A program made the position numbers and the translations under genes. DNA of 64,000 bases. It comes from Sediminispirochaeta bajacaliforniensis DSM 16054 (lineage in GTDB: Bacteria; Spirochaetota; Spirochaetia; DSM-16054; Sediminispirochaetaceae). Below, piece by piece: positions 1 through 64,000 of this stretch. How positions within the stretch are numbered: the stretch's first letter is position 1; the number at the start of each line of letters is the position of its first letter. The notes beneath the pieces were generated by a model. That model saw only the letters and a list, made by a program, of their open reading frames with translations, did no database searches and was not told where the DNA came from. The stretch spans positions 62,001-126,000 of the forward strand of contig NZ_KB899419.1 in assembly GCF_000378205.1 (NCBI RefSeq), written 5' to 3'.

Positions 1-1
1 A

Positions 2-424
2 GAATGGGTGGTCGAGCCTGTTTATGATAATCTTCCGAATGCTGTCTGGGGCATGACAAAGAAAGGGGATGCACTCCTTAAAAATGTAGCTGTGGGGCTT
101 CGTCTTTATCCGAAGGAACATCAGACAAGCATATTCCCCAAAACGGGCTTTATCGATCTAAACCGGTTATCCGTATATTCGTGCATTGAAAGGACATTTA
201 CCTTCAACCCCACATGGCAACTGCCACCTTACAGCCAGGAAGATGCCATTGAAGAATTTTCCGGGACAGTCATGAAGGATGAGATAAAACATAAAAGGCA
301 TGGATGGATTGAAGGCCTCAATGCGGCCGGTTTTGATTTCGATTTTACGGTTGATCTGTCAAAAATGGCGGAAGAAGCGGATAACATATTTTCCGAGGAA
401 ATGATACTGGGGGTATTGCTGTGA
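2..424 (+). CDS. Unrecognised protein, 3' part only (accessory locus gene 1)
   Basis: The reading frame is open to the left window edge (codons before position 8 read Glu-Trp), so this is the C-terminal ~141 residues of a longer protein. I do not recognise it. The visible part is soluble, rich in aromatic residues, and ends in an acidic helix-like stretch. The stop overlaps the GTG start of the next gene by four bases (GTGA), which indicates an operon with translational coupling. It is the first visible member of the accessory operon that continues to 11,532. Its function cannot be judged from this fragment. Confidence 0.65.
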   Translation, partial: EWVVEPVYDNLPNAVWGMTKKGDALLKNVAVGLRLYPKEHQTSIFPKTGFIDLNRLSVYSCIERTFTFNPTWQLPPYSQEDAIEEFSGTVMKDEIKHKRHGWIEGLNAAGFDFDFTVDLSKMAEEADNIFSEEMILGVLL

Positions 425-1707
425 GTGACAAAAACGAATGCTTTAAAATGATGAAGGCATATCTTCCACCCCTGAAAAACGGAGAGTATACCGTTGAGGC
501 TATACAGAATGTGACAGCTCCAGAATCTGACTCCTATCATGCGCAAATGGATTTTTGTGTAAAAGGAGCCCATTTTTCCGTTCCCGAGGAAGAAATACAT
601 TCCCTTTATCCTCATGTAAACGCATGCGGAAACTATGGAACTTCAATGGCGCATATAACATTCAAAAATAAAAGCTATCCCTGGGAGATGTCGGAACGGC
701 CATGGTTCGCGCTCATCTGCCTTTCAGATGACGAGTTCGAATCAGAGCAGGAAATTGCCATCAAGGATTTGTTCAACTGTCCCAACGATACATTTTATCC
801 GCTTAAAAGCATGCCGGCTTGTACGGAAAAACCGGAAGACGGCTGCACGATTCTGGATTTGCCCGCTGATCTCTATGAGGCTGTTATGCCCAGAGAAAGT
901 GAAGCAGAACTTCTTGCCCATGTAAAAATAGTTGATCTCTATGATACGTCAGATGACCTTGTATCTCATGACGGATATTTTTCAGTGATTGTTTCCAATC
1001 GTTTCATTCCGTCAGGAAAAGAGGATTTCAAAAAAAACACCATGCATCTTGTTTCACTGGAAGGCTATGACGGATATCTTCCGGAAGGGGCAAGGTATTC
1101 AGCGCTAAAGCCCTATGCAAAGATACGCCTTGTGTCATTGTACAGCTGGAGTGTTTTTTCCACGGAAAAGGGGGATGCGGATTTTTGCAATATCATTACC
1201 AGTATCCAGAGTGGACCGCTTGCCCTGTCTGCGACCGAACTCCTGAAGCGTGGAAAGATTCCTCTTTATCATGTAACAAGAACAGGTGAGAAGACGGTTT
1301 CCTTATATCGCGGGCCGCTGATCCCGTATCCGGCAAAAAAGACGGAACAAATAACAAAACAAACAGCGGACGGCTGGATTATCTATGATCCGGAACACGG
1401 TATTATGGATTTGTCGTATGCCGCAGCCTGGCAATTAGGCCGTCTTTTGATTCTGAAAAACAAGGCTATGGCGGCCGCGCTTCTTGCATGGAAAAAGCAG
1501 GGTATGCGGCAATTCCATATAGAGGCAAACAAGATAGTCTTTCAAAATAAAATGCGTCTCGGTTTGAAGGCGGAACAGGGTGATATTGTTGATTATTGCG
1601 CGCACAAGCTTTTCAAACAGTTGCTGGAAGATGAACTGGTTGCGCCGTTGTCAACAGCCAGCGGATCGCCCAAAACTGATGTAAGAGAGAGTAAAGAAGG
1701 AAAGTAA
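421..1707 (+). CDS. Conserved protein of unknown function, 428 aa (accessory locus gene 2)
   Basis: The GTG start at 421 overlaps the stop of gene 1. The product is a soluble 428-residue protein without a signal peptide or membrane segment. I cannot name a family. Two stretches look strongly conserved in character: RTGEKTVSLYRGPLIPYP (about residues 290-307) and LSYAAAWQLGRLL (about 342-354). From memory, unverified, similarly patterned proteins occur as hypotheticals in large loci of actinobacteria and myxobacteria, so this is probably a widespread but uncharacterised family. The ending is charged and rich in Ser/Thr. It is cotranscribed with the neighbours (2-base gap to the next gene). No catalytic motif is evident. 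Confidence 0.8.
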   Translation: MSDKNECFKMMKAYLPPLKNGEYTVEAIQNVTAPESDSYHAQMDFCVKGAHFSVPEEEIHSLYPHVNACGNYGTSMAHITFKNKSYPWEMSERPWFALICLSDDEFESEQEIAIKDLFNCPNDTFYPLKSMPACTEKPEDGCTILDLPADLYEAVMPRESEAELLAHVKIVDLYDTSDDLVSHDGYFSVIVSNRFIPSGKEDFKKNTMHLVSLEGYDGYLPEGARYSALKPYAKIRLVSLYSWSVFSTEKGDADFCNIITSIQSGPLALSATELLKRGKIPLYHVTRTGEKTVSLYRGPLIPYPAKKTEQITKQTADGWIIYDPEHGIMDLSYAAAWQLGRLLILKNKAMAAALLAWKKQGMRQFHIEANKIVFQNKMRLGLKAEQGDIVDYCAHKLFKQLLEDELVAPLSTASGSPKTDVRESKEGK

Positions 1708-1709
1708 AC

Positions 1710-2570
1710 ATGAAAAGCTGGAGATCTGAAAAATCAGCGTTCAAAATTTCTGAAGTCACTGATACTACCTCTCTGCCAATTCCTGAGCAGCTTAGTAACT
1801 GGCTGGGAGAGCTTATTTTACTTGGAGAAGTCCCGCTGGCCTATCTGGTCTCAGACGAGAGAGAGCTGCCGATGGAATCTATACGTTTTTTTGTTGTTGA
1901 TCCACTGTGGACACAGGCGCTGGTTGAGGGAGCGACCAGTATCGGCATCTCGACAAAGGATGAGGCCCTTTACTCCGCTAAAAATCTGCCACGTCAGTAT
2001 ATGAATGCAAAAAAAAGTATCCGTATACCACGGTTTTCAAAGATGCACCCGAATCATAGACGTAAAAATGTACCGCTGACGGCAGACAGTAATTCGGTGC
2101 TGTCCGGATTTTTTATGCGATCTGATCTGGTTTCAAACTGGAAAGGAATTGAGGTAAAGGGATTTTATGAAGATGCGCCAAGGGACATTCTTCGGATGGA
2201 AAAACTTTCGGACAAGCTGCTTATCTGCATTTTTGAAGGAGAAATTGATGTGGTAAAAATGTATGAACCAAAAGAGGCCCTGCATTTTGGCACCAGGGGC
2301 CTGGACCGAAAAATGGATATACGAAGAGTTGACGAAGGACATGAAGGTGAACCTTTATACCAGGCCGGGACAAAGAAAAAAGTAAGCCTAACCGTACCAA
2401 CGGAGAGCAACGGAAGAGTCAGAATATCGGAACTAAGGAAATCTTTGGCAAAGGCTCTTGATATAGACGCAAACACTATCGAATCTCCCCAGCTGGCTTT
2501 GGAAATGCTTTCAGTAGCCGGAGAATGTGAATTTAAATATGGAGGGAATTCCAATAACTATAAACTTTGA
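1710..2570 (+). CDS. Conserved protein of unknown function, 286 aa (accessory locus gene 3)
   Basis: ATG start at 1710 behind an AAGGAAAG ribosome site. No signal peptide. Near the N-terminus is the pattern PIPEQLSNWLGELILLGEVP, then ESIRFFVVDPLWTQALVEGA (about residues 56-75). A middle segment reads SGFFMRSDLVSNWKGIEVKG (about 131-150), followed by a hydrophobic LLICIFEG. I have seen this combination in unannotated proteins of other phyla but cannot attach a function or a Pfam name. The gene lies two bases after gene 2 and its stop region overlaps the possible upstream TTG of gene 4. A structural or scaffold role is a guess based only on the lack of enzyme motifs. Confidence 0.8.
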   Translation: MKSWRSEKSAFKISEVTDTTSLPIPEQLSNWLGELILLGEVPLAYLVSDERELPMESIRFFVVDPLWTQALVEGATSIGISTKDEALYSAKNLPRQYMNAKKSIRIPRFSKMHPNHRRKNVPLTADSNSVLSGFFMRSDLVSNWKGIEVKGFYEDAPRDILRMEKLSDKLLICIFEGEIDVVKMYEPKEALHFGTRGLDRKMDIRRVDEGHEGEPLYQAGTKKKVSLTVPTESNGRVRISELRKSLAKALDIDANTIESPQLALEMLSVAGECEFKYGGNSNNYKL

Positions 2571-2602
2571 AAGTTGTGGTTATAAAACATAAGGAAAATG
2601 AA

Positions 2603-5600
2603 ATGAGTATTCTGTTTGTCCCCATGGCAATAGAGGCTTATATGACAAATAACGAAAACAGCAAGCAAAAAGAGATAGCTTCCATTGCACCGGATTATAC
2701 AAAACTGAAAAATAAAACTCAGCTGGGCGGAAAACTGGAGCCCAGGGCATTTGAGACTTCCGTTCCGCTGGAAGCCGGCGTTCATTTGCATTTTATTCTT
2801 CCCGATGCTTTGACTCATGCCGTTACTCTGGAAGAGGGAAGTTTGAAGTATCCGCGTGTACCCAACCGCTGGCTGGTTACAAGGCTTTTCACAGGCAGTA
2901 AGATACAAAGTAAAAGCTGGATAGTTGAAAGCGACTATCTGGGGCTTGATAATAAAAACAGTGTAACAGTTCCTTTCTTATCGGATAAGGATTTTCCCTA
3001 TCGATTCATTGGCCGCTCTTACCCCACAGAGGAATCGCCCGCAGCAGGAGACACGTATCTTGAAGAACTGACGGCCATCGGGCCTGGAGATTCAAGTTTT
3101 GCAGCATACTATCCGAGTTGCCGCACTGTTTTCGGCTTTCATGACAAGCTGGAAGACGTTGCTTCCGGTGACCTGACCTATTTTGTAATGGGATATTATG
3201 CGGATGAAAAAAATGACCCTTTATATCACCTCAGCGAGGGGGAATACAATCAATATGTGACGGAGAATTGCTGGTCCGTGTCAGGACCTCAGGCTGAGAA
3301 GATGATCTGTCATGGCATGGTCCACACAGTGCCGTGGCGGGGAGTAAAGGCTGAGTATCCTTCGAACACACCGACAGGTGAAATTAATATAGCGATAGGA
3401 AATACTTCCGTTGAGGCATTGTCCTCCCTGATAGCAAACCAGTTGTGCGATGAGAAAAAGGATGTTCTGGAGCGTTTTTTGACAATGATGCAATATGACT
3501 TGTTACATTATTCTGAAGGCATTGATGCTGTGGCAGAGGTTGAAAACCACATTCATGCCAAAGAATTTGAGCCGGAAGAAGGGGGATCCCTATGGCATAT
3601 TCGCCTGAAGGGCACGGATAATGATGAATCTGGGCCGAAAGTGAGAATCCCAAAGGGTACAGGCACACAACTTACCCTGCTTAACAAGGCCCAGGCCGAT
3701 TATGACGGTCTTTGTTATGCGCTCCAATCAGAAAGACAGCGCTTGTTCAGCAGCTGGCAGCGATATGTAAGAAGGATTGAAGAGCCTCCGGCTCCATGGG
3801 AAAAAACAACGCCCTCAAAAGAAGACATTGAAAAAGAAATCAGGCGTTTATGCGATACCATTGACAAGCTAAAAAGCAATATTGAGGACGCTGAGCATGA
3901 TGTAAAAAAAGCTGAAAAGGCACTTGAAGACATTATTGCACCGGTAAAGGACAGAATAATTCTGGAAAAAGCGGTTAGGGAGCCGTTTTATCATGCAAAG
4001 CCTCCTGTCTTATTATTCGGTGGCGCCGGTATCAGCCGTCAGTATGCCTATGGTGAAGACGGACGCTTTGCAAAAGACGGCACGCTCTTGTGCAGAACAT
4101 CTTTGATTGAGGGCCTGGACGGAACGGACCTGTGTCTGGAGGAAAAGGATATTTTATCGTATTGCGATATATCAGAAAATTTACCCCCGGAATATAAGGA
4201 CCTCTTTTGCGAAGTCGTCTGCCTAAGTCCTGATCTATTGGCCGAGATTGAGAAAAAAAAAGGCGTACAAGAGTTGAACGCCAGGGGGCTGGCGCCTTCA
4301 CCCATTGGATATGCCCCATGGCGGCAGCCCTGGATTTCACTGTTTATGGAATGGAGTATGATATGGTCGCCTACAAGAACCTCAATCCAGCCTGAGAACT
4401 CTTTTAATGGGTGGCAGTTTTCCGATATGGACTATGAATATTCAGGTAATCCTCCGACACCGGAAACTAGCTATACCGGACGAACGATCCTGACTCCTCA
4501 TTCGACTTTGCTCCTTGAGTACGTGTTTAAAAAGAATATAGAGCGTTATAAATCAGATGAACAACTGTACAAAAAGCTGAAAGAAACAGTCGAAAAGACC
4601 AAAGATCTGGCGATTTTGTCACAACAATTAAGCGGATTATGGACACAGTTCCTCTCTCTGGAGGAAACCTTACAGCTGCCTATTATTGAAAAAGATGATG
4701 ACGCTGACGTTACCAGAGAGATTATTCCCAGGATGGAAGATGCATTGCCTATGACGCTTGCCTTCGATATTCCATTCTATCCGATAAGGGCTGGGTTTTT
4801 ACGGGTAAATAATGTGAATATTGTCAATTCTTTCGGTATTCGCCAGCGTGTCGCCTCAACCCTCAAAAAAACCTTCTTCTCCGAAGAATTGCTTCATGAT
4901 ATTGAAGGTAAGGGGATGTTTCCTCCCCGTTTTATCCAGGGGGCCAGGCTCAATTTTGACTGGATTAGCAGTGATGATCCTGATATTGTCAGCTGTATCG
5001 ATCCTTCAACCTCGCCGGTATGTTGCTTTCTATATCCTGATTTTCTGAATCATGCCCTGTCGGTATATGAATCGAACGGTCTGTTTAAGGGAAGATTAAA
5101 ACTGGTATACCGCGAATCACTTCCAGAGGTTCGCTGGGGCAGCGCTCCGGGAGAAGCGTCCGATTTTGAAAGTGTATCGTTTCAATGTGAACACACGAGA
5201 AAGTTTTTAAAGGCGCTGCTTCAGTATAACGACAACAAAGACCCTGCCTTTTACGGGTTCATGTATGTTATTGAAAAGAAGATGGCGGCAATCTGTACAT
5301 ACAGTGATTGCCAGGATATTTTTGCCTTATGGAGCCGCCCGCTGGTGCTGGCAAGAGCGAGACTGTCACTGGATATATTGGGAGAACCAGCATATTCCGA
5401 AAAATCCGAAGATTTCGGAAAGAAACAGAGCTACGGTTATGAAAAAACAGAAGTCCCAATTTTTATTGGCGATAGTTCATGTTCAAGGGATGGGGCATTG
5501 GGATTTTTCCCTGATTCGGAAGATCCGTATAAAACGATGCATTGCATATACAAAACTGAAAAAATACCAGTTGCAACCGATTATTTAAACTATGATTCCG

Positions 5601-5962
5601 GGCTTTGTGTATCACCTGCAAGGAATTCGGATACATGTTTTTCACTTCTTATGGAAGCCGGATCTGAAGCGGTCTTTAGATCCGGAATACTTCCGTCATG
5701 TAAACGAAGCATTTTGCCTGAGCATGTAGAAAAGGTCCTTTCAACACTGGATTTCTCATTTGAGGTTACTCCGATCATCACTGATATGGATACTATTCGT
5801 TTGCCTCTTTTTTCAAAAGAAAATACAAGCTGGACATGGTATCGGCGGGAACAAGAGGCTTATTCTGATGCAGGCCCTGTCAGCGAACCAAGGAATGTAT
5901 TTGCAGACACAAATCCGGTGTATCTCGAAGGATTTTTAAAGCGAAGGGAGCAGGAAAAATGA
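2603..5962 (+). CDS. Large protein of unknown function, ~1,119 aa, with coiled coils (accessory locus gene 4)
   Basis: I prefer the ATG at 2603 over an upstream TTG at 2567 because AAGGAAAA sits just before it. The large soluble protein starts MSILFVPMAIEAYM and has no signal peptide. Notable stretches are LHFILPDALTHA (about residue 62), VPNRWLVTR (about 87), a predicted heptad helix at about 404-450 rich in Lys and Glu, a short LLFGGAG motif (about 468) and a second helical segment at about 650-680. A Trp/Pro-rich section (about 575-640) includes GRTILTPHSTLLLEY. No nuclease, protease or nucleotide-binding motif is convincing. The stop overlaps the next start by four bases. It is the largest member of the locus and likely its scaffold or main structural component, which is inference. 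Confidence 0.8.
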   Translation: MSILFVPMAIEAYMTNNENSKQKEIASIAPDYTKLKNKTQLGGKLEPRAFETSVPLEAGVHLHFILPDALTHAVTLEEGSLKYPRVPNRWLVTRLFTGSKIQSKSWIVESDYLGLDNKNSVTVPFLSDKDFPYRFIGRSYPTEESPAAGDTYLEELTAIGPGDSSFAAYYPSCRTVFGFHDKLEDVASGDLTYFVMGYYADEKNDPLYHLSEGEYNQYVTENCWSVSGPQAEKMICHGMVHTVPWRGVKAEYPSNTPTGEINIAIGNTSVEALSSLIANQLCDEKKDVLERFLTMMQYDLLHYSEGIDAVAEVENHIHAKEFEPEEGGSLWHIRLKGTDNDESGPKVRIPKGTGTQLTLLNKAQADYDGLCYALQSERQRLFSSWQRYVRRIEEPPAPWEKTTPSKEDIEKEIRRLCDTIDKLKSNIEDAEHDVKKAEKALEDIIAPVKDRIILEKAVREPFYHAKPPVLLFGGAGISRQYAYGEDGRFAKDGTLLCRTSLIEGLDGTDLCLEEKDILSYCDISENLPPEYKDLFCEVVCLSPDLLAEIEKKKGVQELNARGLAPSPIGYAPWRQPWISLFMEWSMIWSPTRTSIQPENSFNGWQFSDMDYEYSGNPPTPETSYTGRTILTPHSTLLLEYVFKKNIERYKSDEQLYKKLKETVEKTKDLAILSQQLSGLWTQFLSLEETLQLPIIEKDDDADVTREIIPRMEDALPMTLAFDIPFYPIRAGFLRVNNVNIVNSFGIRQRVASTLKKTFFSEELLHDIEGKGMFPPRFIQGARLNFDWISSDDPDIVSCIDPSTSPVCCFLYPDFLNHALSVYESNGLFKGRLKLVYRESLPEVRWGSAPGEASDFESVSFQCEHTRKFLKALLQYNDNKDPAFYGFMYVIEKKMAAICTYSDCQDIFALWSRPLVLARARLSLDILGEPAYSEKSEDFGKKQSYGYEKTEVPIFIGDSSCSRDGALGFFPDSEDPYKTMHCIYKTEKIPVATDYLNYDSGLCVSPARNSDTCFSLLMEAGSEAVFRSGILPSCKRSILPEHVEKVLSTLDFSFEVTPIITDMDTIRLPLFSKENTSWTWYRREQEAYSDAGPVSEPRNVFADTNPVYLEGFLKRREQEK

Positions 5963-7752
5963 GCGCTTCTGACTATATTATCAAATGCAGCATAACTCCT
6001 CCGCAGCTTGTATATATTCATGAAAGAACCTTAGACAATGAGTTCTGCATTGAGTTCGAAAAGGTTCCTGTGGCTTATGGCCATAATGACGCGGAAGCTA
6101 TTAAGGATACGAGTTTTATTAAGGAAGAACGATCGGGTGCGGCAATTTATATCAAACTTGGCCTGGGCGATGAAATCGATGACTTATGTACTGCCGAGCT
6201 TGCCGCACAGCTAAGTTTTACAACACTTGAGGGCGACGGCTGGGAAATGGAGTGGTCTGCCATAAATAAATGTTTTATTATTTATCCGCCGGATGATTTC
6301 AATTTTCCGGATTCATATCGCGCTTCTTTCAGAAGTAACGGATTTTACACAGAGGCAAAAGAGGGCGCTGCGACACTTGAAGCATATGTTGTAAATTTTC
6401 CTGATGTAAGCACAAAAATAGTGGCAGTAAACATCTACAAACGCTATCCGATTGCGTTTGACTATTTTAGGGCGGAACCAGAGCCTGTTGAGATTGGCGG
6501 TGAGACAACACTTTCATGGCGCGTGCTTAACGTAAAAAAGTGTTACATCGATGATATCGGCCAGGTTGATACCGAAGGTTCCATGAACGTGACCATTGAT
6601 TCCCCAAAGAACTTTCTTCTAAAGGCTGAAAACGATATGGGGATAACTGATCAGACTGAAAAGAAGGTTGGCTGCGTGAAGCCTTCCATTCAGTTCTCAG
6701 CGGATTCAACCTGGTATCATGAAGGAGAAGAGGTGACACTGCGCTGGGAGGGTACCTCTGCCGTGTCGGTACAGATTAGTCCGGCTCCTGGAGAAGTTCC
6801 TGTTTCTGGGAGCAAAAAGGTGGTCCCTCACTCGCCAACCTTTACGGCCACAGCCAGCGGCTTTGACGGATTTACCCCCTATGCGGCCATGGCCTCTTTG
6901 ACACTGAAAAAAACTCCCTGGAAATGTGAAGGCACGATAGCTGGCGTCGATTTGTCAAAGGACACCATGAATACTGGCAGGAGAATTTGGGAGTATAAGG
7001 GGAAAAGTTATGTATTTTGCAACCGAATTTTGTATGAAAGCGAGGATGTATTACATTGGCAGCAAACGGCGAAATTCGAACTGTATGATGGCATGATCCT
7101 CAAAAGCTGCGCAACCACAGTTGTCGGTGATACTTTTTTGGTGCTTGGCATAAAAAACAAGAACTCGACATTTGTTCAGTCGGCAACCTATGATTTTTCC
7201 CAAAGGAAATGGCAGATAACTGATGCCTTGCCGGATGGCGACGATACTGGCGGAATACTTTCAGGCATACATGATCAGCCTTATTATGCGCATCCCGAGG
7301 GGCCGATGGTTCTGTTTTATACCCCGGAGGAGATGATGGGGGGAAAATGGAATCTGGTTTTTTATCTTAAATACCCTGATGTGGATGCATGCGATATAAG
7401 CCCTTTACGGGAATATCTGTATGCAGGTCTGCATGACGGCCGGGAGCATCAGCTTGTGATAAGGCGTATCAAGCCTAAAGACAGGCAGTGGCTTGATGTA
7501 GGTCGGCTTGAGGTGGCAGACGATGAGTGGTTTTGCCTGGTCCCGACAAAGGGAAAACTTTTTCTGCTTACAGCAGAACAGATGCTCTGCGTGGATGATT
7601 TGGAATCTGTATCACCCTTTCATCCGGAACTGGATAAGGATTATCGCCCATGGACCGGAAGTAAAAACAACATGCCGTTTCTTGTAACAAAGAGCGGCGT
7701 TTTATGGTGTTTAAAAAATTATATTAAGGAAGGAAAAGATGAGTTACCCTGA
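5959..7752 (+). CDS. Protein with two Ig-like domains and a C-terminal propeller-like region (accessory locus gene 5)
   Basis: 597 residues, ATGA overlap with gene 4 and an AGGAAAA ribosome site. The N-terminal ~160 residues are unassigned. Two beta-sandwich repeats follow: the first centred on EPVEIGGETTLSWRV (about residues 174-188), the second on EGEEVTLRWEG (about 254-264). Both have the G-E-x-x-T-L-x-W pattern of bacterial Ig-like folds. The last ~270 residues contain repeated short beta segments such as YESEDVLHWQQ, typical of BNR/kelch-type propellers. No signal peptide is visible, so if the protein is exported it uses another route. Such domains usually bind proteins or sugars; here that is inference. 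The end overlaps gene 6 by 14 bases. Confidence 0.8.
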   Translation: MSASDYIIKCSITPPQLVYIHERTLDNEFCIEFEKVPVAYGHNDAEAIKDTSFIKEERSGAAIYIKLGLGDEIDDLCTAELAAQLSFTTLEGDGWEMEWSAINKCFIIYPPDDFNFPDSYRASFRSNGFYTEAKEGAATLEAYVVNFPDVSTKIVAVNIYKRYPIAFDYFRAEPEPVEIGGETTLSWRVLNVKKCYIDDIGQVDTEGSMNVTIDSPKNFLLKAENDMGITDQTEKKVGCVKPSIQFSADSTWYHEGEEVTLRWEGTSAVSVQISPAPGEVPVSGSKKVVPHSPTFTATASGFDGFTPYAAMASLTLKKTPWKCEGTIAGVDLSKDTMNTGRRIWEYKGKSYVFCNRILYESEDVLHWQQTAKFELYDGMILKSCATTVVGDTFLVLGIKNKNSTFVQSATYDFSQRKWQITDALPDGDDTGGILSGIHDQPYYAHPEGPMVLFYTPEEMMGGKWNLVFYLKYPDVDACDISPLREYLYAGLHDGREHQLVIRRIKPKDRQWLDVGRLEVADDEWFCLVPTKGKLFLLTAEQMLCVDDLESVSPFHPELDKDYRPWTGSKNNMPFLVTKSGVLWCLKNYIKEGKDELP

Positions 7753-8401
7753 TATCACTATTAGCAAAATGTGTCCGCTGATTATACAGGATGCTGATTA
7801 TTGCAGACAGTATGGCTGTGCCACACTGGAACGTGGAGGACGTATTGAAATCCTTGTGGATTGTTCTTTCGGAATAAAAAAACTGGTAAAGGAAGATGAT
7901 GGTGAGGTTAATGACAATCCCGATATCATTTTGAAGGGGTTTGACGGGAGTATTGGAAGCCCCGGTCAAAGCGGAGAAGACGGAGGCGCGGGAGCGAAAG
8001 CGGAAATCATTATAGACGATCTTCAGAGTTCGCTGAACGTGCATGTTTATGGTGGCGGCAGTGGAGGCCAGGGGGGCCGTGGAGGAGACGGTGGCTCCGG
8101 CGGAGACGGGGCTTACGGTGCTGACGGCGGCGATGGCGGAGACGGCGGAGACGGAGCATGCGGCGGGACCGGCGGCAGCGGAGGAGAGCTGATCATAAAA
8201 TATAAAACGAGCAACGCGAGTAAAATAACTGGAAAGGAATTAAGCTCATGTGGAGGAGAGGCCGGAAGAGCCGGTTCTGGCGGCGCCGGAGGCCATGGGG
8301 AACATGACGGACGGACCGGCAGAAAAGGGCGTAAAGGCGAGAACGGTCAGGACGGCGGCAGGGGAAAACTTACTATTATAAAAACAAAAGAGGAGGCATA
8401 G
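7739..8401 (+). CDS. Collagen-like Gly-X-Y repeat protein (accessory locus gene 6)
   Basis: 220 residues. The ATG at 7739 lies inside the end of gene 5 with AAGGAAGG eight bases upstream. The N-terminal ~65 residues (Cys at 11, 22, 27 and 41 or nearby) are unassigned. Glycine then recurs at every third residue in three blocks, about 67-86, 105-150 and 172-212, with triplets such as GGD, GGS, GAD, KGR and KGE. The blocks are separated by short beta-like strands (AEIIIDDLQ; GELIIKYKT). Unlike classical bacterial collagens it has very little proline, so a stable triple helix is uncertain; a polyglycine-II bundle is an alternative. The protein ends in a basic tail. It is probably a fibrous or spacer component. 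Confidence 0.85.
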   Translation: MSYPDITISKMCPLIIQDADYCRQYGCATLERGGRIEILVDCSFGIKKLVKEDDGEVNDNPDIILKGFDGSIGSPGQSGEDGGAGAKAEIIIDDLQSSLNVHVYGGGSGGQGGRGGDGGSGGDGAYGADGGDGGDGGDGACGGTGGSGGELIIKYKTSNASKITGKELSSCGGEAGRAGSGGAGGHGEHDGRTGRKGRKGENGQDGGRGKLTIIKTKEEA

Positions 8402-8404
8402 TGT

Positions 8405-10057
8405 ATGGATTATCAGGCTGGAAAATATGTATCAAGAGTTCTGGATTTTTCAGATCCGAAAGACGCAAAAAAGGTCCTTGACAAACTTGGGGGCGAGGAT
8501 TTTTTAAAGAAAGAATATCCAAAGGTATATCAATCGTACCTTAAAACTGTAGCAAAACATAAAAGGGTAAAAAAAACTGAGAAAGAGGCCGCTGACGGGC
8601 TTCAAAGCGGGGCCTTTGCGGGAGCAATTTCGATTGCGGCAAGTAATAATAAAGTAAAAAAAAATCAGCTTGATGGAACTGAAGAAGGTCTGATAAGCGG
8701 CGCGACATCAGTTCAGGGACATACCGACTGGAGCAGGGCCATCGTTTCAGGGCATATGAAAAACCTGACACAGGACACTATCATTCATACATTTTTCAGA
8801 AAACTTTCTAATGAAAATTATTATGAGACCGTTCAGCATCGGGATGTTAAGGATATTGCTTCCTTTGGAGAGCAAAGGATACAGAATTTTATTGAAAGCA
8901 CAGCTATCCTGAAAGAAGACGGAACCATGGAAAGTCTTGAAGCATATAGCGATGAATTTACAACAAAGGGGAGCGCCTCAGCTGTCGTGTATATGAACCT
9001 TAAGGCCCCGAGATCAAATGTGGGAAATAATCCGATTATCATGATGTACGCGAGAAGCCCGGATCACGGAGAAACCGTTGATTATAATTACCCTAATAAT
9101 AAGATTATCTCGGGAACGGACAGCGTCAAAACAATCTTTCCTGTAAAGGGAACGATAACATTTAGCGACGATTTTAAACCTCTAAGGTATAGTACAAAAA
9201 GCTCGAGCCATACACCGGAGCTACAGTACAAAGGAAAAGGCGTCTGCCCCTATAGTTATACCCAGGAACAAATAGCCTCCTGTTTTAGAATATCGGAGGA
9301 CAATCCGCAGGTAGTGGAATTTGAGCTAAATGAAGACTGGAATCACAACCTTGATATAAGCGACTATACTTCAGCCCATGATGCGGATATTGCGCTTTTG
9401 TTTTCGTTCTTTTTCACGGTTCAAATTGCAGGTTTTAAAAAAGAACAGGATGTAGGAATTTGTATTTATTCCACAAACACATTGGAAATGGGGCAACGTT
9501 ATTATGAGTCGGCAGATGATACGAATCTTTGTTTGCCGTATGTGTATATTAAGTGGGGCTGTTTTTCAAAAGATACCCTGGTTTCCATGGCTGATGGAAG
9601 TCTAATGGCTGTCACCGAAATCCAACAGGGAGCTCAGGTAATGAGTGAGAATGGGGAAATACTCACTGTAAGGGATGTAGTCTCTGGTGACGAAGAAGAA
9701 CTTTACTGTATACGCACAAAAGGACAAAAGCTTATTCGACTAAGCGCTACGCATCCTCTTAAAACAACAGAAGGCCCTGTCCGGGCACAAGATCTAAGGC
9801 CTGGAATGGCATTGCTCTGTCAGGATGGTACGGAAGATGAGATTCTTTTTAATTATACGGTGCCTTATAATGACAAGGTATACAGTCTGATCACCGAGGG
9901 CAAAGGGCAATGGCTTGCGGCTAACGGAATATGGGCCGGCGATTTTGACAGTCAGAATAATTTTGTGCTGTCTTCCAAAGGTGAGGAACCATTAAGCGCT
10001 GAAGTACAGGAACTTACAGAAGAGTTTGACAGGCTGATAGAGCATTTGCAAAAATGA
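8405..10057 (+). CDS. Protein with a C-terminal Hint (hedgehog/intein) domain (accessory locus gene 7)
   Basis: 550 residues, ATG at 8405 with AGGAGG eight bases upstream. Residues 1-385 are unassigned and without a signal peptide; a Gly/Ala-rich segment lies around 65-80. A Hint domain starts at Cys386 (CFSKDTLVSMADGS, the block A pattern), carries block B with His450 (RLSATHPL), and ends at about 505-513 with LAANGIWAGD. In splicing inteins the last block ends in His-Asn followed by Cys, Ser or Thr; here Gly-Asp is followed by Phe, so splicing is unlikely while N-terminal thioester cleavage at Cys386 stays possible. A 37-residue tail ends the protein. Its stop overlaps the MBL gene (ATGA). 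Confidence 0.88.
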   Translation: MDYQAGKYVSRVLDFSDPKDAKKVLDKLGGEDFLKKEYPKVYQSYLKTVAKHKRVKKTEKEAADGLQSGAFAGAISIAASNNKVKKNQLDGTEEGLISGATSVQGHTDWSRAIVSGHMKNLTQDTIIHTFFRKLSNENYYETVQHRDVKDIASFGEQRIQNFIESTAILKEDGTMESLEAYSDEFTTKGSASAVVYMNLKAPRSNVGNNPIIMMYARSPDHGETVDYNYPNNKIISGTDSVKTIFPVKGTITFSDDFKPLRYSTKSSSHTPELQYKGKGVCPYSYTQEQIASCFRISEDNPQVVEFELNEDWNHNLDISDYTSAHDADIALLFSFFFTVQIAGFKKEQDVGICIYSTNTLEMGQRYYESADDTNLCLPYVYIKWGCFSKDTLVSMADGSLMAVTEIQQGAQVMSENGEILTVRDVVSGDEEELYCIRTKGQKLIRLSATHPLKTTEGPVRAQDLRPGMALLCQDGTEDEILFNYTVPYNDKVYSLITEGKGQWLAANGIWAGDFDSQNNFVLSSKGEEPLSAEVQELTEEFDRLIEHLQK

Positions 10058-11532
10058 ACAATAGTAAAAATGACCAGTATTGGAGCTGTACCGCATATGC
10101 CTCCAGGTATGTGTACGAAGATGAAGGGAAAATGCGAAGCGGCATTGAGTTCGAGGCTATAAAAGCGGAAAAGGTTTCCGCCTTTTTGAGACGGGATAGG
10201 GAGGCACTGAAACACACTGATGATGAAAATTTTGCTTTTCTCCTTGATCACTATCTGGAACACGGGACGGAAGGGGAGCTCTTCTATGAGAAAAAGCTTG
10301 AGCATTTCGGGGACGGGGAGGCCATATATTACATTACCGTCTGGTTTGATGTCCCCGCGGAAGCAAAGCAGTTTGAATTAAACAGCTGGTACCGGATTGA
10401 AAAAGGCATCAGTTTTGCCTGCGTCTTGGAGCCTTTTATACCGGTTGATGTACCTGAGCCTTCAACATGCATGATTTCAAAAATAGATCAGGAAGACAGC
10501 AGAACGCTTGAGAAACTCTTTGCTATAAAGAATTCTGAAGGAATAGATTCTTCTGCCGACTCTGATGGCGGAATGCTAAAAACAATTTCAGCCGAAGCTC
10601 GTTTTTGGGGAGCGGCGTTTTATTATGTCGGTGCTGCCTTATGTGTCGGATTACATTCGGCAAGGCTTTCCAAAGGATTAGATATCTGGGTACCCAATTG
10701 CATCGAGGGCTATTTTGATTTCGGATTCAATGATGTAGAAAGAGGTAATGCCCATGTTAGGGCGAATTTTCCCTATGCCGCTGCCAATCTTGAGAACATC
10801 AAGGAGGAGCTGCGACAACGTCCTGCCAAAGTTATTATTATCTCCCATTGGCATGCGGATCATATCAGTATTGCCAGACATCTCTTTTTACCAGAGTATA
10901 ATCCCTTTTGGCAATGGTCCAGATGGTATGTGCCTGAAGAGTCCTCACCTGTGCCTATTCTTATAGCCAGGAAGATCAGGGGAAGTGGAGCGTGTATGAC
11001 GGTATTAAAGAATGTGTTCCCGGCAGATAATACTGTTTATCAAATAGATAAGAATCCCTATCTGGCTTACGGTAAAATTGATGCCTTTAATCCTGTAAAT
11101 GAAAGGGGGCGTCCCAGCAAGGATGGACAACATGCTCACCATCACGGAATTTATGCGAAAATCCAACTTGTTGATATAAGCGGAAATTTTTTTAGATCAC
11201 TGCTTTTAGCAGGAGATTGCACGTATTCGGGGATTCCGATAGCCCAGAAAAAGGTTCACTATCTGCAGGCCTGTCATCATGGCGGTGAATATGCTCTGCC
11301 TCCTTCCACTGGAGACAGAAAACAACACCTTCCTGTGCCTGCCGATAAAAACGGCACTGTAATTTATTCGGCAAATGGATCAAGGCATGGACATCCAAAT
11401 CCTGCCATTATGCAGGAACATGCTGAAAAAGGATGGATAGCCGAGTACAGGACAGATTACTCTGTTATTGACAATGGGGACAGGTCCCATACAGAAGGAA
11501 GATGGTCTGTCACGTATGGGGAAGTTCTTTAG
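10054..11532 (+). CDS. ComEC-like metallo-beta-lactamase-fold hydrolase with unusual N-terminal half (accessory locus gene 8)
   Basis: 492 residues. The C-terminal ~270 residues have the MBL fold: SHWHADH (His265, His267, Asp269, His270), a later LLLAGDC metal-ligand strand, CHHGGEYALP, and ANGSRHGHPNP. The last two elements match the MBL domain of ComEC/Rec2 DNA-uptake proteins and of stand-alone relatives. No ComEC membrane domain is present. The N-terminal ~200 residues are not recognised. A nuclease or phosphoesterase activity is plausible from the family; the substrate is unknown. It is the last gene of the accessory operon and ends three bases from the convergent operon. The ribosome site is weak, consistent with coupling to gene 7 through the ATGA overlap. 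Confidence 0.85.
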   Translation: MNNSKNDQYWSCTAYASRYVYEDEGKMRSGIEFEAIKAEKVSAFLRRDREALKHTDDENFAFLLDHYLEHGTEGELFYEKKLEHFGDGEAIYYITVWFDVPAEAKQFELNSWYRIEKGISFACVLEPFIPVDVPEPSTCMISKIDQEDSRTLEKLFAIKNSEGIDSSADSDGGMLKTISAEARFWGAAFYYVGAALCVGLHSARLSKGLDIWVPNCIEGYFDFGFNDVERGNAHVRANFPYAAANLENIKEELRQRPAKVIIISHWHADHISIARHLFLPEYNPFWQWSRWYVPEESSPVPILIARKIRGSGACMTVLKNVFPADNTVYQIDKNPYLAYGKIDAFNPVNERGRPSKDGQHAHHHGIYAKIQLVDISGNFFRSLLLAGDCTYSGIPIAQKKVHYLQACHHGGEYALPPSTGDRKQHLPVPADKNGTVIYSANGSRHGHPNPAIMQEHAEKGWIAEYRTDYSVIDNGDRSHTEGRWSVTYGEVL

Positions 11533-11535
11533 TAT

Positions 11536-11907
11536 TCAGCAGAACTCGGCCCATGTCAAAAACAAACGTTTTCCAGCATTGGGTTCTTCGGTTCTGAATC
11601 GATAAGCAACCAGCCATCCCATGGTGTTTCTATCCAGAACAAGACAGAGTTCCTGCTTTTTGGAGAATGGCCTTTTTTTGAGCCGGTACCTGTATCTTTT
11701 TTGTCTGAGCAGAATGAAACGAATCATGGAATAGCATACAGGCACAATCAGTTCCAGTTTATTCAGGCCAAGATAGTGTACAGGAAAAATCGTGTTTTTA
11801 AACTGGTCCGACTGCGATAGTCTGCAATGAAGGCCCTCAACGCTTTTCAGCACCGGGAAAAGTATAAGACGAATCAGGATCTCAATATTATCATCCGGCG
11901 GCGCCAT
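11536..11907 (-). CDS. Small protein of unknown function, third gene of the DUF2589-like operon
   Basis: 123 residues, ATG four bases after the stop of the DUF2589-like gene upstream, so clearly part of that operon. I do not recognise it. It has a central stretch FPVHYLGLNKLELIVPV that recalls the VSVPLLAL...PL segment of the two preceding proteins, then a strongly basic section (RQKRYRYRLKKRPFSKK) and no signal peptide. It may be a shortened or diverged relative of the neighbours, which would need a profile comparison. It ends three bases from the convergent MBL gene, leaving no room for a separate bidirectional terminator. Confidence 0.6.
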   Translation of the reverse strand: MAPPDDNIEILIRLILFPVLKSVEGLHCRLSQSDQFKNTIFPVHYLGLNKLELIVPVCYSMIRFILLRQKRYRYRLKKRPFSKKQELCLVLDRNTMGWLVAYRFRTEEPNAGKRLFLTWAEFC

Positions 11908-11911
11908 CTGC

Positions 11912-12463
11912 TTATTTTACTGTTATGGCGGTTAATGAAGATTCCACTATCATTTTAAGCGCTTCCGTTGGTTCGGCCCCGGAGGCTTCAATCCTGATAT
12001 TGAGTTTTCCGCGCTCGGAATAGCTATTTTTCCTTGTTGTGTTCTGGCTAAGGCTGCCTGAAAGACTGAGATCTACAAAAGAACTCAGTACTCCGCCCAC
12101 GCTGGCGTTCCCTTTAAGGCTTCCGTCTGTCTGCTGAGTCTCATCCTGAAGGGTGGACACATCAAACGTAAACTCGTTAACAACCTTGTTAATATTTAGA
12201 AGCGGCGGCTGAACCAGGGCCAGCAACGGGACGGATACCGTGACCTTTTTCGTGGCACCGTTTTCATCTGTAAAATCAAAATCAAGCTTTTGAGGCTCAG
12301 TTTCAGCGTATTTCTTGATGGTCTCAAGATTCATCTTTGAAAGTTCGGCATGCGCCTTGGCTGCCGCTATCAGCGGATCTCCTATAAGCTTTGAGAGAGG
12401 CAGGGAACGTAAAGCCTTTGTAGTTTTTGAGACATCTTTTGGTACTGGTGATGTATCAGACAT
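11912..12463 (-). CDS. DUF2589-like protein, copy 2
   Basis: 183 residues, ATG at 12463 with AAGGAG behind it, overlapping the end of the upstream paralogue by 8 bases. The N-terminal LPLSKLIGDPLIAAAKAHAEL resembles the helical opening of DUF2589 proteins (S-L-x-x-L-I-G-x-P-L). A beta-rich middle follows with VTVSVPLLALVQPPLLNI (about residues 73-90) and a C-terminal strand region with many Ser/Thr. The VSVP-L-LAL-x-x-PL-x-I segment is shared with the next protein, which shows common descent. The function of DUF2589 is unknown to me. Family assignment is from memory and should be checked by profile search. Confidence 0.75.
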   Translation of the reverse strand: MSDTSPVPKDVSKTTKALRSLPLSKLIGDPLIAAAKAHAELSKMNLETIKKYAETEPQKLDFDFTDENGATKKVTVSVPLLALVQPPLLNINKVVNEFTFDVSTLQDETQQTDGSLKGNASVGGVLSSFVDLSLSGSLSQNTTRKNSYSERGKLNIRIEASGAEPTEALKMIVESSLTAITVK

Positions 12464-13067
12464 TTTCTACTCCTTGATCATCAAGCGGTTCAGCAATACT
12501 AAACTCGCTCAGTGCATTAATATATGTTCCCAAGGCATCGGGAACATCAATTGACCCAATATTAATCTTGACCCCTATAAAGCCGCAGTCGCTTTTTTCG
12601 TTTTCATTTCTGATTTCTCCGATAAAGCTCTTTGGCTCTTCCACCAGAAACCAAGGACGTTTGCCCGCATGCCATTTATTTTTGTCTTTGGTCCTCATTT
12701 CCTCTTCGGTTCCGATCCCGAAGATTTTTTCAGGCTCAATACTGGTAATCTTCATTTTAAAGTCAATTTGCGCATCATGGATCATGAGGGGATTCATGGG
12801 AAGAGCCGCGAGGGTGGGAACGCTTACCCGGTATTTTTTTATTTCTCCATTGATTTCACGTTCCTGAATAAACTCAAGCCGGTACAGATTATCCGATTTG
12901 TTTTCATCATTTAGTATATTGCCTTCATCATCAAGCCCCTGATGTCCAAATCCCATTTGAAGGATAGAACTGAGAAAAGAACGGGAGGCGTGTATTTGAG
13001 CCTTTATAATGGAATCTACCGACGCAAGAATTGCTTGTGCAAGCGAAAGCTTTGTATAATCTGCCAT
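12456..13067 (-). CDS. DUF2589-like protein, copy 1 (first gene of operon)
   Basis: I place the start at the ATG at 13067 (MADYTKLSLAQAIL): AGGAG lies at the proper distance, while the longer frame to 13130 would cover the promoter. This gives 203 residues. N-terminal helix with LAQAILASVDSIIKAQIHAS, then a beta region with YRVSVPTLAALPMNPLMI (about residues 80-97) that aligns with copy 2. A distinct insert mentions KNKWHAGKRPWFLVEEP, followed by an acidic C-terminus. The two genes are tandem paralogues on the strand opposite to the large accessory operon. A partner role for that operon is suggested only by their position. Confidence 0.75.
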   Translation of the reverse strand: MADYTKLSLAQAILASVDSIIKAQIHASRSFLSSILQMGFGHQGLDDEGNILNDENKSDNLYRLEFIQEREINGEIKKYRVSVPTLAALPMNPLMIHDAQIDFKMKITSIEPEKIFGIGTEEEMRTKDKNKWHAGKRPWFLVEEPKSFIGEIRNENEKSDCGFIGVKINIGSIDVPDALGTYINALSEFSIAEPLDDQGVENV

Positions 13068-13107
13068 CATGCTCTCCTGATTTTTAAATTTTTCTATGAT
13101 TGCTATT

Positions 13108-13135
13108 ATTATACATGTTCGATAGGACAAAGCAA
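13108..13135 (-). promoter_or_regulatory. Sigma-70-type promoter for the DUF2589-like operon
   Basis: Read on the minus strand, TTGCTT (13135-13130) and a perfect TATAAT (13113-13108) are separated by 16 bases. Transcription would start near 13,100, leaving a leader of about 35 bases before the ATG at 13067. It supports the shorter start of the first DUF2589-like gene. Confidence 0.55.
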
Positions 13136-13238
13136 GTTATATAGAGTAAATGCGGCTTGCTGAAAAAACCATTAAGCCGCTTGTTTGGGAACGATTACTA
13201 TCTGCGGAGAATGACACTCAGGGTCGAAAATACAAAGG

Positions 13239-13318
13239 CCGCTACCAAATTGGTAGCGGCCACCCTAGGTAGGAAGTTGGTACATAGAAGCCAACTAAAA
13301 AGTACTACGTTTTGATAC
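13239..13318. repeat. 80-base hairpin repeat, copy 1
   Basis: The copy opens with a perfect 10-bp inverted repeat that begins two bases earlier (GGCCGCTACC at 13237, loop AAATT, GGTAGCGGCC), then has a second stem AGTTGG...CCAACT around a 10-base loop. Copy 2 begins 154 bases downstream and shares both stems with many substitutions elsewhere. Confidence 0.6.
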
Positions 13319-13392
13319 AAAAAACAAGAAATTCAGGCGATAAATGAAGATTTATCTATCTACACAAGAAAACTCATCTACCGAAGAAAAAA

Positions 13393-13472
13393 CCGCTACC
13401 GGATCAGTAGCGGACACAATGGGTGAAAAGTTAGTACGTAAAAACCAACTAAATGTTACTACCATTTGACTC
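13393..13472. repeat. 80-base hairpin repeat, copy 2
   Basis: It aligns without gaps to copy 1 from CCGCTACC to the TTTGA near its end. The first stem is CCGCTAC/GTAGCGG with a changed loop. The second stem is AGTTAGT/ACCAACT with one mismatch. Retention of both stems despite loop changes hints that structure, not sequence, is conserved. Confidence 0.6.
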
Positions 13473-13507
13473 TATAGTCAAGGTCTCAAAACATCGCTAT
13501 TTCCTGA

Positions 13508-13627
13508 ATAGCCCGGATATTTTTAGTCCTCCAATGGGGAGCATTGCTGATAGTACCATACATTGTTGAAGTACTTCGCCACATCATCGATGCTTATAAA
13601 GAAGGCTATGAAGAGGTAGCAGTATGA
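13508..13627 (+). pseudogene. Possible C-terminal remnant of a gene overlapping the next start
   Basis: An open frame of 39 codons without ATG follows a stop at 13505 and ends ...DAYKEGYEEVAV with TGA at 13625, overlapping the ATG of the next gene by four bases (ATGA). Such an overlap is typical of an operon junction, so this may be the tail of a deleted gene. A functional small peptide from the TTG at 13544 (27 residues) is the alternative. The evidence is thin. Confidence 0.25.
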
Positions 13628-14121
13628 GAAAGTTACTATTCATCACCATAATCACCCTTCTTTCATCCCCAATGTACTCACAGTGGTTAGGATTCGAGTT
13701 TCTGTTTGAGACAGGAATGGCCAACGGGAAGTTTGGCGAAATGGAAACTGACAAAGAGCGTGAATATCTTTCAGTTTATGATTTTGATGTGACATACATT
13801 GAGCTTAGCCCATACTGCTGGTTTTTTGAACGTTTCTATGTCGGGGGATCAATGACGGTCCAGATGTTACAGAATAGAGGCTTGTTTTCAGATGGCTCGA
13901 TGTATAATTTCTTCTTGAACTATAATCCTACGTTTATCAATTACAATTTTGAAATGGGATATTCCTATGGGTTTGTTACGTTATTTTATTCCCATGATTG
14001 TGCTCATCCACAGGATACGTACCCCTATAACCACCGAGTGACCACTCTCTGGGGAGAGGGCAGCGTTGATCGTTTTGGGATACGATGTATGGGCAGCATC
14101 GGGAAGACTGGAAAAAGATAG
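13624..14121 (+). CDS. Exported protein of unknown function, possibly a small outer-membrane barrel
   Basis: 165 residues with a clear signal peptide (MRKLLFITIITLLSSPMYSQ, cleavage after about residue 19). The mature part is rich in aromatic residues, alternating and glycine-containing strands (YVGGSMTVQM; FINYNFEMGYSYGFVTLFYS), as in small outer-membrane beta-barrels. GAGGT precedes the ATG at moderate distance. The stop lies 11 bases from the 3' end of the oppositely oriented tRNA-Val gene. The last ~30 residues look less barrel-like, so the 3' end may have been cut and fused at the tRNA junction. I cannot name a family. Confidence 0.6.
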   Translation: MRKLLFITIITLLSSPMYSQWLGFEFLFETGMANGKFGEMETDKEREYLSVYDFDVTYIELSPYCWFFERFYVGGSMTVQMLQNRGLFSDGSMYNFFLNYNPTFINYNFEMGYSYGFVTLFYSHDCAHPQDTYPYNHRVTTLWGEGSVDRFGIRCMGSIGKTGKR

Positions 14122-14130
14122 ATCGTCTAT
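14112..14130 (-). terminator. Weak terminator-like hairpin after tRNA-Val
   Basis: On the minus strand, directly behind the tRNA, ATAGA-CGA-TCTAT forms a 5-bp stem followed by CTTTTTC. The stem is short and AT-rich, so efficiency is doubtful. It overlaps the end of the converging gene. Confidence 0.3.
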
Positions 14131-14131
14131 A

Positions 14132-14204
14132 TGGGCGATGAGGGACTTGAACCCCCGACATCCTGCTTGTAAGGCAGGCGCTCTCCCAGCTGAGCTAATC
14201 GCCC
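14132..14204 (-). tRNA. tRNA-Val (anticodon TAC)
   Basis: Reading the minus strand, the acceptor arms GGGCGAT and ATCGCCC pair over seven bases, the D-arm contains GCTCAGCTGGGAGAGC, the anticodon loop is CTTACAA (anticodon TAC, valine), and the T-arm contains GTTCAAG. The length is 73 bases with A as discriminator; the CCA end is not encoded. All invariant positions I checked are present. Its 3' end faces the accessory region, which is the usual orientation for island integration into tRNA genes. Confidence 0.97.
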
Positions 14205-14241
14205 GAAGTGAGCAAAACCTACCATGAATCTTTTTATTGTG

Positions 14242-15687
14242 TCAAGCAATATCGCTGTCGGTTTCCATGTCCTGGCCTCGTAACCAGATCTCCTTCGGTT
14301 TTCGTATGCCTCTCCGTTTTGAGATAAGAAAGTAGCTCACGAGGACGAAGAGCAGGTAAGCAAAGGCAACGGCAACGGCCAGCCAAAACAGAATGGGGTT
14401 CCCATGTGTTGCACTGTATGCAGGAAGATTGATGATCATGATAAAGGGTATTGCAAAGACAAATGTCAGTCCCGATGAGAACATATAGTCACGGGCTACC
14501 GGAGTTTCAAAGTCGGGATCGATGACGCGCAGCAGAGCCAAACCTGTCGGCATGGTACCGGTTGAGACCCCAAATATTACCAGCATCCTCTGGAAACGAT
14601 GATCGGTGAAAATCCTCGAACAAAACCACGGCACACCGATAAGCGCTAGGACGCCGCCGATGGTGCTGAGAATCAGAATCGGGATGATGTATTTGCCGAC
14701 CACCACAAGGCTGATGGCGCCTATTGCCGCGGTGACCATAAGGTCGACGGAGAATCCCGATATTCTGGTGAGAGTCCCGTTGTCAAAGGTGTATTCGAAT
14801 TTTGCCCCCTTTGCGAAGGCCTTAAAACCGAGAGCCACGATTGCCGAAAAGACAAAATTGATCCCCCAGAGATTTGTTGCAAGATCGACTCCAAGGGGAC
14901 CGGCAAAGGCAAGCAGGAGGCCGAGGCCTTTCAGAAGGAAATAACTTATAAGGTAAACAACCATCACCAGGGCAATGTGATAGGTAAATGGATCGATTGC
15001 CTCTGTCTCAGTCGACATAAAGCTTCCGACTGGCCGTTCGACACCTTTTTTCATGAGTCCAGAACGAATTCTACGACTGTTAAGGAGTTCGATCTGTTCC
15101 TTATTCAGCCAGCCTCGCTGTATTGCATAGTTAATCAGAAAAACGCCACCGAAGCAGGCCCAAAGAAACCCGATGGCGGCAAAGGTAAGGCCCACCGTTC
15201 CCGCTCCGGTAAAGCCCATCGGCTCCCATCCCGAGCCGATGGCGAAGGCTTGTCCCGGTCCCAGTACGAAACCGAGAGGGAGCAGAAAGCCGAAAGCCGG
15301 GAACAGACCGGGAAAAATTGTCTTTATCAGCAGGAAGGTAACCAAGAGACCGAGAAAAGCCTGGAGTGCATACTGTGAAAGAACAGAAACTGAGGTAGCA
15401 AAAATGGTTCCTCGGCTCTTTCTTACCTTGCCATTCCCCTTTCGTAGGGTCATGGCAATAAAACTGATATTCAAGAGGTGGTACACCAGCATGCCAAAGC
15501 CCTCGTTTGACAGGCCATATTGGGGAAGCACAAAGTTGTAGAGAATAAGGAGGATGAATCCGGCCACCAGTGCATTCGGAATGAGAAACCGTTGAACAAA
15601 TCGGATACGGGTCCTAATAAACGTTGCAATCAACAAGGCCGCTGAAATGATTCCGATATTGATAATGAGTGACCAGGGAAAATTCAT
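14242..15687 (-). CDS. GltS-family sodium/glutamate-type symporter
   Basis: 481 residues with about a dozen hydrophobic segments, starting at an ATG behind AGGAGG. The N-terminal SLIINIGIISAALLIATFIR, the conserved FLIPNALVAGF and the re-entrant-loop-like GPGQAFAIGSGWEPMGF followed by GAGTVGLTFAAIGFL fit the ESS/GltS family. Members import glutamate with Na+ across the inner membrane. The protein is somewhat longer than E. coli GltS (~400 residues), with a longer hydrophilic loop (about residues 200-230). A different carboxylate substrate is possible. It stands as the second gene after the periplasmic protein upstream on the same strand, 39 bases apart. Confidence 0.85.
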   Translation of the reverse strand: MNFPWSLIINIGIISAALLIATFIRTRIRFVQRFLIPNALVAGFILLILYNFVLPQYGLSNEGFGMLVYHLLNISFIAMTLRKGNGKVRKSRGTIFATSVSVLSQYALQAFLGLLVTFLLIKTIFPGLFPAFGFLLPLGFVLGPGQAFAIGSGWEPMGFTGAGTVGLTFAAIGFLWACFGGVFLINYAIQRGWLNKEQIELLNSRRIRSGLMKKGVERPVGSFMSTETEAIDPFTYHIALVMVVYLISYFLLKGLGLLLAFAGPLGVDLATNLWGINFVFSAIVALGFKAFAKGAKFEYTFDNGTLTRISGFSVDLMVTAAIGAISLVVVGKYIIPILILSTIGGVLALIGVPWFCSRIFTDHRFQRMLVIFGVSTGTMPTGLALLRVIDPDFETPVARDYMFSSGLTFVFAIPFIMIINLPAYSATHGNPILFWLAVAVAFAYLLFVLVSYFLISKRRGIRKPKEIWLRGQDMETDSDIA

Positions 15688-15726
15688 TGAAGCCTCCTAT
15701 GGTTCTCAGTATTATGGCATAGAATA

Positions 15727-16518
15727 CTATTTTACGGAAACGCGGTAACGATTTTCAAACCAATTTTTAAGAGCTTCAATACGATAATAAAACGAATCGG
15801 TCTTTTTTCGCTCCAGACCGAAAAAAGAGATGCTGTTAACACTGCAGACACCGTAAAAAAGAATCCCTTCATCCACGGGATAAAGAACAATACTCAGCGA
15901 GAGATCACCGGGGGAAACCATTGAGATGAACTTATACTTCATCTTAGTCATGTTCGACATTTCAAGTAAAAGAGTCTTACCGTCCCCTTCAAAATGGGTT
16001 GCATAGATATTTGTCCCAAAGGTGAGATCGGTTTGGCGAAGGGTCAGGTCGATGGATCTCGGCACCGTTTCGAAATGGGGGTCCGGCAGCGGCCTTCCTG
16101 ATTCGGGGCTGTCGATGACCGTTGATTCGGTAAAGAGCGTCCTCATTTTTTCCCTCGACGCCGAATAATACTCGATACCCTCCATTGTACTGACTGAAAA
16201 AAGGATCTTTGCAGCCTGCTCATAGGCCTGTTCTTTTGATGCACCCTGGGGATAGGGCATCAGCGATAGGCTTTCAACCCCGAGGGTCGGATCAAGGGAG
16301 CGTACTTTGTCCGAAAGGGTCTGTGCCGAGGTGAAATCCAGGATATAGCGTAAGTCTGCTTCATCCTTGGAGAAGAAATAGCGAGTGAGGGGTTCCCCAG
16401 CTTTCAGCTTTTCCGCATCGTTTCCCGTAAGATAGGGAACGGCCTCAAAAAGTGTCTGCGCACCAAGGTTCAAGGTTGAAATCAATGCCAGCGTAACCAT
16501 GATAATCTTCTGTTTCAT
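15727..16518 (-). CDS. Periplasmic protein of unknown function (DUF6675-like)
   Basis: 263 residues. A signal peptide is clear: MKQKIIMVTLALISTLNLGAQ. The mature protein is soluble and mixed alpha/beta, with the segments YFFSKDEADLRYILDFTSAQ and GTNIYATHFEGDGKTLLLEM. I believe it belongs to a spirochaete family called DUF6675, but this is from memory. Nothing in it suggests an enzymatic centre. It is transcribed away from yggS from an 84-base divergent spacer and lies just upstream of the symporter gene. Confidence 0.75.
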   Translation of the reverse strand: MKQKIIMVTLALISTLNLGAQTLFEAVPYLTGNDAEKLKAGEPLTRYFFSKDEADLRYILDFTSAQTLSDKVRSLDPTLGVESLSLMPYPQGASKEQAYEQAAKILFSVSTMEGIEYYSASREKMRTLFTESTVIDSPESGRPLPDPHFETVPRSIDLTLRQTDLTFGTNIYATHFEGDGKTLLLEMSNMTKMKYKFISMVSPGDLSLSIVLYPVDEGILFYGVCSVNSISFFGLERKKTDSFYYRIEALKNWFENRYRVSVK

Positions 16519-16602
16519 GAGAGGAAAGATAATACAGAGCTGCAGGCGGTTTCAATCATCCCTCCTCTTTTATTTCATTTTCTCTCGTGATATGCTCGTT
16601 GT

Positions 16603-17307
16603 ATGGAAGGTATGGACGGAATGATTGCTGGAAATATTGCGAGAATTCGAGATGAGATTGCCGAAGCTGCCCATAAAGCGGGACGAGATCCCGGGGACAT
16701 ACAGTTAATGGCAGTAACGAAAACACACCCCTTCGAAGATGTTCTTGCCGCTTATGAGGCCGGGATTCGTCTCTTCGGTGAAAATCGTGTTCAGGAAGCT
16801 GTCGGTAAGTACACCGTACCCCTTCCTGCCGATATGGGATTACACATGATCGGTCATTTACAAAGCAATAAGGTGAAACAGATTGTTCCCCTTGTTCAAT
16901 GTGTGGAGTCAATCGACAAAGTCGCCACTGCCGAGGAGCTCAATAAAAGGGCCCAGGCGGCCGGGAAGCATATCGACATCATGTTTGAAGTTAATACCTC
17001 CGGAGAAGTCTCGAAAAACGGTTTTTCCGAATATGAAGAGCTGAGCGATGCCTTGGGCGCGACGCTTGAATTGGATGCCCTTTGCGTAACCGGTCTTATG
17101 ACCATCGGACCTCTTGGTGGAGATGAGGGGCAGATCAGAAAGGCCTTCATCCTTCTTCGTTCAATGTCCGATCGCCTTTCGGTGGAATACCCCCAGGCAA
17201 AGCTCCGTGAACTTTCGATGGGGATGTCAGGGGATTTTCCTATCGCCGTTGCCGAAGGAGCGACAATCGTACGGGTGGGAACTGCAATATTCGGGAGACG
17301 GGACTAA
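16603..17307 (+). CDS. yggS: YggS-family pyridoxal-phosphate homeostasis protein
   Basis: Up to 234 residues. The PLP-binding lysine lies in MAVTKTHP near the N-terminus, followed by FGENRVQEA, the phosphate-side HLQSNKV, LMTIGP and a C-terminal SMGMSGDFPIAVAEGATIVRVG, all hallmarks of the family. These fold-type III proteins bind PLP and affect B6 and amino-acid balance without a known reaction. Three in-frame ATGs lie close together; the one at 16621 (MIAGNIARI) has GAAGG about ten bases upstream and gives the usual family start, so the true protein may be 228 residues. A small exported protein follows after five bases. Confidence 0.95.
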   Translation: MEGMDGMIAGNIARIRDEIAEAAHKAGRDPGDIQLMAVTKTHPFEDVLAAYEAGIRLFGENRVQEAVGKYTVPLPADMGLHMIGHLQSNKVKQIVPLVQCVESIDKVATAEELNKRAQAAGKHIDIMFEVNTSGEVSKNGFSEYEELSDALGATLELDALCVTGLMTIGPLGGDEGQIRKAFILLRSMSDRLSVEYPQAKLRELSMGMSGDFPIAVAEGATIVRVGTAIFGRRD

Positions 17308-17311
17308 GGAG

Positions 17312-17719
17312 ATGACCCGTCCCCTTGTTGTGCGAATTGTTATTTTTCTCTTTCTTCTTTGTTTCGTTGTGACGTTGCTGCCTGCCGATGATACTGAAGA
17401 TACTGCAAGCGATGAATCCGATTACGAACCTTATAGTGCATCAGAATTTCCTCAATGGGCCTTGGACCTTCGGCGTGCCGAGGCTATTTTCTTTGGATCG
17501 CTCCCGTTTACCCTTCTTTTATCGACCCTTGGGTTTGATTCGTACAACTATGTTGCCCACGATTTCGATACCGATTATGTTCCCTTCTATTCGACGGGAA
17601 GCGGGGAATACTTGGTAGATAGTGAAGAACGAACCTATCGGATTCTTGCGGCGGTCGGTGGATCACTCTTGCTTGCCCTTGTCGATTATATCATCGGAGC
17701 CTCTTCCGGTGGGCGTTGA
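17312..17719 (+). CDS. Small exported or membrane protein of unknown function
   Basis: I take the ATG at 17312, preceded by AAGGAG, not the longer frame that runs back through yggS. The 135-residue product has an N-terminal signal or anchor (RIVIFLFLLCFVVTLLPADD), an acidic linker, then a second hydrophobic segment (AIFFGSLPFTLLLSTLGF) and a third near the C-terminus (ILAAVGGSLLLALVDYIIG). It is probably an inner-membrane protein. It is coupled to yggS in front and the pseudouridine synthase behind. I do not recognise a family. Confidence 0.75.
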   Translation: MTRPLVVRIVIFLFLLCFVVTLLPADDTEDTASDESDYEPYSASEFPQWALDLRRAEAIFFGSLPFTLLLSTLGFDSYNYVAHDFDTDYVPFYSTGSGEYLVDSEERTYRILAAVGGSLLLALVDYIIGASSGGR

Positions 17720-18668
17720 GAAACAAGGTTGCCGCTGGGACCATCTCGTTCGGGATATTCCGAGTGACGGTGTCAGAATCGATCGTTATGTGAGCGAGGT
17801 TGCCGGACTCTTTCCCCGCAGCCAACTGCGCCAGCGCAATCCCCGTTTTTTTATTAATGGAAAGGCGGTCAAGGCATCGTCGCGGGTATATACGGGGGAT
17901 CGTATTGCATTAATGTACGAGGATCAGCCCGAGCCATCCTTCGAGGCGCAGGCTATCGACCTCTCTATTATATATGAGGATGAGCACGTCATTGTCATCG
18001 ATAAGCCTCAGGGCCTTGTCGTTCATCCTGCGGCCGGGAACTGGTCAGGGACTCTCGTACAAGGCCTTTTGTATCATTGCCGCGAACTGGGAGAACGGTT
18101 CGGCGAGGATACGGTACGCCCCGGCATCGTTCACCGTCTCGATAAGGATACCTCCGGGGTCCTAATAGCTGCAAAAGATCCGGAAACCCGTCAGTTTCTT
18201 GCGGAGCAATTTGCCAGCAGACGGTGTAAAAAGCGTTATATCGCCCTTGTGAAGGGAGCCCTCTCCAATGCAACGGGCCGTATGGAAAGCGGCATCATCC
18301 GCGACCCGAAGAACAGGAAGCGTTTTACCTGGACTATGAGTGGAGGAAAGCCTGCGATAACGGAGTACACCAGGCTTAGGCGAGGAAATGATTGTTCTCT
18401 TGCTGCTTTTAACTTACTTACCGGTAGGACCCATCAAATTCGGGTCCATACGCTGATGCTTGGCCACCCGGTCATTGGTGATCCCATCTACGGCAGAAAA
18501 AGCACCCGTTTTCCTGACCTTGGTTTGATGCTTCACTCCATGAGCCTTGAAATCGTTCTGCCGGGGGAGAGGGAGCCCCGCCGCTTTATCGCTCCTCTTC
18601 CCGAACGCTTCCGAGCTCCCCTTCAGCAGTGCTGGGGGCTTGACTACCGAGCCGTAGATCCGGATTGA
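17709..18668 (+). CDS. RluD/RluC-type 23S rRNA pseudouridine synthase
   Basis: Isomerises specific uridines in large-subunit rRNA. The start is uncertain; I chose GTG at 17709, overlapping the previous gene by 11 bases, because an earlier start would extend into it with no recognisable domain. The product is about 319 residues: an S4 RNA-binding domain (RIDRYVSEVAG...INGKAVKASSRVYTGD, about 18-65) and the catalytic domain with HRLDKDTSG, where Asp145 would be the nucleophile, and LLTGRTHQIRVH. The 3' end overlaps the convergent MBL gene by 83 bases. Which uridines it modifies cannot be read from the sequence. Confidence 0.92.
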   Translation: MGVEKQGCRWDHLVRDIPSDGVRIDRYVSEVAGLFPRSQLRQRNPRFFINGKAVKASSRVYTGDRIALMYEDQPEPSFEAQAIDLSIIYEDEHVIVIDKPQGLVVHPAAGNWSGTLVQGLLYHCRELGERFGEDTVRPGIVHRLDKDTSGVLIAAKDPETRQFLAEQFASRRCKKRYIALVKGALSNATGRMESGIIRDPKNRKRFTWTMSGGKPAITEYTRLRRGNDCSLAAFNLLTGRTHQIRVHTLMLGHPVIGDPIYGRKSTRFPDLGLMLHSMSLEIVLPGEREPRRFIAPLPERFRAPLQQCWGLDYRAVDPD

Positions 18669-19209
18669 AGAGCTTTTCCGTTTTGAGGGTGGTCGGCGAG
18701 CCGTGGCCGGGAAAGATGAGCATATAGTCGGGGAGGGGGAGAATCCTTTTCTGTATCGATTTGAGCATGATGGCTCGTTCTACGGCCCCTTCGCTTGATC
18801 CGATTCTACCTGCGGCAAGAATGTCTCCGGTGAACAGCATGTTCTCAATTCGGTAAACCAGATGATCTCCAGAATGGCCCTTGACATCAATGGGAACCAC
18901 TTTGATCCCCTCGAAATCGTATTCCTTTCCATCCTCAAGAACATGCGCCGATCGACCGAGGACCACCGGGTGCTTTCCGTATATCTCCGCATCATAGATT
19001 TTTCCGATGGTACCAAGCCCCTTTACATGACTTTCGTGGCTATGGGTCACCAGAATGTAACGAACATAGTAGCCGTTTGATTCGATCATGTCCAAAAGCT
19101 CCACATCCATCACACCGGGATCAATAAGGAGTGCATTCCCGCCCCCCTCGGGGCCGATCAGATAGGTATTGGAAAAACCGACGACGGCAAAATGGAAAAA
19201 GAGCTTCAT
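18586..19209 (-). CDS. MBL-fold hydrolase with altered metal motif
   Basis: 207 residues, glyoxalase II-like architecture: LLIDPGV, then THSHESH (His56, His58, Ser60, His61), GHSGDH, FTGDILAAG and PGHGSP. In the canonical HxHxDH motif the Asp binds the second metal; here Ser60 occupies that place, so a mononuclear site or lost activity is possible. The other ligands are present. The C-terminal ~30 residues are disordered-looking and lie in the overlap with the pseudouridine synthase gene, so they may be poorly constrained. It is coupled by an ATGA overlap to the upstream pentapeptide-repeat gene. Confidence 0.88.
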   Translation of the reverse strand: MKLFFHFAVVGFSNTYLIGPEGGGNALLIDPGVMDVELLDMIESNGYYVRYILVTHSHESHVKGLGTIGKIYDAEIYGKHPVVLGRSAHVLEDGKEYDFEGIKVVPIDVKGHSGDHLVYRIENMLFTGDILAAGRIGSSEGAVERAIMLKSIQKRILPLPDYMLIFPGHGSPTTLKTEKLFNPDLRLGSQAPSTAEGELGSVREEER

Positions 19210-19802
19210 AATACCGCTTCCCTTCCGAAACTTGCTTCCTCATAGTTCGAATACTTGAAATTAACGCCCGTTCTCTCGGTCGCGTAGAAATCGGCCTTTT
19301 TCAGATTGCAGTCGATGAAGGTGACATTACTGAGCTTCGCATTGGTAAAATTTGAGTAGTAGAGATCCGAATCGTCGAAGATGGTATGTTCGGCCTTTAT
19401 CCCCAGAAAATTTGTGTGGATGATATCGGATCCGGAAAAATCGCAATCAAAGAAGGTTGAACCGGCAAAGACCGTGTAGGTGATGTTGCATCCCGTAAAA
19501 CGACATTTCTCAAAGGTTGAGAAGGGGAAAAAGCAGAGCCGAAACCGTGAGCCACTGAAATCAATGTTACGAAAATATGCTTCGGAAAAATTGCAAGTGG
19601 TGAGGGTTTTCTCTCTCATATCCAGTTCCCGGAGGATGATGCCCGAGAAACTGATATCTTTTATGTACCTTTCTCGATCGAGAATCTCCTTGCAGCGTTT
19701 GGTGCTTGCGTCCCTGTCGGGGCTATGCTTCAGACAGGTGGTTTGACCGGTAGCCGAGAAAGAGTTGCAACCCGGCTCACTACATATGGAATTGGAAAAC
19801 AT
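19206..19802 (-). CDS. Pentapeptide-repeat protein with N-terminal Cys-rich motif
   Basis: 198 residues. The N-terminus has CSEPGC...CLKH, a possible four-ligand zinc site. From about residue 48 onward, A/S/T-x-F/L-x-x five-residue units recur (CNFSEAYFRNIDFSGSRF; CDFSGSDIIHTNF; SDLYYSNFTNAKLSNVTF), which build a right-handed quadrilateral beta-helix. Such proteins are often protein-binding or DNA-mimicking; no function can be assigned here. The stop overlaps the start of the MBL gene (ATGA), so the two are made together. No membrane segment is present. Confidence 0.85.
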   Translation of the reverse strand: MFSNSICSEPGCNSFSATGQTTCLKHSPDRDASTKRCKEILDRERYIKDISFSGIILRELDMREKTLTTCNFSEAYFRNIDFSGSRFRLCFFPFSTFEKCRFTGCNITYTVFAGSTFFDCDFSGSDIIHTNFLGIKAEHTIFDDSDLYYSNFTNAKLSNVTFIDCNLKKADFYATERTGVNFKYSNYEEASFGREAVL

Positions 19803-19829
19803 AGTTTTAGAGTAATGGAAAACTCTGGC

Positions 19830-19858
19830 TTGTCAATACGCCGTGAAGGTTTTACTAT
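19830..19858 (+). promoter_or_regulatory. Candidate promoter for murI, possibly leaderless
   Basis: TTGTCA (19830-19835) and TACTAT (19853-19858) are 17 bases apart. A start site seven bases after the -10 element would fall at 19865, the A of the murI ATG. There is no Shine-Dalgarno sequence before that ATG, which fits a leaderless message. Confidence 0.4.
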
Positions 19859-19864
19859 ACGGCC

Positions 19865-20650
19865 ATGAAGAATACCGGCCCGATTGCCTTCTTTGACTCC
19901 GGTATCGGAGGATTGCCATACCTTCAGTGGGTACGAAAGAAGCTTCCCAACTTCTCATATCGTTACCTTGCCGATAGGGCGAATTTTCCTTACGGCGAAA
20001 AATCCATTGAAGAGCTGGGTGGGCTTATCATAGGCACCATGGAACGCTACATCGAACGTGTCGATCCCTCGATTGTCGTCGTCGCCTGTAATACAGCTTC
20101 GGTAACGGCGCTTCAAAAGCTCAGAGATACCTTTTCCGTTCCCTTCGTAGGGGTTGTTCCGGCGATAAAACCTGCCGCCGCTCTTTCTTGTACACATACC
20201 ATTGGATTACTTGCTACAAAGCGTACCGTGGAGGATCCCTATACCGACAATCTTGTCAGGCTTTTTGCCGATGGTTTTCAGGTCGAACGATTCGCCGGTG
20301 TCGATATCGTGGATTTTGTCGAAAACCGTCTCCTTGATGCCGATCCTCTTGAAATTCGTGAGGTTCTTGCCCCTGCTGTTGCCTTTTTTTCGGAAAAAGA
20401 GGTTGATACCTTGGTTTTGGGGTGTACCCATTTTCTTCACATCAGGGATGAGATTGTCGAAGCCTTCGGCGGCCGGGTGAAAATCGTCGATTCCATCGAA
20501 GGGGTCGGAAGGCACGTTATCCAAATGGTTTCAGAATACCATGGAGGCGGGGGCGGCAGTGAGTTTTTTGTCAGCGGTATTGAAGGGGATGTCGATACAT
20601 ACCGCCGTTTTGCCGATGCCTATGCCCTCGGCTGGGGCGGCGTTGTGTAA
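19865..20650 (+). CDS. murI: Glutamate racemase
   Basis: Makes D-glutamate for peptidoglycan from L-glutamate in the cytoplasm. 261 residues, normal length. FFDSGIGGLPYLQ opens the protein, and the two catalytic cysteines are present in ACNTAS (Cys75) and GCTHFL (Cys187), with NFPYG between. It begins a plus-strand gene run: its stop overlaps rsgA (TAATG), followed by mutS2. No ribosome site is visible upstream. Confidence 0.96.
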   Translation: MKNTGPIAFFDSGIGGLPYLQWVRKKLPNFSYRYLADRANFPYGEKSIEELGGLIIGTMERYIERVDPSIVVVACNTASVTALQKLRDTFSVPFVGVVPAIKPAAALSCTHTIGLLATKRTVEDPYTDNLVRLFADGFQVERFAGVDIVDFVENRLLDADPLEIREVLAPAVAFFSEKEVDTLVLGCTHFLHIRDEIVEAFGGRVKIVDSIEGVGRHVIQMVSEYHGGGGGSEFFVSGIEGDVDTYRRFADAYALGWGGVV

Positions 20651-21612
20651 TGGAGTCGACGGGAACCATTCTTTGGGGGGCAAACAATATCTTTACCCTC
20701 TATGATGCCGTCGAGGATCTTACCTTGCGATGCAGGATTAAAGGCAAAGTCCTGGAACGGGGCAGTTTGCAGGAGTACAACCCCCTTGCCCCGGGGGATT
20801 GCGTCCGCTACGAACGGCAAGGTAACGAAGCCGATGAGGAGGGGATCATCCTTTCCAGAGAGGAGCGCATAAATGCCTTTGTCCGGCTCAACCAGAAGCG
20901 AAACATGCCGCAGGCAGTTGCCGCAAACATCGATTTTCTTGTTGCAATCCTCTCTCCGGTAACACCGCCGTTCCGTCCTCGCTTTCTTGATCGGGTGCTT
21001 GTAGCATCCGGGGAGCGTATACCGGTGATTATCGTGCTTAACAAGTATGATCAAATCGAGGGGTATGAAGATGTTGCCGGAGAGGCCATTGCCGCCATCG
21101 AGAAACGGCTTGATGCCTATGAGGCGATGGGGTATGAGATTTTCAGGACCTCTGCAGTTACAAAGAAAGGCACCGATTCGCTAAAAAAAAGGATAGATAG
21201 CCATTGCGTTGCTTTTTTCGGCCAATCCGGGGTCGGCAAATCTTCTCTGCTTAATACGCTTTATCCCAAGCTGGAGTTAAAGACAGGAGATGTTTCGGTA
21301 AAGTATAATAGAGGGAGACATACGACTACTTTGTCTCGAGCCTATGTCATTGGGGGAAGCATGGTGATTGATACTCCTGGAGTGAGGGAGATCATTCCCT
21401 ATGGGATCGGGCCGGAAGATCTCGGCTTTTATTACAAGGATTTTTCCGCCTATAGCCACCTCTGCCAATTTCAACCCTGTACGCATCGGGAAGAACCTGG
21501 CTGCGGAGTACGGGAGGCTGTGCTTGCCGGAAAGATCCATGAAGATCGCTTTGAAAGCTATCTTCGTCTTTATGAGGAACTTGAACGGTGGAAAAAACAG
21601 TTGAGCTATTAG
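20650..21612 (+). CDS. rsgA: Ribosome small-subunit GTPase RsgA
   Basis: GTPase that assists late 30S maturation. 320 residues: OB fold at the N-terminus, then the circularly permuted GTPase domain with NKYD (G4) before GQSGVGKSSLLN (G1) and DTPGVREI (G3), and a C-terminal zinc domain with C-x(4)-C-x-H-x(5)-C (CQFQPCTHREEPGC). The ATG shares its A with the murI stop TAA. The end overlaps mutS2 by 25 bases. Confidence 0.96.
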   Translation: MESTGTILWGANNIFTLYDAVEDLTLRCRIKGKVLERGSLQEYNPLAPGDCVRYERQGNEADEEGIILSREERINAFVRLNQKRNMPQAVAANIDFLVAILSPVTPPFRPRFLDRVLVASGERIPVIIVLNKYDQIEGYEDVAGEAIAAIEKRLDAYEAMGYEIFRTSAVTKKGTDSLKKRIDSHCVAFFGQSGVGKSSLLNTLYPKLELKTGDVSVKYNRGRHTTTLSRAYVIGGSMVIDTPGVREIIPYGIGPEDLGFYYKDFSAYSHLCQFQPCTHREEPGCGVREAVLAGKIHEDRFESYLRLYEELERWKKQLSY

Positions 21613-23990
21613 AATTCGGCAAAATACGAAAGGAACTTTCAGCCCGTTGTTTTAGTGAAGAGGGACGAACGCTCCTTTCCGGACAGCGTATTCTGACAAA
21701 GCGTCGCGAGTGTGAATCGCTCCATGATGATGTAGCTGCCCTACGAGTTCTGATGGAGCAGTTTCGGGAGTTACCCGCTCTCTCTTTTCCCTCAATTACA
21801 GATGCCCTTAAAGAGCTTGCCCGACCGGGATCGTTTGTTGATGGAGAACATCTCTATCCCATTGCACTTTATATCCAATCAGCCGCTATCTTGCAGGACT
21901 ATGTACAAGAGGGGAGTCAGGAGCTTTTCCCCCCCCAGTCGAAGGCGGCGGTGTTTCCCATACATCTGCTCGAGCTATTGCAGCGCCTTGATCCTCCCCG
22001 TGAACTTGCTTCCCGTATCTTTTCGGTTTTGGAAGCGGATGGAAGTGTGAAAGAAAATCACCCGGAGCTGCGTGCGATACGAAAGCGTCTTGGCGCTTTA
22101 CGACGGGAATTAATGGAGATGAGTTCCCGCTACATGAACGAAAGTAAGGATTTATGGCAAAATGATGTTCCAAGCCAGAAGGATGGACGGCTTGTACTTC
22201 CTCTGAAGGCGCAGCGGCGCGGGGCGGTACAGGGCATTATTCATGATGTCTCTTCAAAAGGGGCCATCCTCTATCTCGAGCCCTTTGACATTCTTGAAAA
22301 AAACAATGAGGTTGCCATCCAGGAACATGAGCTGCATCAGGTTGTTATCAAGATCCTGCGGGAGCTTTCCGCCCTTGTTCGCGACCGCTTGGAGAGCCTT
22401 GAGACGCTCATTCCTGTCATCGCAGAGATTGATGTTCTTCAGGCCCGCTCACGTCTTTCCCGCTATTATCAAGGAATTCGTCCTGTGATTATCGAAGAGG
22501 GAATCAGGCTGAAACGGGCCAGGCATCCCCTGTTGGGGGCCGATGCGGTTCCTATCGATATCGAACTGGGGGGATCGGTACGTTCTTTAATCATTTCCGG
22601 CCCCAATGCCGGGGGAAAAACCGTCACCCTGAAGACCATCGGCCTATTGGTACTGATGCATCAATTCGGAATAGAGATTCCTGCAGCCGAAGGGAGTGAA
22701 TTACCGGTCTTTCGTGCCGTCTATGCCGATATCGGCGACGATCAGTCGATAGAGGCATCACTTTCTACCTTTTCAGGGCACATGAGGACCATCGCTGATA
22801 TTATATCGCTTGCTCAGGCCCACACCTTAGTTCTTCTCGACGAATTGGGATCAGGCACCGATCCTGCCGAGGGATCGGTGCTTGCCATGGCGATTCTTGA
22901 GGAGCTAATTGAAAAAGATGCCCTGACGGTGTCAACCAGCCACCACGGCTTGTTGAAGAATTTCGGCTATACCCGATCGGGAGCGATGAACGCTTCCATG
23001 GATTTCGATGAGTCTTCACACATGCCTACCTACCGTGTGATTTCCGGAATCCCCGGTGAAAGCCACGCCTTTGCGATTGCACAACGCAGCGGCATGCCTC
23101 AGGCCCTGCTTGATCGAGCCGAACGCTATCGGCAAGAGTCTGCCGGCGAGGTCGGTACCATGATCAGGGAACTTGAATCTCAAACCACTCGCCTCCGCCA
23201 TAACGAACAGCGCCTTAATCAGCGTGAGAAACGTCTGCGGGAAGAGGTACGGGAGAACGATCTGAAGGAACTCCGTCTTCGAAGGCGGGAGAACGAACTG
23301 CGAAAAGAGGGGTATCGCAGCCTTGATGCCTTCATGCATGAAACTCGACGTGAACTTGAAAACCTTGTTCGCGAGTTGCGTGAAGGGGAGATAAACAGGG
23401 ATAAAACCCTCAAGGTAAAAGAGTTTATCGGCACGATTGAGGAACGTTCCCACAATGAAAAGGAGCTGTACGAAAAGGAGCAAAAACGTCTTTCGGTGCC
23501 CGAAGAGCGGCATCAGGAGGAGGTGTTTTCCGATTTTCCGCTTGAGGAGGGGCAGACAGTGTTTGTCTCAAACTATCAAAAACAGGGTGTACTCATAAGA
23601 AAAGAGAAAGGGGATCGTTGGCTTGTTGCGATTGGCCCGATGAAATTGCCTGTTGCGGAAAAAGAGCTTCGGGCCGTTGAGGCTCGGCAGCAAGGGGGAC
23701 GGCAGGGAGTTGCCGTAAGCTATGATGCCCCATCTGCCGGTCAGAGGGCCTCTTTCGTTCTGGATCTCCGGGGAATGCGACTCCAAGAGGCCATAGACGC
23801 TCTTATCAAGCAGATAGATGCGGCGCTTGTTCAGGGCTTGAGGGAGTTTTCCGTGATCCACGGTACCGGTGAAGGGATCTTGCAGCGGGGAATACACGAT
23901 TACTTGAGAGGCCATAAGGCCGTGGAATCCTACGAATTTGCTCATCCCGACGATGGAGGGGCGGGCAAAACGGTGGTACGACTGGGATGA
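21588..23990 (+). CDS. mutS2: MutS2-family ATPase with Smr domain
   Basis: 800 residues. MutS-type core and lever, Walker A GPNAGGKT (338-345), Walker B LVLLDELGSGTDP, a long charged coiled coil (about 520-640), a KOW-like linker, and a C-terminal Smr nuclease-like domain beginning LDLRGM (about 725) with HGTGEG. MutS2 acts in recombination control and rescue of collided ribosomes in other bacteria. The start is GTG at 21588 inside the end of rsgA; a later start would remove part of the conserved N-terminus. It is followed with ATGA overlap by a small membrane protein. Confidence 0.95.
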   Translation: MEKTVELLEFGKIRKELSARCFSEEGRTLLSGQRILTKRRECESLHDDVAALRVLMEQFRELPALSFPSITDALKELARPGSFVDGEHLYPIALYIQSAAILQDYVQEGSQELFPPQSKAAVFPIHLLELLQRLDPPRELASRIFSVLEADGSVKENHPELRAIRKRLGALRRELMEMSSRYMNESKDLWQNDVPSQKDGRLVLPLKAQRRGAVQGIIHDVSSKGAILYLEPFDILEKNNEVAIQEHELHQVVIKILRELSALVRDRLESLETLIPVIAEIDVLQARSRLSRYYQGIRPVIIEEGIRLKRARHPLLGADAVPIDIELGGSVRSLIISGPNAGGKTVTLKTIGLLVLMHQFGIEIPAAEGSELPVFRAVYADIGDDQSIEASLSTFSGHMRTIADIISLAQAHTLVLLDELGSGTDPAEGSVLAMAILEELIEKDALTVSTSHHGLLKNFGYTRSGAMNASMDFDESSHMPTYRVISGIPGESHAFAIAQRSGMPQALLDRAERYRQESAGEVGTMIRELESQTTRLRHNEQRLNQREKRLREEVRENDLKELRLRRRENELRKEGYRSLDAFMHETRRELENLVRELREGEINRDKTLKVKEFIGTIEERSHNEKELYEKEQKRLSVPEERHQEEVFSDFPLEEGQTVFVSNYQKQGVLIRKEKGDRWLVAIGPMKLPVAEKELRAVEARQQGGRQGVAVSYDAPSAGQRASFVLDLRGMRLQEAIDALIKQIDAALVQGLREFSVIHGTGEGILQRGIHDYLRGHKAVESYEFAHPDDGGAGKTVVRLG

Positions 23991-24211
23991 ATCCTTTTTT
24001 TGAGCTTTTATTTACCTTGATACGCTCGCCTCATTTTATTATCGTTACCGTACTCATGATCCTTGTCGTGTCTATCATTTTCTCTGTTGCCAATATTTCT
24101 CCAAGCTCCCCAAAAAAAGCAAAGCATAGGCCTCGTCCCCGCAGAAAGCGGGTTGAAACGGTGCCTCAGGTGACAAGTGATGGGACGAAAGAGGACGAAG
24201 AGGAGGTATAG
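23987..24211 (+). CDS. Small single-span membrane protein of unknown function
   Basis: 74 residues, overlapping the mutS2 stop by four bases. One transmembrane helix (HFIIVTVLMILVVSIIFSV, about residues 16-34), then a basic section KKAKHRPRPRRKR and an acidic tail ending EDEEEV. It probably sits in the inner membrane with the charged tail in the cytoplasm. No family recognised. The overlap on one side and a two-base gap to the next gene support it as real. Confidence 0.7.
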   Translation: MNPFFELLFTLIRSPHFIIVTVLMILVVSIIFSVANISPSSPKKAKHRPRPRRKRVETVPQVTSDGTKEDEEEV

Positions 24212-24213
24212 AG

Positions 24214-24615
24214 ATGGTAAATCCTCAGATGGAAGAGTGGGAAGATTTTCTTAAAAAGAGCTTCGATGAAATAGACGAAGCTCTGGAAAATCGTTATGGG
24301 AAGCTTTACCCCCTACATCCCAACAGACCTGCGAAGGGAGAAACGGCAAGTAAAAGCAGGGACGGCCTCTTCAACGTCGGAGCCGCCTTTTCCCCCGGTT
24401 TTGGTTCCGAACACGGCAGAGGTTGGGTTGTGGAAGTGGATATGGTTACCCTTGCAAAGGTTCCGAAATCAGTGCAGAGCGAGATCGAAGAGACGGTTGC
24501 CTCTATGCTGCGGGAGAAAATGGAGGCTGCCTATCCCGGAAGGGGAATTCGTATTGCAAGAGACGGTGCCGCCTTTAAAATTTACGGAAACATCGGTGTT
24601 AAGCATCGGCTTTAA
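24214..24615 (+). CDS. Conserved small protein of unknown function
   Basis: 133 residues, soluble, no signal peptide. GAGGAGGT lies directly before its ATG. It begins with an acidic helix (EEWEDFLKKSFDEIDEALENRYG); the C-terminal half has alternating strand and helix with GRGWVVEVDMVTLAKVP and a final FKIYGNIGVKHRL. I do not recognise it; the sequence pattern looks like a compact folded domain and may be spirochaete-specific. Confidence 0.75.
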   Translation: MVNPQMEEWEDFLKKSFDEIDEALENRYGKLYPLHPNRPAKGETASKSRDGLFNVGAAFSPGFGSEHGRGWVVEVDMVTLAKVPKSVQSEIEETVASMLREKMEAAYPGRGIRIARDGAAFKIYGNIGVKHRL

Positions 24616-24668
24616 TCTTGCGGATACCGATAAAGACCTATAGTATTACTTTCATGAGGTAGAATAGT

Positions 24669-25016
24669 ATGAAGGAGAAGTTACGGAAGTTTTTACGTAT
24701 CCTTTCGGTCGAGATTTCAGCCATGGAAGAGGGGATTGTCGTATTACTTGATTCTACCAGTGAGCGTCATGATCGCCGTGAGATCACCGAATATGTCTGG
24801 ACGGAAAATAGTGCGCTACTTCGCCATGAATTGCAAATTCTGAAGGCGATCCATGAAGAGGTAGATCGTCTTTCGGCTGAAAGTTTTTCTTCCGTCGATG
24901 AGGCGGGGGATGCTGTTTTGTCAATCTTAACGGAACGAAGCGATGCGCCAAGAGCATTGTATAGCTTTTTCCAGAGGCGGATGGTAAAAATTTACCGGTA
25001 TATTGACGAGGAATAG
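24669..25016 (+). CDS. Small helical protein of unknown function
   Basis: 115 residues, nearly all helical and charged, ATG at 24669 with GAGGT about nine bases upstream. No signal peptide, membrane span or known motif. It lies between the mutS2 group (53-base gap) and the V-ATPase promoter, so it may be the last gene of the mutS2 operon or stand alone. Confidence 0.65.
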   Translation: MKEKLRKFLRILSVEISAMEEGIVVLLDSTSERHDRREITEYVWTENSALLRHELQILKAIHEEVDRLSAESFSSVDEAGDAVLSILTERSDAPRALYSFFQRRMVKIYRYIDEE

Positions 25017-25038
25017 AATCCTCGTTTTCCGTATTCTC

Positions 25039-25067
25039 TTGATGAATGGTCTGGCACCATGTATGAT
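25039..25067 (+). promoter_or_regulatory. Promoter for the V-ATPase operon
   Basis: TTGATG (25039-25044) and TATGAT (25062-25067) are separated by exactly 17 bases. The start would be near 25,074, giving a leader of about 35 bases to the atpE ATG with AAGGGG in front of it. Confidence 0.55.
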
Positions 25068-25109
25068 ACGGAATAGATAAAATTTCACTGAATTGGCGAA
25101 GGGGTTGTT

Positions 25110-25727
25110 ATGGATGTTCAACTGAAAGAGCTGATAGAGACGATTAAAAGCGAAGGGGTCGACAATGCCGAGGCCCAGGCCAAAGAAATCGTCAATGAGG
25201 CGCAGAAAAAGCGAAATGAAATTATAGCCGATGCGGAACAAGAGGCGGCCCGTATCCGAAAAGAAGCCGAAAAAGATGCGGCGAAAATGCAGGCGACTGC
25301 CGAAGAATCGATCCGGCAGGCAGGAAGAGACCTGCTCCTCAGTCTCGAATCATCGATTACTTCAATGCTCGATGCGGTGGTAAAGAAGGAGGCGGCTTCC
25401 GCCCTTACCGGTGAAGGCCTTTCTAAAGCCATTGTGGCCCTTCTTTCCAACTGGAGCGAGGAAAAGGATTCTCTTGAACTCTTACTTCCCGAAAACGAAC
25501 GGCTGGAAGTGGAAGAGTATCTCAAAAAAACGCTTGGAACCAAGATGAAGCAGGGTGTTACCGTCAAGCCTGTGGCCGGAATAGAAGCCGGCTTTAAGAT
25601 TGCCGAGGAAGGCGGAAGTGCCTACTACAATTTTACGGCCGACGGAATTGCAGAAATTCTTTCTCAGTATGTAAGTCCCCGGCTTTCCGCCTTGCTGCGG
25701 GAGAGTGTAAAAGGTCAAAAGGAATAA
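25110..25727 (+). CDS. atpE: V-type ATP synthase subunit E
   Basis: Peripheral stalk subunit joining the catalytic head to subunit I. 205 residues: a long Ala/Glu/Lys-rich helix over the first ~85 residues (AQAKEIVNEAQKKRNEII, DAEQEAARIRKEAEKDA), then a compact C-terminal domain ending in a helix. This is the expected layout of subunit E. It is the first gene of the operon and follows a good promoter. The next gene begins 12 bases later. Confidence 0.93.
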   Translation: MDVQLKELIETIKSEGVDNAEAQAKEIVNEAQKKRNEIIADAEQEAARIRKEAEKDAAKMQATAEESIRQAGRDLLLSLESSITSMLDAVVKKEAASALTGEGLSKAIVALLSNWSEEKDSLELLLPENERLEVEEYLKKTLGTKMKQGVTVKPVAGIEAGFKIAEEGGSAYYNFTADGIAEILSQYVSPRLSALLRESVKGQKE

Positions 25728-25739
25728 GGGAGGCGGCAA

Positions 25740-26312
25740 TTGGCTCAATACTATTATACGATTGCCACCCTGCCGTTCTTTTCGTATGACGCAGTTTCCG
25801 CTATACGTTCGGAGGATTTCCTTGCGCGTTGTGCGGAAGACATGTCGGATAGCGCCTACTGTTCTCTTTGTTATGCAAAACTTGATATTTCCGACCAGAA
25901 AGAGGATGAACTCCCCGCTTTCCTTATCTCCTGGTACCGATTTGAACGGGAACTTCGCAATGAACTGGTTCGTTCCAGAGCGGCAGGTCTTGGCATGGAT
26001 GCCGCAGTGTATGTGCGCCCCGGCGAGGGCCCGACGGGAATTGAAGATATTGTCCGTGATGCCCTGGGGCAGCCGACTCCCTTACAGGCGGAAGATGTGC
26101 TTAATAAGGCACGTTGGCGGAAGCTTGAGGAAATGGAGGTCGGTCATTATTTTGACCTTCAACGGATGATGATTATCTATCTCAAATTGCAGCTTTTGGA
26201 AAGGAAAGGGGCTTTTCGCCCCGAGCTTGGTACAGAGCGATTTGAAGAAATTTATGCAGACGTACGGGAAGCGGTTGCTTCTGCTTCCTCAACCGGGAAT
26301 GGAGAGAGCTGA
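25740..26312 (+). CDS. DUF2764 protein of the V-ATPase operon
   Basis: 190 residues, TTG start with AGGGAGG in front. It opens YYYTIATLPFFSYD and is mostly helical with conserved WYRFERELRNELVRSRA. It matches DUF2764, found between subunits E and A in spirochaete V-ATPase operons such as those of Borrelia and Treponema. The position, size and helical content make it a candidate substitute for subunit C, which is absent, but that is inference. Its stop overlaps the atpA start (TGATGG). Confidence 0.88.
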   Translation: MAQYYYTIATLPFFSYDAVSAIRSEDFLARCAEDMSDSAYCSLCYAKLDISDQKEDELPAFLISWYRFERELRNELVRSRAAGLGMDAAVYVRPGEGPTGIEDIVRDALGQPTPLQAEDVLNKARWRKLEEMEVGHYFDLQRMMIIYLKLQLLERKGAFRPELGTERFEEIYADVREAVASASSTGNGES

Positions 26313-28078
26313 TGGATAGGAGCAGTGGTAAAGTCATAGGAGTAAACGGAAACATGGTATCTGTCTTAGTCGACGGTACCATCTCTTTGAATGAAGTGGG
26401 ATACATCGTTTTAGATGAAAAACGCCTCAAGTCGGAGGTCATACGAATCCGGGGAGACCGGGCCGAGATGCAGGTTTTTGAGATGACCGGTGGAATCGGA
26501 GTTGGCGACAGTGTCGAGTTTACCGGAGAGCTGCTGGCTGTAGAGCTTGGTCCCGGTTTGCTGACGCAGATCTACGACGGCCTTCAGAACCCGCTTCCCG
26601 AATTGGCCCAGCAGTGCGGCTTCTTTCTTCAGCGAGGAGTCTACCTGAGTGCTTTGCCTCGGGATAAAAAGTGGGATTTTTCTCCCAAGGTAAAGGTCGG
26701 CGATAGTGTTACCGCAGCCGATACCCTTGGAACGGTCCCCGAAGGGATTTTCGAGCATCGGATTATGGTTCCTTTCGATAAGCAGGGAAGCTACCGCATA
26801 AAAACGATAGAGTCGGCTGGAAGTTACGACATCGATCATGAGATTGCGGTGATTGCCGATGAAAAAGGGAACGATATTCCCCTCACCATGAGCTTTCAGT
26901 GGCCGGTAAAACGGGCTATTTCCTGCTTTGACGAGCGACTTAAGCCCGAGAAACCGATGATCACCAAGGTACGTCTGATCGATACCTTTTTCCCGGTGGC
27001 CCTCGGCGGAACCTATTGTATTCCCGGTCCGTTCGGTGCCGGAAAGACAGTTTTGCAGCAGATTACCAGCCGTCATGCCGAGGTTGACATCGTAATCCTT
27101 GCGGCCTGCGGTGAACGTGCCGGTGAGGTCGTCGAAACCCTGAAAGAATTCCCCGAATTGATCGATCCGCGAACAGGAAAAAGCTTGATGGAGCGGACGG
27201 TCATTATCTGTAATACAAGTTCAATGCCGGTTGCTGCCCGGGAGGCCTCGGTGTACACCGCCGTCACCATGGCAGAGTACTATCGACAGATGGGGCTCAA
27301 CGTTCTCATGCTTGCCGACTCCACGAGCCGCTGGGCCCAGGCAATGCGTGAGATGTCCGGTCGTCTTGAAGAGATACCGGGAGAAGAGGCCTTTCCCGCC
27401 TATCTCGAATCGGTTATCGCCGGTTTCTATGAGAGGGCCGGTGTGGTCAGACTCAAAGACGGCTCGATAGGATCAGTCACCATCGGTGGTACCGTAAGTC
27501 CCGCAGGAGGAAACTTCGAAGAACCTGTGACCCAGGCGACTTTGAAGGTCGTCGGTGCCTTCCACGGACTCTCGCGGGAACGGTCTGATGCAAGAAAATA
27601 TCCAGCCATCCACCCCCTGGATAGCTGGAGTAAGTACAAGGGGGTCATTGAACCCCAGAAAACCGAATACGCCAGGCAGATTTTGCATCGAGGCGATGAG
27701 GTTGGACAAATGATGAAGGTTGTCGGTGAAGAAGGCACCAGCATTGATGATTATATCGTCTACCTCAAATCCGATTTTATCGATTATGTCTATCTGCAGC
27801 AGAACTCCTTTGATCCGGTCGATGCTGCGGTAGGCGTGGAGCGTCAGACCTACGTCTTTAATTTACTCTTCGAAATTATCGGTTCAGCCTATGATCTTTC
27901 CCAGAAGGATGAGGCACGAACCTATTTCAACCAGTTGCGCCAGCGCTTTCTCGACTTTAACGGAAGCGAATGGAAGTCTGATGAGTTTGTTGCTCAGGAG
28001 AAAAAGATCCGTCAGATGTTCGACGAAAAAAAGACCGGTTTTCAGGAAGATGCAAAACGGCTGCTAAAGCAGGCATAG
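26312..28078 (+). CDS. atpA: V-type ATP synthase catalytic subunit A
   Basis: Catalytic nucleotide-binding subunit of the head. 588 residues with the N-terminal barrel, the bulge domain, Walker A GPFGAGKT (239-246), GERAGEVVE and the Walker B region NVLMLADSTSRWAQAMRE. The non-homologous insert typical of A subunits is present (about 115-200). The start overlaps the stop of the DUF2764 gene. Length is normal. Confidence 0.97.
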   Translation: MDRSSGKVIGVNGNMVSVLVDGTISLNEVGYIVLDEKRLKSEVIRIRGDRAEMQVFEMTGGIGVGDSVEFTGELLAVELGPGLLTQIYDGLQNPLPELAQQCGFFLQRGVYLSALPRDKKWDFSPKVKVGDSVTAADTLGTVPEGIFEHRIMVPFDKQGSYRIKTIESAGSYDIDHEIAVIADEKGNDIPLTMSFQWPVKRAISCFDERLKPEKPMITKVRLIDTFFPVALGGTYCIPGPFGAGKTVLQQITSRHAEVDIVILAACGERAGEVVETLKEFPELIDPRTGKSLMERTVIICNTSSMPVAAREASVYTAVTMAEYYRQMGLNVLMLADSTSRWAQAMREMSGRLEEIPGEEAFPAYLESVIAGFYERAGVVRLKDGSIGSVTIGGTVSPAGGNFEEPVTQATLKVVGAFHGLSRERSDARKYPAIHPLDSWSKYKGVIEPQKTEYARQILHRGDEVGQMMKVVGEEGTSIDDYIVYLKSDFIDYVYLQQNSFDPVDAAVGVERQTYVFNLLFEIIGSAYDLSQKDEARTYFNQLRQRFLDFNGSEWKSDEFVAQEKKIRQMFDEKKTGFQEDAKRLLKQA

Positions 28079-28096
28079 TGAAAGGTGGGAGAAACG

Positions 28097-29392
28097 ATGC
28101 GCAAAGTATACAGTAAAATTGAGGCGATCGCCGGAAGTGTTATTACCGTAAAGGCAGACGGGGTTCGCTATGATGATCTTGCGGTGGTAAGCAGCCGTCA
28201 CGGTGAATCGCTTGCCAACGTTATCCGACTCGACGGAGACCGGGTTTCACTCCAGGTTTTTACCGGAGGTCGGGGAATATCCACCGGAGACGAGGTCCGT
28301 TTCCTTGGTCACCCGATGCAGATCTCCTATTCGGAAAATCTGCTCGGGCGGATTTTTACCGGAAGCGGAAAGCCCAGGGATAAAGGTCCCGAGCTTAAGG
28401 AGAATCTGATCGACATCGGCGGGCCTTCGGTAAATCCCGCCAAACGTATTATCCCCCGCAATATGATACGTACCGGTATTCCCATGATCGACCTCTTCAA
28501 TACCCTGGTGGAAAGTCAGAAGCTGCCGATTTTTTCCGTTTCCGGAGAGCCCTACAACGAACTGTTGGCCCGGATTGCCATGCAGGCGGAAGTCGACCTG
28601 ATCATTTTAGGGGGCATGGGGCTTAAATACGACGACTACCTCTATTTTAAAGAAACCCTTGAAGCCGGCGGAGCCATGAGCCGGACCATCTTCTTCGTCC
28701 ACACGGCGGCGGATCCCATTGTTGAATGCCTTTTGGTTCCTGATATCGCCCTTGCCGTGGCTGAGAAGTTTGCCCTTGAAGGAAAGAAGGTGCTTGTCCT
28801 TCTTTCGGATATGACCAACTTCGCCGATGCCATGAAAGAGATGTCCATAACCATGGAACAGGTTCCCTCCAACCGTGGTTATCCCGGCGACCTTTACAGC
28901 CAGCTTGCAAGCAGATACGAAAAGGCAGTCGATTTTGAGGGATCCGGTTCCATCACCATCCTTGCCGTCACGACTATGCCGGGCGATGATGTTACCCATC
29001 CGGTTCCCGATAACACCGGATACATCACAGAGGGGCAGTATTACCTCAAAGGAGGAAGGATCGAACCTTTCGGTAGCCTTTCTAGACTGAAGCAGGCAGT
29101 CAACAAGGATACCAGAGAGGACCACAGGGCCCTCATGGACGGTATGATCAAACTCTATGCCGCATACAAGGAGTCACTGGAGAAACGATCCATGGGATTC
29201 CGTATGACCGACTGGGATACTAAGCTCCTGAAATACGGTGTACTCTTCGAAGGACAGATGATGGACCTTTCGGTGAATATCCCCCTCGAAAAAGCGCTGG
29301 ACAACGGTTGGGAGATTCTTGCCGAATGTTTTACCAAGGAAGAGACCGGTCTGAGAACGGAATTGCTCAATAAGTTCTGGCCGAAAGGATGA
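28097..29392 (+). CDS. atpB: V-type ATP synthase regulatory subunit B
   Basis: Non-catalytic head subunit. I prefer the ATG at 28097 ([13 protein letters not shown]) over GTG at 28085, because GGTGGGAG lies eight bases in front of it. 431 residues. No intact Walker A, as expected: the corresponding loop reads [15 protein letters not shown]. Conserved FADAMKEMS and a [13 protein letters not shown] segment are present. It follows atpA after 18 bases. Confidence 0.97.
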
Positions 29393-29396
29393 TGTG

Positions 29397-29993
29397 ATGG
29401 CGGCGGTTAAGCTGACCAAAAACGAACAGAAAAAACAAAAGGATTCTCTTAAACGGTATCAGCGCTACCTTCCGACCCTTATGCTGAAAAAACAGCAGCT
29501 GCAGATGGTCATCCGTCAGGTCGAACAGAAGATCAGGGATATTGAGGCAAAGCAGAAACGGCTTCGTGATGATCTTGCAGAGTGGATAGCGGTATTTGGT
29601 GAGGATGTCGGAATAGGGGAGTTGATCCGGATCAAGGCTGTGGATCGGGAAATGGGAAATATTGCTGGTGTCGATATACCGGTATTTCGCGAGTTGCTTT
29701 TTGATACCATCCCCTACGACCTGTTTGAAAAGCCGCTTTGGGTTGATAAAGGTGTTGTGGCCCTGAAAGAGATTTCCGCCTTGGATGCTGAGATTGAAAT
29801 CCTGCGACAGCAGGCCGACCTGTTGGGTGAGGAGTTACGGATTACGACTCAGCGGGTCAATCTTTTCGAAAAGGTAAAGATACCCGAAACAAAAAAGAAT
29901 ATCCGAAAGATTCAGATCTATCTTAGCGATCAGCAGACAGCTTCGGTCGTTCGCGGAAAGATTGCCAAGAACAAGATTGTGAGGGTCTCTTAG
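29397..29993 (+). CDS. atpD: V-type ATP synthase subunit D
   Basis: Central rotor shaft. 198 residues from the ATG at 29397 (MAAVKLTKNEQKKQK), preceded by AAAGGATG; a GTG one codon earlier is also possible. Two long helices at the ends (about 1-65 and 125-198) flank a short hairpin region, the usual subunit D layout. It follows atpB after four bases and is two bases from atpI. Confidence 0.94.
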   Translation: MAAVKLTKNEQKKQKDSLKRYQRYLPTLMLKKQQLQMVIRQVEQKIRDIEAKQKRLRDDLAEWIAVFGEDVGIGELIRIKAVDREMGNIAGVDIPVFRELLFDTIPYDLFEKPLWVDKGVVALKEISALDAEIEILRQQADLLGEELRITTQRVNLFEKVKIPETKKNIRKIQIYLSDQQTASVVRGKIAKNKIVRVS

Positions 29994-29995
29994 CA

Positions 29996-31819
29996 ATGAT
30001 TGTACCAATGAAAAAGGTGGTTTTGGTTACCACCGAGACACGAAAGAGCGATTCGATTGCAAAACTGCGTGATTTCGGCCTGCTTCATATTGAACAGCTG
30101 GCCGGAAGCGGTGAGCGATTGGAAGAGCTGAAAAAAACCAGAGACATGGTGGACCGTGCGATCTTCACACTTTCGCCGGATGCCTCGGAGGAGGGCGGCG
30201 GTCCTTCATCCTTTGATGCTGCGTTGGAACTGGCTCGAAGGGTGAACCGACAGGCCGAACGTATCCGGGAATTGTCCGATGATGTGGAACGCTTTGATCG
30301 GGAACGTGAACAGGTCGTACCCTGGGGCGATTTTGATCCACTGGTGATAGCGGAACTGAAAAAACGGGGGATAGCCCTGCGGCTTTTCGAGCTTAGTGCT
30401 GATCAGGCAAAGGCTGCCGCTACGGTGAAAAACCTTTTTCCCGTCCGAACAACAAAAAGTGTTCGCTACGTTGCTGTCGTTGATGATGGAAACCTCGATA
30501 TCGGGGGTTGGAAAGAGTTCCTGCCTCCCGAAACATCACTTTCCGAGATCGAAGGCGTGATTAAAGACCGACGTTCACAGATCGCCCATATTCAAGAAGA
30601 GCTTGATCGTCTTTCTGCAAGCCGGGGTCGCTTGGTAAGGGTGCTCGATGAATTGAATGGGATGGTCCAGTTTGAGAATATTGTAACCGGTATGCACTCG
30701 GAGGGAACGATCGTTTACCTGAAGGGATTTATTCCTGAAAAGCGAAGCGAAGCTATCAAGAAAATGGCCACCGAGAACGGGATGGGGATTATCATTACGA
30801 ATCCCGATGATGAGGACCAAGTTCCGACCCTGGTTGAAAATCCCAAGGCTATCTCCATTATTCAGCCGGTTTTCGGTATGTTGGGAACCATCCCCGGCTA
30901 CCACGAACGGGATATTAGTCTCTTTTTCCTTATCTTTTTCAGCATCTTTTTTGCCATGATCATCGGCGATGCAGGATACGGACTGATCTTTCTCATCCCT
31001 GGTCTGCTTGGAATGCGAAGCGGCAAGAAAAAAACAGGGAAAGTCCCTACTGCCATGGTGTTGCTTACGGTTCTGAGTTCCTGCACAGTGGTTTGGGGTG
31101 CCATTACCGGTACCTGGTTTGGATCTCAATTCCTGGCGGATCTTCCCCCCATAAAGGCCTTGACGATCCCTGCCATAGCCAGTTTCGGCTCTGAAGAGAG
31201 TTCCCAAATGATAAAGTTTATTTGTTTTGTATTGGGAACAATACACCTCTCTATTGCCCACATCTGGAATTTTATGACGGAACTGAGAAAAAAGCCCAAA
31301 ATCCGTGCCTTTGCTCAGCTTGGTTGGCTCTCTATGGTTTTAGGACTTTTTTACCTTGTGCTGAATCTTGTTCTTGATGCCGAAAAATTTCCTATGCCGA
31401 CCTACAGCATCTATATGCTCATCGGCGGTTTGGCTGCCGTCTTCCTTTTTGGTCAGCAAGAAGGAAATTTTATCAAGGGTGTTATTAAAGGGATCGGTGG
31501 TTTTTTGACGACATTCTTGGATTCGATTTCCGCCTTTTCCGATATTATCAGTTATATACGACTCTTTGCCGTTGGACTCGCAACGGTGGAGATCGCAAAA
31601 AGCTTCAATGCCATGGCTTCCGGATTGGGGAACGACGTTGTTGGGATTATCGGTAGTGTTCTGATCCTCCTCCTCGGTCATGGACTGAATCTTGCCATGG
31701 GAGCGCTTTCCGTGATCGTGCATGGTATACGATTGAATGTACTGGAGTTTTCAGGTCACCTGGGAATGGAATGGACTGGGGTTGCGTACGACCCCTTTCG
31801 AAAAAAAGAAACGAAGTAA
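29996..31819 (+). CDS. atpI: V-type ATP synthase subunit I
   Basis: Membrane stator subunit that carries the ion half-channels. 607 residues: a soluble N-terminal half (about 1-300) with coiled-coil sections, then about seven or eight membrane segments, including FSIFFAMIIGDAGYGLIF, and SDIISYIRLFAVGLATVEIA, which contains the essential arginine. Length is normal for the family. It sits between atpD and atpK. Confidence 0.95.
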   Translation: MIVPMKKVVLVTTETRKSDSIAKLRDFGLLHIEQLAGSGERLEELKKTRDMVDRAIFTLSPDASEEGGGPSSFDAALELARRVNRQAERIRELSDDVERFDREREQVVPWGDFDPLVIAELKKRGIALRLFELSADQAKAAATVKNLFPVRTTKSVRYVAVVDDGNLDIGGWKEFLPPETSLSEIEGVIKDRRSQIAHIQEELDRLSASRGRLVRVLDELNGMVQFENIVTGMHSEGTIVYLKGFIPEKRSEAIKKMATENGMGIIITNPDDEDQVPTLVENPKAISIIQPVFGMLGTIPGYHERDISLFFLIFFSIFFAMIIGDAGYGLIFLIPGLLGMRSGKKKTGKVPTAMVLLTVLSSCTVVWGAITGTWFGSQFLADLPPIKALTIPAIASFGSEESSQMIKFICFVLGTIHLSIAHIWNFMTELRKKPKIRAFAQLGWLSMVLGLFYLVLNLVLDAEKFPMPTYSIYMLIGGLAAVFLFGQQEGNFIKGVIKGIGGFLTTFLDSISAFSDIISYIRLFAVGLATVEIAKSFNAMASGLGNDVVGIIGSVLILLLGHGLNLAMGALSVIVHGIRLNVLEFSGHLGMEWTGVAYDPFRKKETK

Positions 31820-31849
31820 ATACTTCATTTAGAAAGAAGGAGAGAGCAG

Positions 31850-32281
31850 ATGAACTTCGGAATGTTAGGAATTGGAGCGGCCCTTGCTTTTTCGGCAATG
31901 GGATCGGCCCTCGGCGCTGGTGCCGCCGGAATGGCTGCAGTTGGTGCATGGAAAAAGTGCTTTGCACAGAACAAACCGGCACCATTCATGCTGGTTGCCT
32001 TTGTTGGGGCTCCCCTTACACAGACCATCTACGGGTATATTCTGATGAATACCCTTAAAGGGGTTGCCGATACGGCGAATGGCTGGCTTTTGCTTGGTGT
32101 AGGCTTGTTCGGCGGTATTGCAATGGGACTTTCCGCTCTTTTTCAGGGAAAGGCTGCTGCATATGCATCCGATGCCTTGGCTGAGACCGGTAAGGGATTT
32201 GGTAACTACATCATGGTCCTTGGTTTGATCGAGACGGTTGCCTTGTTCGTCATGGTATTTATGATGGGTGTTGTCGGTTAG
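31850..32281 (+). CDS. atpK: V-type ATP synthase rotor subunit K, Na+-type ligand set
   Basis: Rotor ring proteolipid with four membrane helices (two hairpins), 143 residues, AAGGAG ribosome site. In the first hairpin LTQT gives Thr57 and Gln58; in the second FQGKAAA gives Gln99 and LIETVALF gives Glu128. These match the Na+ ligands Thr64, Gln65, Gln110 and Glu139 described for Enterococcus hirae NtpK, so Na+ translocation is likely, by family knowledge. Last gene before an intrinsic terminator. Confidence 0.95.
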   Translation: MNFGMLGIGAALAFSAMGSALGAGAAGMAAVGAWKKCFAQNKPAPFMLVAFVGAPLTQTIYGYILMNTLKGVADTANGWLLLGVGLFGGIAMGLSALFQGKAAAYASDALAETGKGFGNYIMVLGLIETVALFVMVFMMGVVG

Positions 32282-32302
32282 GCACACGAACTTCATGTAT
32301 AT

Positions 32303-32344
32303 AAAGCCGGTCCACCGCCGATGGCATACGGATCGGCTTTTTTT
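32303..32344 (+). terminator. Intrinsic terminator of the V-ATPase operon
   Basis: AAAGCCGGTCC and GGATCGGCTTT form an 11-bp stem (one G-U pair) around a 20-base loop and are followed by a T-run. It lies 21 bases after atpK. The ispG start is only 12 bases beyond the T-run. Confidence 0.85.
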
Positions 32345-32355
32345 AAAGTGGTGTA

Positions 32356-33408
32356 ATGAGCATGCTACGAGAAAAAATTCCCGTCGGGGATCTCTTTATA
32401 GGAGGTGACGCCCCCGTAACGGTTCAAACCATGTGGAAACGTCCTCTTGTTGGTGAAAATATTGATGATGTTTTGGCATCCATACATGATTTTGCGGCCT
32501 TTGGATGTGATCTGATACGGTTTTCGGCTCCCCGTCTTGAAGATGCGGGAATCATCGGATTGATTGCCAAAAGGAGCCCGATTCCGATCGTTGCGGATAT
32601 TCATTTTGATTATCGCATTGCTCTTGAGGCCATTCGTGCAGGTGTCCATAAGGTCCGCATTAATCCTGGAAATATAGGATCACGGGAAAAGGCCGAAACG
32701 GTGCTTCGTGCGGCCGCCGATGCCGGGGTTGCAATTCGCGTTGGTATAAACGGAGGATCTCTGCCTCGAACGCTTCGTAATCACCCCGATCGTGGAGAGG
32801 CCATGCTACTTGCTGCCGAAGAAGAGATCGGTATTCTTGAAAAAATAGGTTTTAGCCGGGTGGTTTTCAGCCTGAAATCGTCCGATATTGAAAGCAGTGT
32901 GAAGGCCAATACCCTTTTTTCACAGCGATATCGTTATCCTCTGCATATCGGTCTTACAGAATCAGGGCCTTTGGTCCCCGGAACGGTAAAGTCGTCGATT
33001 ATGATCTCTCGCCTTTTGCTTATGGGCATCGGTGATACTATCCGTGTGAGTCTTTCCGAAGAACCGGTCAAAGAGGTGATGGCCGGAGTTGAGATCCTCA
33101 AAGCTCTTGGACTTCGGAAGAATGGGGTCAGGATTATCAGCTGTCCCCGGTGTGGCCGTTCGACCTTCGACCCGCATGCTTTCCTTGCCCGGTATGAAAA
33201 AGAGTTATTGAAAAGCGACAAATCACTTACGGTTGCGGTTATGGGGTGTGTTGTGAACGGTCCTGAAGAGGCCCGTCACGCAGACATTGGCATAACCGGC
33301 GCAGGAAGGGAAGTGATTGTCTTTCGGAAAGGGTCTATAGTCTATAAAGGGGAAGCGGAAAGGGCGTACAAGGCCTTTTGGGAACAATTTGCAGCCTTTG
33401 AAGGGTGA
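32356..33408 (+). CDS. ispG: 4-hydroxy-3-methylbut-2-enyl diphosphate synthase
   Basis: MEP-pathway iron-sulphur enzyme that converts MEcPP to HMBPP for isoprenoid synthesis. 350 residues, the short bacterial form: TIM-barrel (VADIHFDYRIAL, RINPGNIG, GINGGSLP) and an Fe-S domain with Cys263, Cys266 (SCPRCGR) and Cys298 (MGCVVNGPEE), plus the conserved Glu after NGP. No strong ribosome site is seen before the ATG; a second ATG lies two codons later. It starts right behind the V-ATPase terminator. Confidence 0.96.
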   Translation: MSMLREKIPVGDLFIGGDAPVTVQTMWKRPLVGENIDDVLASIHDFAAFGCDLIRFSAPRLEDAGIIGLIAKRSPIPIVADIHFDYRIALEAIRAGVHKVRINPGNIGSREKAETVLRAAADAGVAIRVGINGGSLPRTLRNHPDRGEAMLLAAEEEIGILEKIGFSRVVFSLKSSDIESSVKANTLFSQRYRYPLHIGLTESGPLVPGTVKSSIMISRLLLMGIGDTIRVSLSEEPVKEVMAGVEILKALGLRKNGVRIISCPRCGRSTFDPHAFLARYEKELLKSDKSLTVAVMGCVVNGPEEARHADIGITGAGREVIVFRKGSIVYKGEAERAYKAFWEQFAAFEG

Positions 33409-33428
33409 TCGATCGGGAGGAATTTACG

Positions 33429-34346
33429 GTGGTGAAAGCTTGCAGACATGGTGGTGGAAGCGTTTTCCTCATCGGCATGATACTTCTCTTCTGTCTTGTT
33501 CCTGGGCTTTTTTCACAAAGTACCGAGGGCCCCCCTTCCTGGATCTTGCTGGAACGGGGAAAGAATTCCTTTCACGACGGTGAGTTGGGAGTGGCCCTAT
33601 TCTACTTTAGAAAGACCTTGGAGCGGGGGGATCTCATAGCCGACGGATATACCTGGACGGGAAAGGTGTATGAGGCGGAAGGTGAACTCGTTCTGGCGGA
33701 GCAGGCATATCGCAACGCCATCGAGCATGAAAAGAGTTTCTACGTGTGGGAAGAACGCTATACCCCGCGAAAGCTTCTTGCGAGGGTTCTTGAGCGGGAA
33801 GGTAAGCAGGAAGAAGCAATCGCCGTGTATGCAGAGATTATCTCGATGCAGAAAAAAGAGTATCCTGTTCAGGAAATTCCCGATAAACTTCTCTTGAGTA
33901 ACTACCTCGAAAAGGGTCCTGATAAATTTCTTGAGCTCTACCGCCCCGAAGGCAGCCAGACAATTCCCGCCCATGCCGCCTTGGGTACTCTTTTTATGGA
34001 AAAAGGGGAGAGTGATGCGGCAATGGGACATTTACTGCTTGCATGTACCATCCCGCTTTCCATGACAATCGATCTCCTTTTATCCCGAGAGCCTGGATAT
34101 CGCTTTATCACCACCTCTTACGGTTATGAAAATACCTTGAACCTTTTGAAAAAGGGAGAGGCCGATGACGATATCGCGCTTTTTTTCGAGGATGCGGGAA
34201 TGTATGAGTCACTCTACCATTTTGCTTCTCTGTTGGAACAGGAGGGGGCAAAAGAGCGTGCCCTGGAACTCTTTACCATTCTGACCTACCTTAACGGCGG
34301 TGGCCGTTGGCGTCTTCTTGCAGAAGATGCGCTTGCCGGTTTTTAG
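33429..34346 (+). CDS. Exported TPR-like protein of unknown function
   Basis: I choose the GTG at 33429 (or the adjacent GTG at 33432) because GGGAGG ends eight bases before it; the frame also runs back to 33405. About 305 residues: basic N-terminus, hydrophobic core [19 protein letters not shown] as signal peptide, then repeats of the TPR helix-turn-helix type ([44 protein letters not shown]). Probably periplasmic. It lies between ispG and uvrA in the same direction and ends 22 bases before the uvrA start. Confidence 0.85.
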
Positions 34347-34368
34347 GAAATTTCGTACTCTCCTGTTT

Positions 34369-37194
34369 ATGAATAAGATCATCATCAAGGGTGCCAGAGA
34401 GCATAATCTGAAAAATATCGATATTGAGTTGCCGAGAGACAGTTTGATTGTGGTGTCCGGACTTAGCGGCTCCGGCAAATCAAGCCTTGCCTTTGATACC
34501 ATCTTTGCAGAGGGGCAGAGGCGTTATGTCGAATCCCTTTCTGCCTATGCCCGGCAGTTTCTCGGAAGAATGGATAAACCCGATCTCGACTATATTGAGG
34601 GGCTGAGTCCCGCCATCAGCATAGAACAGAAGACGACCCACAAGAATCCCCGTTCGACGGTGGGAACTGTTACGGAAATTTACGACTATTACCGACTTCT
34701 ATGGGCCCGTATCGGAAAGGCCTATTGTCCCAATTGCGGTGATCCCATCCAGGAACAGTCGATCGATCAAATCCTCGATATATTGCTTTCGCATCCGATA
34801 GATACGAAATTGATGATCCTTGCTCCTGTTATTCGGGGGAAGAAGGGGGAACATCAGAAGATATTTGAAGATGCAAGGAAGGCAGGATTTGTTCGTGTTC
34901 GGGTTGATGGCCAGGTAGCTTCCTTGGATGAAGAGTTTACACTCGAAAAGAACAAAAAGCACACCATTGAGATTGTGGTTTCCAGATTGAAGATGAGTCG
35001 CGATATGCGAAAGCGACTTGCCGAGGACGTAGAAACCGCCCTTTCCGTTGCCGATGGTTCTCTGATCGCCGTTACGGCAACAAAGGATGACGAGAAAGAG
35101 ACGTTTTTTTCCCAGAAAAATGCCTGCCATCGCTGTGGGTTTAGTATGCCGGAACTTCAACCCCGGCTCTTCAGTTTCAATAATCCCTACGGAGCCTGTC
35201 CCGTTTGTTCAGGACTCGGGATGACCCTGGAGTTCGACCCGAAACTGGTGGTTCCGGATAAGTCCCTCTCCTTCAATCAGGGGGGGGTCGCTACCGCAAA
35301 TCCCGATTCGGCCTGGCATCGTAGCTGGTTTGAGGCTTTGGCGGAACATTACGATTTTTCTCTTGATACCCCCTTGGATGAGCTTCCCGAGAAAATTTTC
35401 GATATTATCTTAAACGGCAGCGATGACGAAATCGATGTTACCTACGTGAACAGGAAGAAGACGGGTAAGTTCGAGTATTCGACCCAGTTCCGCGGGGTCC
35501 TCAACGACCTGAAACGGCGATACCTGGAAACAAGTTCCGAGGGGATAAAACAGTGGCTCGAAAGTTTTATGTCACAGAAAGAGTGTCCTGCCTGTGGCGG
35601 AAAGCGGCTGAAACCTGAAGCACTTTCCGTAAAGGTCGGAGGGGTTTCGATTTTTGACCTCACCAGCCTTTCCGTGGATGATTCTCTCAGCTTTTTTTCG
35701 AAGCTGAAACTAAGCGAGACCGAAAAAAAGATATCATCTCAGATTATGAAAGAGATCGTCGACAGGCTCACCTTCATGAAGAGTGTCGGTCTGGAATACC
35801 TCACATTGGAGCGTCGTGCAAGTACCCTTTCCGGAGGAGAAGCCCAACGAATCCGTCTTGCGACCCAGATAGGATCAAGTCTTGTCGGTGTTCTCTATAT
35901 CCTGGATGAACCAACCATCGGTTTACATCAACGCGATAACGATCGACTCATTGCAACCCTGAAGCATCTTCGGGATATTGGCAATACACTGATTGTTGTG
36001 GAACATGACGAGCAAACCCTTCGTACTGCCGATTACATTGTGGATCTCGGTCCCGGGGCTGGCGTTCATGGGGGGCATGTTATTGCGAAAGGAACCTTGG
36101 AAGAGATCCTTGCAAATAAAAAAAGTATAACGGGAAGGTTTCTTAGCGGAAGAGAGGTTATTGCCGTTCCTCAGGAGCGCAGGCAAGGTAACGGAAACCA
36201 GATCCTCCTTAAAGGAGCCAGGGAGCACAATCTAAAAGGGATAGATGTTGCCATCCCGCTGGGAAAGATGGTGGTTGTCACAGGGGTGAGCGGGTCCGGA
36301 AAGTCGACGTTGGTAAGCGATGTTCTTTTTCCCGCAATCTCGAATCGAGTGGGGAAAAGCAAACTCCCCGAGGCTTCCTACGATGAAATTCTGGGACTCG
36401 AAAACATCGATAAGATCATAAATATCGATCAGTCTCCCATCGGAAGGACCCCGAGGTCGAACCCCGCTACCTATGTTGGCCTCTTTACTCCTATTCGCGA
36501 GCTTTTTGCCTCTCTTCCCGATGCAAAGGCACGGGGATACAAACCCGGCCGCTTCTCTTTTAATGTGAAGGGAGGGCGTTGTGAACATTGTCAGGGCGAT
36601 GGAACGATTAAAATCGAGATGCATTTCCTGCCCGATGTTTACATCACCTGCGATGTGTGTAAGGGAAAGCGCTTCAATCGGGAGACCCTCGATATCCGAT
36701 ATAAGGGAAAAAATATTCACGAGGTCCTAGAAATGACTGTAGAAGAGGCCCGTGAATTCTTTTCTCACATACCCTCTGTCAAACGTAAACTTGATACCCT
36801 CCATTCTGTGGGGCTCGACTATATTAAACTTGGACAATCCGCCTTGACGCTTTCGGGAGGGGAGGCTCAACGGGTGAAGTTGAGCCTGGAATTGTCTAAG
36901 CGCAGCACCGGAAAGACCTTCTATCTTCTGGATGAACCGACGACAGGGCTTCATTTTGCCGATGTAAAGAAATTGATGGAAGTGCTCCACCAGTTGGTGG
37001 ATATGGGAAATACGGTGCTTTTGATTGAACATAATCTCGACGTGATCAAACAGGCAGATCATATTATCGATCTTGGTCCTGAAGGTGGAGCGGCAGGAGG
37101 GCAGGTGGTCGTCACCGGTACTCCCGAAGAAGTGGCTCGGTACAAGAAGAGCTATACCGGCCGTTATCTGCAGGATCTCTTGGACGGGAGATGA
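34369..37194 (+). CDS. uvrA: Excinuclease ABC subunit A
   Basis: Damage-recognition ATPase of nucleotide excision repair. 941 residues from the ATG at 34369 ([17 protein letters not shown]); the longer frame to 34300 has no family counterpart and overlaps the TPR gene. Two ABC ATPase halves with GLSGSGKSS and GVSGSGKST, signatures [12 protein letters not shown] and [12 protein letters not shown], and zinc modules with CPNCG, CHRCGF...CPVC, and CEHCQGDG...CDVCKGKR. Length normal. The stop overlaps the next start by four bases. Confidence 0.97.
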
Positions 37195-40100
37195 AGCAAG
37201 GGGCACGCAACTATTGTATGATGTACTGCCTCACCCTCGTTTGGGCAATGACTTTGTTGTTTTTGGGGGTGCAGCTACTTTCCGCCGAGACGACGATTCG
37301 TGTGGAGGAGGCGGAATCTGCAGAGAGTTACAGCGATCCCCAATCAAAAGAGCACTATTTTGAACTGCAGGGAGATGTCTCCATCACCCTTGATGATAAA
37401 AAGAATGGAACCCTTCACAAGGTAACGGCCGACTATATATTGTTTAATCGGGATACCGGGGTCCTCTCCGCGAAGGGAAACGTCGTGTATGAGCTTGTCC
37501 GCAACGACAGTTCCGAGCTCTTTCGCGGAGAAAGCCTTGTGTTCAATACCGAAGATTGGTCGGGAACCTTTTTTTCCGGTGCCAGCAGTAAGGAGGAGAC
37601 GGTAGAAGAGAAGAGTGTCACCTTCTTTTACAGCGGAAGGAGCATTCGACGTTTTTCCGACGGAAGTGTGGTCCTTGACGACGGTGTTATCTCCTCCAGC
37701 GGTCTGGAAGAGCCTTACTACCGTATTAAGGCCAAGCGCATAACCATTTTTCGTCCCGGGGAGTGGGCCGTAAAGGATGCCACCCTATATCTTGGGAGAA
37801 TTCCAATACTCCCTCTTCCCTATTTTTTCATGCCGGGCGACACCCTTTTTATCCATCCGAACTTCGGTTACAACCTGACAAAGGGATATTTCCTTCAAAC
37901 CACGACCTATCTTCGCGGTCAATCTAAGGAGGAAGACGAGAGCGGATTGTCCTTTCTGGAATATCTCGATGGATCTTCGGATTCGTTTCGTTATGAACGT
38001 GATGGGCTTTTTCTTACAAAGGTTCCGAACAAAGATAATGAGGAGCCAAATAACGGTTATATCAAAGTGGTTGCCGACTACTATACCTATCTCGGCCTGC
38101 TTACGGCACTTCAAGGCGAGTATGAGGCCTTGGGGGCATGGCAGAATCTTTTTTTCTATGCTGGTATAGCCGAAACCAGGGAAATTGATCAAAGTTCCTA
38201 CGGCTACACGACCCTTATCGAAGATGACGGAAGCTATGATGTTGACTGGCAGGAGCCCATGATCCTGGGTAATACCTTTCCCTTTCGCTTTCGTTTTGAT
38301 TTTTCCGGTGAACGGGAATTGACAAAGTGGTTTACCCTTTCGATGGATCTTCCTCTTTACTCCGATCCCACGGTACGTAGTGATTTTCTGCCTCGCAAAG
38401 AGGGAATGCAGTGGAAGAGCTTTATCGATTCCGATTCTGTTCTCGAGGATGAAAGTGGGGATGCCGAGGACGAGGATGAAGAGCTGAATCCGGGCATTGA
38501 AATTAGTTCTACCGATCCTCTGGTACTTTCGGAACGGGGGGATATCACCTTTACCCTCAACTCTTTGGCCATAGCCGCAATACTTGCTTCGAAAGATGGT
38601 TCAGGAACTACACTATATCCTCTAGGCTATTACTATCCGGAATCTTTTGACCTTCCTAATCTCTCCTTTTCCCTTACAGGTTCTCTTTTTGATACCTTTT
38701 CCACATCCCTTCAGACAAGCCAAGGGGATAGCGAATCTGATCCTTCGGCTGAAGATGGCATTGCATCGCCCGGAGCCTGGCCGGGAGATCGTAACGTCGC
38801 AAACGATGTATTCGATATCGCGGTGGAAGGGGAAGGAGCTGCTCCCTCTTCCATATCAGGGGATGTTGACTCCTCCTCAAACAATCCCTCTCTTTTTCAA
38901 AATTCCCTTGGTTTCAGCATCAAGCCGATCGCGTCACAGGAAAATGTATACAACGTTACCGATTATGCTTCCGCCGAAGATGTCTCCCTGGATACGGATT
39001 ACACCCTTACCAAGCTGACCGGAACTGCGGCCCTTAATTACAAGGCCGCGATATGGCAGGATTTTTTCAGCTTTGAAAATAAGGTACTCTTTTCCGGAAC
39101 ATACCAAGACCATACCATATATAGTGACGAGTTGGACTCCGATTACGGAGAGGATGCCGATGAGTCTGCGACCCGTTATGATGTGACAAATAGCTTTGCC
39201 GCTACCTGGAAGCCTTTTCTTGCCAGCGATCTGTGGAACGATTCTTCAGTCGTGTATGAAGGAACAAGTACCGTGCTTGCCGGTAGATGGGAGGGAGACA
39301 GCGACACAAGTTTCAATACGATCCCATTGACCTGGAGTGAAGACAGTATCACCAATCATCTATTTACGACCTCTTTTGTACGTAAGGAGGTGGAAGGCAG
39401 CCAAAGCCTTTCGACTACGCTGCAGTTGCCGCCAAAGGATCTTTATGTTAAGCCTGTTTTGGCCGTTGAAAACAACTGGATGAAACTGAGCGGAAAGGGA
39501 ATATGGACCTATACCGCGCATGATTGGTATTCTGATTATCTCATTTGGGAACTTGGTATAACCCCCTTCGATTGGCTGAAACTCAACGAAAAGGTCGACC
39601 TTGGAATGGATTCAGACGACCATGATCTTGCCGCCTCCACTGTCGCTTTTTCTTTCTTCGATGAAAACATCGAACTCAGCAATGCCCTTACCTGGGATTT
39701 CGACGATCAGGAGATCGATAGCTACGAGGGTGGGGTGACACTTTTCCCGCTTTATGTTGATTTTTTGGCCAAAAGGGCTTACGACTATGACTTGACGGAT
39801 TCTGGCTGGAAAAAAGATTCTGATGACTGGGCTTTCAGGCCGTACAGCGTTGAGACGGGACTCAAATTTAAATTCGATCCCGATCCCTTTTGGAAGCGAC
39901 GAATCAATTTGTCACTTTCGCTCGATAGCTCATGGGAAATGAATCTTATCAGATATTCGGAAAATGAGTTCACCTTCGATCTCTCATTCAAGCTTTCGAT
40001 AGCTGAATTCCTTGATATCGAATTTTCTTCGGTCTCCAGCAATACGCTTACCTATCAATATTTTGATACCTATTCCGATGATCCTCTAAATATACTGACC

Positions 40101-40367
40101 GATCTTTTGGACTCTTTTGCCTTTTTCGACCGATCAAGGCGAGAAGCTTCCAATTTTAACCTTGAAAGTATTTCGATAAAAGCTGTACATTCCATGCGGG
40201 ACTGGGATCTCAACTTTGTCTATTCGGGGAGACCTAAGCTTGTTGATAATGATGACGGACTCTCCTATTATCAGTGGCAACCGGAATTTTCGATTTTTCT
40301 GCAATGGCGGCCCATTCCGGAGATTAAAAAAGAGGTCTCATACAGCGACGATGAGTATGATTGGTAG
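37191..40367 (+). CDS. LptD/OstA-like outer-membrane protein
   Basis: 1,058 residues. A signal peptide (hydrophobic to about residue 31, ending LLSAE), an OstA/LptA-like jellyroll over about 45-220 ([22 protein letters not shown]) and the LptD-like transition [23 protein letters not shown] (split here: [11 protein letters not shown] then [12 protein letters not shown]). The rest is a large barrel-like region with acidic loops and ends in Trp, as outer-membrane proteins do. LptD normally inserts LPS; in spirochaetes, many of which lack LPS, the cargo is unclear. The plug or loop region at about 430-600 is unusually acidic and Ser-rich. Confidence 0.85.
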
Positions 40368-40380
40368 TCGTTTCCCGACC

Positions 40381-40410
40381 TTGACGATTCCATACTCTCT
40401 TGGCTACACT
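40381..40410 (+). promoter_or_regulatory. Candidate promoter for the phoH cluster
   Basis: TTGACG (40381-40386) and TACACT (40405-40410) are 18 bases apart, upstream of the phoH TTG start with AAAAAGGAG. The -10 match is moderate. Confidence 0.4.
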
Positions 40411-40427
40411 ACAAAAAGGAGTGTTTA

Positions 40428-41384
40428 TTGAGCGATTCATTTACCATAGTCTTGGACGACAACCGTTTTCTGCGGGATATTTGTGGTCCTCAGGACGAAA
40501 ATTTGCGTGGGCTTGAGCATCTGCTTGGTGCAAGAGTTGTCGCAAAGGGCAACGAAGTGATTCTTGATAGTGCCGATACCGAAACGAAGGAGTTGTTCAG
40601 CAATCTAATCGGAAGAATGAAGGCGCACAGAAAGGCGGGGCAGGTTGTAACGCCGACCGTCGTCAAGACCATTTTTTCATCGCTTACCCAAAACGGCGAA
40701 GAAAAGACCGATATGTTATCGGATCTTAATATCTCGATACCAAGTAGCCCGAAGGTTTTCCCCCGAAACTACCATCAGGCAGCTTATATTGATGCCATGT
40801 CCTCCAACGATCTTGTTTTCGGAATCGGTCCGGCCGGTACGGGGAAAACTTTTTTGGCGGTTGCTCACGCCTTAAAAGAGATTCTTGAACGTAAAAAGAA
40901 GAAACTTATCCTGACCAGGCCGGTGGTGGAAGCGGGAGAGAGCCTTGGGTTTCTTCCGGGAGACCTTGCACAGAAAATAAGCCCCTATCTTCGCCCTCTG
41001 TACGATGCCATGGATCGGCTTATCTCCTATCAAGTTTTGAATCGTCTTGAGGAGAGTCGGATCATCGAGATCGCTCCGTTGGCGTACATGCGCGGCCGAA
41101 GCCTCTCGGAGAGTTACATCATCCTGGATGAAGCCCAGAATACAACACGCGAGCAGATGAAAATGTTCCTCACCAGGATTGGAGAAAATTCGAAGGCGAT
41201 CATCACCGGTGATATTACCCAGATCGATCTCCCTGGAAAGCAGCAATCGGGACTCATTCATGCTATGCAGGTGTTATCTTCGATTGACGAGATCCGATTT
41301 TGCCATTTTGAATCGGCCGATGTGGTAAGGAACGGACTGGTAAGAAAAATCGTACACGCATATGAACGTGAAGAAGCAAAATAG
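40428..41384 (+). CDS. phoH: PhoH-family ATPase
   Basis: 318 residues, TTG start behind AAGGAG. An N-terminal KH-like part, then the PhoH ATPase with Walker A GPAGTGKT (134-141), RPVVEAGESLGFLPGD, and Walker B YIILDEAQNTT. PhoH proteins are RNA-related ATPases and typically lie next to ybeY, as here. Its end overlaps pgpH by 23 bases. Confidence 0.95.
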   Translation: MSDSFTIVLDDNRFLRDICGPQDENLRGLEHLLGARVVAKGNEVILDSADTETKELFSNLIGRMKAHRKAGQVVTPTVVKTIFSSLTQNGEEKTDMLSDLNISIPSSPKVFPRNYHQAAYIDAMSSNDLVFGIGPAGTGKTFLAVAHALKEILERKKKKLILTRPVVEAGESLGFLPGDLAQKISPYLRPLYDAMDRLISYQVLNRLEESRIIEIAPLAYMRGRSLSESYIILDEAQNTTREQMKMFLTRIGENSKAIITGDITQIDLPGKQQSGLIHAMQVLSSIDEIRFCHFESADVVRNGLVRKIVHAYEREEAK

Positions 41385-43560
41385 TATCCATTTGTCTCAT
41401 CGTGCCGCTCCGATCGCTACGGCGGCGGCGTTTCTTGTTGCCGCCGTGCTTTCGCTTTTTTCTCCGCAAATGGGTGGTTTCCTCTTTCGGGAAAATTACA
41501 GCCGCTTTTCCACCGGGCAGATTGCCGATCGTGATCTGGTCGCTCCAAAAGCCGTTGAGTATGTGAAGTCGACGGAAACCGCACGAAAGATCGAAGAGGC
41601 CCGTGCGCAGGTCTTACCCGTCTATGCGGCCCAGGAAAAGGCCATCTTGGAAAGCCTGCATAGTCTCGAACAGTTTTTTGATTATCTGAATGACAAGAGA
41701 GCCGTGGGAAATTCTTCTTCTCTTTTGGCGGAAATTGAGTCGCGATTCTCGGTGAGACTTGATCAAAGAGAGCTTGAGCTCCTCCTTCAGGGAAATACAA
41801 CATCGAGTTCCCTGTTTCCGCTTATTGAAGAGCTTGTTACCGATTTTATGGAGCATGGTGTTTTCGAGTCGCTGCCGCAAGTTTCGGGAGATTCCATCAC
41901 GCTTCAGCGGTGGGAGCATGGAGAGAAGGGAAAGAGTGTTCTTAGCATCGGTGATCTGATCATTCCCTCACGGATTCCCGATGCCGTTCGCAGTTCTCTG
42001 GCTGGGACCGGCATAGATGAGGTGAGTCTCGATCTCATCGAAAAATTGACACTCCACTTCATCACTCCGAATGTCAGGTTCGATTCGGTCCTGACGGAAG
42101 AGGCAAAGGATAAAGCCGCAGCCGGTGTCGCGCCGGTAACCGGAAAAATCGAAGAGGGGGAGCGGGTCATTCGAAAGGGTTTTATCGTTACCGAAAACGA
42201 TATGGAGAAGATTCGGGCAATAAGTCAAGCGCAGACAGGCATTCAATACGGCATGATCATTGCCACCTTCCTGTACCTTGCCCTCATGTTTTTTCTCGGT
42301 TTCATTCTTCTTTCCCCTTATTTGCAGCCCCGCTGGCGTACATTCCAGTTTCTCATGCTAATGTTGATAACATGGCTCTTCTTTTTTGCAAGTGCTGCCC
42401 TTTCCTTTTTCCTTACGGGAGAGGATTGGACCATGTTGCGGGCTTTTTTCCTCCCTTCCGCTCTTGTTTCAATGCTTATAACCAGCATGATCGGTGAGAA
42501 GGCCGCTTTTCTTTTGATCTTTCTTTCCGCCTTTTCCATTGTGCCTTTTGTACCGATTGGAAAGATGGATTTAATCTTTATTATCGTTTCCGGTTTAACC
42601 GGTATTCATGTCATCCGAAAATCGGAGCGAAGGATAGATCTCGTACGGGGTGGGGCGTTAATCTCTTTTATTCACCTTTTGATGGTCCTGGTAATCGGCT
42701 TGCTCTCGAAGAAGCCTGTGTCTTGGTTTGCTTCGGCAGCAGGTCTTGCCATTATTAATGCTCTGGCCTGTACGGTTCTCAATTTGACGATTCTTCCCGT
42801 AATTGAACATTTTCTGAATGCTCCTACGGTATTTAGGCTCATCGAACTTTCCGATATGAATACCCCGCTGTTTAAGCGGATGATTATGGCTGCTCCCGGT
42901 ACCTACAGCCATTCCGTCAGTGTTGCCAATATGGCTGAATCTGCCTGCAGGGCGATCGGAGCGAATCATCTGCTTGCAAGGGTAGGAGCCTACTACCATG
43001 ATATAGGAAAGATTGAACAGCCGGAATATTTTATAGAAAACCAGACCGGTAACAATAAACATGACGAGCTTAAGCCAAGTCTGTCGGTTGCGGTTATCAA
43101 AAGTCATGTTAAGATTGGAATAGAGAAAGCAAAGGAGTTGAGGCTTCCTCCCGAGGTGGTCGATATTGTTGGTCAGCACCATGGTAACGGTTTGATTGAA
43201 TACTTTTATACCGAGGCCTTGAAAAATGAAGAGGAAAATCAGAAGATAAGTCCGGAGGAGTACTCCTATAATGGGTCCCCGCCGGTTTCCAGAGAGGCTG
43301 CGGTCGTTATGCTCGCCGATACCATAGAGGCGGCCACGCGTACACTGAAAAAACCGACTGTTGCGAAGCTCGAAAAATTTATTTGGTCTAAGATTATGGA
43401 TAAAGTGATAAACCGGCAGATGATAAATTGTGATCTTACCTTTCGGGATATGGAGAAGATCAAACAGAGTTTTGTTCAGATACTTGCCGGACACTTCCAT
43501 TCTCGCATAGAATACCCTAAAGCGGAGGAAGGAAAACGTAAAACCCATGAACAGAGTTGA
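41362..43560 (+). CDS. pgpH: PgpH-type HD membrane protein (7TM-HD)
   Basis: 732 residues. A signal-anchor near the N-terminus, an extracellular domain (about 40-280), seven membrane helices (about 290-480) and a cytoplasmic HD domain with GTYSHSVSVANMAESA, YYHDIGKIEQP, and QHHGNGLIEYF. Family members hydrolyse cyclic di-AMP. The gene order phoH-pgpH-ybeY is widely conserved. It starts inside phoH and overlaps ybeY by 14 bases. Confidence 0.94.
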   Translation: MNVKKQNSIHLSHRAAPIATAAAFLVAAVLSLFSPQMGGFLFRENYSRFSTGQIADRDLVAPKAVEYVKSTETARKIEEARAQVLPVYAAQEKAILESLHSLEQFFDYLNDKRAVGNSSSLLAEIESRFSVRLDQRELELLLQGNTTSSSLFPLIEELVTDFMEHGVFESLPQVSGDSITLQRWEHGEKGKSVLSIGDLIIPSRIPDAVRSSLAGTGIDEVSLDLIEKLTLHFITPNVRFDSVLTEEAKDKAAAGVAPVTGKIEEGERVIRKGFIVTENDMEKIRAISQAQTGIQYGMIIATFLYLALMFFLGFILLSPYLQPRWRTFQFLMLMLITWLFFFASAALSFFLTGEDWTMLRAFFLPSALVSMLITSMIGEKAAFLLIFLSAFSIVPFVPIGKMDLIFIIVSGLTGIHVIRKSERRIDLVRGGALISFIHLLMVLVIGLLSKKPVSWFASAAGLAIINALACTVLNLTILPVIEHFLNAPTVFRLIELSDMNTPLFKRMIMAAPGTYSHSVSVANMAESACRAIGANHLLARVGAYYHDIGKIEQPEYFIENQTGNNKHDELKPSLSVAVIKSHVKIGIEKAKELRLPPEVVDIVGQHHGNGLIEYFYTEALKNEEENQKISPEEYSYNGSPPVSREAAVVMLADTIEAATRTLKKPTVAKLEKFIWSKIMDKVINRQMINCDLTFRDMEKIKQSFVQILAGHFHSRIEYPKAEEGKRKTHEQS

Positions 43561-44008
43561 AGTCGACGCCAAAGATGTTGAACCGCCGTCGTGGTTGCCC
43601 GCGATCGGACCTTTTTGTGTGGCAGTGCTGCGTTCTCTGGATATTTTGAACTGGGAACTTTCCATTCTCTTTTGCAACGATGATACCATAAGGGACCTAA
43701 ACAGAACCTGGCGTGGCATCGATGCACCTACCGATGTGCTATCATTCAGTCAACTGGAAGAAGAAAACGTTGTTTCCGGATCCGAAGATGGATCGGTATA
43801 CGCCGGCGATATTGTAATTTCTCTTGATACCCTTGATCTTCATTCGAAACTCTTCTCTGTAACCCGCGAAGAGGAGCTGAAGCGTCTGTTGATTCATGGG
43901 ATTCTCCATCTCGCCGGTTATGATCATGAAACGAACGAAGGCAGCGAACCGATGTTGACGCTGCAGGAACAGATCGTGAAAACTTTTTCAGGAGTGAGGC
44001 TGTTTTGA
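43547..44008 (+). CDS. ybeY: Endoribonuclease YbeY
   Basis: Single-strand endoribonuclease for rRNA maturation. 153 residues with the zinc motif HGILHLAGYDHE (three His), WRGIDAPTDVLSF and GDIVIS in the usual positions. Start ATG at 43547 overlaps pgpH; the stop overlaps the next gene's TTG (TTGA). Confidence 0.96.
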   Translation: MNRVEVDAKDVEPPSWLPAIGPFCVAVLRSLDILNWELSILFCNDDTIRDLNRTWRGIDAPTDVLSFSQLEEENVVSGSEDGSVYAGDIVISLDTLDLHSKLFSVTREEELKRLLIHGILHLAGYDHETNEGSEPMLTLQEQIVKTFSGVRLF

Positions 44009-44790
44009 AACGCACTGGTATCCTTGGTAAGTTGTTCGGTCGAAGCAACAATTCCGAGGAAGAGAATTTCAGTAATTTAAATTTCGAAGAACAGGATATG
44101 ATTAAGGGGGTCGTAACCCTCTCCGACACAACGGTGAAAGAGGTGATGGTGCCTCGAATCGACGTGGAGTTCATCAGTAACGAGGCCTCCAAGCAAGACT
44201 TGCTGGAAGCCATGATTCATTACGGCTATTCTCGCTATCCGGTCTATAAGGACACTATCGATAATGTCGTCGGTGTTCTGTATGTAAAGGATCTTCTGCC
44301 GGCATTTATGAGAAACGAGGCGATCGACATTGGTCTGGTTGCCAGAAAGCCCTATTTCGTACCGGAAAGCAAGCGATTGGATTCTCTCCTTAAGGAATTC
44401 CGTCGTCGAAAGGTACACATCGCCGTGTCCGTTGACGAATACGGCGGTGTTTCGGGTATCGTTTGTCTGGAGGATATCATTGAGGAGATTGTCGGCGATA
44501 TTCAGGACGAGTTCGACAACGAAGAGGAAGATATTCTCGAAATAGGCGAGGGGGTCTATCTCTGTGATGCCCGGGTCGATATTGAAGACCTGAACGAGCA
44601 GGTAAAACTTCAACTGCCCGATGATGATTTTGATACCTTGGGCGGTTTTGTCTTTGATCTTTTTGGGAAAATTCCTGTCCGCTATGAAAAAGTGACCTAT
44701 AATAATCTTGATTTCATTATTCAAGATATGGAAGGACACAAAATTAAAACGGTGAAGGTGATAAAGAGGGATGCCGCTGTTACGGCCTAA
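44005..44790 (+). CDS. CorC/HlyC-type CBS-domain protein
   Basis: 261 residues, TTG start overlapping the ybeY stop. Two CBS domains (EVMVPRIDVEFIS, GYSRYPVYKDTIDNVVGVLYVKD; ...VDEYGGVSGIVCLEDIIEEIVGDI) and a C-terminal transporter-associated domain (VDIEDLNEQVKLQLPDDDFDTLGGFV). No membrane DUF21 part, so it is the CorC-like soluble form linked to divalent-cation control in other bacteria. The end overlaps the following TPR gene by 20 bases. Confidence 0.92.
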   Translation: MKRTGILGKLFGRSNNSEEENFSNLNFEEQDMIKGVVTLSDTTVKEVMVPRIDVEFISNEASKQDLLEAMIHYGYSRYPVYKDTIDNVVGVLYVKDLLPAFMRNEAIDIGLVARKPYFVPESKRLDSLLKEFRRRKVHIAVSVDEYGGVSGIVCLEDIIEEIVGDIQDEFDNEEEDILEIGEGVYLCDARVDIEDLNEQVKLQLPDDDFDTLGGFVFDLFGKIPVRYEKVTYNNLDFIIQDMEGHKIKTVKVIKRDAAVTA

Positions 44791-46807
44791 TGTCTGCAGA
44801 TTTGTACCTGCTCTCCTGTTTTTCCTCCTCTGTATCAATGTGCTTTGGGGACAGTCTAAGGCTGTGGAACTTTACACGCAGGGGGAGGCGGCCAGGAATA
44901 GCGGGAAGAGCGAGCTCGCAATGGAGCTCTATAAGGCATCTCTTCAGGAGAATCCCAATTATCGTGAACCCTATCTGCGTTTGGCGGAGATCGCCTTTTA
45001 TGAGGGTTCTTCGGAAGAGGCCCTTGCCTACGCCGATACTGCTGCAAAGCTTGGTAAAGAAGCAAGTGATGTGGAGGTTTTGCGCGGGCGAATACTGACG
45101 GATCTGGGAAGGTTCATCGAAGCCCAGGAGCTTCTTTCGACTGTGCTTTCAAAACAGCCGAACCTTGTTTCCGCCTATCGTGCAATGGGGGAGCTGGAGA
45201 TTGCCAGGGGGAGTCTGCGTCGTGCATTGGTATGGTATGATAAGGCGCTGAATATCGATCCTGTCAATCGAATTGCTTTGCTTTCATCGGTGCCGGTGAC
45301 GGATGCGCTTGAGCAGTGGAACGATTCGGAACAGGTTCTCCTGAGGGCTGTAGAGCTCTATCCCGAATCATTTTTCGTACATTTGACTGCCGCTCGGCAC
45401 TATCTTGAGATAAACGATCTTTCCCGTGCCGAATATCATTGTGATGTGGCTCTTCGTATAGAACCGGAAAATCGCGATGCTCTTCTCTTATATGCCCTCG
45501 TTCTTTCCAGACAGGGGCGTTATGAGGATCTTCTCAATAGACTCAACCCGGGCGGTTCAAGAGAATCGGCCGCATCTCTTCTTGACGATTATCTTGGTTA
45601 TTATCTGAGAGGATCGGCACAGAAGGCTCTCGGTCGTTACCGGGAAGCCCTTGACTCCTTTTCCGCCGTCCTCCGTCTTCGTCCGGAGGATCAGATAAGC
45701 CGGATCGTTTATGAGCAGATTCTTTCATCCGAAGTCGATCGAAGTCTTGATGAAAATAAAAAAAGAATCGATGAGGCTGTCTCGTACCATCTTACCCTTG
45801 CCGATCGGTATCGAGGTCGGAATCGTACGGATAGCGCGATGCGGGAGGTTCGCAGGGCTCTCAAACTTGATCCCGACTCTTTCTCCGCACGCCGGATGTA
45901 TGCCGATTTATGGTTGTTGAAAGGTTTTCCGGCAAAGCAACTCTCAATTCTTGAAGTGATAGAACGTCAGGGAAAGCTCGATACTTCGACTGCCGATACT
46001 CTCGAAGTATATCGCCATGAGCTCAACCAATCCGTTTCCGAGCGCTGGAATGTTGATCAGTTTTCACTTGATAGGTTCCGTTATCGAATTCCGGTATATA
46101 TCAGCGGTGAGAGAGGGGCAATGCTCCACTCGCTGAGCAAGAATGAACTGGCTTCTTATGTCGCCCATGTGATGAACGGATATGAAAAGCTTTCGGTTCC
46201 CGAGGCGGCGGAAGTCGGTTCGTTTGCAGAAGCCTATGGCCGGGCCCGGGCTCTTTCCGCTCATTATTTTGCACTCATCGTTCTTTCTGAGGACGAAAGA
46301 AGTTTTACCCTCGATTCCGAATTGTACGGCGGTTCCACCGGGGCCCTTATAGAGCGTCAGAGAATCTACCGTACAGGAAATGAACGGGTGACCGATGCTA
46401 TCGGTATTTGGGTCGACCGCCTCGATGCCGACTTGCCTGCCCTTGGTAAAATGCTGCGCTATTCCTTCGCGTCGGGCCTTATGGATCTGGGAACCATTGA
46501 CGGGGTGGAGAACGATGAGGCCTTCATGATCTTGCCGAAGGATAAACTTACTGTGCGAAAAGAGGGGCTCGGCCTTCGTTTCGAAGCCTCAGATGCGGTG
46601 GGAACCTTCACCGTTACTTCAATGGATGAAATGGTTTCTGAAGGGGATGTGGCCTCGAATCGGTTCTATGACCTTATTAATCCTGGGGATTGGGTGGTTA
46701 AAGAGCCCGGTCCCGACTCGTCTTCGCCCCCAAACGGCTCTGTTCAGGCCCCTTCACAGCCGTTGTCCCAGACCGATGTGTATAAATCGGTGTCTGGGAT
46801 ACGGTGA
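44771..46807 (+). CDS. Exported TPR protein of unknown function
   Basis: 678 residues. Signal peptide VPALLFFLLCINVLWGQS, then at least eight TPR units from about residue 32 to 410 (AMELYKASLQENPNYREPYLRLA; EALAYADTAAKLG; ALVWYDKALNIDP; AEYHCDVALRIEPENRDA), then a different C-terminal domain (about 440-660) with mixed alpha/beta. Probably periplasmic and involved in assembly or protein interaction. It closes the phoH-ybeY run and stands upstream of the gap promoter. A short imperfect hairpin near its stop lacks a T-run. Confidence 0.85.
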   Translation: MPLLRPNVCRFVPALLFFLLCINVLWGQSKAVELYTQGEAARNSGKSELAMELYKASLQENPNYREPYLRLAEIAFYEGSSEEALAYADTAAKLGKEASDVEVLRGRILTDLGRFIEAQELLSTVLSKQPNLVSAYRAMGELEIARGSLRRALVWYDKALNIDPVNRIALLSSVPVTDALEQWNDSEQVLLRAVELYPESFFVHLTAARHYLEINDLSRAEYHCDVALRIEPENRDALLLYALVLSRQGRYEDLLNRLNPGGSRESAASLLDDYLGYYLRGSAQKALGRYREALDSFSAVLRLRPEDQISRIVYEQILSSEVDRSLDENKKRIDEAVSYHLTLADRYRGRNRTDSAMREVRRALKLDPDSFSARRMYADLWLLKGFPAKQLSILEVIERQGKLDTSTADTLEVYRHELNQSVSERWNVDQFSLDRFRYRIPVYISGERGAMLHSLSKNELASYVAHVMNGYEKLSVPEAAEVGSFAEAYGRARALSAHYFALIVLSEDERSFTLDSELYGGSTGALIERQRIYRTGNERVTDAIGIWVDRLDADLPALGKMLRYSFASGLMDLGTIDGVENDEAFMILPKDKLTVRKEGLGLRFEASDAVGTFTVTSMDEMVSEGDVASNRFYDLINPGDWVVKEPGPDSSSPPNGSVQAPSQPLSQTDVYKSVSGIR

Positions 46808-46811
46808 TTGA

Positions 46812-47881
<1,070 letters not shown>

Positions 47882-47893
47882 GGTTTAACCACT

Positions 47894-49081
47894 ATGTCAA
47901 TACGTACCGTAAAAGATCTTGATCTTCGCGGTAAGCGCGTTCTCATCAGGGTGGACTTCAATGTCCCCCTGAAAGAGGGCGTTATTACCGATGATACACG
48001 TATAAAAGCTGCTCTTCCTACCTTGAAATATATTCTTGAACAGGAAGGCAGCTCTTTGGTCATCATGAGTCACCTGGGAAGGCCAAAAGGCGAGAAAAAA
48101 CCTGAATTTTCCCTTGCCCCGGTGGCAAAGCGTTTGTCGGAGCTTCTCGGAAGGCCTGTTGAAATGGCAGCAGATTGTATTGGAGATGCTGTGACCTCCC
48201 GGGCCGCTTCGCTTAAGGCTGGCGAGATACTGCTTTTGGAAAATGTTCGCTACTATGCGGGAGAGACAAAGAATGATCCCGATTTTGCGAAAAAGCTTGC
48301 TTCCCTTGGCGATGTATATGTCAACGACGCTTTTGGAACAGCTCACAGGGCCCATGCCAGTACTGAAGGGGTTACAAAGTTTCTACCTTCCGCTGCCGGC
48401 TTTCTGATCGAAAAAGAGGTCGCTTTTTTTGAACCTCTGCTTAAGAATCCCGAGCACCCGTTTGTAGCGATTATCGGTGGTGCAAAGGTTTCGACAAAGA
48501 TTGGGGTTTTGGAAAATCTCATTGATAAATGTGATACCCTCGTTATCGGGGGCGGAATGTGCTATACCTTTCTCAAGGCCACGGGTAAGAGCATAGGAAA
48601 GTCACTTTTTGAAGAGGATTTTCTTAAGACTGCCACAGACCTTCTGAAAAAAGCGGAGCAGAAAGGGACAAAGGTTATTCTTCCCCTTGATCATGTATGT
48701 GCAAAGGCTTTTTCTGAGAAGGAAACACCGATTGCCGTCGACGGGGCGGATATCCCCGAAGATCTCATCGGCATGGATATTGGGGTTCAAACCCTTGCTG
48801 AAATAAAGAACGCTCTTGCAGGTGCAAGGTCCATTGTATGGAACGGCCCCATGGGCGTATTCGAATTCGAAGCGTATGCTAAGGGGACCGTTGAGGTTGC
48901 CGAGATGGTTGCCTCCTGTAAAGGTACTACCGTGGTAGGCGGCGGCGATTCCGTTGCGGCCGTTAACAAATTCGGTTTTGCGGACAGAATTGACCACGTT
49001 TCCACCGGTGGAGGCGCAAGCCTTGAATTTCTCGAGGGAAAGGTGCTTCCCGGTATTGCAGCGCTGGAGGGAAGCAAATAA
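47894..49081 (+). CDS. pgk: Phosphoglycerate kinase
   Basis: ATP-forming step of glycolysis. 395 residues with [16 protein letters not shown], the substrate-binding [24 protein letters not shown] and the C-terminal nucleotide loop [10 protein letters not shown]. Length normal. The stop overlaps the tpiA start (TAATG). Confidence 0.98.
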
Positions 49082-49830
49082 TGCGAAAAACTTTCATTGC
49101 GGGAAACTGGAAAATGCATAAGACGGTCTCCGAAGCCGTTGCCTTGGCTAAGGAACTGGTACCAGCGGCAGACGGAAACAGCCGCTATCTGATTGCTCCT
49201 CCTTTTACTGCTCTTTCCGCTGTCGGCGAGGTGGTAAAGGGTACCCCCTTACTGTTAGGTGCTCAGAATATGTCGAATGCGGAATCAGGAGCACACACCG
49301 GCGAAGTTTCTGTTCACATGTTGAAGGATGTCGGTGTCAAGGTTGTTATCCTGGGCCATTCCGAACGCCGTCTGATTTATGGTGAGAAGGATGCGTTTAT
49401 CAACGAAAAGGTCAAGCTTGCCCTTGATAACGATCTTGAAGTCATCCTTTGTGTCGGTGAGACCCTGGAGCAGCGGGAGGCCGGCGAGGTTGAGCAGGTT
49501 GTACGCACCCAGGTTGAAGGCGGTCTTAAAGGAATTCCCGAGGGATTCCTCGATAAGGTTACCATTGCCTATGAACCGGTTTGGGCCATCGGTACCGGCA
49601 AGACTGCAACCCCGGAGGATGCAGATGCCGTTCATGCTTTTATCCGAAAGGTGATCAAAGAGCTGTACGGTGACAAGGCTGCCGAAGCCATGGTTATTCA
49701 GTACGGTGGATCTGTGAAGCCGGGAAATGTGAAAGAGCTTATGGCCATGAAAAACATCGACGGGGCTCTCGTCGGTGGAGCGGCCCTGAAAGCAGAGACC
49801 TTCGTACCTATCATGAAGTACGACAGCTAA
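49081..49830 (+). CDS. tpiA: Triose-phosphate isomerase
   Basis: Interconverts DHAP and glyceraldehyde 3-phosphate. 249 residues; N-terminal AGNWKMHKT, catalytic His93 in LGHSERR, catalytic Glu165 in [12 protein letters not shown], and phosphate loop YGGSVKPGN. Length normal. Shares an A with the pgk stop. Confidence 0.98.
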
Positions 49831-49849
49831 TACGTTTGGAGAAATGAGA

Positions 49850-50206
49850 ATGGGTTTTATCGGTATTCTTCTACTGGTCGTTTTTGTTATCAGCGCACTT
49901 CTTCTTATTGTGATTGTCATGATTCAGGACGATCAGGGGGAAGGGCTCGGAGGAATCTTTGGCGGCTCGAGTAATAGTGCCTTTGGTTCCAGGAGCGGAA
50001 ACGTGCTGACGAAAACCACCTCTATTTTGGGAACGGTGTTTATTCTTTGTTCTTTTGGCTTGGCGTGGGTCAATCATACTCCCGAAGGCGGTAATGTTAT
50101 TAAAGCCGCCAGGCAGGAAGCTGGTGTTCAACAGGAAGAGTGGTGGAATCAGCAGGTTGAGGCGCAGGAACCTAATCAAGCCGGGACCAGTAACAACGCC
50201 CAGTAA
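49850..50206 (+). CDS. secG: Preprotein translocase subunit SecG
   Basis: Small inner-membrane part of the Sec channel. I choose the ATG at 49850 because GGAG ends eight bases before it; an ATG at 49844 would be too close to that site. 118 residues: two membrane helices (GILLLVVFVISALLLIVIVMI and ILGTVFILCSFGLAWV) around a cytoplasmic Gly/Ser loop GGIFGGSSNSAFGSRSGN, the SecG signature. The C-terminal ~40 residues are Gln/Asn-rich and longer than usual. Ends the glycolytic operon. Confidence 0.9.
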   Translation: MGFIGILLLVVFVISALLLIVIVMIQDDQGEGLGGIFGGSSNSAFGSRSGNVLTKTTSILGTVFILCSFGLAWVNHTPEGGNVIKAARQEAGVQQEEWWNQQVEAQEPNQAGTSNNAQ

Positions 50207-50212
50207 AGAAAG

Positions 50213-50255
50213 AAGGCCGGTTCCTTGTTTCTTGAGGAATCGGCCTGTCCTTTTT
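50213..50255 (+). terminator. Intrinsic terminator after secG
   Basis: AGGCCGGTTCCT and AGGAATCGGCCT form a 12-bp stem (one G-U pair) with a nine-base loop, followed after GTCC by TTTTT. The next gene's ribosome site (GGGAG) follows the T-run at once. Confidence 0.85.
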
Positions 50256-50266
50256 GGGAGCTATTG

Positions 50267-50686
50267 ATGAATATTTGTGTTCTTTTTTTTGGTGCAGACC
50301 GTCACGCGAAGATGTTGGAAATAAGTAAGAGTCTTGCAAAGGGTTTGGAAAGTCAGGGCGGTCATACCGTCCAGATCATTAACGGCGATACCGAAACAGA
50401 AAAAAAGCTTTCAATGTTTCATTATATTGCGGTTGGAGCACCCTCTACCGGTTTCTTCGGTGGAAAAATAGCGGATAATGTGACCGCTTTTTTACAGAAC
50501 GGCGGAATGGTTTCTGGAAAACGTTGTTTTGCATTTACGATCAAGTCGGGATTACGAAATTTGAAAACACTGCAGACGCTTATGAAGACGATGGAACGAG
50601 AAGGAATGTATCTGAAGGTCTCAAGTATCATCGGAAGCACGGAAGAGGCGGAAAGGATAGGAGCAAAACTACATGTTGAGCAATAG
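50267..50686 (+). CDS. Flavodoxin-like fold protein
   Basis: 139 residues from the ATG at 50267 (GGGAG seven bases upstream); the longer frame runs through the terminator and is not credible. Alternating beta/alpha pattern as in flavodoxins: MNICVLFFGADRHAKMLEIS, then YIAVGAPSTGFFGGKIADNV. The usual Ser/Thr-rich phosphate loop is replaced by GADRHAKM, so FMN binding is doubtful. It overlaps the start of the parvulin gene by 14 bases. Confidence 0.75.
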   Translation: MNICVLFFGADRHAKMLEISKSLAKGLESQGGHTVQIINGDTETEKKLSMFHYIAVGAPSTGFFGGKIADNVTAFLQNGGMVSGKRCFAFTIKSGLRNLKTLQTLMKTMEREGMYLKVSSIIGSTEEAERIGAKLHVEQ

Positions 50687-51749
50687 TGCGATTTGGAAAG
50701 GCAACCTACTTGGTGTTGTTTTGGTACTCTTCTTTCTCTGCGGTAGTGTTTTCCCTGTTTCCGCGGACCTTGTTGGACAGACCGTTGCCACTGTGACCTT
50801 GACGAAAACGGAAGGTATTTCGTCGGTACAGCTTGACCAGCGTGTCGCTCAGGTTGCTGCGGCGCGAAAAAAAGCCGGTTTGTCTGCCGACGGGGTGGAT
50901 CGAAAAGAGGTCCTCGACGCCATGATTGCCGAGGTTTTGATTAAGCAGGCTGCCGAGCGGTCCGGTATTTCTATCCCGCAGGAGCAAATCCAACAAGTGG
51001 TTGCAAAGCAGAAGGCTTCCATCGAGCAGCAGGTGGGGCGTCCTCTTACCGACAGTCAGTACCAGGAAGTGGTTAGATCACAGACTGGGCTTAGCTGGGA
51101 GCAGTATACAGGAAATATCCGGGAACAGATCATGCAGCAGCGTTATATTGCGACGGAAAAGCGTGATATGTTTGAAGCCATCCAGCCTCCTACCGAAAAG
51201 GAAATTCAGGACCACTATGATGCTCATGCCACTTCTATTACCAATCCCGAGTATGTCCGTCTGAAACAGATTTTTATCCCGACCATCAGCATGAATGACC
51301 AGGAAAAGCAGGCCGCCAGAGAACGTTTGGAGAGTGCCTGGACGAAACTTAGGAACGGCTCTGCCAAATTCGATGATCTGGTTTTGCAGTATTCGGAAGA
51401 TGAATCTTCAAAATACCGGGGCGGGGATGTCGGTTATATCGCGCGGACCGATCAGCGCGTGGAAAAGACCTATGGGGCTGATTTTTTCAGGAAGCTTTTT
51501 TCTCTTCAGACGGGAGATTATTCCGGCGTCATCGAATCGAATGTCGGTCTTCACATCCTCAAGGTTACCGAACATCGGGAAGCCCGAATACTTTCTTTGG
51601 ATGATCAGATTGCTCCCGATAATAAGATGACTGTACGTGAATATATTCGTGCAGGGCTTTTTCAGGAAAAGCAGCAGGTGGTACTTAAGAAAGCGCTTGA
51701 TGCGGTTGTTGAAGATTTGAAAGCCGAAGCGGAAATTGTTGTATACTGA
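50673..51749 (+). CDS. SurA/PpiC-type periplasmic peptidyl-prolyl isomerase
   Basis: 358 residues. Signal peptide (LLGVVLVLFFLCGSVFPVSA), helical SurA-like N-terminal chaperone domain (about 50-180) and one parvulin domain (about 190-300) with EYVRLKQIFIPT, FDDLVLQYSEDESSKYRGGDVGYI and GVIESNVGLHILKVTE. Probably folds outer-membrane or periplasmic proteins. Only one parvulin domain is present, unlike E. coli SurA. It is followed by nusB after eight bases. Confidence 0.92.
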   Translation: MLSNSAIWKGNLLGVVLVLFFLCGSVFPVSADLVGQTVATVTLTKTEGISSVQLDQRVAQVAAARKKAGLSADGVDRKEVLDAMIAEVLIKQAAERSGISIPQEQIQQVVAKQKASIEQQVGRPLTDSQYQEVVRSQTGLSWEQYTGNIREQIMQQRYIATEKRDMFEAIQPPTEKEIQDHYDAHATSITNPEYVRLKQIFIPTISMNDQEKQAARERLESAWTKLRNGSAKFDDLVLQYSEDESSKYRGGDVGYIARTDQRVEKTYGADFFRKLFSLQTGDYSGVIESNVGLHILKVTEHREARILSLDDQIAPDNKMTVREYIRAGLFQEKQQVVLKKALDAVVEDLKAEAEIVVY

Positions 51750-51757
51750 GATAATCA

Positions 51758-52180
51758 ATGGGATCACGACGTAAAGCTCGTATTCTGGCGTTTCAGGCAA
51801 TATATAGCTGGGAGTTTCACAAGCCTCTCCTTGCCGAACTTTTGCAGTTTGACTGGCTGGAAGAAGAACGTAAGGCGAAACTTGATGCCGAAACCTGGCT
51901 GTTTGCACGGCTTCTTGTTCAGGGGACGATTGAAAATTGCAATACTATTGATCGTCGCATACAAAACAGGCTCGAGCATTGGGATTTTTCCCGACTTTCA
52001 AAGGTGGATCTTGCAATACTCCGCCTAAGCACTTATGAACTTCTTTTTCAGCAGGATGTTCCTGCCAGCGTTGCAATAGACGAGGCAGTGGACCTTGCGA
52101 AAGATTTTGGTGGTGATGACTCATATCGTTTCATCAACGGTGTGCTCGATTCCATTCGTAAGGAGAGGGATCCTTCGTGA
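51758..52180 (+). CDS. nusB: Transcription antitermination factor NusB
   Basis: 140 residues, all helical: SRRKARILAFQAIYSWEF at the start and the conserved C-terminal DLAKDFGGDDSYRFINGVLDSI. Acts with NusE on rRNA transcription. The ATG lies in a short spacer after the parvulin gene. Its stop overlaps the next gene's GTG (GTGA). Confidence 0.96.
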   Translation: MGSRRKARILAFQAIYSWEFHKPLLAELLQFDWLEEERKAKLDAETWLFARLLVQGTIENCNTIDRRIQNRLEHWDFSRLSKVDLAILRLSTYELLFQQDVPASVAIDEAVDLAKDFGGDDSYRFINGVLDSIRKERDPS

Positions 52181-53823
52181 GATTACCGCGGTTGGGAAAT
52201 CGGGCATTGGTCTTGCTGATTCTCATCCTTTCTGCGGCAACTATGTTTCTTGGTTACTATGTGCTGAAACAGCGATCGGTTAAGGCAGAATCTGGCGATC
52301 TTGAAAACCATCTTTCTTTACTAAAAGAAATCGACCGTTTATTACTGCTTGCGAATTATCAGCAGGCGGGGGAACGTTTGACTACGCTTCTTCATGATGC
52401 CGATTCTGCGTCGATGTTGCTTCAGATCTCCAAACGAGCCTTCAATATTGCCCAGGACAACGGGGATTTTTCTTTTCTGGAGACTATCGCCGCAAAGGGA
52501 CACCGGCTCTTCGACGGTCGTGAGGATTTTGCGGCCCTTTATGCCTATACACTGCTTCGACGAAATCGTTGGGGTGATGCTGTGCTCCTGCTGAAGGGCT
52601 ACACACCCTTTCATGAAGATTTTACTCATGCGGTATACAGTGAGGCATTGTTTCATGTACAGGAGGAGAAGGGCACAGGCTATGCGGATTACCATGCTGA
52701 TGAACTGGAACAGTTGGCCAGGCAGCTTGACAGCCGCAGAATAATGGCCGATGCGCTTCTTATCCGACTCCGTAATAATGATTTCGATGGGGCATTGGCG
52801 CTCGGTAAAGAGCTGATGGCTGGTTTCGGCTCGGATCGCTATAATCGAAGCGATGAGCTTCTGTTTCTCCTTTTTTTTGAACATGGTGAATACGATCGTG
52901 CCAGGCAAATGTTGGAGGCAGGTTCCGCTTTTACCGCTCAGGAAAAGCTTTTTCTTTATGCTGATATTCTCATGAAAACCGGTAATCCTATTCAGTCGGC
53001 GGAGACCTTCAAGTCAATTGTCCGTCAGTTTCCTTCTGCCTCCTGGACTCCCTATTATAATCTGCAAATCCTTGAAGAAAACAAGTTGAAACAGAATGAA
53101 CCGGTATTTTGGCTCGATAGGGGGGCTTTTCTCTTTGGCAGGAATGAGCATTATCTGCTTGCTTCTGCAGGTTACTGCCTCGACCGTTCCTATATGGATG
53201 AAGCACAGCGGTACCTTAAGCTTTATCTTGATACAGGCGGGAATTCGGCTATAGCGGATCTTTTCCTTGAGCAAAGTTCCGGAAACGCAAAGCCGGGGCG
53301 CTATCGCGCTTCGCTACAGCAAGTAATAGAGTACTCTCCGAAAGAGGTTGCAGAGCAACGGGTCAAACACGGAATTTGGTTCTTTTATGGTCTGCGTTCT
53401 GCCGGTGATATCGGCTCTCTTGGGGAATATGCGTCGGAACGCTGGCCACAGGAAGGATGGCCCCGTTTTTCCATCGGTCTGGGCCTCTTGTTATCCGGAT
53501 CATTGGTGGATGCGGAAAAGGCCTTTAAGGGTGGATGGGAACTCGACAATACCCTTTGGGAGGCAGCTTACGATGCTGGAACCCTGGCTCGTGCATCTGA
53601 AAGGTTGAGCGAGGCAATGGAGTGGTTTCGTAAGGCGGAGAGCTCTGTTCCCGAATCGGAAAATCGTCGTAGGGCCCTTATATACACGCAGATGGCGGAA
53701 ATCGAACGGACAGGTGGCAACCGTGAGAATGCCAAACGCTATATCCGCTATGCTTTGGATATCGATCCGGAAAATGCTTCGGCTCGTTCTTTTTATTCTT
53801 TACTTGATGATTCTTCACCATGA
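52177..53823 (+). CDS. Membrane-anchored TPR-like protein
   Basis: 548 residues, GTG start overlapping nusB. N-terminal anchor (ALVLLILILSAATMFLGYYVL), then a long series of helical TPR-type hairpins across the protein, ending with a canonical unit AKRYIRYALDIDPENASARSFYSLL. No catalytic motif. It probably faces the periplasm and holds other proteins. Map follows after 15 bases. Confidence 0.82.
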   Translation: MRLPRLGNRALVLLILILSAATMFLGYYVLKQRSVKAESGDLENHLSLLKEIDRLLLLANYQQAGERLTTLLHDADSASMLLQISKRAFNIAQDNGDFSFLETIAAKGHRLFDGREDFAALYAYTLLRRNRWGDAVLLLKGYTPFHEDFTHAVYSEALFHVQEEKGTGYADYHADELEQLARQLDSRRIMADALLIRLRNNDFDGALALGKELMAGFGSDRYNRSDELLFLLFFEHGEYDRARQMLEAGSAFTAQEKLFLYADILMKTGNPIQSAETFKSIVRQFPSASWTPYYNLQILEENKLKQNEPVFWLDRGAFLFGRNEHYLLASAGYCLDRSYMDEAQRYLKLYLDTGGNSAIADLFLEQSSGNAKPGRYRASLQQVIEYSPKEVAEQRVKHGIWFFYGLRSAGDIGSLGEYASERWPQEGWPRFSIGLGLLLSGSLVDAEKAFKGGWELDNTLWEAAYDAGTLARASERLSEAMEWFRKAESSVPESENRRRALIYTQMAEIERTGGNRENAKRYIRYALDIDPENASARSFYSLLDDSSP

Positions 53824-53838
53824 TAGTATTTTTTCTCT

Positions 53839-54600
53839 ATGATACAATTAAAAACAACTGAAGAGATACAGAGAATTAGAGAATCTTGCAGGATTTGTGC
53901 GGAGGCTCATAAGGAAGTTGAGCGTCATGTGCAGCCTGGTATCACTACCGGTGAGCTGGACAAAATTGCGCAATCCTATATTGAGAAACATGGCGGAGTT
54001 CCTGCGTTCTTAGACTATATGGGATATCCGGCCACTCTCTGTGTCTCTGTGAATAACGAGGTAATCCACGGAATACCGGGAAAGCGCGTTATTAAAGAGG
54101 GAGACATCGTGAGCCTTGACCTTGGGGTCAACCTCAATGGGTTTTTTAGCGACATGGCCCGAACCGTTCCTGTCGGCAAGGTGGCTTCCGATGCCTTGCG
54201 CCTCGTTAAGGAAACCAGAAAATGTCTTGAACTTGCACTCGAACAGGCTGTCGACGGGAAGCGATTGAATGATGTCGGCGGTGCTGTCTGGAATCATGCC
54301 AAAAAGTTTTCATATGGCGTTGTAAAAGATTATTGTGGACATGGTGTCGGCTTCTCTCCCCATGAAGAACCGCAGATCCCCAATTACATTCGTAGAATGC
54401 CAAATCCCAGATTAAGACCGGGAATGGTGATTGCCATTGAGCCGATGATTAACATCGGGACCGGTGATGTTGTACTCCTTGATAACGATTGGACGGTAGA
54501 AACCGCCGATGGCTCTTTGTCTGCTCATTGGGAACACACTGTCGCCATTGTCGAGGGGGGCTCTGAAATTTTAACCTCATTCGAGGATCTTGATTTATAG
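53839..54600 (+). CDS. map: Methionine aminopeptidase
   Basis: Removes the initiator methionine in the cytoplasm. 253 residues, type I: YPATLCVSVNNEVIHGIP, DLGVNLNGFFSDMARTV (two metal-binding Asp), GHGVGFSPHEEPQIPN (His), EPMINIG (Glu) and WEHTVAI (Glu). All five metal ligands are visible. No ribosome site is obvious before the ATG. Confidence 0.97.
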   Translation: MIQLKTTEEIQRIRESCRICAEAHKEVERHVQPGITTGELDKIAQSYIEKHGGVPAFLDYMGYPATLCVSVNNEVIHGIPGKRVIKEGDIVSLDLGVNLNGFFSDMARTVPVGKVASDALRLVKETRKCLELALEQAVDGKRLNDVGGAVWNHAKKFSYGVVKDYCGHGVGFSPHEEPQIPNYIRRMPNPRLRPGMVIAIEPMINIGTGDVVLLDNDWTVETADGSLSAHWEHTVAIVEGGSEILTSFEDLDL

Positions 54601-54614
54601 GAGGGATACCCACT

Positions 54615-56123
54615 ATGAATGGAAAAAAATTATTCAGATCAAAAAATTTCTTTGTTTTTAATCTTTTGCTTGTTGGGTTGGTAGCTGGTTTTGTCGTTTC
54701 AATGATAACGTTCGGTTGTTCGACAAGGTTATCAAGCGGTGAAACCGCGTATGCCCAGGAAAAGCAGGCTGATCCGATTCAGGTGCCGCCGTCTATGGAG
54801 GAGATGCAAAACTCTTTCAGAGCTGTGGCCCGAAAATCGCTGCCTGTGGTAGTCGAGGTAAAGGTTGTCGAGGTGGTCAAACAGGCTGTGCCGCAGTCGA
54901 GAGGGTGGCCTTGGGATTTCCTTTTTCCGGACCAGCAGAACAATAACCAGGGGCAGCAGCAACCTCAGGAGCGCGAATACCGCAATCAGGGGCTTGGTTC
55001 CGGGGTCATTGTGAGAAACAACGGAAACACCCACTACGTCTTAACCAACAACCATGTGGCGGGAAAAGCCGACGAAATCAAGGTAGTCCTAAACGATGGT
55101 AGGGAATATCCTGCAAAACTTGTCGGTGCCGACGAGCGAATGGACCTTGCAATGGTTTCCTTTGATGCGAAAGAGGATATTCCTGTAGCCGAAATAGGGG
55201 ATTCCGATAAACTCCAGGTTGGTGATTGGGTCATTGCCGTAGGCAGCCCCTTCGGTTTTGTCTCAAGTGTTACCGCCGGTATTGTAAGCGCAAAAGGTCG
55301 CTCCGGCCCTCAGAACAACATCAGTGACTTTATCCAGACCGATGCTGCCATCAATCAGGGGAATTCCGGTGGCGCCCTCATGAACATCTATGGGCAGGTT
55401 GTCGGTATTAACACCTGGATTGCCGCACCTAGCGGAGGTAGTGTCGGTCTCGGCTTTGCAATTCCCATCAATAATGCCAAAAAAGCTATCGACGATTTCA
55501 TCAATAAGGGAGAAATCGAGTACGGGTGGCTTGGGGTTACCGTCAGCGAGCTTTATCCCGGAATGGAAGAGTCCATGGGGATCGACAATCAGAAAGGGGC
55601 GTTCATACAGAACGTTTACATTGATTCTCCCGCGGCCAAGGGGGGGATTGAACCTGGTGATTTTGTCACTGCCATTGACAACAGACCTGTGAGAAGTCGT
55701 GATGACCTTGTACGGATGGTTGGCGAGTTACCTGCGGGAAGTTCTGTTGACTTCGACATCATCCGGGACGGTAAAGAGATTACCCTGAAGGTAAAGATCG
55801 GCAAACGGGAAAATAGCGAGGCTATTGCAGGAAATATGAGCAAACTGTGGCCCGGTTTGACCGTAATCGGACTGGACGAGGATGTCAGAAACGAATTGAA
55901 GATTGATGCAAAAGAGAATGGGGTAGTTGTCGTAGGTGTTGAAAAGGGGACAAAACCCTATGTTGCCGGTATTCGCAACTATGACCTGATTTATCGGATC
56001 AATGATAAGCAAATAAATAATGTTGGTGACTTCTACGATGCAATGAATGACAAAAATGTGAAAGAGTACAAAATTTATTATAAAAGAGAGGGTAGTGAAT
56101 TTTTCGCTGGTATAGTACGATAA
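54615..56123 (+). CDS. htrA: Periplasmic HtrA/Deg serine protease
   Basis: Quality-control protease of the envelope. 502 residues: N-terminal anchor or signal (NLLLVGLVAGFVVSMITFGC), a Gln/Asn-rich loop (about 100-125, similar to the LA loop), trypsin-like domain with His147 (NNHVAG), Asp177 (MDLAMVSFD) and Ser251 (NQGNSGGALM), then two PDZ domains (about 300-395 and 405-500). GAGGG stands before the ATG. An imperfect GC-rich hairpin follows the stop. Confidence 0.96.
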   Translation: MNGKKLFRSKNFFVFNLLLVGLVAGFVVSMITFGCSTRLSSGETAYAQEKQADPIQVPPSMEEMQNSFRAVARKSLPVVVEVKVVEVVKQAVPQSRGWPWDFLFPDQQNNNQGQQQPQEREYRNQGLGSGVIVRNNGNTHYVLTNNHVAGKADEIKVVLNDGREYPAKLVGADERMDLAMVSFDAKEDIPVAEIGDSDKLQVGDWVIAVGSPFGFVSSVTAGIVSAKGRSGPQNNISDFIQTDAAINQGNSGGALMNIYGQVVGINTWIAAPSGGSVGLGFAIPINNAKKAIDDFINKGEIEYGWLGVTVSELYPGMEESMGIDNQKGAFIQNVYIDSPAAKGGIEPGDFVTAIDNRPVRSRDDLVRMVGELPAGSSVDFDIIRDGKEITLKVKIGKRENSEAIAGNMSKLWPGLTVIGLDEDVRNELKIDAKENGVVVVGVEKGTKPYVAGIRNYDLIYRINDKQINNVGDFYDAMNDKNVKEYKIYYKREGSEFFAGIVR

Positions 56124-56141
56124 TAGTGGTGAAGATGGGTC

Positions 56142-56170
56142 CTGCCGCCGAGATGCATTTCGGCCGGCAG
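56142..56170. other. GC-rich hairpin between htrA and the PRTase gene
   Basis: CTGCCGCCGA and TCGGCCGGCAG pair with one bulge around a short loop. No T-run follows, so it may be a weak terminator, an mRNA stabiliser or a processing site. It starts 18 bases after the htrA stop. Confidence 0.4.
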
Positions 56171-56208
56171 TGACCGGCTTCCCAATACAGAGAGGAAGGA
56201 CACCACGA

Positions 56209-56823
56209 ATGCGTAAAGAGTTTATCCCCTATACCGTTGTCAGAAACAATGCCATTAAACTTGCCCACCGTATCCATGAGGCGGGGTTTATACCCGATGT
56301 CGTGTATCTTTCTCTCCGCGGAGGGGCCTATCTCGGCAACATCATTAGCGAGTACTTTAAGCTGGTTAGGAAAGACAGCAGGCCGGTTTTCTATGCCGCC
56401 GTCGTGGCCCGAAGTTATTCTGATATCAAAGAGCAGACGAAGGTAATGATCGACGGTTGGACCTATAAACCGGAATACCTGAGAAACGGAGATAAGATCC
56501 TGATTGTGGATGATATTTTCGATTCGGGAAATACCGTAAACTACCTTGCCGATGTGATCCTTCAGCACGGTATACCCCGGGAAGATTTGAAGGTTGCTGT
56601 TCATGATTACAAAGAACTGACTTATCTTTCGGAAACCCCTCCCATTATACCCGATTTCTACTGCCGAAAAATAACGATTCCTTCTCCCGACGATGATGTT
56701 TGGATTCATTACAGTAGCCATGAGCTTGTGGGTCTTACGCCGGAGGAGGTCGAAAACAACTATACCAAGGACGATCCCGAAGTAGGGGAAATCTTACGAA
56801 AGATTCTCGGCATGGAGAAATAA
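56209..56823 (+). CDS. Phosphoribosyltransferase-family protein
   Basis: 204 residues from the ATG at 56209 (MRKEFIPYTVV), with GGAAGG about nine bases upstream. The type I PRTase core is evident: LSLRGGAYLGNIISEYF, then the PRPP loop LIVDDIFDSGNTV. The C-terminal part is longer than in the simple enzymes. It may act on a purine base (hypoxanthine/xanthine-like), but the base-binding hood cannot be assigned from sequence. It is four bases from the next gene. Confidence 0.88.
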   Translation: MRKEFIPYTVVRNNAIKLAHRIHEAGFIPDVVYLSLRGGAYLGNIISEYFKLVRKDSRPVFYAAVVARSYSDIKEQTKVMIDGWTYKPEYLRNGDKILIVDDIFDSGNTVNYLADVILQHGIPREDLKVAVHDYKELTYLSETPPIIPDFYCRKITIPSPDDDVWIHYSSHELVGLTPEEVENNYTKDDPEVGEILRKILGMEK

Positions 56824-56827
56824 CCCA

Positions 56828-59800
56828 ATGTTTCGGTTTTCTCCTCGCACTATGTTTGTCATTGTACTCTTTTGGGGCCTAAGCTCTTTTGCAACGGCAA
56901 ATCCTTACACCCCTTCGCCTGAACCCGGCGCCTATAATCAGGATATTTTCTTTTCCCTCGCGGGGGAGGGAAATCAGGTCCCCTATCGTATCGATATCGG
57001 TACCAACCATGGGAATGCCGGAGAGTGGGAATCTTTTTCAAATCCCGTCAGACTTACCGCTTTACCGGGAGAGGAGAGAGCTTATACCATCGAACTGAAG
57101 GATAGTACCCGGTATCGTTACCTTATAGACAAAAAAATTCCGCTCTCTCCGATTATTACCATTGAGGAAGACTCCTTTTTCTCTCTCTCCGCTCATGATT
57201 CCGAAGACTCTCTCTTTTTCAGGGTCGTATCAACGGATCATACGGAGCATGTGCCATTTCAGCGCTGGTCGGGGAAAAAGGAGAAAATTCCATTTTCCGA
57301 TGAGACGCTTGTTGCAGTCGAGGCCTATGCAGTGGATCAGGCTGGTAACACCGGTATCCTTGCCGCCTCTTATGTCGAAAAGCCCCGTAAGGGTGCGGAA
57401 GGCCTTTCAATTATAAACCCCGTTCCCGGCGTTTTTCGTAATGCACAACTTTTTTATGTCGATACCGACGGTTTCGAGTGGGTACGCTATACCATCGATG
57501 ACGAAGATCCTGTTCTCAGGGGTGCTCCGTATACGAAACCGCTTCTTATCCGAAGTAGAGGGCTTGTGAAATTGAAGGTCGCGGCACTTCCCTTGGGATC
57601 GACAACCCCTCTGCGTAGCGAAGTCACCTTTGCCCAATATCCGACCGGTAGTTTCCAGCTTCCTCCCAGCGGACTCTACTCAAAGGCCCTTTCCATTGAG
57701 CTACCGGAGCAAATCGGGGCATATGCTCTGAGTAATGCCGGAGAAATCAACCAACAAAACGGCGGGGCGATTTCTTTAAAGGGAACACCTGGTGCCCGAA
57801 GCGTGTATCCGCTGCGGTTTACGATAGATGGAGAAGAGCTTGAGGATCCTCTGCCCGGCTATGAAAGTGAATATCGCTATCTCTATATCATGGATTACCG
57901 GAGGCCCGGTGCTCCTGGCATCGAGCTTGATAAGGGACTTCCTTTTTCGGGTAATCTGACGGTAACGCTTACCTCTTCGCAGGATGAATCAATCTATTAT
58001 ACCCTTAACGGGGCGACCCCCGATCGGTTCGCCCTGCCATACCGCGGCTCTTTTACCATCGACTCGAATGACTGGGCACAGCAGGGATCTATAGAATTGC
58101 GGACCGTAGCCTACGGAAAGAATGGAATTCCGAGTGAGGAAAGACGGCTCTTGCTTCCCTTTGATGCTATCCCCCCGGATAAACCCATTGTATCGGTTTC
58201 CGAAGAGTCCGAAGGCTCCTATGCCTTCGACATTTCCGTTTCCGATCAGGAAGCGGTAACCATTCTGTACGAGATTGCCTTTGACGGGGTTGCTCCTTAT
58301 CCGGGAGGAGATTCTCCCAGAGGGGAGTCTCATATGGTGCTGAGTTTTCCAAAGGGTTCACATGAACAGGCATCTCTCCGGTTTGCGGCGATGGATGCCG
58401 CCGGAAACATCAGCTTTGCAGCCGAGCCTGTGGAACTTTCCTACGATTCGATTCCTCCCGGACGTGTCGAACTTGAGCTCAGGGATTCGACCGTCGTCTG
58501 CACCAGCAGCGGCGACGATGAAACCATCGAATACCAACTTACGGACGGTCAATCGCAGGATGAAAAGCCAGTATGGCTTCGCTACGAAGGGCCTGTACAG
58601 CTTCCGATGCAGGAAGGGCGATTGAATAGGTTTTCGTTCAAGGCTCGTTCGGTTGATGCCGCCGGAAATATCGGTCCTGTTGCCGATCTCTCTCCCATCT
58701 TCGTGGATAGCAGAAAGACATTTTCCTATGATCTAAAAGGAATTCCCGAGAGTAAAACATCATCGGATCGATGTATTATTACCATCGAAACCGATGAGGC
58801 CGTTTCCTGTCGATATCGGCTGCTTCAACTCGGGGAACTGGGTGAGGAGGCCGTGGTCCAGGAAGCCGCTTACAGCGCTCCCCTTATTGTCGGCGGAGAG
58901 GATGGAACGGATATCCTGTATCGACTTGAAGTGACCCCTTTTTCCTCTATCACACAAGTGGATGGATCAACCACCAACTACTATTTTAGAATAGATCGAA
59001 GGCCTCCTCCGCTTCCTTCTCCTGAAGTATCACCCGAAATTCTCTATGCTTGCGGACCGACACAAATCAAACTTACGGGAATCGAGGACGATTCGCAGGT
59101 TTGGTATATGCTGGATGATTTTGAAAGTAAGGCTCCTATCGATTATGAAACGATGATTCATCATGGTTCCATTGCTTCGTCGGATGGTACCATCATGCTT
59201 GATTTTCCAGGGGACGGTGCATATCGCTTAGAGGGGATGAGCGTCGATGCATACGGCAACTATACGATGGGTTCGCTTCTTGATCATATAGTCTGTGATT
59301 CTCTGCCCCCCGAGGCCCCAAAAATTTCCTATGCCGAGGTACGTGACGGATGGGCCGTTACTGCGGATATCGGGGATGGAGAGTCGCTTGTCCCCTCAAT
59401 TAATTCTACCGATGGCAGCTTTTTTCTTCCCTACCAAAGCTCGGTTTCCACTTTTCCGGAACCCTTGCGTTTAGCGAGTGTCGATGAGGCGGGAAACCGT
59501 TCGGCCGAGATTATGCTTCAGGTTCTGGGAAAAACACTTTTTATCGATGGTCGTCCGGTCACAAGTGAAGATTCTCATGGCGATGATCGGAAGGTGCCCC
59601 AGTTTGCCGTGACCGAGGAATTCGTTCTTCCAAAGGTAGAATCATTGGTACGTGGTATTCCTCATCGCTTTTGGTCCGGAGAGGCTGTTACCATACGGCC
59701 CGATTTCGATGGAATTATTCGGTATGAGCTTGCTGTTGGCGGTGTAGCACCCCTCGTCTCCTCAAGGTCCGATCGGCTGACCGAACCAATCACACTTCAG

Positions 59801-61525
59801 GCTGAAGCAGGCCAATCCTTTCTTGTGTCGTTTCGTGTCGCCCTCTTTCTGGAGCTTGGTGGTAAAGAGCGGCTTGTGCATAGCGAGCAGTACCAATTTG
59901 GAATCGATAGAAATCCGCCTGTACCACCTATTATCTCGGGTGTGGGAGAAGATGAATACTATCGTGACGATAGGAAGGTGGAGATCCGTTCTGCTGGAGA
60001 GAAGGTTGCAGAGCTTCGCTATCGCCTGCTGAGGGTCGGCGACGGTGAGGAAGGGGCGTTTCAAAGCTACGATGATCCCATAACGGTGGCTTCCGATCAG
60101 GGGGTCTGTTCCGATTTTGTGCTTGAGGCTTATGCCGTGGATGAAGCGGGAAATATGAGTACAAAGGAACGAGTCGCTTTTTCCATCGACAAGGCTGTGA
60201 TTTATGTTTCGCAGGACGGAGATGACGCAGGTGACGGAAGCAGGGCCGCTCCATATCGATCCCTCATCAAGGCTGTTCGGGATGCGGCCTCCAACGGGAT
60301 GACGACGATCCTTCTTTCGGCGGGGCGCTTTCCCATCGATTCTGTGATCCTTCTGGATCGGGGAACATTGACTATTCAGGGTGAGGCGCTCACCGTCATC
60401 AGCACCGATGCCTCCTTTGACTCTGCCTCGATGTTTGCGGTCAAGGGAGGTAATCTCACCTTACGCAACCTTTCGATTGATACCCTTACGGCACGGGGAG
60501 CCATTCTGAAACAGTCGGGGGGGCTTGTTCGCATGGAGAAGGTCAAGCTGTACCAAGCCTCCGGTCCCGCTGATGCAACGCTTTTGGTGAAAAACGCTTC
60601 GCTTTTTTTCGACCACAGTGAGTTACACTTTGGTCCCCTATCTGATGCCTCGCTTATCTCCGTGGAACACGGCGAATTGGCCCTGGTCGCCAGCCGGTTG
60701 GCCGGTTCCGCACAAAGTGTTGATGCAACTCTGATCAAAAGTACCGATTCCCGCGTAACCATAGACGACAGCAGTATTCGTCCAGGAGAAAGCACCCGAC
60801 TTACCTCTGTAGGTGCGGAGAAAAGCGATCTTACCATCATTGATAGTGAACTCTATACAGGCGATCGGGATGATCGTGCCTCTGCTTGTCGTCTCTACGG
60901 TGGTTCGCTCTATCTTCTCAATTCGTCACTTATCTCAGGCAGGAATGGTCGATTGCCGATTCTCATAGATGCCGATTCCTGTGATCTCGTTTTGGAACGT
61001 TCATTGTTGCAGTCTCAGGGGCGGGAAGGAAGCGTTCAGCTCAGACAGAAAAATGGAACGTTAAAGGCCAGCCACACCGTTTTTACCTGCGGGGAAGCCA
61101 CCGATGGGTTCTTCTATGGCATTCAAAGTTCCGAATCTCAGGTACATCTTGAGGATTTTATCTTCTATGCCCCAACTGCAGGGGATACTATAGCCCTCGA
61201 TACACGGGGAAGGAATGATATTTCAATTGATACAAGTTCTTTTACGCTTCCTTCAGAAACGAGCGGCGGCCCTGTTGCAATGGTTGTCAGAACGTCGCCC
61301 GATGGATCGGGGGCTATTTCCGTTGCAAATTCACTTTTTTTCGGGCCTGGCCATTTTACCAATGTTCCTTCCGATGATAAAAATCGCTTTTTTAATCAGA
61401 TCCCTTCCCGTGGCTCGGAAAATGAAGGGCCGTCACGTTTTCTCGGTGTGGAGAGTCACCCGGCTCAAAGCAATAAGGTGCTGTATGAGCAGTTGATCAA
61501 GGTGGACCCTGTCGGATTCAGATGA
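56828..61525 (+). CDS. Giant exported repeat protein with C-terminal right-handed beta-helix
   Basis: 1,565 residues. Signal peptide (FVIVLFWGLSSFATA). Residues to ~1,110 hold many beta-sandwich units that recur with a V/A-D-x-A-G-N motif (AVDQAGNTG, AMDAAGNIS, SVDAAGNIG, SVDEAGNRS, AVDEAGNMS) and IYYTLNGATPD-type segments, as in Ig-like and chitobiase C-terminal-like domains. From about 1,120 a DUF1565/pectate-lyase-like beta-helix starts (IYVSQDGDDAGDGS...PYRSLIKAV) and runs to the end. Probably at the cell surface or secreted, binding glycans or other cells; no catalytic motif seen. Its end overlaps the convergent kinase gene by eight bases. Confidence 0.88.
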   Translation: MFRFSPRTMFVIVLFWGLSSFATANPYTPSPEPGAYNQDIFFSLAGEGNQVPYRIDIGTNHGNAGEWESFSNPVRLTALPGEERAYTIELKDSTRYRYLIDKKIPLSPIITIEEDSFFSLSAHDSEDSLFFRVVSTDHTEHVPFQRWSGKKEKIPFSDETLVAVEAYAVDQAGNTGILAASYVEKPRKGAEGLSIINPVPGVFRNAQLFYVDTDGFEWVRYTIDDEDPVLRGAPYTKPLLIRSRGLVKLKVAALPLGSTTPLRSEVTFAQYPTGSFQLPPSGLYSKALSIELPEQIGAYALSNAGEINQQNGGAISLKGTPGARSVYPLRFTIDGEELEDPLPGYESEYRYLYIMDYRRPGAPGIELDKGLPFSGNLTVTLTSSQDESIYYTLNGATPDRFALPYRGSFTIDSNDWAQQGSIELRTVAYGKNGIPSEERRLLLPFDAIPPDKPIVSVSEESEGSYAFDISVSDQEAVTILYEIAFDGVAPYPGGDSPRGESHMVLSFPKGSHEQASLRFAAMDAAGNISFAAEPVELSYDSIPPGRVELELRDSTVVCTSSGDDETIEYQLTDGQSQDEKPVWLRYEGPVQLPMQEGRLNRFSFKARSVDAAGNIGPVADLSPIFVDSRKTFSYDLKGIPESKTSSDRCIITIETDEAVSCRYRLLQLGELGEEAVVQEAAYSAPLIVGGEDGTDILYRLEVTPFSSITQVDGSTTNYYFRIDRRPPPLPSPEVSPEILYACGPTQIKLTGIEDDSQVWYMLDDFESKAPIDYETMIHHGSIASSDGTIMLDFPGDGAYRLEGMSVDAYGNYTMGSLLDHIVCDSLPPEAPKISYAEVRDGWAVTADIGDGESLVPSINSTDGSFFLPYQSSVSTFPEPLRLASVDEAGNRSAEIMLQVLGKTLFIDGRPVTSEDSHGDDRKVPQFAVTEEFVLPKVESLVRGIPHRFWSGEAVTIRPDFDGIIRYELAVGGVAPLVSSRSDRLTEPITLQAEAGQSFLVSFRVALFLELGGKERLVHSEQYQFGIDRNPPVPPIISGVGEDEYYRDDRKVEIRSAGEKVAELRYRLLRVGDGEEGAFQSYDDPITVASDQGVCSDFVLEAYAVDEAGNMSTKERVAFSIDKAVIYVSQDGDDAGDGSRAAPYRSLIKAVRDAASNGMTTILLSAGRFPIDSVILLDRGTLTIQGEALTVISTDASFDSASMFAVKGGNLTLRNLSIDTLTARGAILKQSGGLVRMEKVKLYQASGPADATLLVKNASLFFDHSELHFGPLSDASLISVEHGELALVASRLAGSAQSVDATLIKSTDSRVTIDDSSIRPGESTRLTSVGAEKSDLTIIDSELYTGDRDDRASACRLYGGSLYLLNSSLISGRNGRLPILIDADSCDLVLERSLLQSQGREGSVQLRQKNGTLKASHTVFTCGEATDGFFYGIQSSESQVHLEDFIFYAPTAGDTIALDTRGRNDISIDTSSFTLPSETSGGPVAMVVRTSPDGSGAISVANSLFFGPGHFTNVPSDDKNRFFNQIPSRGSENEGPSRFLGVESHPAQSNKVLYEQLIKVDPVGFR

Positions 61526-63437
61526 TCGTTGTTCTCCCGAAGTTATTGCTGTTTTCATGTATATCCCGGGAAATCTTGCGGTTTTTGTTTTTGATCGGGA
61601 GGGAAAAAATGAAGCGTTTACTTTTACACTCCTCTTCCGTGGTGGTGATATCGACCCAGATCGAACCTGAATAGCGTCCTTCGATAATCTCCCTTGCGAT
61701 TGAGAGTCCGAGGCCGGTCCCTTCTCCCCGTTTTTTTGTGGTAAAAAAGGGTTCGAAAAGATGTGGAAGGTCCTGGCTTCGTATCTCTTCCCCATTATCA
61801 CTTATTGCGCAAAAAACCGATGTGTTGTCCGACCATGTTTCTATTTTTATACAGGGTTTGTAATCAGCCATGCTTAGCTGCGATTTTTTCCTTGTTGCAT
61901 GTAATGCATTTGTCAGGATATTGATGATGACTTGATCTATCTCGCTTTCCCTGCATTCGATCCCCGGAAGGTTTTGATCATATGCTTCCACAACCTCGCT
62001 AACATAGCGTAATTCGCTGCCAACCATAATCAGACAGGTCTCGACGGCTTTATTTATATTAAGAAGCTGTCGCTGTTCTCCCCTTACCGGGCGTGAAAAT
62101 TTAAGAAGATCATGAACAATCGCTATGGCGCGATTCGTACCTTCTTCGGAATCGCCGAGAATAAGGTTGAGCTGTTCGATCAGAGCTTCGGACTCGCGTG
62201 TTTTTTGGGGAAACGATGACAGTAATTTCTGAAAATAGTGGCGAAAAATATGGTAGTTATTCTTGGCAAAGCTGAGCGGATTATTAATCTCATGAGCAAT
62301 CCCGGCAGTGAGTTGGCCAATGACAGCAAGCTTTTCCTGTTGGATGATGGTGTCCTGAGCATTTTCAAGCTCCTGGTTTTTTTCTATCAATTGGTCTGCC
62401 AAGGCTTCCTTTTCATGCAGAAGCCTGGTCTCTTTTGTAATATCGACAAGGGTTACCGTCATTACGGAGCTGTCATTACTCTCCATATGACTGAGCCTGG
62501 CACTGAAAGTCGATTTCCCCTTATCTCCTTCGATCGTAATGGGGATTGTGTCCGTCTCCCCGGTGAGGAGCGGAGTCAGGGGGGTAAGGTCCTTTTGTTC
62601 TGTAAAGTGTTGTCCGATCGTATTCGAATCCAGATTGAAGAGTGAGGCGGCCTTTTTATTGTAGTCGATAAGAGAGCTCCCGGAGTCGAAAAGGAGGATG
62701 CCGGTATCAAGTCCCTGAATGATTTTTTCCCGAGCCACGGGGATAATTTTGAAAAGACGGAATTTGGTAATACCGATGTAGCCTGACAATGCGGTGATGG
62801 AGAAGCTGATCGGGGTAAAATCCTTTCTAAGAAAGGGTATGAGATGAAATACGTAGAAAAGGTTAAAGATAAGGGGAACCAACGCTCCTGTAACGATAAC
62901 AAGTGCCTGGTACCGATACATCTTATTTCCGCCAAGGGCAGATTTAAGAATAACGAAGCTTCCAATAATGTATAGGGCATACATGAATACCCCGTACAGC
63001 CACATCCACGGGCCGTAATCTGCACGCATGGTCAGATAGCCTCTTACCGGAAAATAGTTGAACCTTCGCCATACAAGATGGTGAAGATGATTTGTCTGAA
63101 TGAGAATGTTTGTCGCTACGGAAAAAAGCGCAAGTGTTAATACAATGCTGAGGGAAACTTTGCGCGAGGCTCCTGTATAAAGCAGGGCAAAATGAAACCA
63201 TATCACCGGAAGAAAGGAAAAAAAGAGATGTTCGGCCTTTACAGCGGTAAGCGTTGCAGCGGGAGTTGGAAGAAGCAACTCTATCAGGTTATTCAAAAGG
63301 TAGGCCGACACAAAAAGGAAATAGGTCAAGAGGGCCTTTGCTTCCGGGCCCTTTCCGTTTTGACGTATTAAGAATCCGGTTACGAGCAAAATCCCAAGGG
63401 TAAAGGGTGCTAAAACCACAAAAAGTGTGTATTCCAC
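61518..63437 (-). CDS. Membrane sensor histidine kinase with PAS domain
   Basis: I place the start at the GTG at 63437 (GGGGGA six bases upstream), giving 639 residues; the frame extends to 63566 but would pass over the divergent promoter. About seven to eight N-terminal membrane helices (7TM-type sensor), a PAS domain (about 245-350), a coiled helix, HisKA with phosphoacceptor His382 (GIAHEINNPLSFAKNN) and a HATPase domain (NILTNALHATRKK, ISDNGEEI, KKRGEGTGLGLSIA). It is divergent from a response regulator gene, likely its partner. Confidence 0.93.
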   Translation of the reverse strand: MEYTLFVVLAPFTLGILLVTGFLIRQNGKGPEAKALLTYFLFVSAYLLNNLIELLLPTPAATLTAVKAEHLFFSFLPVIWFHFALLYTGASRKVSLSIVLTLALFSVATNILIQTNHLHHLVWRRFNYFPVRGYLTMRADYGPWMWLYGVFMYALYIIGSFVILKSALGGNKMYRYQALVIVTGALVPLIFNLFYVFHLIPFLRKDFTPISFSITALSGYIGITKFRLFKIIPVAREKIIQGLDTGILLFDSGSSLIDYNKKAASLFNLDSNTIGQHFTEQKDLTPLTPLLTGETDTIPITIEGDKGKSTFSARLSHMESNDSSVMTVTLVDITKETRLLHEKEALADQLIEKNQELENAQDTIIQQEKLAVIGQLTAGIAHEINNPLSFAKNNYHIFRHYFQKLLSSFPQKTRESEALIEQLNLILGDSEEGTNRAIAIVHDLLKFSRPVRGEQRQLLNINKAVETCLIMVGSELRYVSEVVEAYDQNLPGIECRESEIDQVIINILTNALHATRKKSQLSMADYKPCIKIETWSDNTSVFCAISDNGEEIRSQDLPHLFEPFFTTKKRGEGTGLGLSIAREIIEGRYSGSIWVDITTTEEECKSKRFIFSLPIKNKNRKISRDIHENSNNFGRTTII

Positions 63438-63488
63438 AAGTATTCCCCCATGCTGTTGTTCTGAATTTTGGTATAAGCCATTGCATGT

Positions 63489-63504
63489 TGGTATATATAT
63501 ACCA
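63489..63504. promoter_or_regulatory. 16-bp palindrome, candidate operator in the divergent kinase/regulator spacer
   Basis: TGGTATATATATACCA is perfectly self-complementary and centred between the two divergent genes. A TATAAT (63515-63520) lies 11 bases downstream, so the palindrome would cover the -35 region of a promoter for the response regulator gene. A dimeric regulator site is inference; AT-richness alone is also possible. Confidence 0.45.
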
Positions 63505-63553
63505 TATAATCTACTATAATTTGATAGGCACGTAAAGATCCAAGGAGGGGGAA

Positions 63554-64000
63554 ATGGAAGAAACATTGCCCAAAACGATTCTTATAGTCGATGACGAACC
63601 GCAGGTTTTGCGGTCACTCAAGTGGGAGCTGGAAATTGTACCCCTGGACGAACCGCTGCATGTCGTAACCTATGATACGACAAGGGCGGCCCTTGAGTTT
63701 CTTGAAGAAAGCAGCCGGGAGGTTTTTCTCCTGATCGCCGATCTTCGTATGCCGGCTCCTAACCTGTCGGGAAGCGATCTTCTGCTCAAGGTTCATGAGC
63801 GCTATCCCGAGATTATTCTGATCATGCTGACCGCTTATTCCGATATACCCGAGATTCAGAAGGCCATCACTGCCGATATTCAAGCTCTGCTTTTTAAGCC
63901 CTGGACAGCGGGAATGCTTCTTGCCGAAATCATCAAGGCACGTCGGGTTTTTCGTATGAGGCATGAGAACAGAGAGCTTCAGGAACGGCTGCGAAGGCAA
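63554..64000 (+). CDS. Response regulator, receiver domain (3' end outside the window)
   Basis: Starts at ATG 63554 behind GGAGGGGG and is open to the right edge (149 codons seen). Receiver domain: ILIVDDEP acidic pocket, phosphoacceptor Asp63 in LIADLRMP, Thr in MLTAYSD, Lys in LFKPW. After about residue 130 a charged helix (RRVFRMRHENRELQERLRR) leads to an unseen output domain, which could be HD-GYP, GGDEF or DNA-binding. It is divergent from the sensor kinase. Confidence 0.92.
   Translation, partial: MEETLPKTILIVDDEPQVLRSLKWELEIVPLDEPLHVVTYDTTRAALEFLEESSREVFLLIADLRMPAPNLSGSDLLLKVHERYPEIILIMLTAYSDIPEIQKAITADIQALLFKPWTAGMLLAEIIKARRVFRMRHENRELQERLRRQ

Follow-up and report, generated by a model that had tools for sequence, protein, structure and literature searches.

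A bacterial C-terminal Hint domain with a family-wide Gly-Asp end, likely to release or pass on the N-terminal part of its protein

Splicing inteins end in His-Asn followed by Cys, Ser or Thr, and in their active centre the last Asn sits close to Cys1. In Hedgehog and Hog proteins, a C-terminal Hint domain is followed by a short region and the N-terminal part is the cargo; the Hedgehog junction reads Gly-Cys-Phe. Pretoxin HINT domains (PF07591) precede a C-terminal toxin. BILs of types A and B share the Hint fold and keep Cys1 and block B but have no +1 nucleophile. A-type BILs end in His-Asn; B-type BILs, which show no similarity in block G, cleave without splicing (PMC4031507, PMC7765530). 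Reviews locate BILs within hypervariable parts of non-conserved proteins. The residues required for thioester formation and for splicing steps 2 and 3 have been assigned their roles (PMC4031507). BIL2 of Tetrahymena BUBL1, a eukaryotic domain with ubiquitin-like flanks and an Asn end (seen in the construct name C1A-N143A), carries out thioester chemistry at its N-flank (PMC8616854). Finally, Bürglin (2008), citing Dassa and Pietrokovski, listed an uncharacterised bacterial subgroup of C-terminal Hints (Myxococcus xanthus MXAN_6253, Photorhabdus plu1731 and proteins of Serratia, Yersinia, Reinekea and Stigmatella) that share an upstream region and two conserved upstream cysteines, some with signal peptides (PMC2362128).

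We analysed a 64,000-nucleotide stretch (the window) of the Sediminispirochaeta bajacaliforniensis DSM 16054 genome, in which an intact gene encodes a 550-residue protein that ends in a Hint domain and a short tail. Its features are as follows (a slash marks the junction).

8405–10057, + strand: whole gene, 550 residues comprising N-terminal domain, Hint domain and tail
8405–9559, + strand: N-terminal part, residues 1–385, a helical start and then a beta-rich domain
9539–9562, + strand: junction strand YVYIKWG/C, residues 379–386, with the predicted scissile bond Gly385-Cys386
9560–9943, + strand: Hint domain, residues 386–513, with blocks A, B and F and a G-D block G
9560–9562, + strand: Cys386 (C1), block A nucleophile, invariant in the family
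9743–9754, + strand: block B, Ser447-Ala-Thr-His450, the His invariant and position B:7 always Thr or Ser in the family
9923–9955, + strand: block G, Asn507-Gly-Ile-Trp-Ala-Gly512-Asp513-Phe-Asp-Ser-Gln517, in which an invariant G-D-x3-Q replaces His-Asn-(Cys/Ser/Thr)
9944–10054, + strand: C-terminal tail, residues 514–550, 37 residues

Cys386 is encoded by TGT with its first base at 9560, His450 by CAT at 9752–9754 and Gly512-Asp513 by GGCGAT at 9938–9943, and the gene stops at TGA (10055–10057); the sequence at the Hint end reads ANGIWAGDFDSQ. A first-pass annotation had proposed a Hint domain with a retained Cys386 and a TxxH-type His450, ending in Ala-Gly-Asp-Phe rather than His-Asn-Cys/Ser/Thr. 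The cysteine and the Ala-Gly-Asp-Phe end are exactly as it described; for block B, the His is present, but Ser447 occupies the Thr position, making the motif SxxH. The protein is encoded once in its genome, and no signal peptide was recognisable by eye.

Several profile matches place the 3' end of the gene among Hint domains. Pfam Hom_end_hint matched just under its threshold (E 4.7e-7, 30.5 bits against a cut-off of 32.1), Vint (1.8e-4) and Hint_2 (2.1e-4) fell below their curated cut-offs, Pretoxin HINT matched weakly (E 0.021), and NCBIfam intein_Nterm also matched below its own cut-off; thus, no model in these collections covers this Hint subfamily at its own threshold. A profile of the family matched the PDB sequences of a solved BIL and several intein chains at about 1e-9. 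AlphaFold2 modelling of residues 378–550 from five aligned sequences gave one high-scoring model of five (85.5, the next 65.6), with pLDDT 93–96 over most of the Hint core and pTM 0.76, and this good model describes the domain alone rather than its junction within the full-length protein. Foldseek comparison with the PDB matched the model to structures of BILs, inteins and Hedgehog, with E values from 1.6e-12 to 1e-8. The best match was BUBL1 BIL2 (6tmm, 6y75; E 1.6e-12), slightly ahead of ordinary inteins; the gp41-1 intein was also matched, with an rmsd of 1.9 across about 130 columns, the Clostridium thermocellum BIL 2lwy was among the top matches, and Hedgehog 1at0 and 6tyy came lower in the list. 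Together with the block A Cys and the block B (T/S)xxH motif, the predicted fold identifies residues 386–513 as a member of the Hint (Hedgehog/intein) superfamily. By the Pfam, profile, AlphaFold2 and Foldseek results, the likeness to Hint domains exceeds chance.

We collected homologues, at least nine of them distinct, which represent Spirochaetota, Bacillota, Actinomycetota and Proteobacteria as well as one viral contig. Their sources are plasmids and genomes of Azospirillum, Embleya, Tistrella, Pseudoalteromonas, Emergencia timonensis (with two copies), genome G037 of the window's own class, three more genomes from the class of Azospirillum and a single IMG/VR contig. The family is rare, occurring in 2 of 395 genomes of the window's class. 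Scans of viral contigs with three queries (the Hint part by itself, the alignment of full-length proteins and the N-terminal part) yielded nothing, and neither did the phage collection. Every member has Cys1, Thr or Ser at B:7, His at B:10 and the block G sequence G-D-x3-Q. His-Asn is absent throughout, and the +1 residue after Gly-Asp is Phe, Tyr, Asn, Leu or Glu, never Cys, Ser or Thr. In a maximum-likelihood tree with 28 other bacterial Hints, the family Hints formed one clade (support 100/99), a clade of 18 that includes three long-branched extra rows. Among close homologues, dN/dS in the Hint part was mostly 0.1–0.5, indicating purifying selection. We considered a decayed intein and rejected it: since the Gly-Asp end is invariant, the non-splicing end is a family trait and not decay. 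The domain is a distinct form, and a distinct clade, within a known kind of domain, in which the splicing residues have been lost family-wide; the combination proposed initially, with thioester residues kept and splicing residues absent, is conserved in the family.

The N-terminal part, which had been called unknown, is a domain common to most members of the family. It matches no family in Pfam, NCBIfam or PHROGs, and a sequence-profile search of the PDB found no significant relative of it. Alignments of 8 and 9 homologues show a helical start (LDFSDP...LGGEDF...YP) and then a beta-rich domain, whose conserved core, R-x(n)-DY-x(n)-P-x2-G, lies at about residues 203–249. A full-length AlphaFold2 model built from four sequences was unusable (pLDDT 37). 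The strand entering the junction is recognisable in relatives as well (e.g., IQFVWG/C, IVFVWH/C and MQFVWS/C). Past the Hint domain, the tail has predicted helices at 514–524 and 532–549, at low confidence in the AlphaFold2 model; no Pfam match was found within its 37 residues and no sterol-recognition region was detected after the Hint of the window protein. Tails are about 32–50 residues long in most relatives and much shorter in two (L106 and L043).

Set against the described systems, the window Hint ends in Gly512-Asp513-Phe514, unlike the His-Asn and Cys/Ser/Thr of splicing inteins, and its invariant Gly-Asp likewise separates it from A-type BILs. Its block G fits B-type BILs by sequence, a likeness drawn by description only, and, unlike BILs in general, it stands C-terminal to a domain found across phyla. 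BUBL1 BIL2 is its best structural match, yet differs in its Asn end, eukaryotic host and ubiquitin-like flanks. Hedgehog and Hog proteins share its fold and layout at 15–16% identity, and the Hedgehog catalytic Asp occupies a different place in the fold from Asp513. With only 37 residues after the Hint, there is no C-terminal toxin of the Pretoxin HINT kind. By description, it is plausible that the family corresponds to the subgroup of Bürglin (2008): three secreted-looking relatives (L054, L106 and L108) carry a C-L-x-R...C-D-Y pattern that fits its two upstream cysteines, whereas the window protein lacks both these cysteines and a signal peptide. In the literature searched, we found no earlier description of the invariant G-D-x3-Q end or of contractile-injection neighbourhoods, and nothing usable on Hint domains with contractile injection or DUF6603, or on plu1731 and MXAN_6253.

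We lean towards reading residues 386–513 as an autoprocessing Hint, belonging to a distinct bacterial clade, whose action would be confined to its N-terminal junction, with an external nucleophile resolving the thioester. Cys386, aided by His450 and Ser447, would replace the peptide bond Gly385-Cys386 by a thioester through an N-S acyl shift. Because the domain has neither a +1 nucleophile nor His-Asn, a branched intermediate and Asn cyclisation should be impossible, and an external nucleophile would be needed; speculatively, water would be the usual acceptor. The net outcome would be separation of residues 1–385 from the Hint and tail, so that the domain probably releases or passes on the N-terminal part. 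Asp513 sits at the position of an intein's last Asn, which leads us to suggest, again speculatively, that it orients or deprotonates the incoming nucleophile. We infer thioester formation and cleavage from the known chemistry of the Hint family, and N-terminal cleavage is favoured because blocks A and B are kept, those residues that splicing needs at steps 2 and 3 are absent and B-type BILs cleave without splicing. Splicing itself is unlikely, as Gly replaces the penultimate His, no +1 nucleophile is present and the downstream tail is mostly kept.

The thioester might instead be transferred to a partner's amine or alcohol (protein lysine, lipid or glycan), comparable to cholesterol in Hedgehog or a substrate lysine in BUBL1 BIL2, with the tail serving like an adduct-recognition region. 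The arrangement of N-terminal cargo, C-terminal Hint and short tail resembles Hog proteins (Hint plus SRR/ARR; PMC2362128), and for BUBL1 BIL2, the nearest solved fold, conjugation of the N-flanking ubiquitin-like domain with lysines has been reported (PMC8616854). The window junction also reads Gly-Cys-Phe, as in Hedgehog, which we take as a lead only. Foldseek, however, barely separates BIL2 from ordinary inteins, and the tail is far shorter in L106 and L043; we consider ligation unlikely. Loss of catalysis, with the Hint retained for folding or binding, appears more doubtful still. The Asp usual in block F of inteins is missing, position 4 being Ser in the window protein and Asn in most relatives; in the other bacterial Hints compared, this position is usually Asn. 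Against a dead domain, Cys1, Thr/Ser and His persist in every member even though relatives share only 22–39% Hint identity with the window protein, and the remaining cysteines are not conserved family-wide; in an Azospirillum relative of 558 residues (L003), the Hint Cys is the sole cysteine of the protein. Action at the C-terminal end, by Asp513 cyclisation freeing the 37-residue tail or by slow splicing with a terminal Asp, is very improbable: Asp513 is invariant, and some inteins have Asp, Glu or Gln as their last residue (PMC4031507), so that an Asp alone would be no bar to C-terminal cleavage, but Gly512 stands in for the penultimate His, no +1 nucleophile follows, a Gln is conserved four residues past the Asp and most members keep the tail.

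The Hint gene lies in a packed + strand array of ORFs spanning 8 to 11532, with the following surroundings.

421–1707, + strand: upstream gene of the array
1710–2570, + strand: upstream gene of the array
2567–5962, + strand: upstream gene of the array, 1131 residues
5959–7752, + strand: upstream gene of the array
7739–8401, + strand: short Gly-rich collagen-like protein, directly upstream of the Hint gene
10054–11532, + strand: downstream overlapping gene, metallo-beta-lactamase-fold-like with an HWHADH motif (Lactamase_B at E 0.011, short of the Pfam cut-off)
11912–13130, − strand: two adjacent DUF2589 genes
14132–14204: tRNA-Val, near the Hint array

The genes at 421–1707 and 1710–2570 correspond to the beginning and the end of single proteins, about 700 residues long, on Streptomyces and Paenibacillus plasmids, and the window version looks split in two. 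For the 2567–5962 protein, which has no Pfam match, relatives of 976–1151 residues occur on plasmids of Paenibacillus and Streptomyces, and Embleya has matches too. DUF6603 genes adjoin the Paenibacillus polymyxa and Streptomyces examples of this plasmid cluster (two cases). No Hint relative was found in the plasmid cluster, and no plasmid relatives of the 10054–11532 gene were found. A search for a conserved neighbourhood of the Hint gene found neighbours common to Tistrella and Embleya only. Elsewhere, an Azospirillum relative (L004:13211-17631) has genes for a halogenase, a LodA/GoxA-type oxidase and a ferritin-like protein as neighbours, and a laminin-G-domain protein of 1005 residues comes after the second Emergencia Hint copy (L055:10115-13129). 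G+C content is 0.446 over 1–13130 against about 0.49 in the remaining window, and this region with the tRNA-Val is a possible genomic island. Genes for V-type ATPase and 7TMR-HD proteins suggested a Spirochaetota origin.

Two relatives (L106 and L108) adjoin contractile-injection genes, whereas the window gene does not. The Hint gene of the IMG/VR relative is oriented divergently to a contractile injection cluster with tube-like and sheath-like genes, and the G037 Hint protein begins with a lipoprotein-like signal and has a baseplate-hub gene after it. The hub gene beside the lipoprotein-like Hint gene (L108:2047-3726) is extended at its C-terminal end by about 200 residues and is followed by an amidase-like frame. 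The window's genome has a separate contractile injection system on another contig (C32; L092/L093), with sheath, two tube, AAA ATPase, hub and baseplate J genes. Within the window's class, the tube family PF06841 occurs in both genomes with the Hint family (2/2) and in 1 of 24 controls; it is absent from the Emergencia, Azospirillum and three Tistrella-like genomes that bear the family. The proposal that every member of the family is part of a contractile injection system was therefore not upheld, and the association holds in some lineages without being a defining feature; we treat it as a lead only.

Non-splicing bacterial Hints are poorly understood, and this compact family provides a concrete test case, with one invariant change from His-Asn to Gly-Asp, a common cargo domain and occasional proximity to contractile-injection genes. 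It bears on whether bacteria perform Hedgehog-like ligation. A prokaryotic Hedgehog-like system, in which a Hint with Asp for Asn would move its beta-rich cargo onto a partner without ATP, the tail picking the acceptor and the partner possibly being a surface or contractile-injection component, strikes us as improbable. If the domain performs hydrolysis only, it would be a maturation device; if ligation proves true, it would represent a new route of protein modification.

Follow-up and report, generated by a model that had tools for sequence, protein, structure and literature searches.

Comparison with known small RNA systems

The origin of new bacterial small RNAs (sRNAs) has mostly been inferred, since such RNAs change fast. 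Tandem sibling sRNAs, for which OmrA/OmrB, AbcR1/AbcR2 and PrrF1/PrrF2 are examples, are alike in structure and each has a terminator; OmrA and OmrB are 88 and 82 nt long and the AbcR pairs are >65% identical (PMC4211561). Phages also produce short antisense RNAs. OOP of phage lambda is a 77-nt antisense RNA of the early region with its own promoter and a hairpin terminator that overlaps a coding gene (PMC5869508, PMC12197685), and the 68/69-nt antisense RNA sar of phage P22 prevents translation of a phage gene from starting (PMC12197685). DicF, a 53-nt sRNA of the Qin cryptic prophage, is classed as acting in trans (PMC12197685).

The locus described here lies in a 64,000-nucleotide stretch of the Sediminispirochaeta bajacaliforniensis DSM 16054 genome (the window). 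It probably encodes tandem sibling sRNAs that stem from a phage antisense RNA and now seem to act in trans; we infer their transcription, start sites, pairing and target. As in OmrA/B, AbcR and PrrF, the window has two related short predicted RNAs in tandem with a terminator each. Unlike those systems, the pair is unrelated to them in sequence and has an evident phage origin. Hfq provides another contrast with the tandem siblings: the Pfam family (PF17209) has no match in either of the two Sediminispirochaeta genomes, compared to matches in 5 of 14 control genomes, and a divergent Hfq is possible. Phage copies of the element resemble OOP in that their predicted short antisense RNA overlaps an early-region coding gene and has a hairpin terminator. 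They differ in that OOP overlaps the C-terminal part of cII, whereas the overlap of the Sediminispirochaeta element is with the N-terminal part of a small gene, which is dead in the window. Unit sequences are unrelated to sar, and pairing is compared here by duplex energies. Like DicF, the window pair represents small RNAs apparently kept from a defective prophage; unlike DicF, its sequence and context are unrelated, there are two tandem copies and a protein fossil is still readable.

Anatomy of the two-unit repeat

Two units (13234-13328 and 13388-13482) are identical at 67 of 95 positions (71%), with a start-to-start distance of 154 bases; the top score among 199,395 random ungapped pairs of 95-base stretches from the same window is 46/95. 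They lie in a 493-base gap (13131-13623). With ORFs counted from 100 aa upward, this gap is the longest uncovered stretch of the window (the next is 223 bases), while two other gaps exceed it when the cut-off is raised to at least 150 aa. These results confirm the initial annotation of a two-copy repeat, 154 bases apart, in a long non-coding gap. Its claim that both stems are kept holds for the core stems and fails for the outer pairs of the G+C-rich stem, which has 11 pairs in one unit and 9 in the other. The start that it gave for the interval, 13152, falls at an unrelated third hairpin outside the block that is common to a second species (which ends at ~13226). That separate hairpin (13152-13180, GCGGCTT..AAGCCGC) lies upstream of DUF2589 genes.

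Each unit, in minus-strand direction, comprises boxes in sigma-70 position, an inverted repeat (AGTTGG..CYAACT), a linker, a hairpin (CCGCTACY-N5-GGTAGCGG) and T-rich sequence, in that order. A terminator scan returned two intrinsic terminators, both on the minus strand and both coincident with these units (shuffle mean 0.5). The predicted small RNA of unit 'up' (13387-13450, minus strand) is ~64 nt long as drawn, with an inferred 5' end, is supported by its fold and scores 84.8 bits with R1, a covariance model built from six sequences of which this unit is one. Its terminator hairpin (13393-13413, minus strand) is followed by a T-run (13387-13392) and has the same stems in both species. The inverted repeat (AGTTGG..CTAACT, 13429-13450, minus strand), which has a G-U pair, may be either a 5' hairpin of the RNA or a start-site operator. 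Upstream lies a promoter-like sequence (TTGACT-17-TAACAT, 13453-13481, minus strand) that matches 9 of 12 positions, in a region where the number of such sites is not above that of shuffles. The second species has TTGACT-17-TAGTAT at this position. In unit 'dn', the predicted RNA (13229-13296, minus strand; ~68 nt as drawn, 5' end inferred) has a fold z of -3.98 and an R1 score of 87.6 bits, also as a seed member. It comprises an inverted repeat identified from fold and alignment (AGTTGG..CCAACT, 13275-13296, minus strand) and a terminator hairpin (13237-13261, minus strand) with a T-rich tail (13229-13236). The promoter scan of the region returned nothing for this unit; a weak promoter-like sequence (TTGTTT-17-TACTTT, 13299-13327, minus strand) was recognized by eye.

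Minus-strand folds have z of -3.98 and -2.42 and plus-strand folds z of -5.72 and -1.76, so that energy alone cannot choose the strand. T-runs and G-U changes do choose it: both core-stem changes between the units (columns 7/20 and 53/59 of alignment A5) give G-U pairs on the minus strand and A.C mismatches when read on the plus strand. Covariation is slight: both partners have changed in 2 of 16 pairs, and 33 of 500 shuffles score equally high. The sRNA interpretation rests on evolutionary rates, synteny and a codon null. Linkers between the structures are of four types (CACCC, TACCTA, CACCTA and AACCAC), and ACC is kept in all six R1 model sequences. The inverted repeat begins 2-3 nt past the -10 box in the units and overlaps it in a further copy in the second species (L028), which means that the usual start point would cut the 5' arm of the repeat. 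For that part alone, a DNA operator at the start site may be the alternative.

Synteny in a second Sediminispirochaeta species

The only other Sediminispirochaeta genome compared (G001; one contig of 4,653,970 bases) contains the same pair. A DNA search of 60 genomes, including the genome of the window itself (G000), found the block in these two only (E 1.4e-97 for G001); matches in the other genomes had E of 0.02 or worse. The pair has the same order in G001 and lies beside the same tRNA-Val, with homology that covers ~13226-13497 and stops at both ends. Orthologous RNAs are identical at 62 of 64 aligned positions ('up') and 66 of 68 ('dn'), or ~97% across species.

The tRNA-Val gene (TAC; 14132-14204, minus strand) is the integration site that adjoins the pair. 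From this gene rightward, the core genes (window 14132-21000) match G001:2659264-2666132 at 94% identity; the 3' end of the tRNA recurs as a 42-base copy at G001:2703991-2704032. Between tRNA-Val and this copy, G001 has a ~38-kb insert (G001:C1:2666061-2704032, L163-L165). A tyrosine integrase (Phage_integrase, 6.6e-14) stands at the start of the insert, which also includes a recT-like gene whose viral ortholog is Pfam RecT; we call the insert prophage-like on account of these two genes. The T-arm of the integrase-side tRNA copy is changed or replaced, and the displaced 3' end lies at the far edge of the insert. In the window the pair stands ~0.63 kb from tRNA-Val, and in G001 it is ~0.86 kb beyond this edge. 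On the other flank of the pair, G001 sequence from ~2705357, with a GGDEF/EAL gene, corresponds to G000:C14:55482-58126 at 93%. The ~17 kb with DUF2589 and Hint-like genes here thus splits what only ~0.2 kb separates in the G001 genome. Because the pair and its order are unchanged beside this tRNA-Val and the flanks differ, the common ancestor most likely already had the pair at this position, with mobile DNA gained and lost around it.

A decayed phage gene on the plus strand

Read on this strand, the pair consists of two tandem 5' fragments of an 89-codon phage gene. A decayed fragment in unit 'dn' (13229-13369, plus strand) is recognized by homology to the 89-aa protein and has one TGA inside; a second in unit 'up' (13370-13468, plus strand; NSSTEEKTATGSVAD..) has lost its start codon and was identified by eye from its likeness to MSSTDIKTATG. 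The window reads NTKAATKLVAATLGRKLVHRSQLKSTTF-stop-YKKQEIQAINEDLSI and, in a different frame, NSSTEEKTATGSVADTMGEKLVRKNQLNVTTI-stop. The frame is not maintained across species: stops interrupt it, an indel precedes the second fragment and the start codons are not common to both.

A protein search of 60 genomes found five full-length relatives of the 89-aa protein in G001: two beside recT at 99-100%, one at 69% and two at 44-45%. The decayed pair also appears among the relatives, with two TGA codons in G001 and one in the window. Other genomes in this search gave four weak matches (E 0.03-0.07), and the genome of the window has no intact copy of the gene. Viral contig IMGVR_UViG_3300035548_000648 encodes the protein at 73%, directly upstream of recT, and a second viral contig has the same sequence as G001 copy L139. 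Three intact copies of the 89-codon gene lie upstream of recT. The protein has no match in the phage collection or in Pfam, and PHROGs returned only phrog_19423 (E 0.087). The copy L028 has the same minus-strand anatomy as the units (TTGACA-17-TAGATT), and its plus strand is an open 89-codon gene that starts MSSTDIKTATG. This isolated phage-gene copy (L028/L031, G001:C1:455339-455605) lies between transposase-like ORFs and tRNA-Arg. Its ORF is open and its antisense strand has a promoter, an inverted repeat and a terminator; it possibly represents an intermediate stage.

Antisense signals in coding copies

Antisense signals opposite codons 1-42 of six coding relatives were compared with a codon null in which the protein is fixed and codons are redrawn from phage codon usage (3000 draws per copy). 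An antisense terminator as good as the observed one occurred in 39 (V_L131), 32 (S_L138), 22 (S_L137), 20 (S_L132), 41 (S_L139) and 29 (S_L140) of the 3000 draws. The antisense terminator is thus kept beyond the synonymous-codon null in 6/6 coding relatives, which amount to ~4 independent cases at most because L132/L137 and L139/L140 are near-identical pairs. Sense strands of the coding copies have no such terminator. In S_L139 and S_L140, the stem sequence differs, and a hairpin with its T-run stays in nearly the same place. An antisense promoter as good as that observed was drawn 12 times for V_L131 and eight times for S_L138, compared to 1500, 1500, 2130 and 2208 times for the other four copies; the strong promoters of those two are TTGACA-17-TAGTAT or TAGATT. 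Terminator and promoter together occurred in 0, 0, 12, 12, 24 and 25 draws. Two of the coding copies look like complete antisense RNA genes and the other four keep the terminator only. An antisense RNA opposite an intact gene, which is the OOP/sar arrangement, is predicted in the phage and G001 coding copies and not in the window, where the gene has decayed.

Distribution and known families

R1 was searched in 297 genomes of the class. It matches both units in the window's genome and five places in G001, three of which are in the seed; prophage copies in G001 outside the seed score 34.8 and 33.9 bits. Single matches in six other genomes (24.4-27.9 bits) have E values expected by chance. At present the element is known from two genomes plus a single independent phage contig and is restricted to the genus. 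A palindrome-plus-T pattern matches 89 stretches in genome contigs, scattered over phyla, and eight in viral contigs; one of the viral matches is a genuine relative by protein, and those in genome contigs are taken to be chance or ordinary terminators. From 4227 families of Rfam 15, only tRNA reached its gathering cut-off in the window, with best scores in the block of 21 bits for nse_sRNA (cut-off 75) and 21.1 bits for RsaOG (cut-off 50). The element was not recognized in the literature searched (titles and abstract starts), and this search found no paper on a Sediminispirochaeta small RNA. Judged from sequence, the element appears to be a new, genus-restricted case of tandem sibling sRNA anatomy that has a readable origin and is outside all Rfam families tested.

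The initial annotation had treated a lack of both further copies and a transcript as counting against it; the covariance-model search that it proposed found copies elsewhere. It had also named three possible identities. A small RNA is favored by minus-strand terminators, further copies and slow evolution of the RNA parts only. A recombination site of the integron attC type is not supported, with the core motifs (GTTRRRY, RYYYAAC) absent from both strands of 13100-13560. A REP-like element is rejected because it needs many dispersed copies and the genome has only these two units.

Evolutionary rates and alternative explanations

Comparison with G001 shows 3 differences over the 132 aligned positions of the two RNAs, with 1 gap column, and 0 over the 64 positions of their stems; the promoter region of unit 'dn' (13297-13333) is also unchanged (0/37). 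The remainder of the block differs at 15 of 99 positions with 12 gap columns, which is the rate (p 0.88) of fourfold-degenerate sites in seven neighboring core ORFs (137/929). Fisher tests separate the RNAs from the rest of the block (p 3.3e-4) and from fourfold sites (p 4.6e-6), with the partition between RNA and rest drawn after the alignment had been inspected. Short intergenic gaps of core genes are also slow (5/253), and the RNAs are not slower than those. Against all 705 non-ORF core positions, of which 452 are probably coding, the difference is not significant (p 0.17). The RNA sequence appears to be under selection with no ORF maintained, although the intergenic control (5/253) counts against this conclusion. 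The same rates bear on whether the locus is merely a dead phage fossil, in which two decayed gene fragments would retain palindromes from coding sequence and serve no function today. Decay of a phage gene is clear on the plus strand and the region adjoins an integration site, but a dead fossil should drift evenly, and the RNA parts do not drift at the rate of the rest of the same block; we consider this explanation unlikely.

It is decidedly unlikely that the palindromes act at the DNA level, as phage-derived operators, protein-binding palindromes or a replication site with incidental transcription. Overlap of the first repeat with the predicted start would fit this explanation, as would a G+C-rich palindrome that is nearly unchanged in all six model sequences, but only the minus strand has T-runs after the palindrome, core-stem changes are minus-strand G-U pairs, and hairpin plus T-run stay in L139/L140 despite a different stem sequence. 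Conserved small peptides encoded by the plus strand are very improbable. NTKAATxLVAATLGRKLVHRSQLKSTTF is common to both species, but the start codon is not, one change is K to S, and an indel and stops break the frame; a candidate peptide over unit 'dn' (MTLRVENTKAATKLVAATLGRKLVHRSQLKSTTF) was rejected because it begins outside the shared block at a start codon that G001 lacks, and one of its changes is K to S. The position of the pair between tRNA-Val and the DUF2589 operon, on the same strand, would suit a leader or attenuator of that operon or terminators of tRNA-Val transcription. Such roles are extremely improbable and are contradicted by synteny in G001, where the pair occurs without DUF2589 genes and ~38 kb is inserted between it and tRNA-Val.

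Proposed origin and action of the RNA pair

Tandem sibling sRNAs remain the preferred explanation, with a computed basis in the further copies, synteny, relative rates, antisense terminators beyond the codon null and the decayed ORF. Phages of this genus would have supplied the ancestor, an antisense RNA encoded within the 5' end of a small early gene. A phage relic at tRNA-Val would then have duplicated in tandem before the species split; the homologous units lie side by side, and orthologs are ~97% alike compared to 72% for the units. The protein reading would have decayed under continued selection on the RNA, its terminator and the position of its promoter, and the outcome would be two minus-strand small-RNA genes that each have an intrinsic terminator and a promoter position of their own. 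It is an evenly balanced possibility that the sRNA pair has been caught after birth from a virus: a phage antisense RNA would have been captured at a tRNA site, would have duplicated and separated from its host gene, and would have stayed under selection across a species split.

Leftward transcription that ends at the terminator would yield RNAs of ~45-70 nt, and a start at the inverted repeat would give them a 5' hairpin. The unpaired ACC-containing linker is most likely the pairing region for mRNAs in trans and may pair with ribosome-binding sites. Antisense action on the phage gene was considered and rejected: duplex energies with its mRNA are not above shuffles, except for a marginal pairing of W_dn with V_L131 (15/200). 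Pairing at chance level suggests that the siblings probably have other targets now. One genus shows coding phage copies, an isolated copy in which the gene and the antisense RNA signals are both intact, and a pair in which the gene is dead and the RNA apparently kept. One route, by which a phage antisense RNA becomes a stand-alone RNA of the host, is thereby open to direct test. A spirochaete genus without detectable Hfq also gains a concrete candidate small RNA.

Flanking features

The window has additional features around the pair. Positions 1-13130 belong to a genomic island of ~17 kb (G000:C14 about 58127-75225), between the pair and the GGDEF/EAL gene, with two DUF2589 proteins, a weak Hint-like match and a glycine-rich protein that is absent at this place in G001. 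A 165-aa ORF that adjoins tRNA-Val (13624-14121, plus strand) has no Pfam match; it has an 82% identical copy at G001 3124339-3124900 and may have moved.
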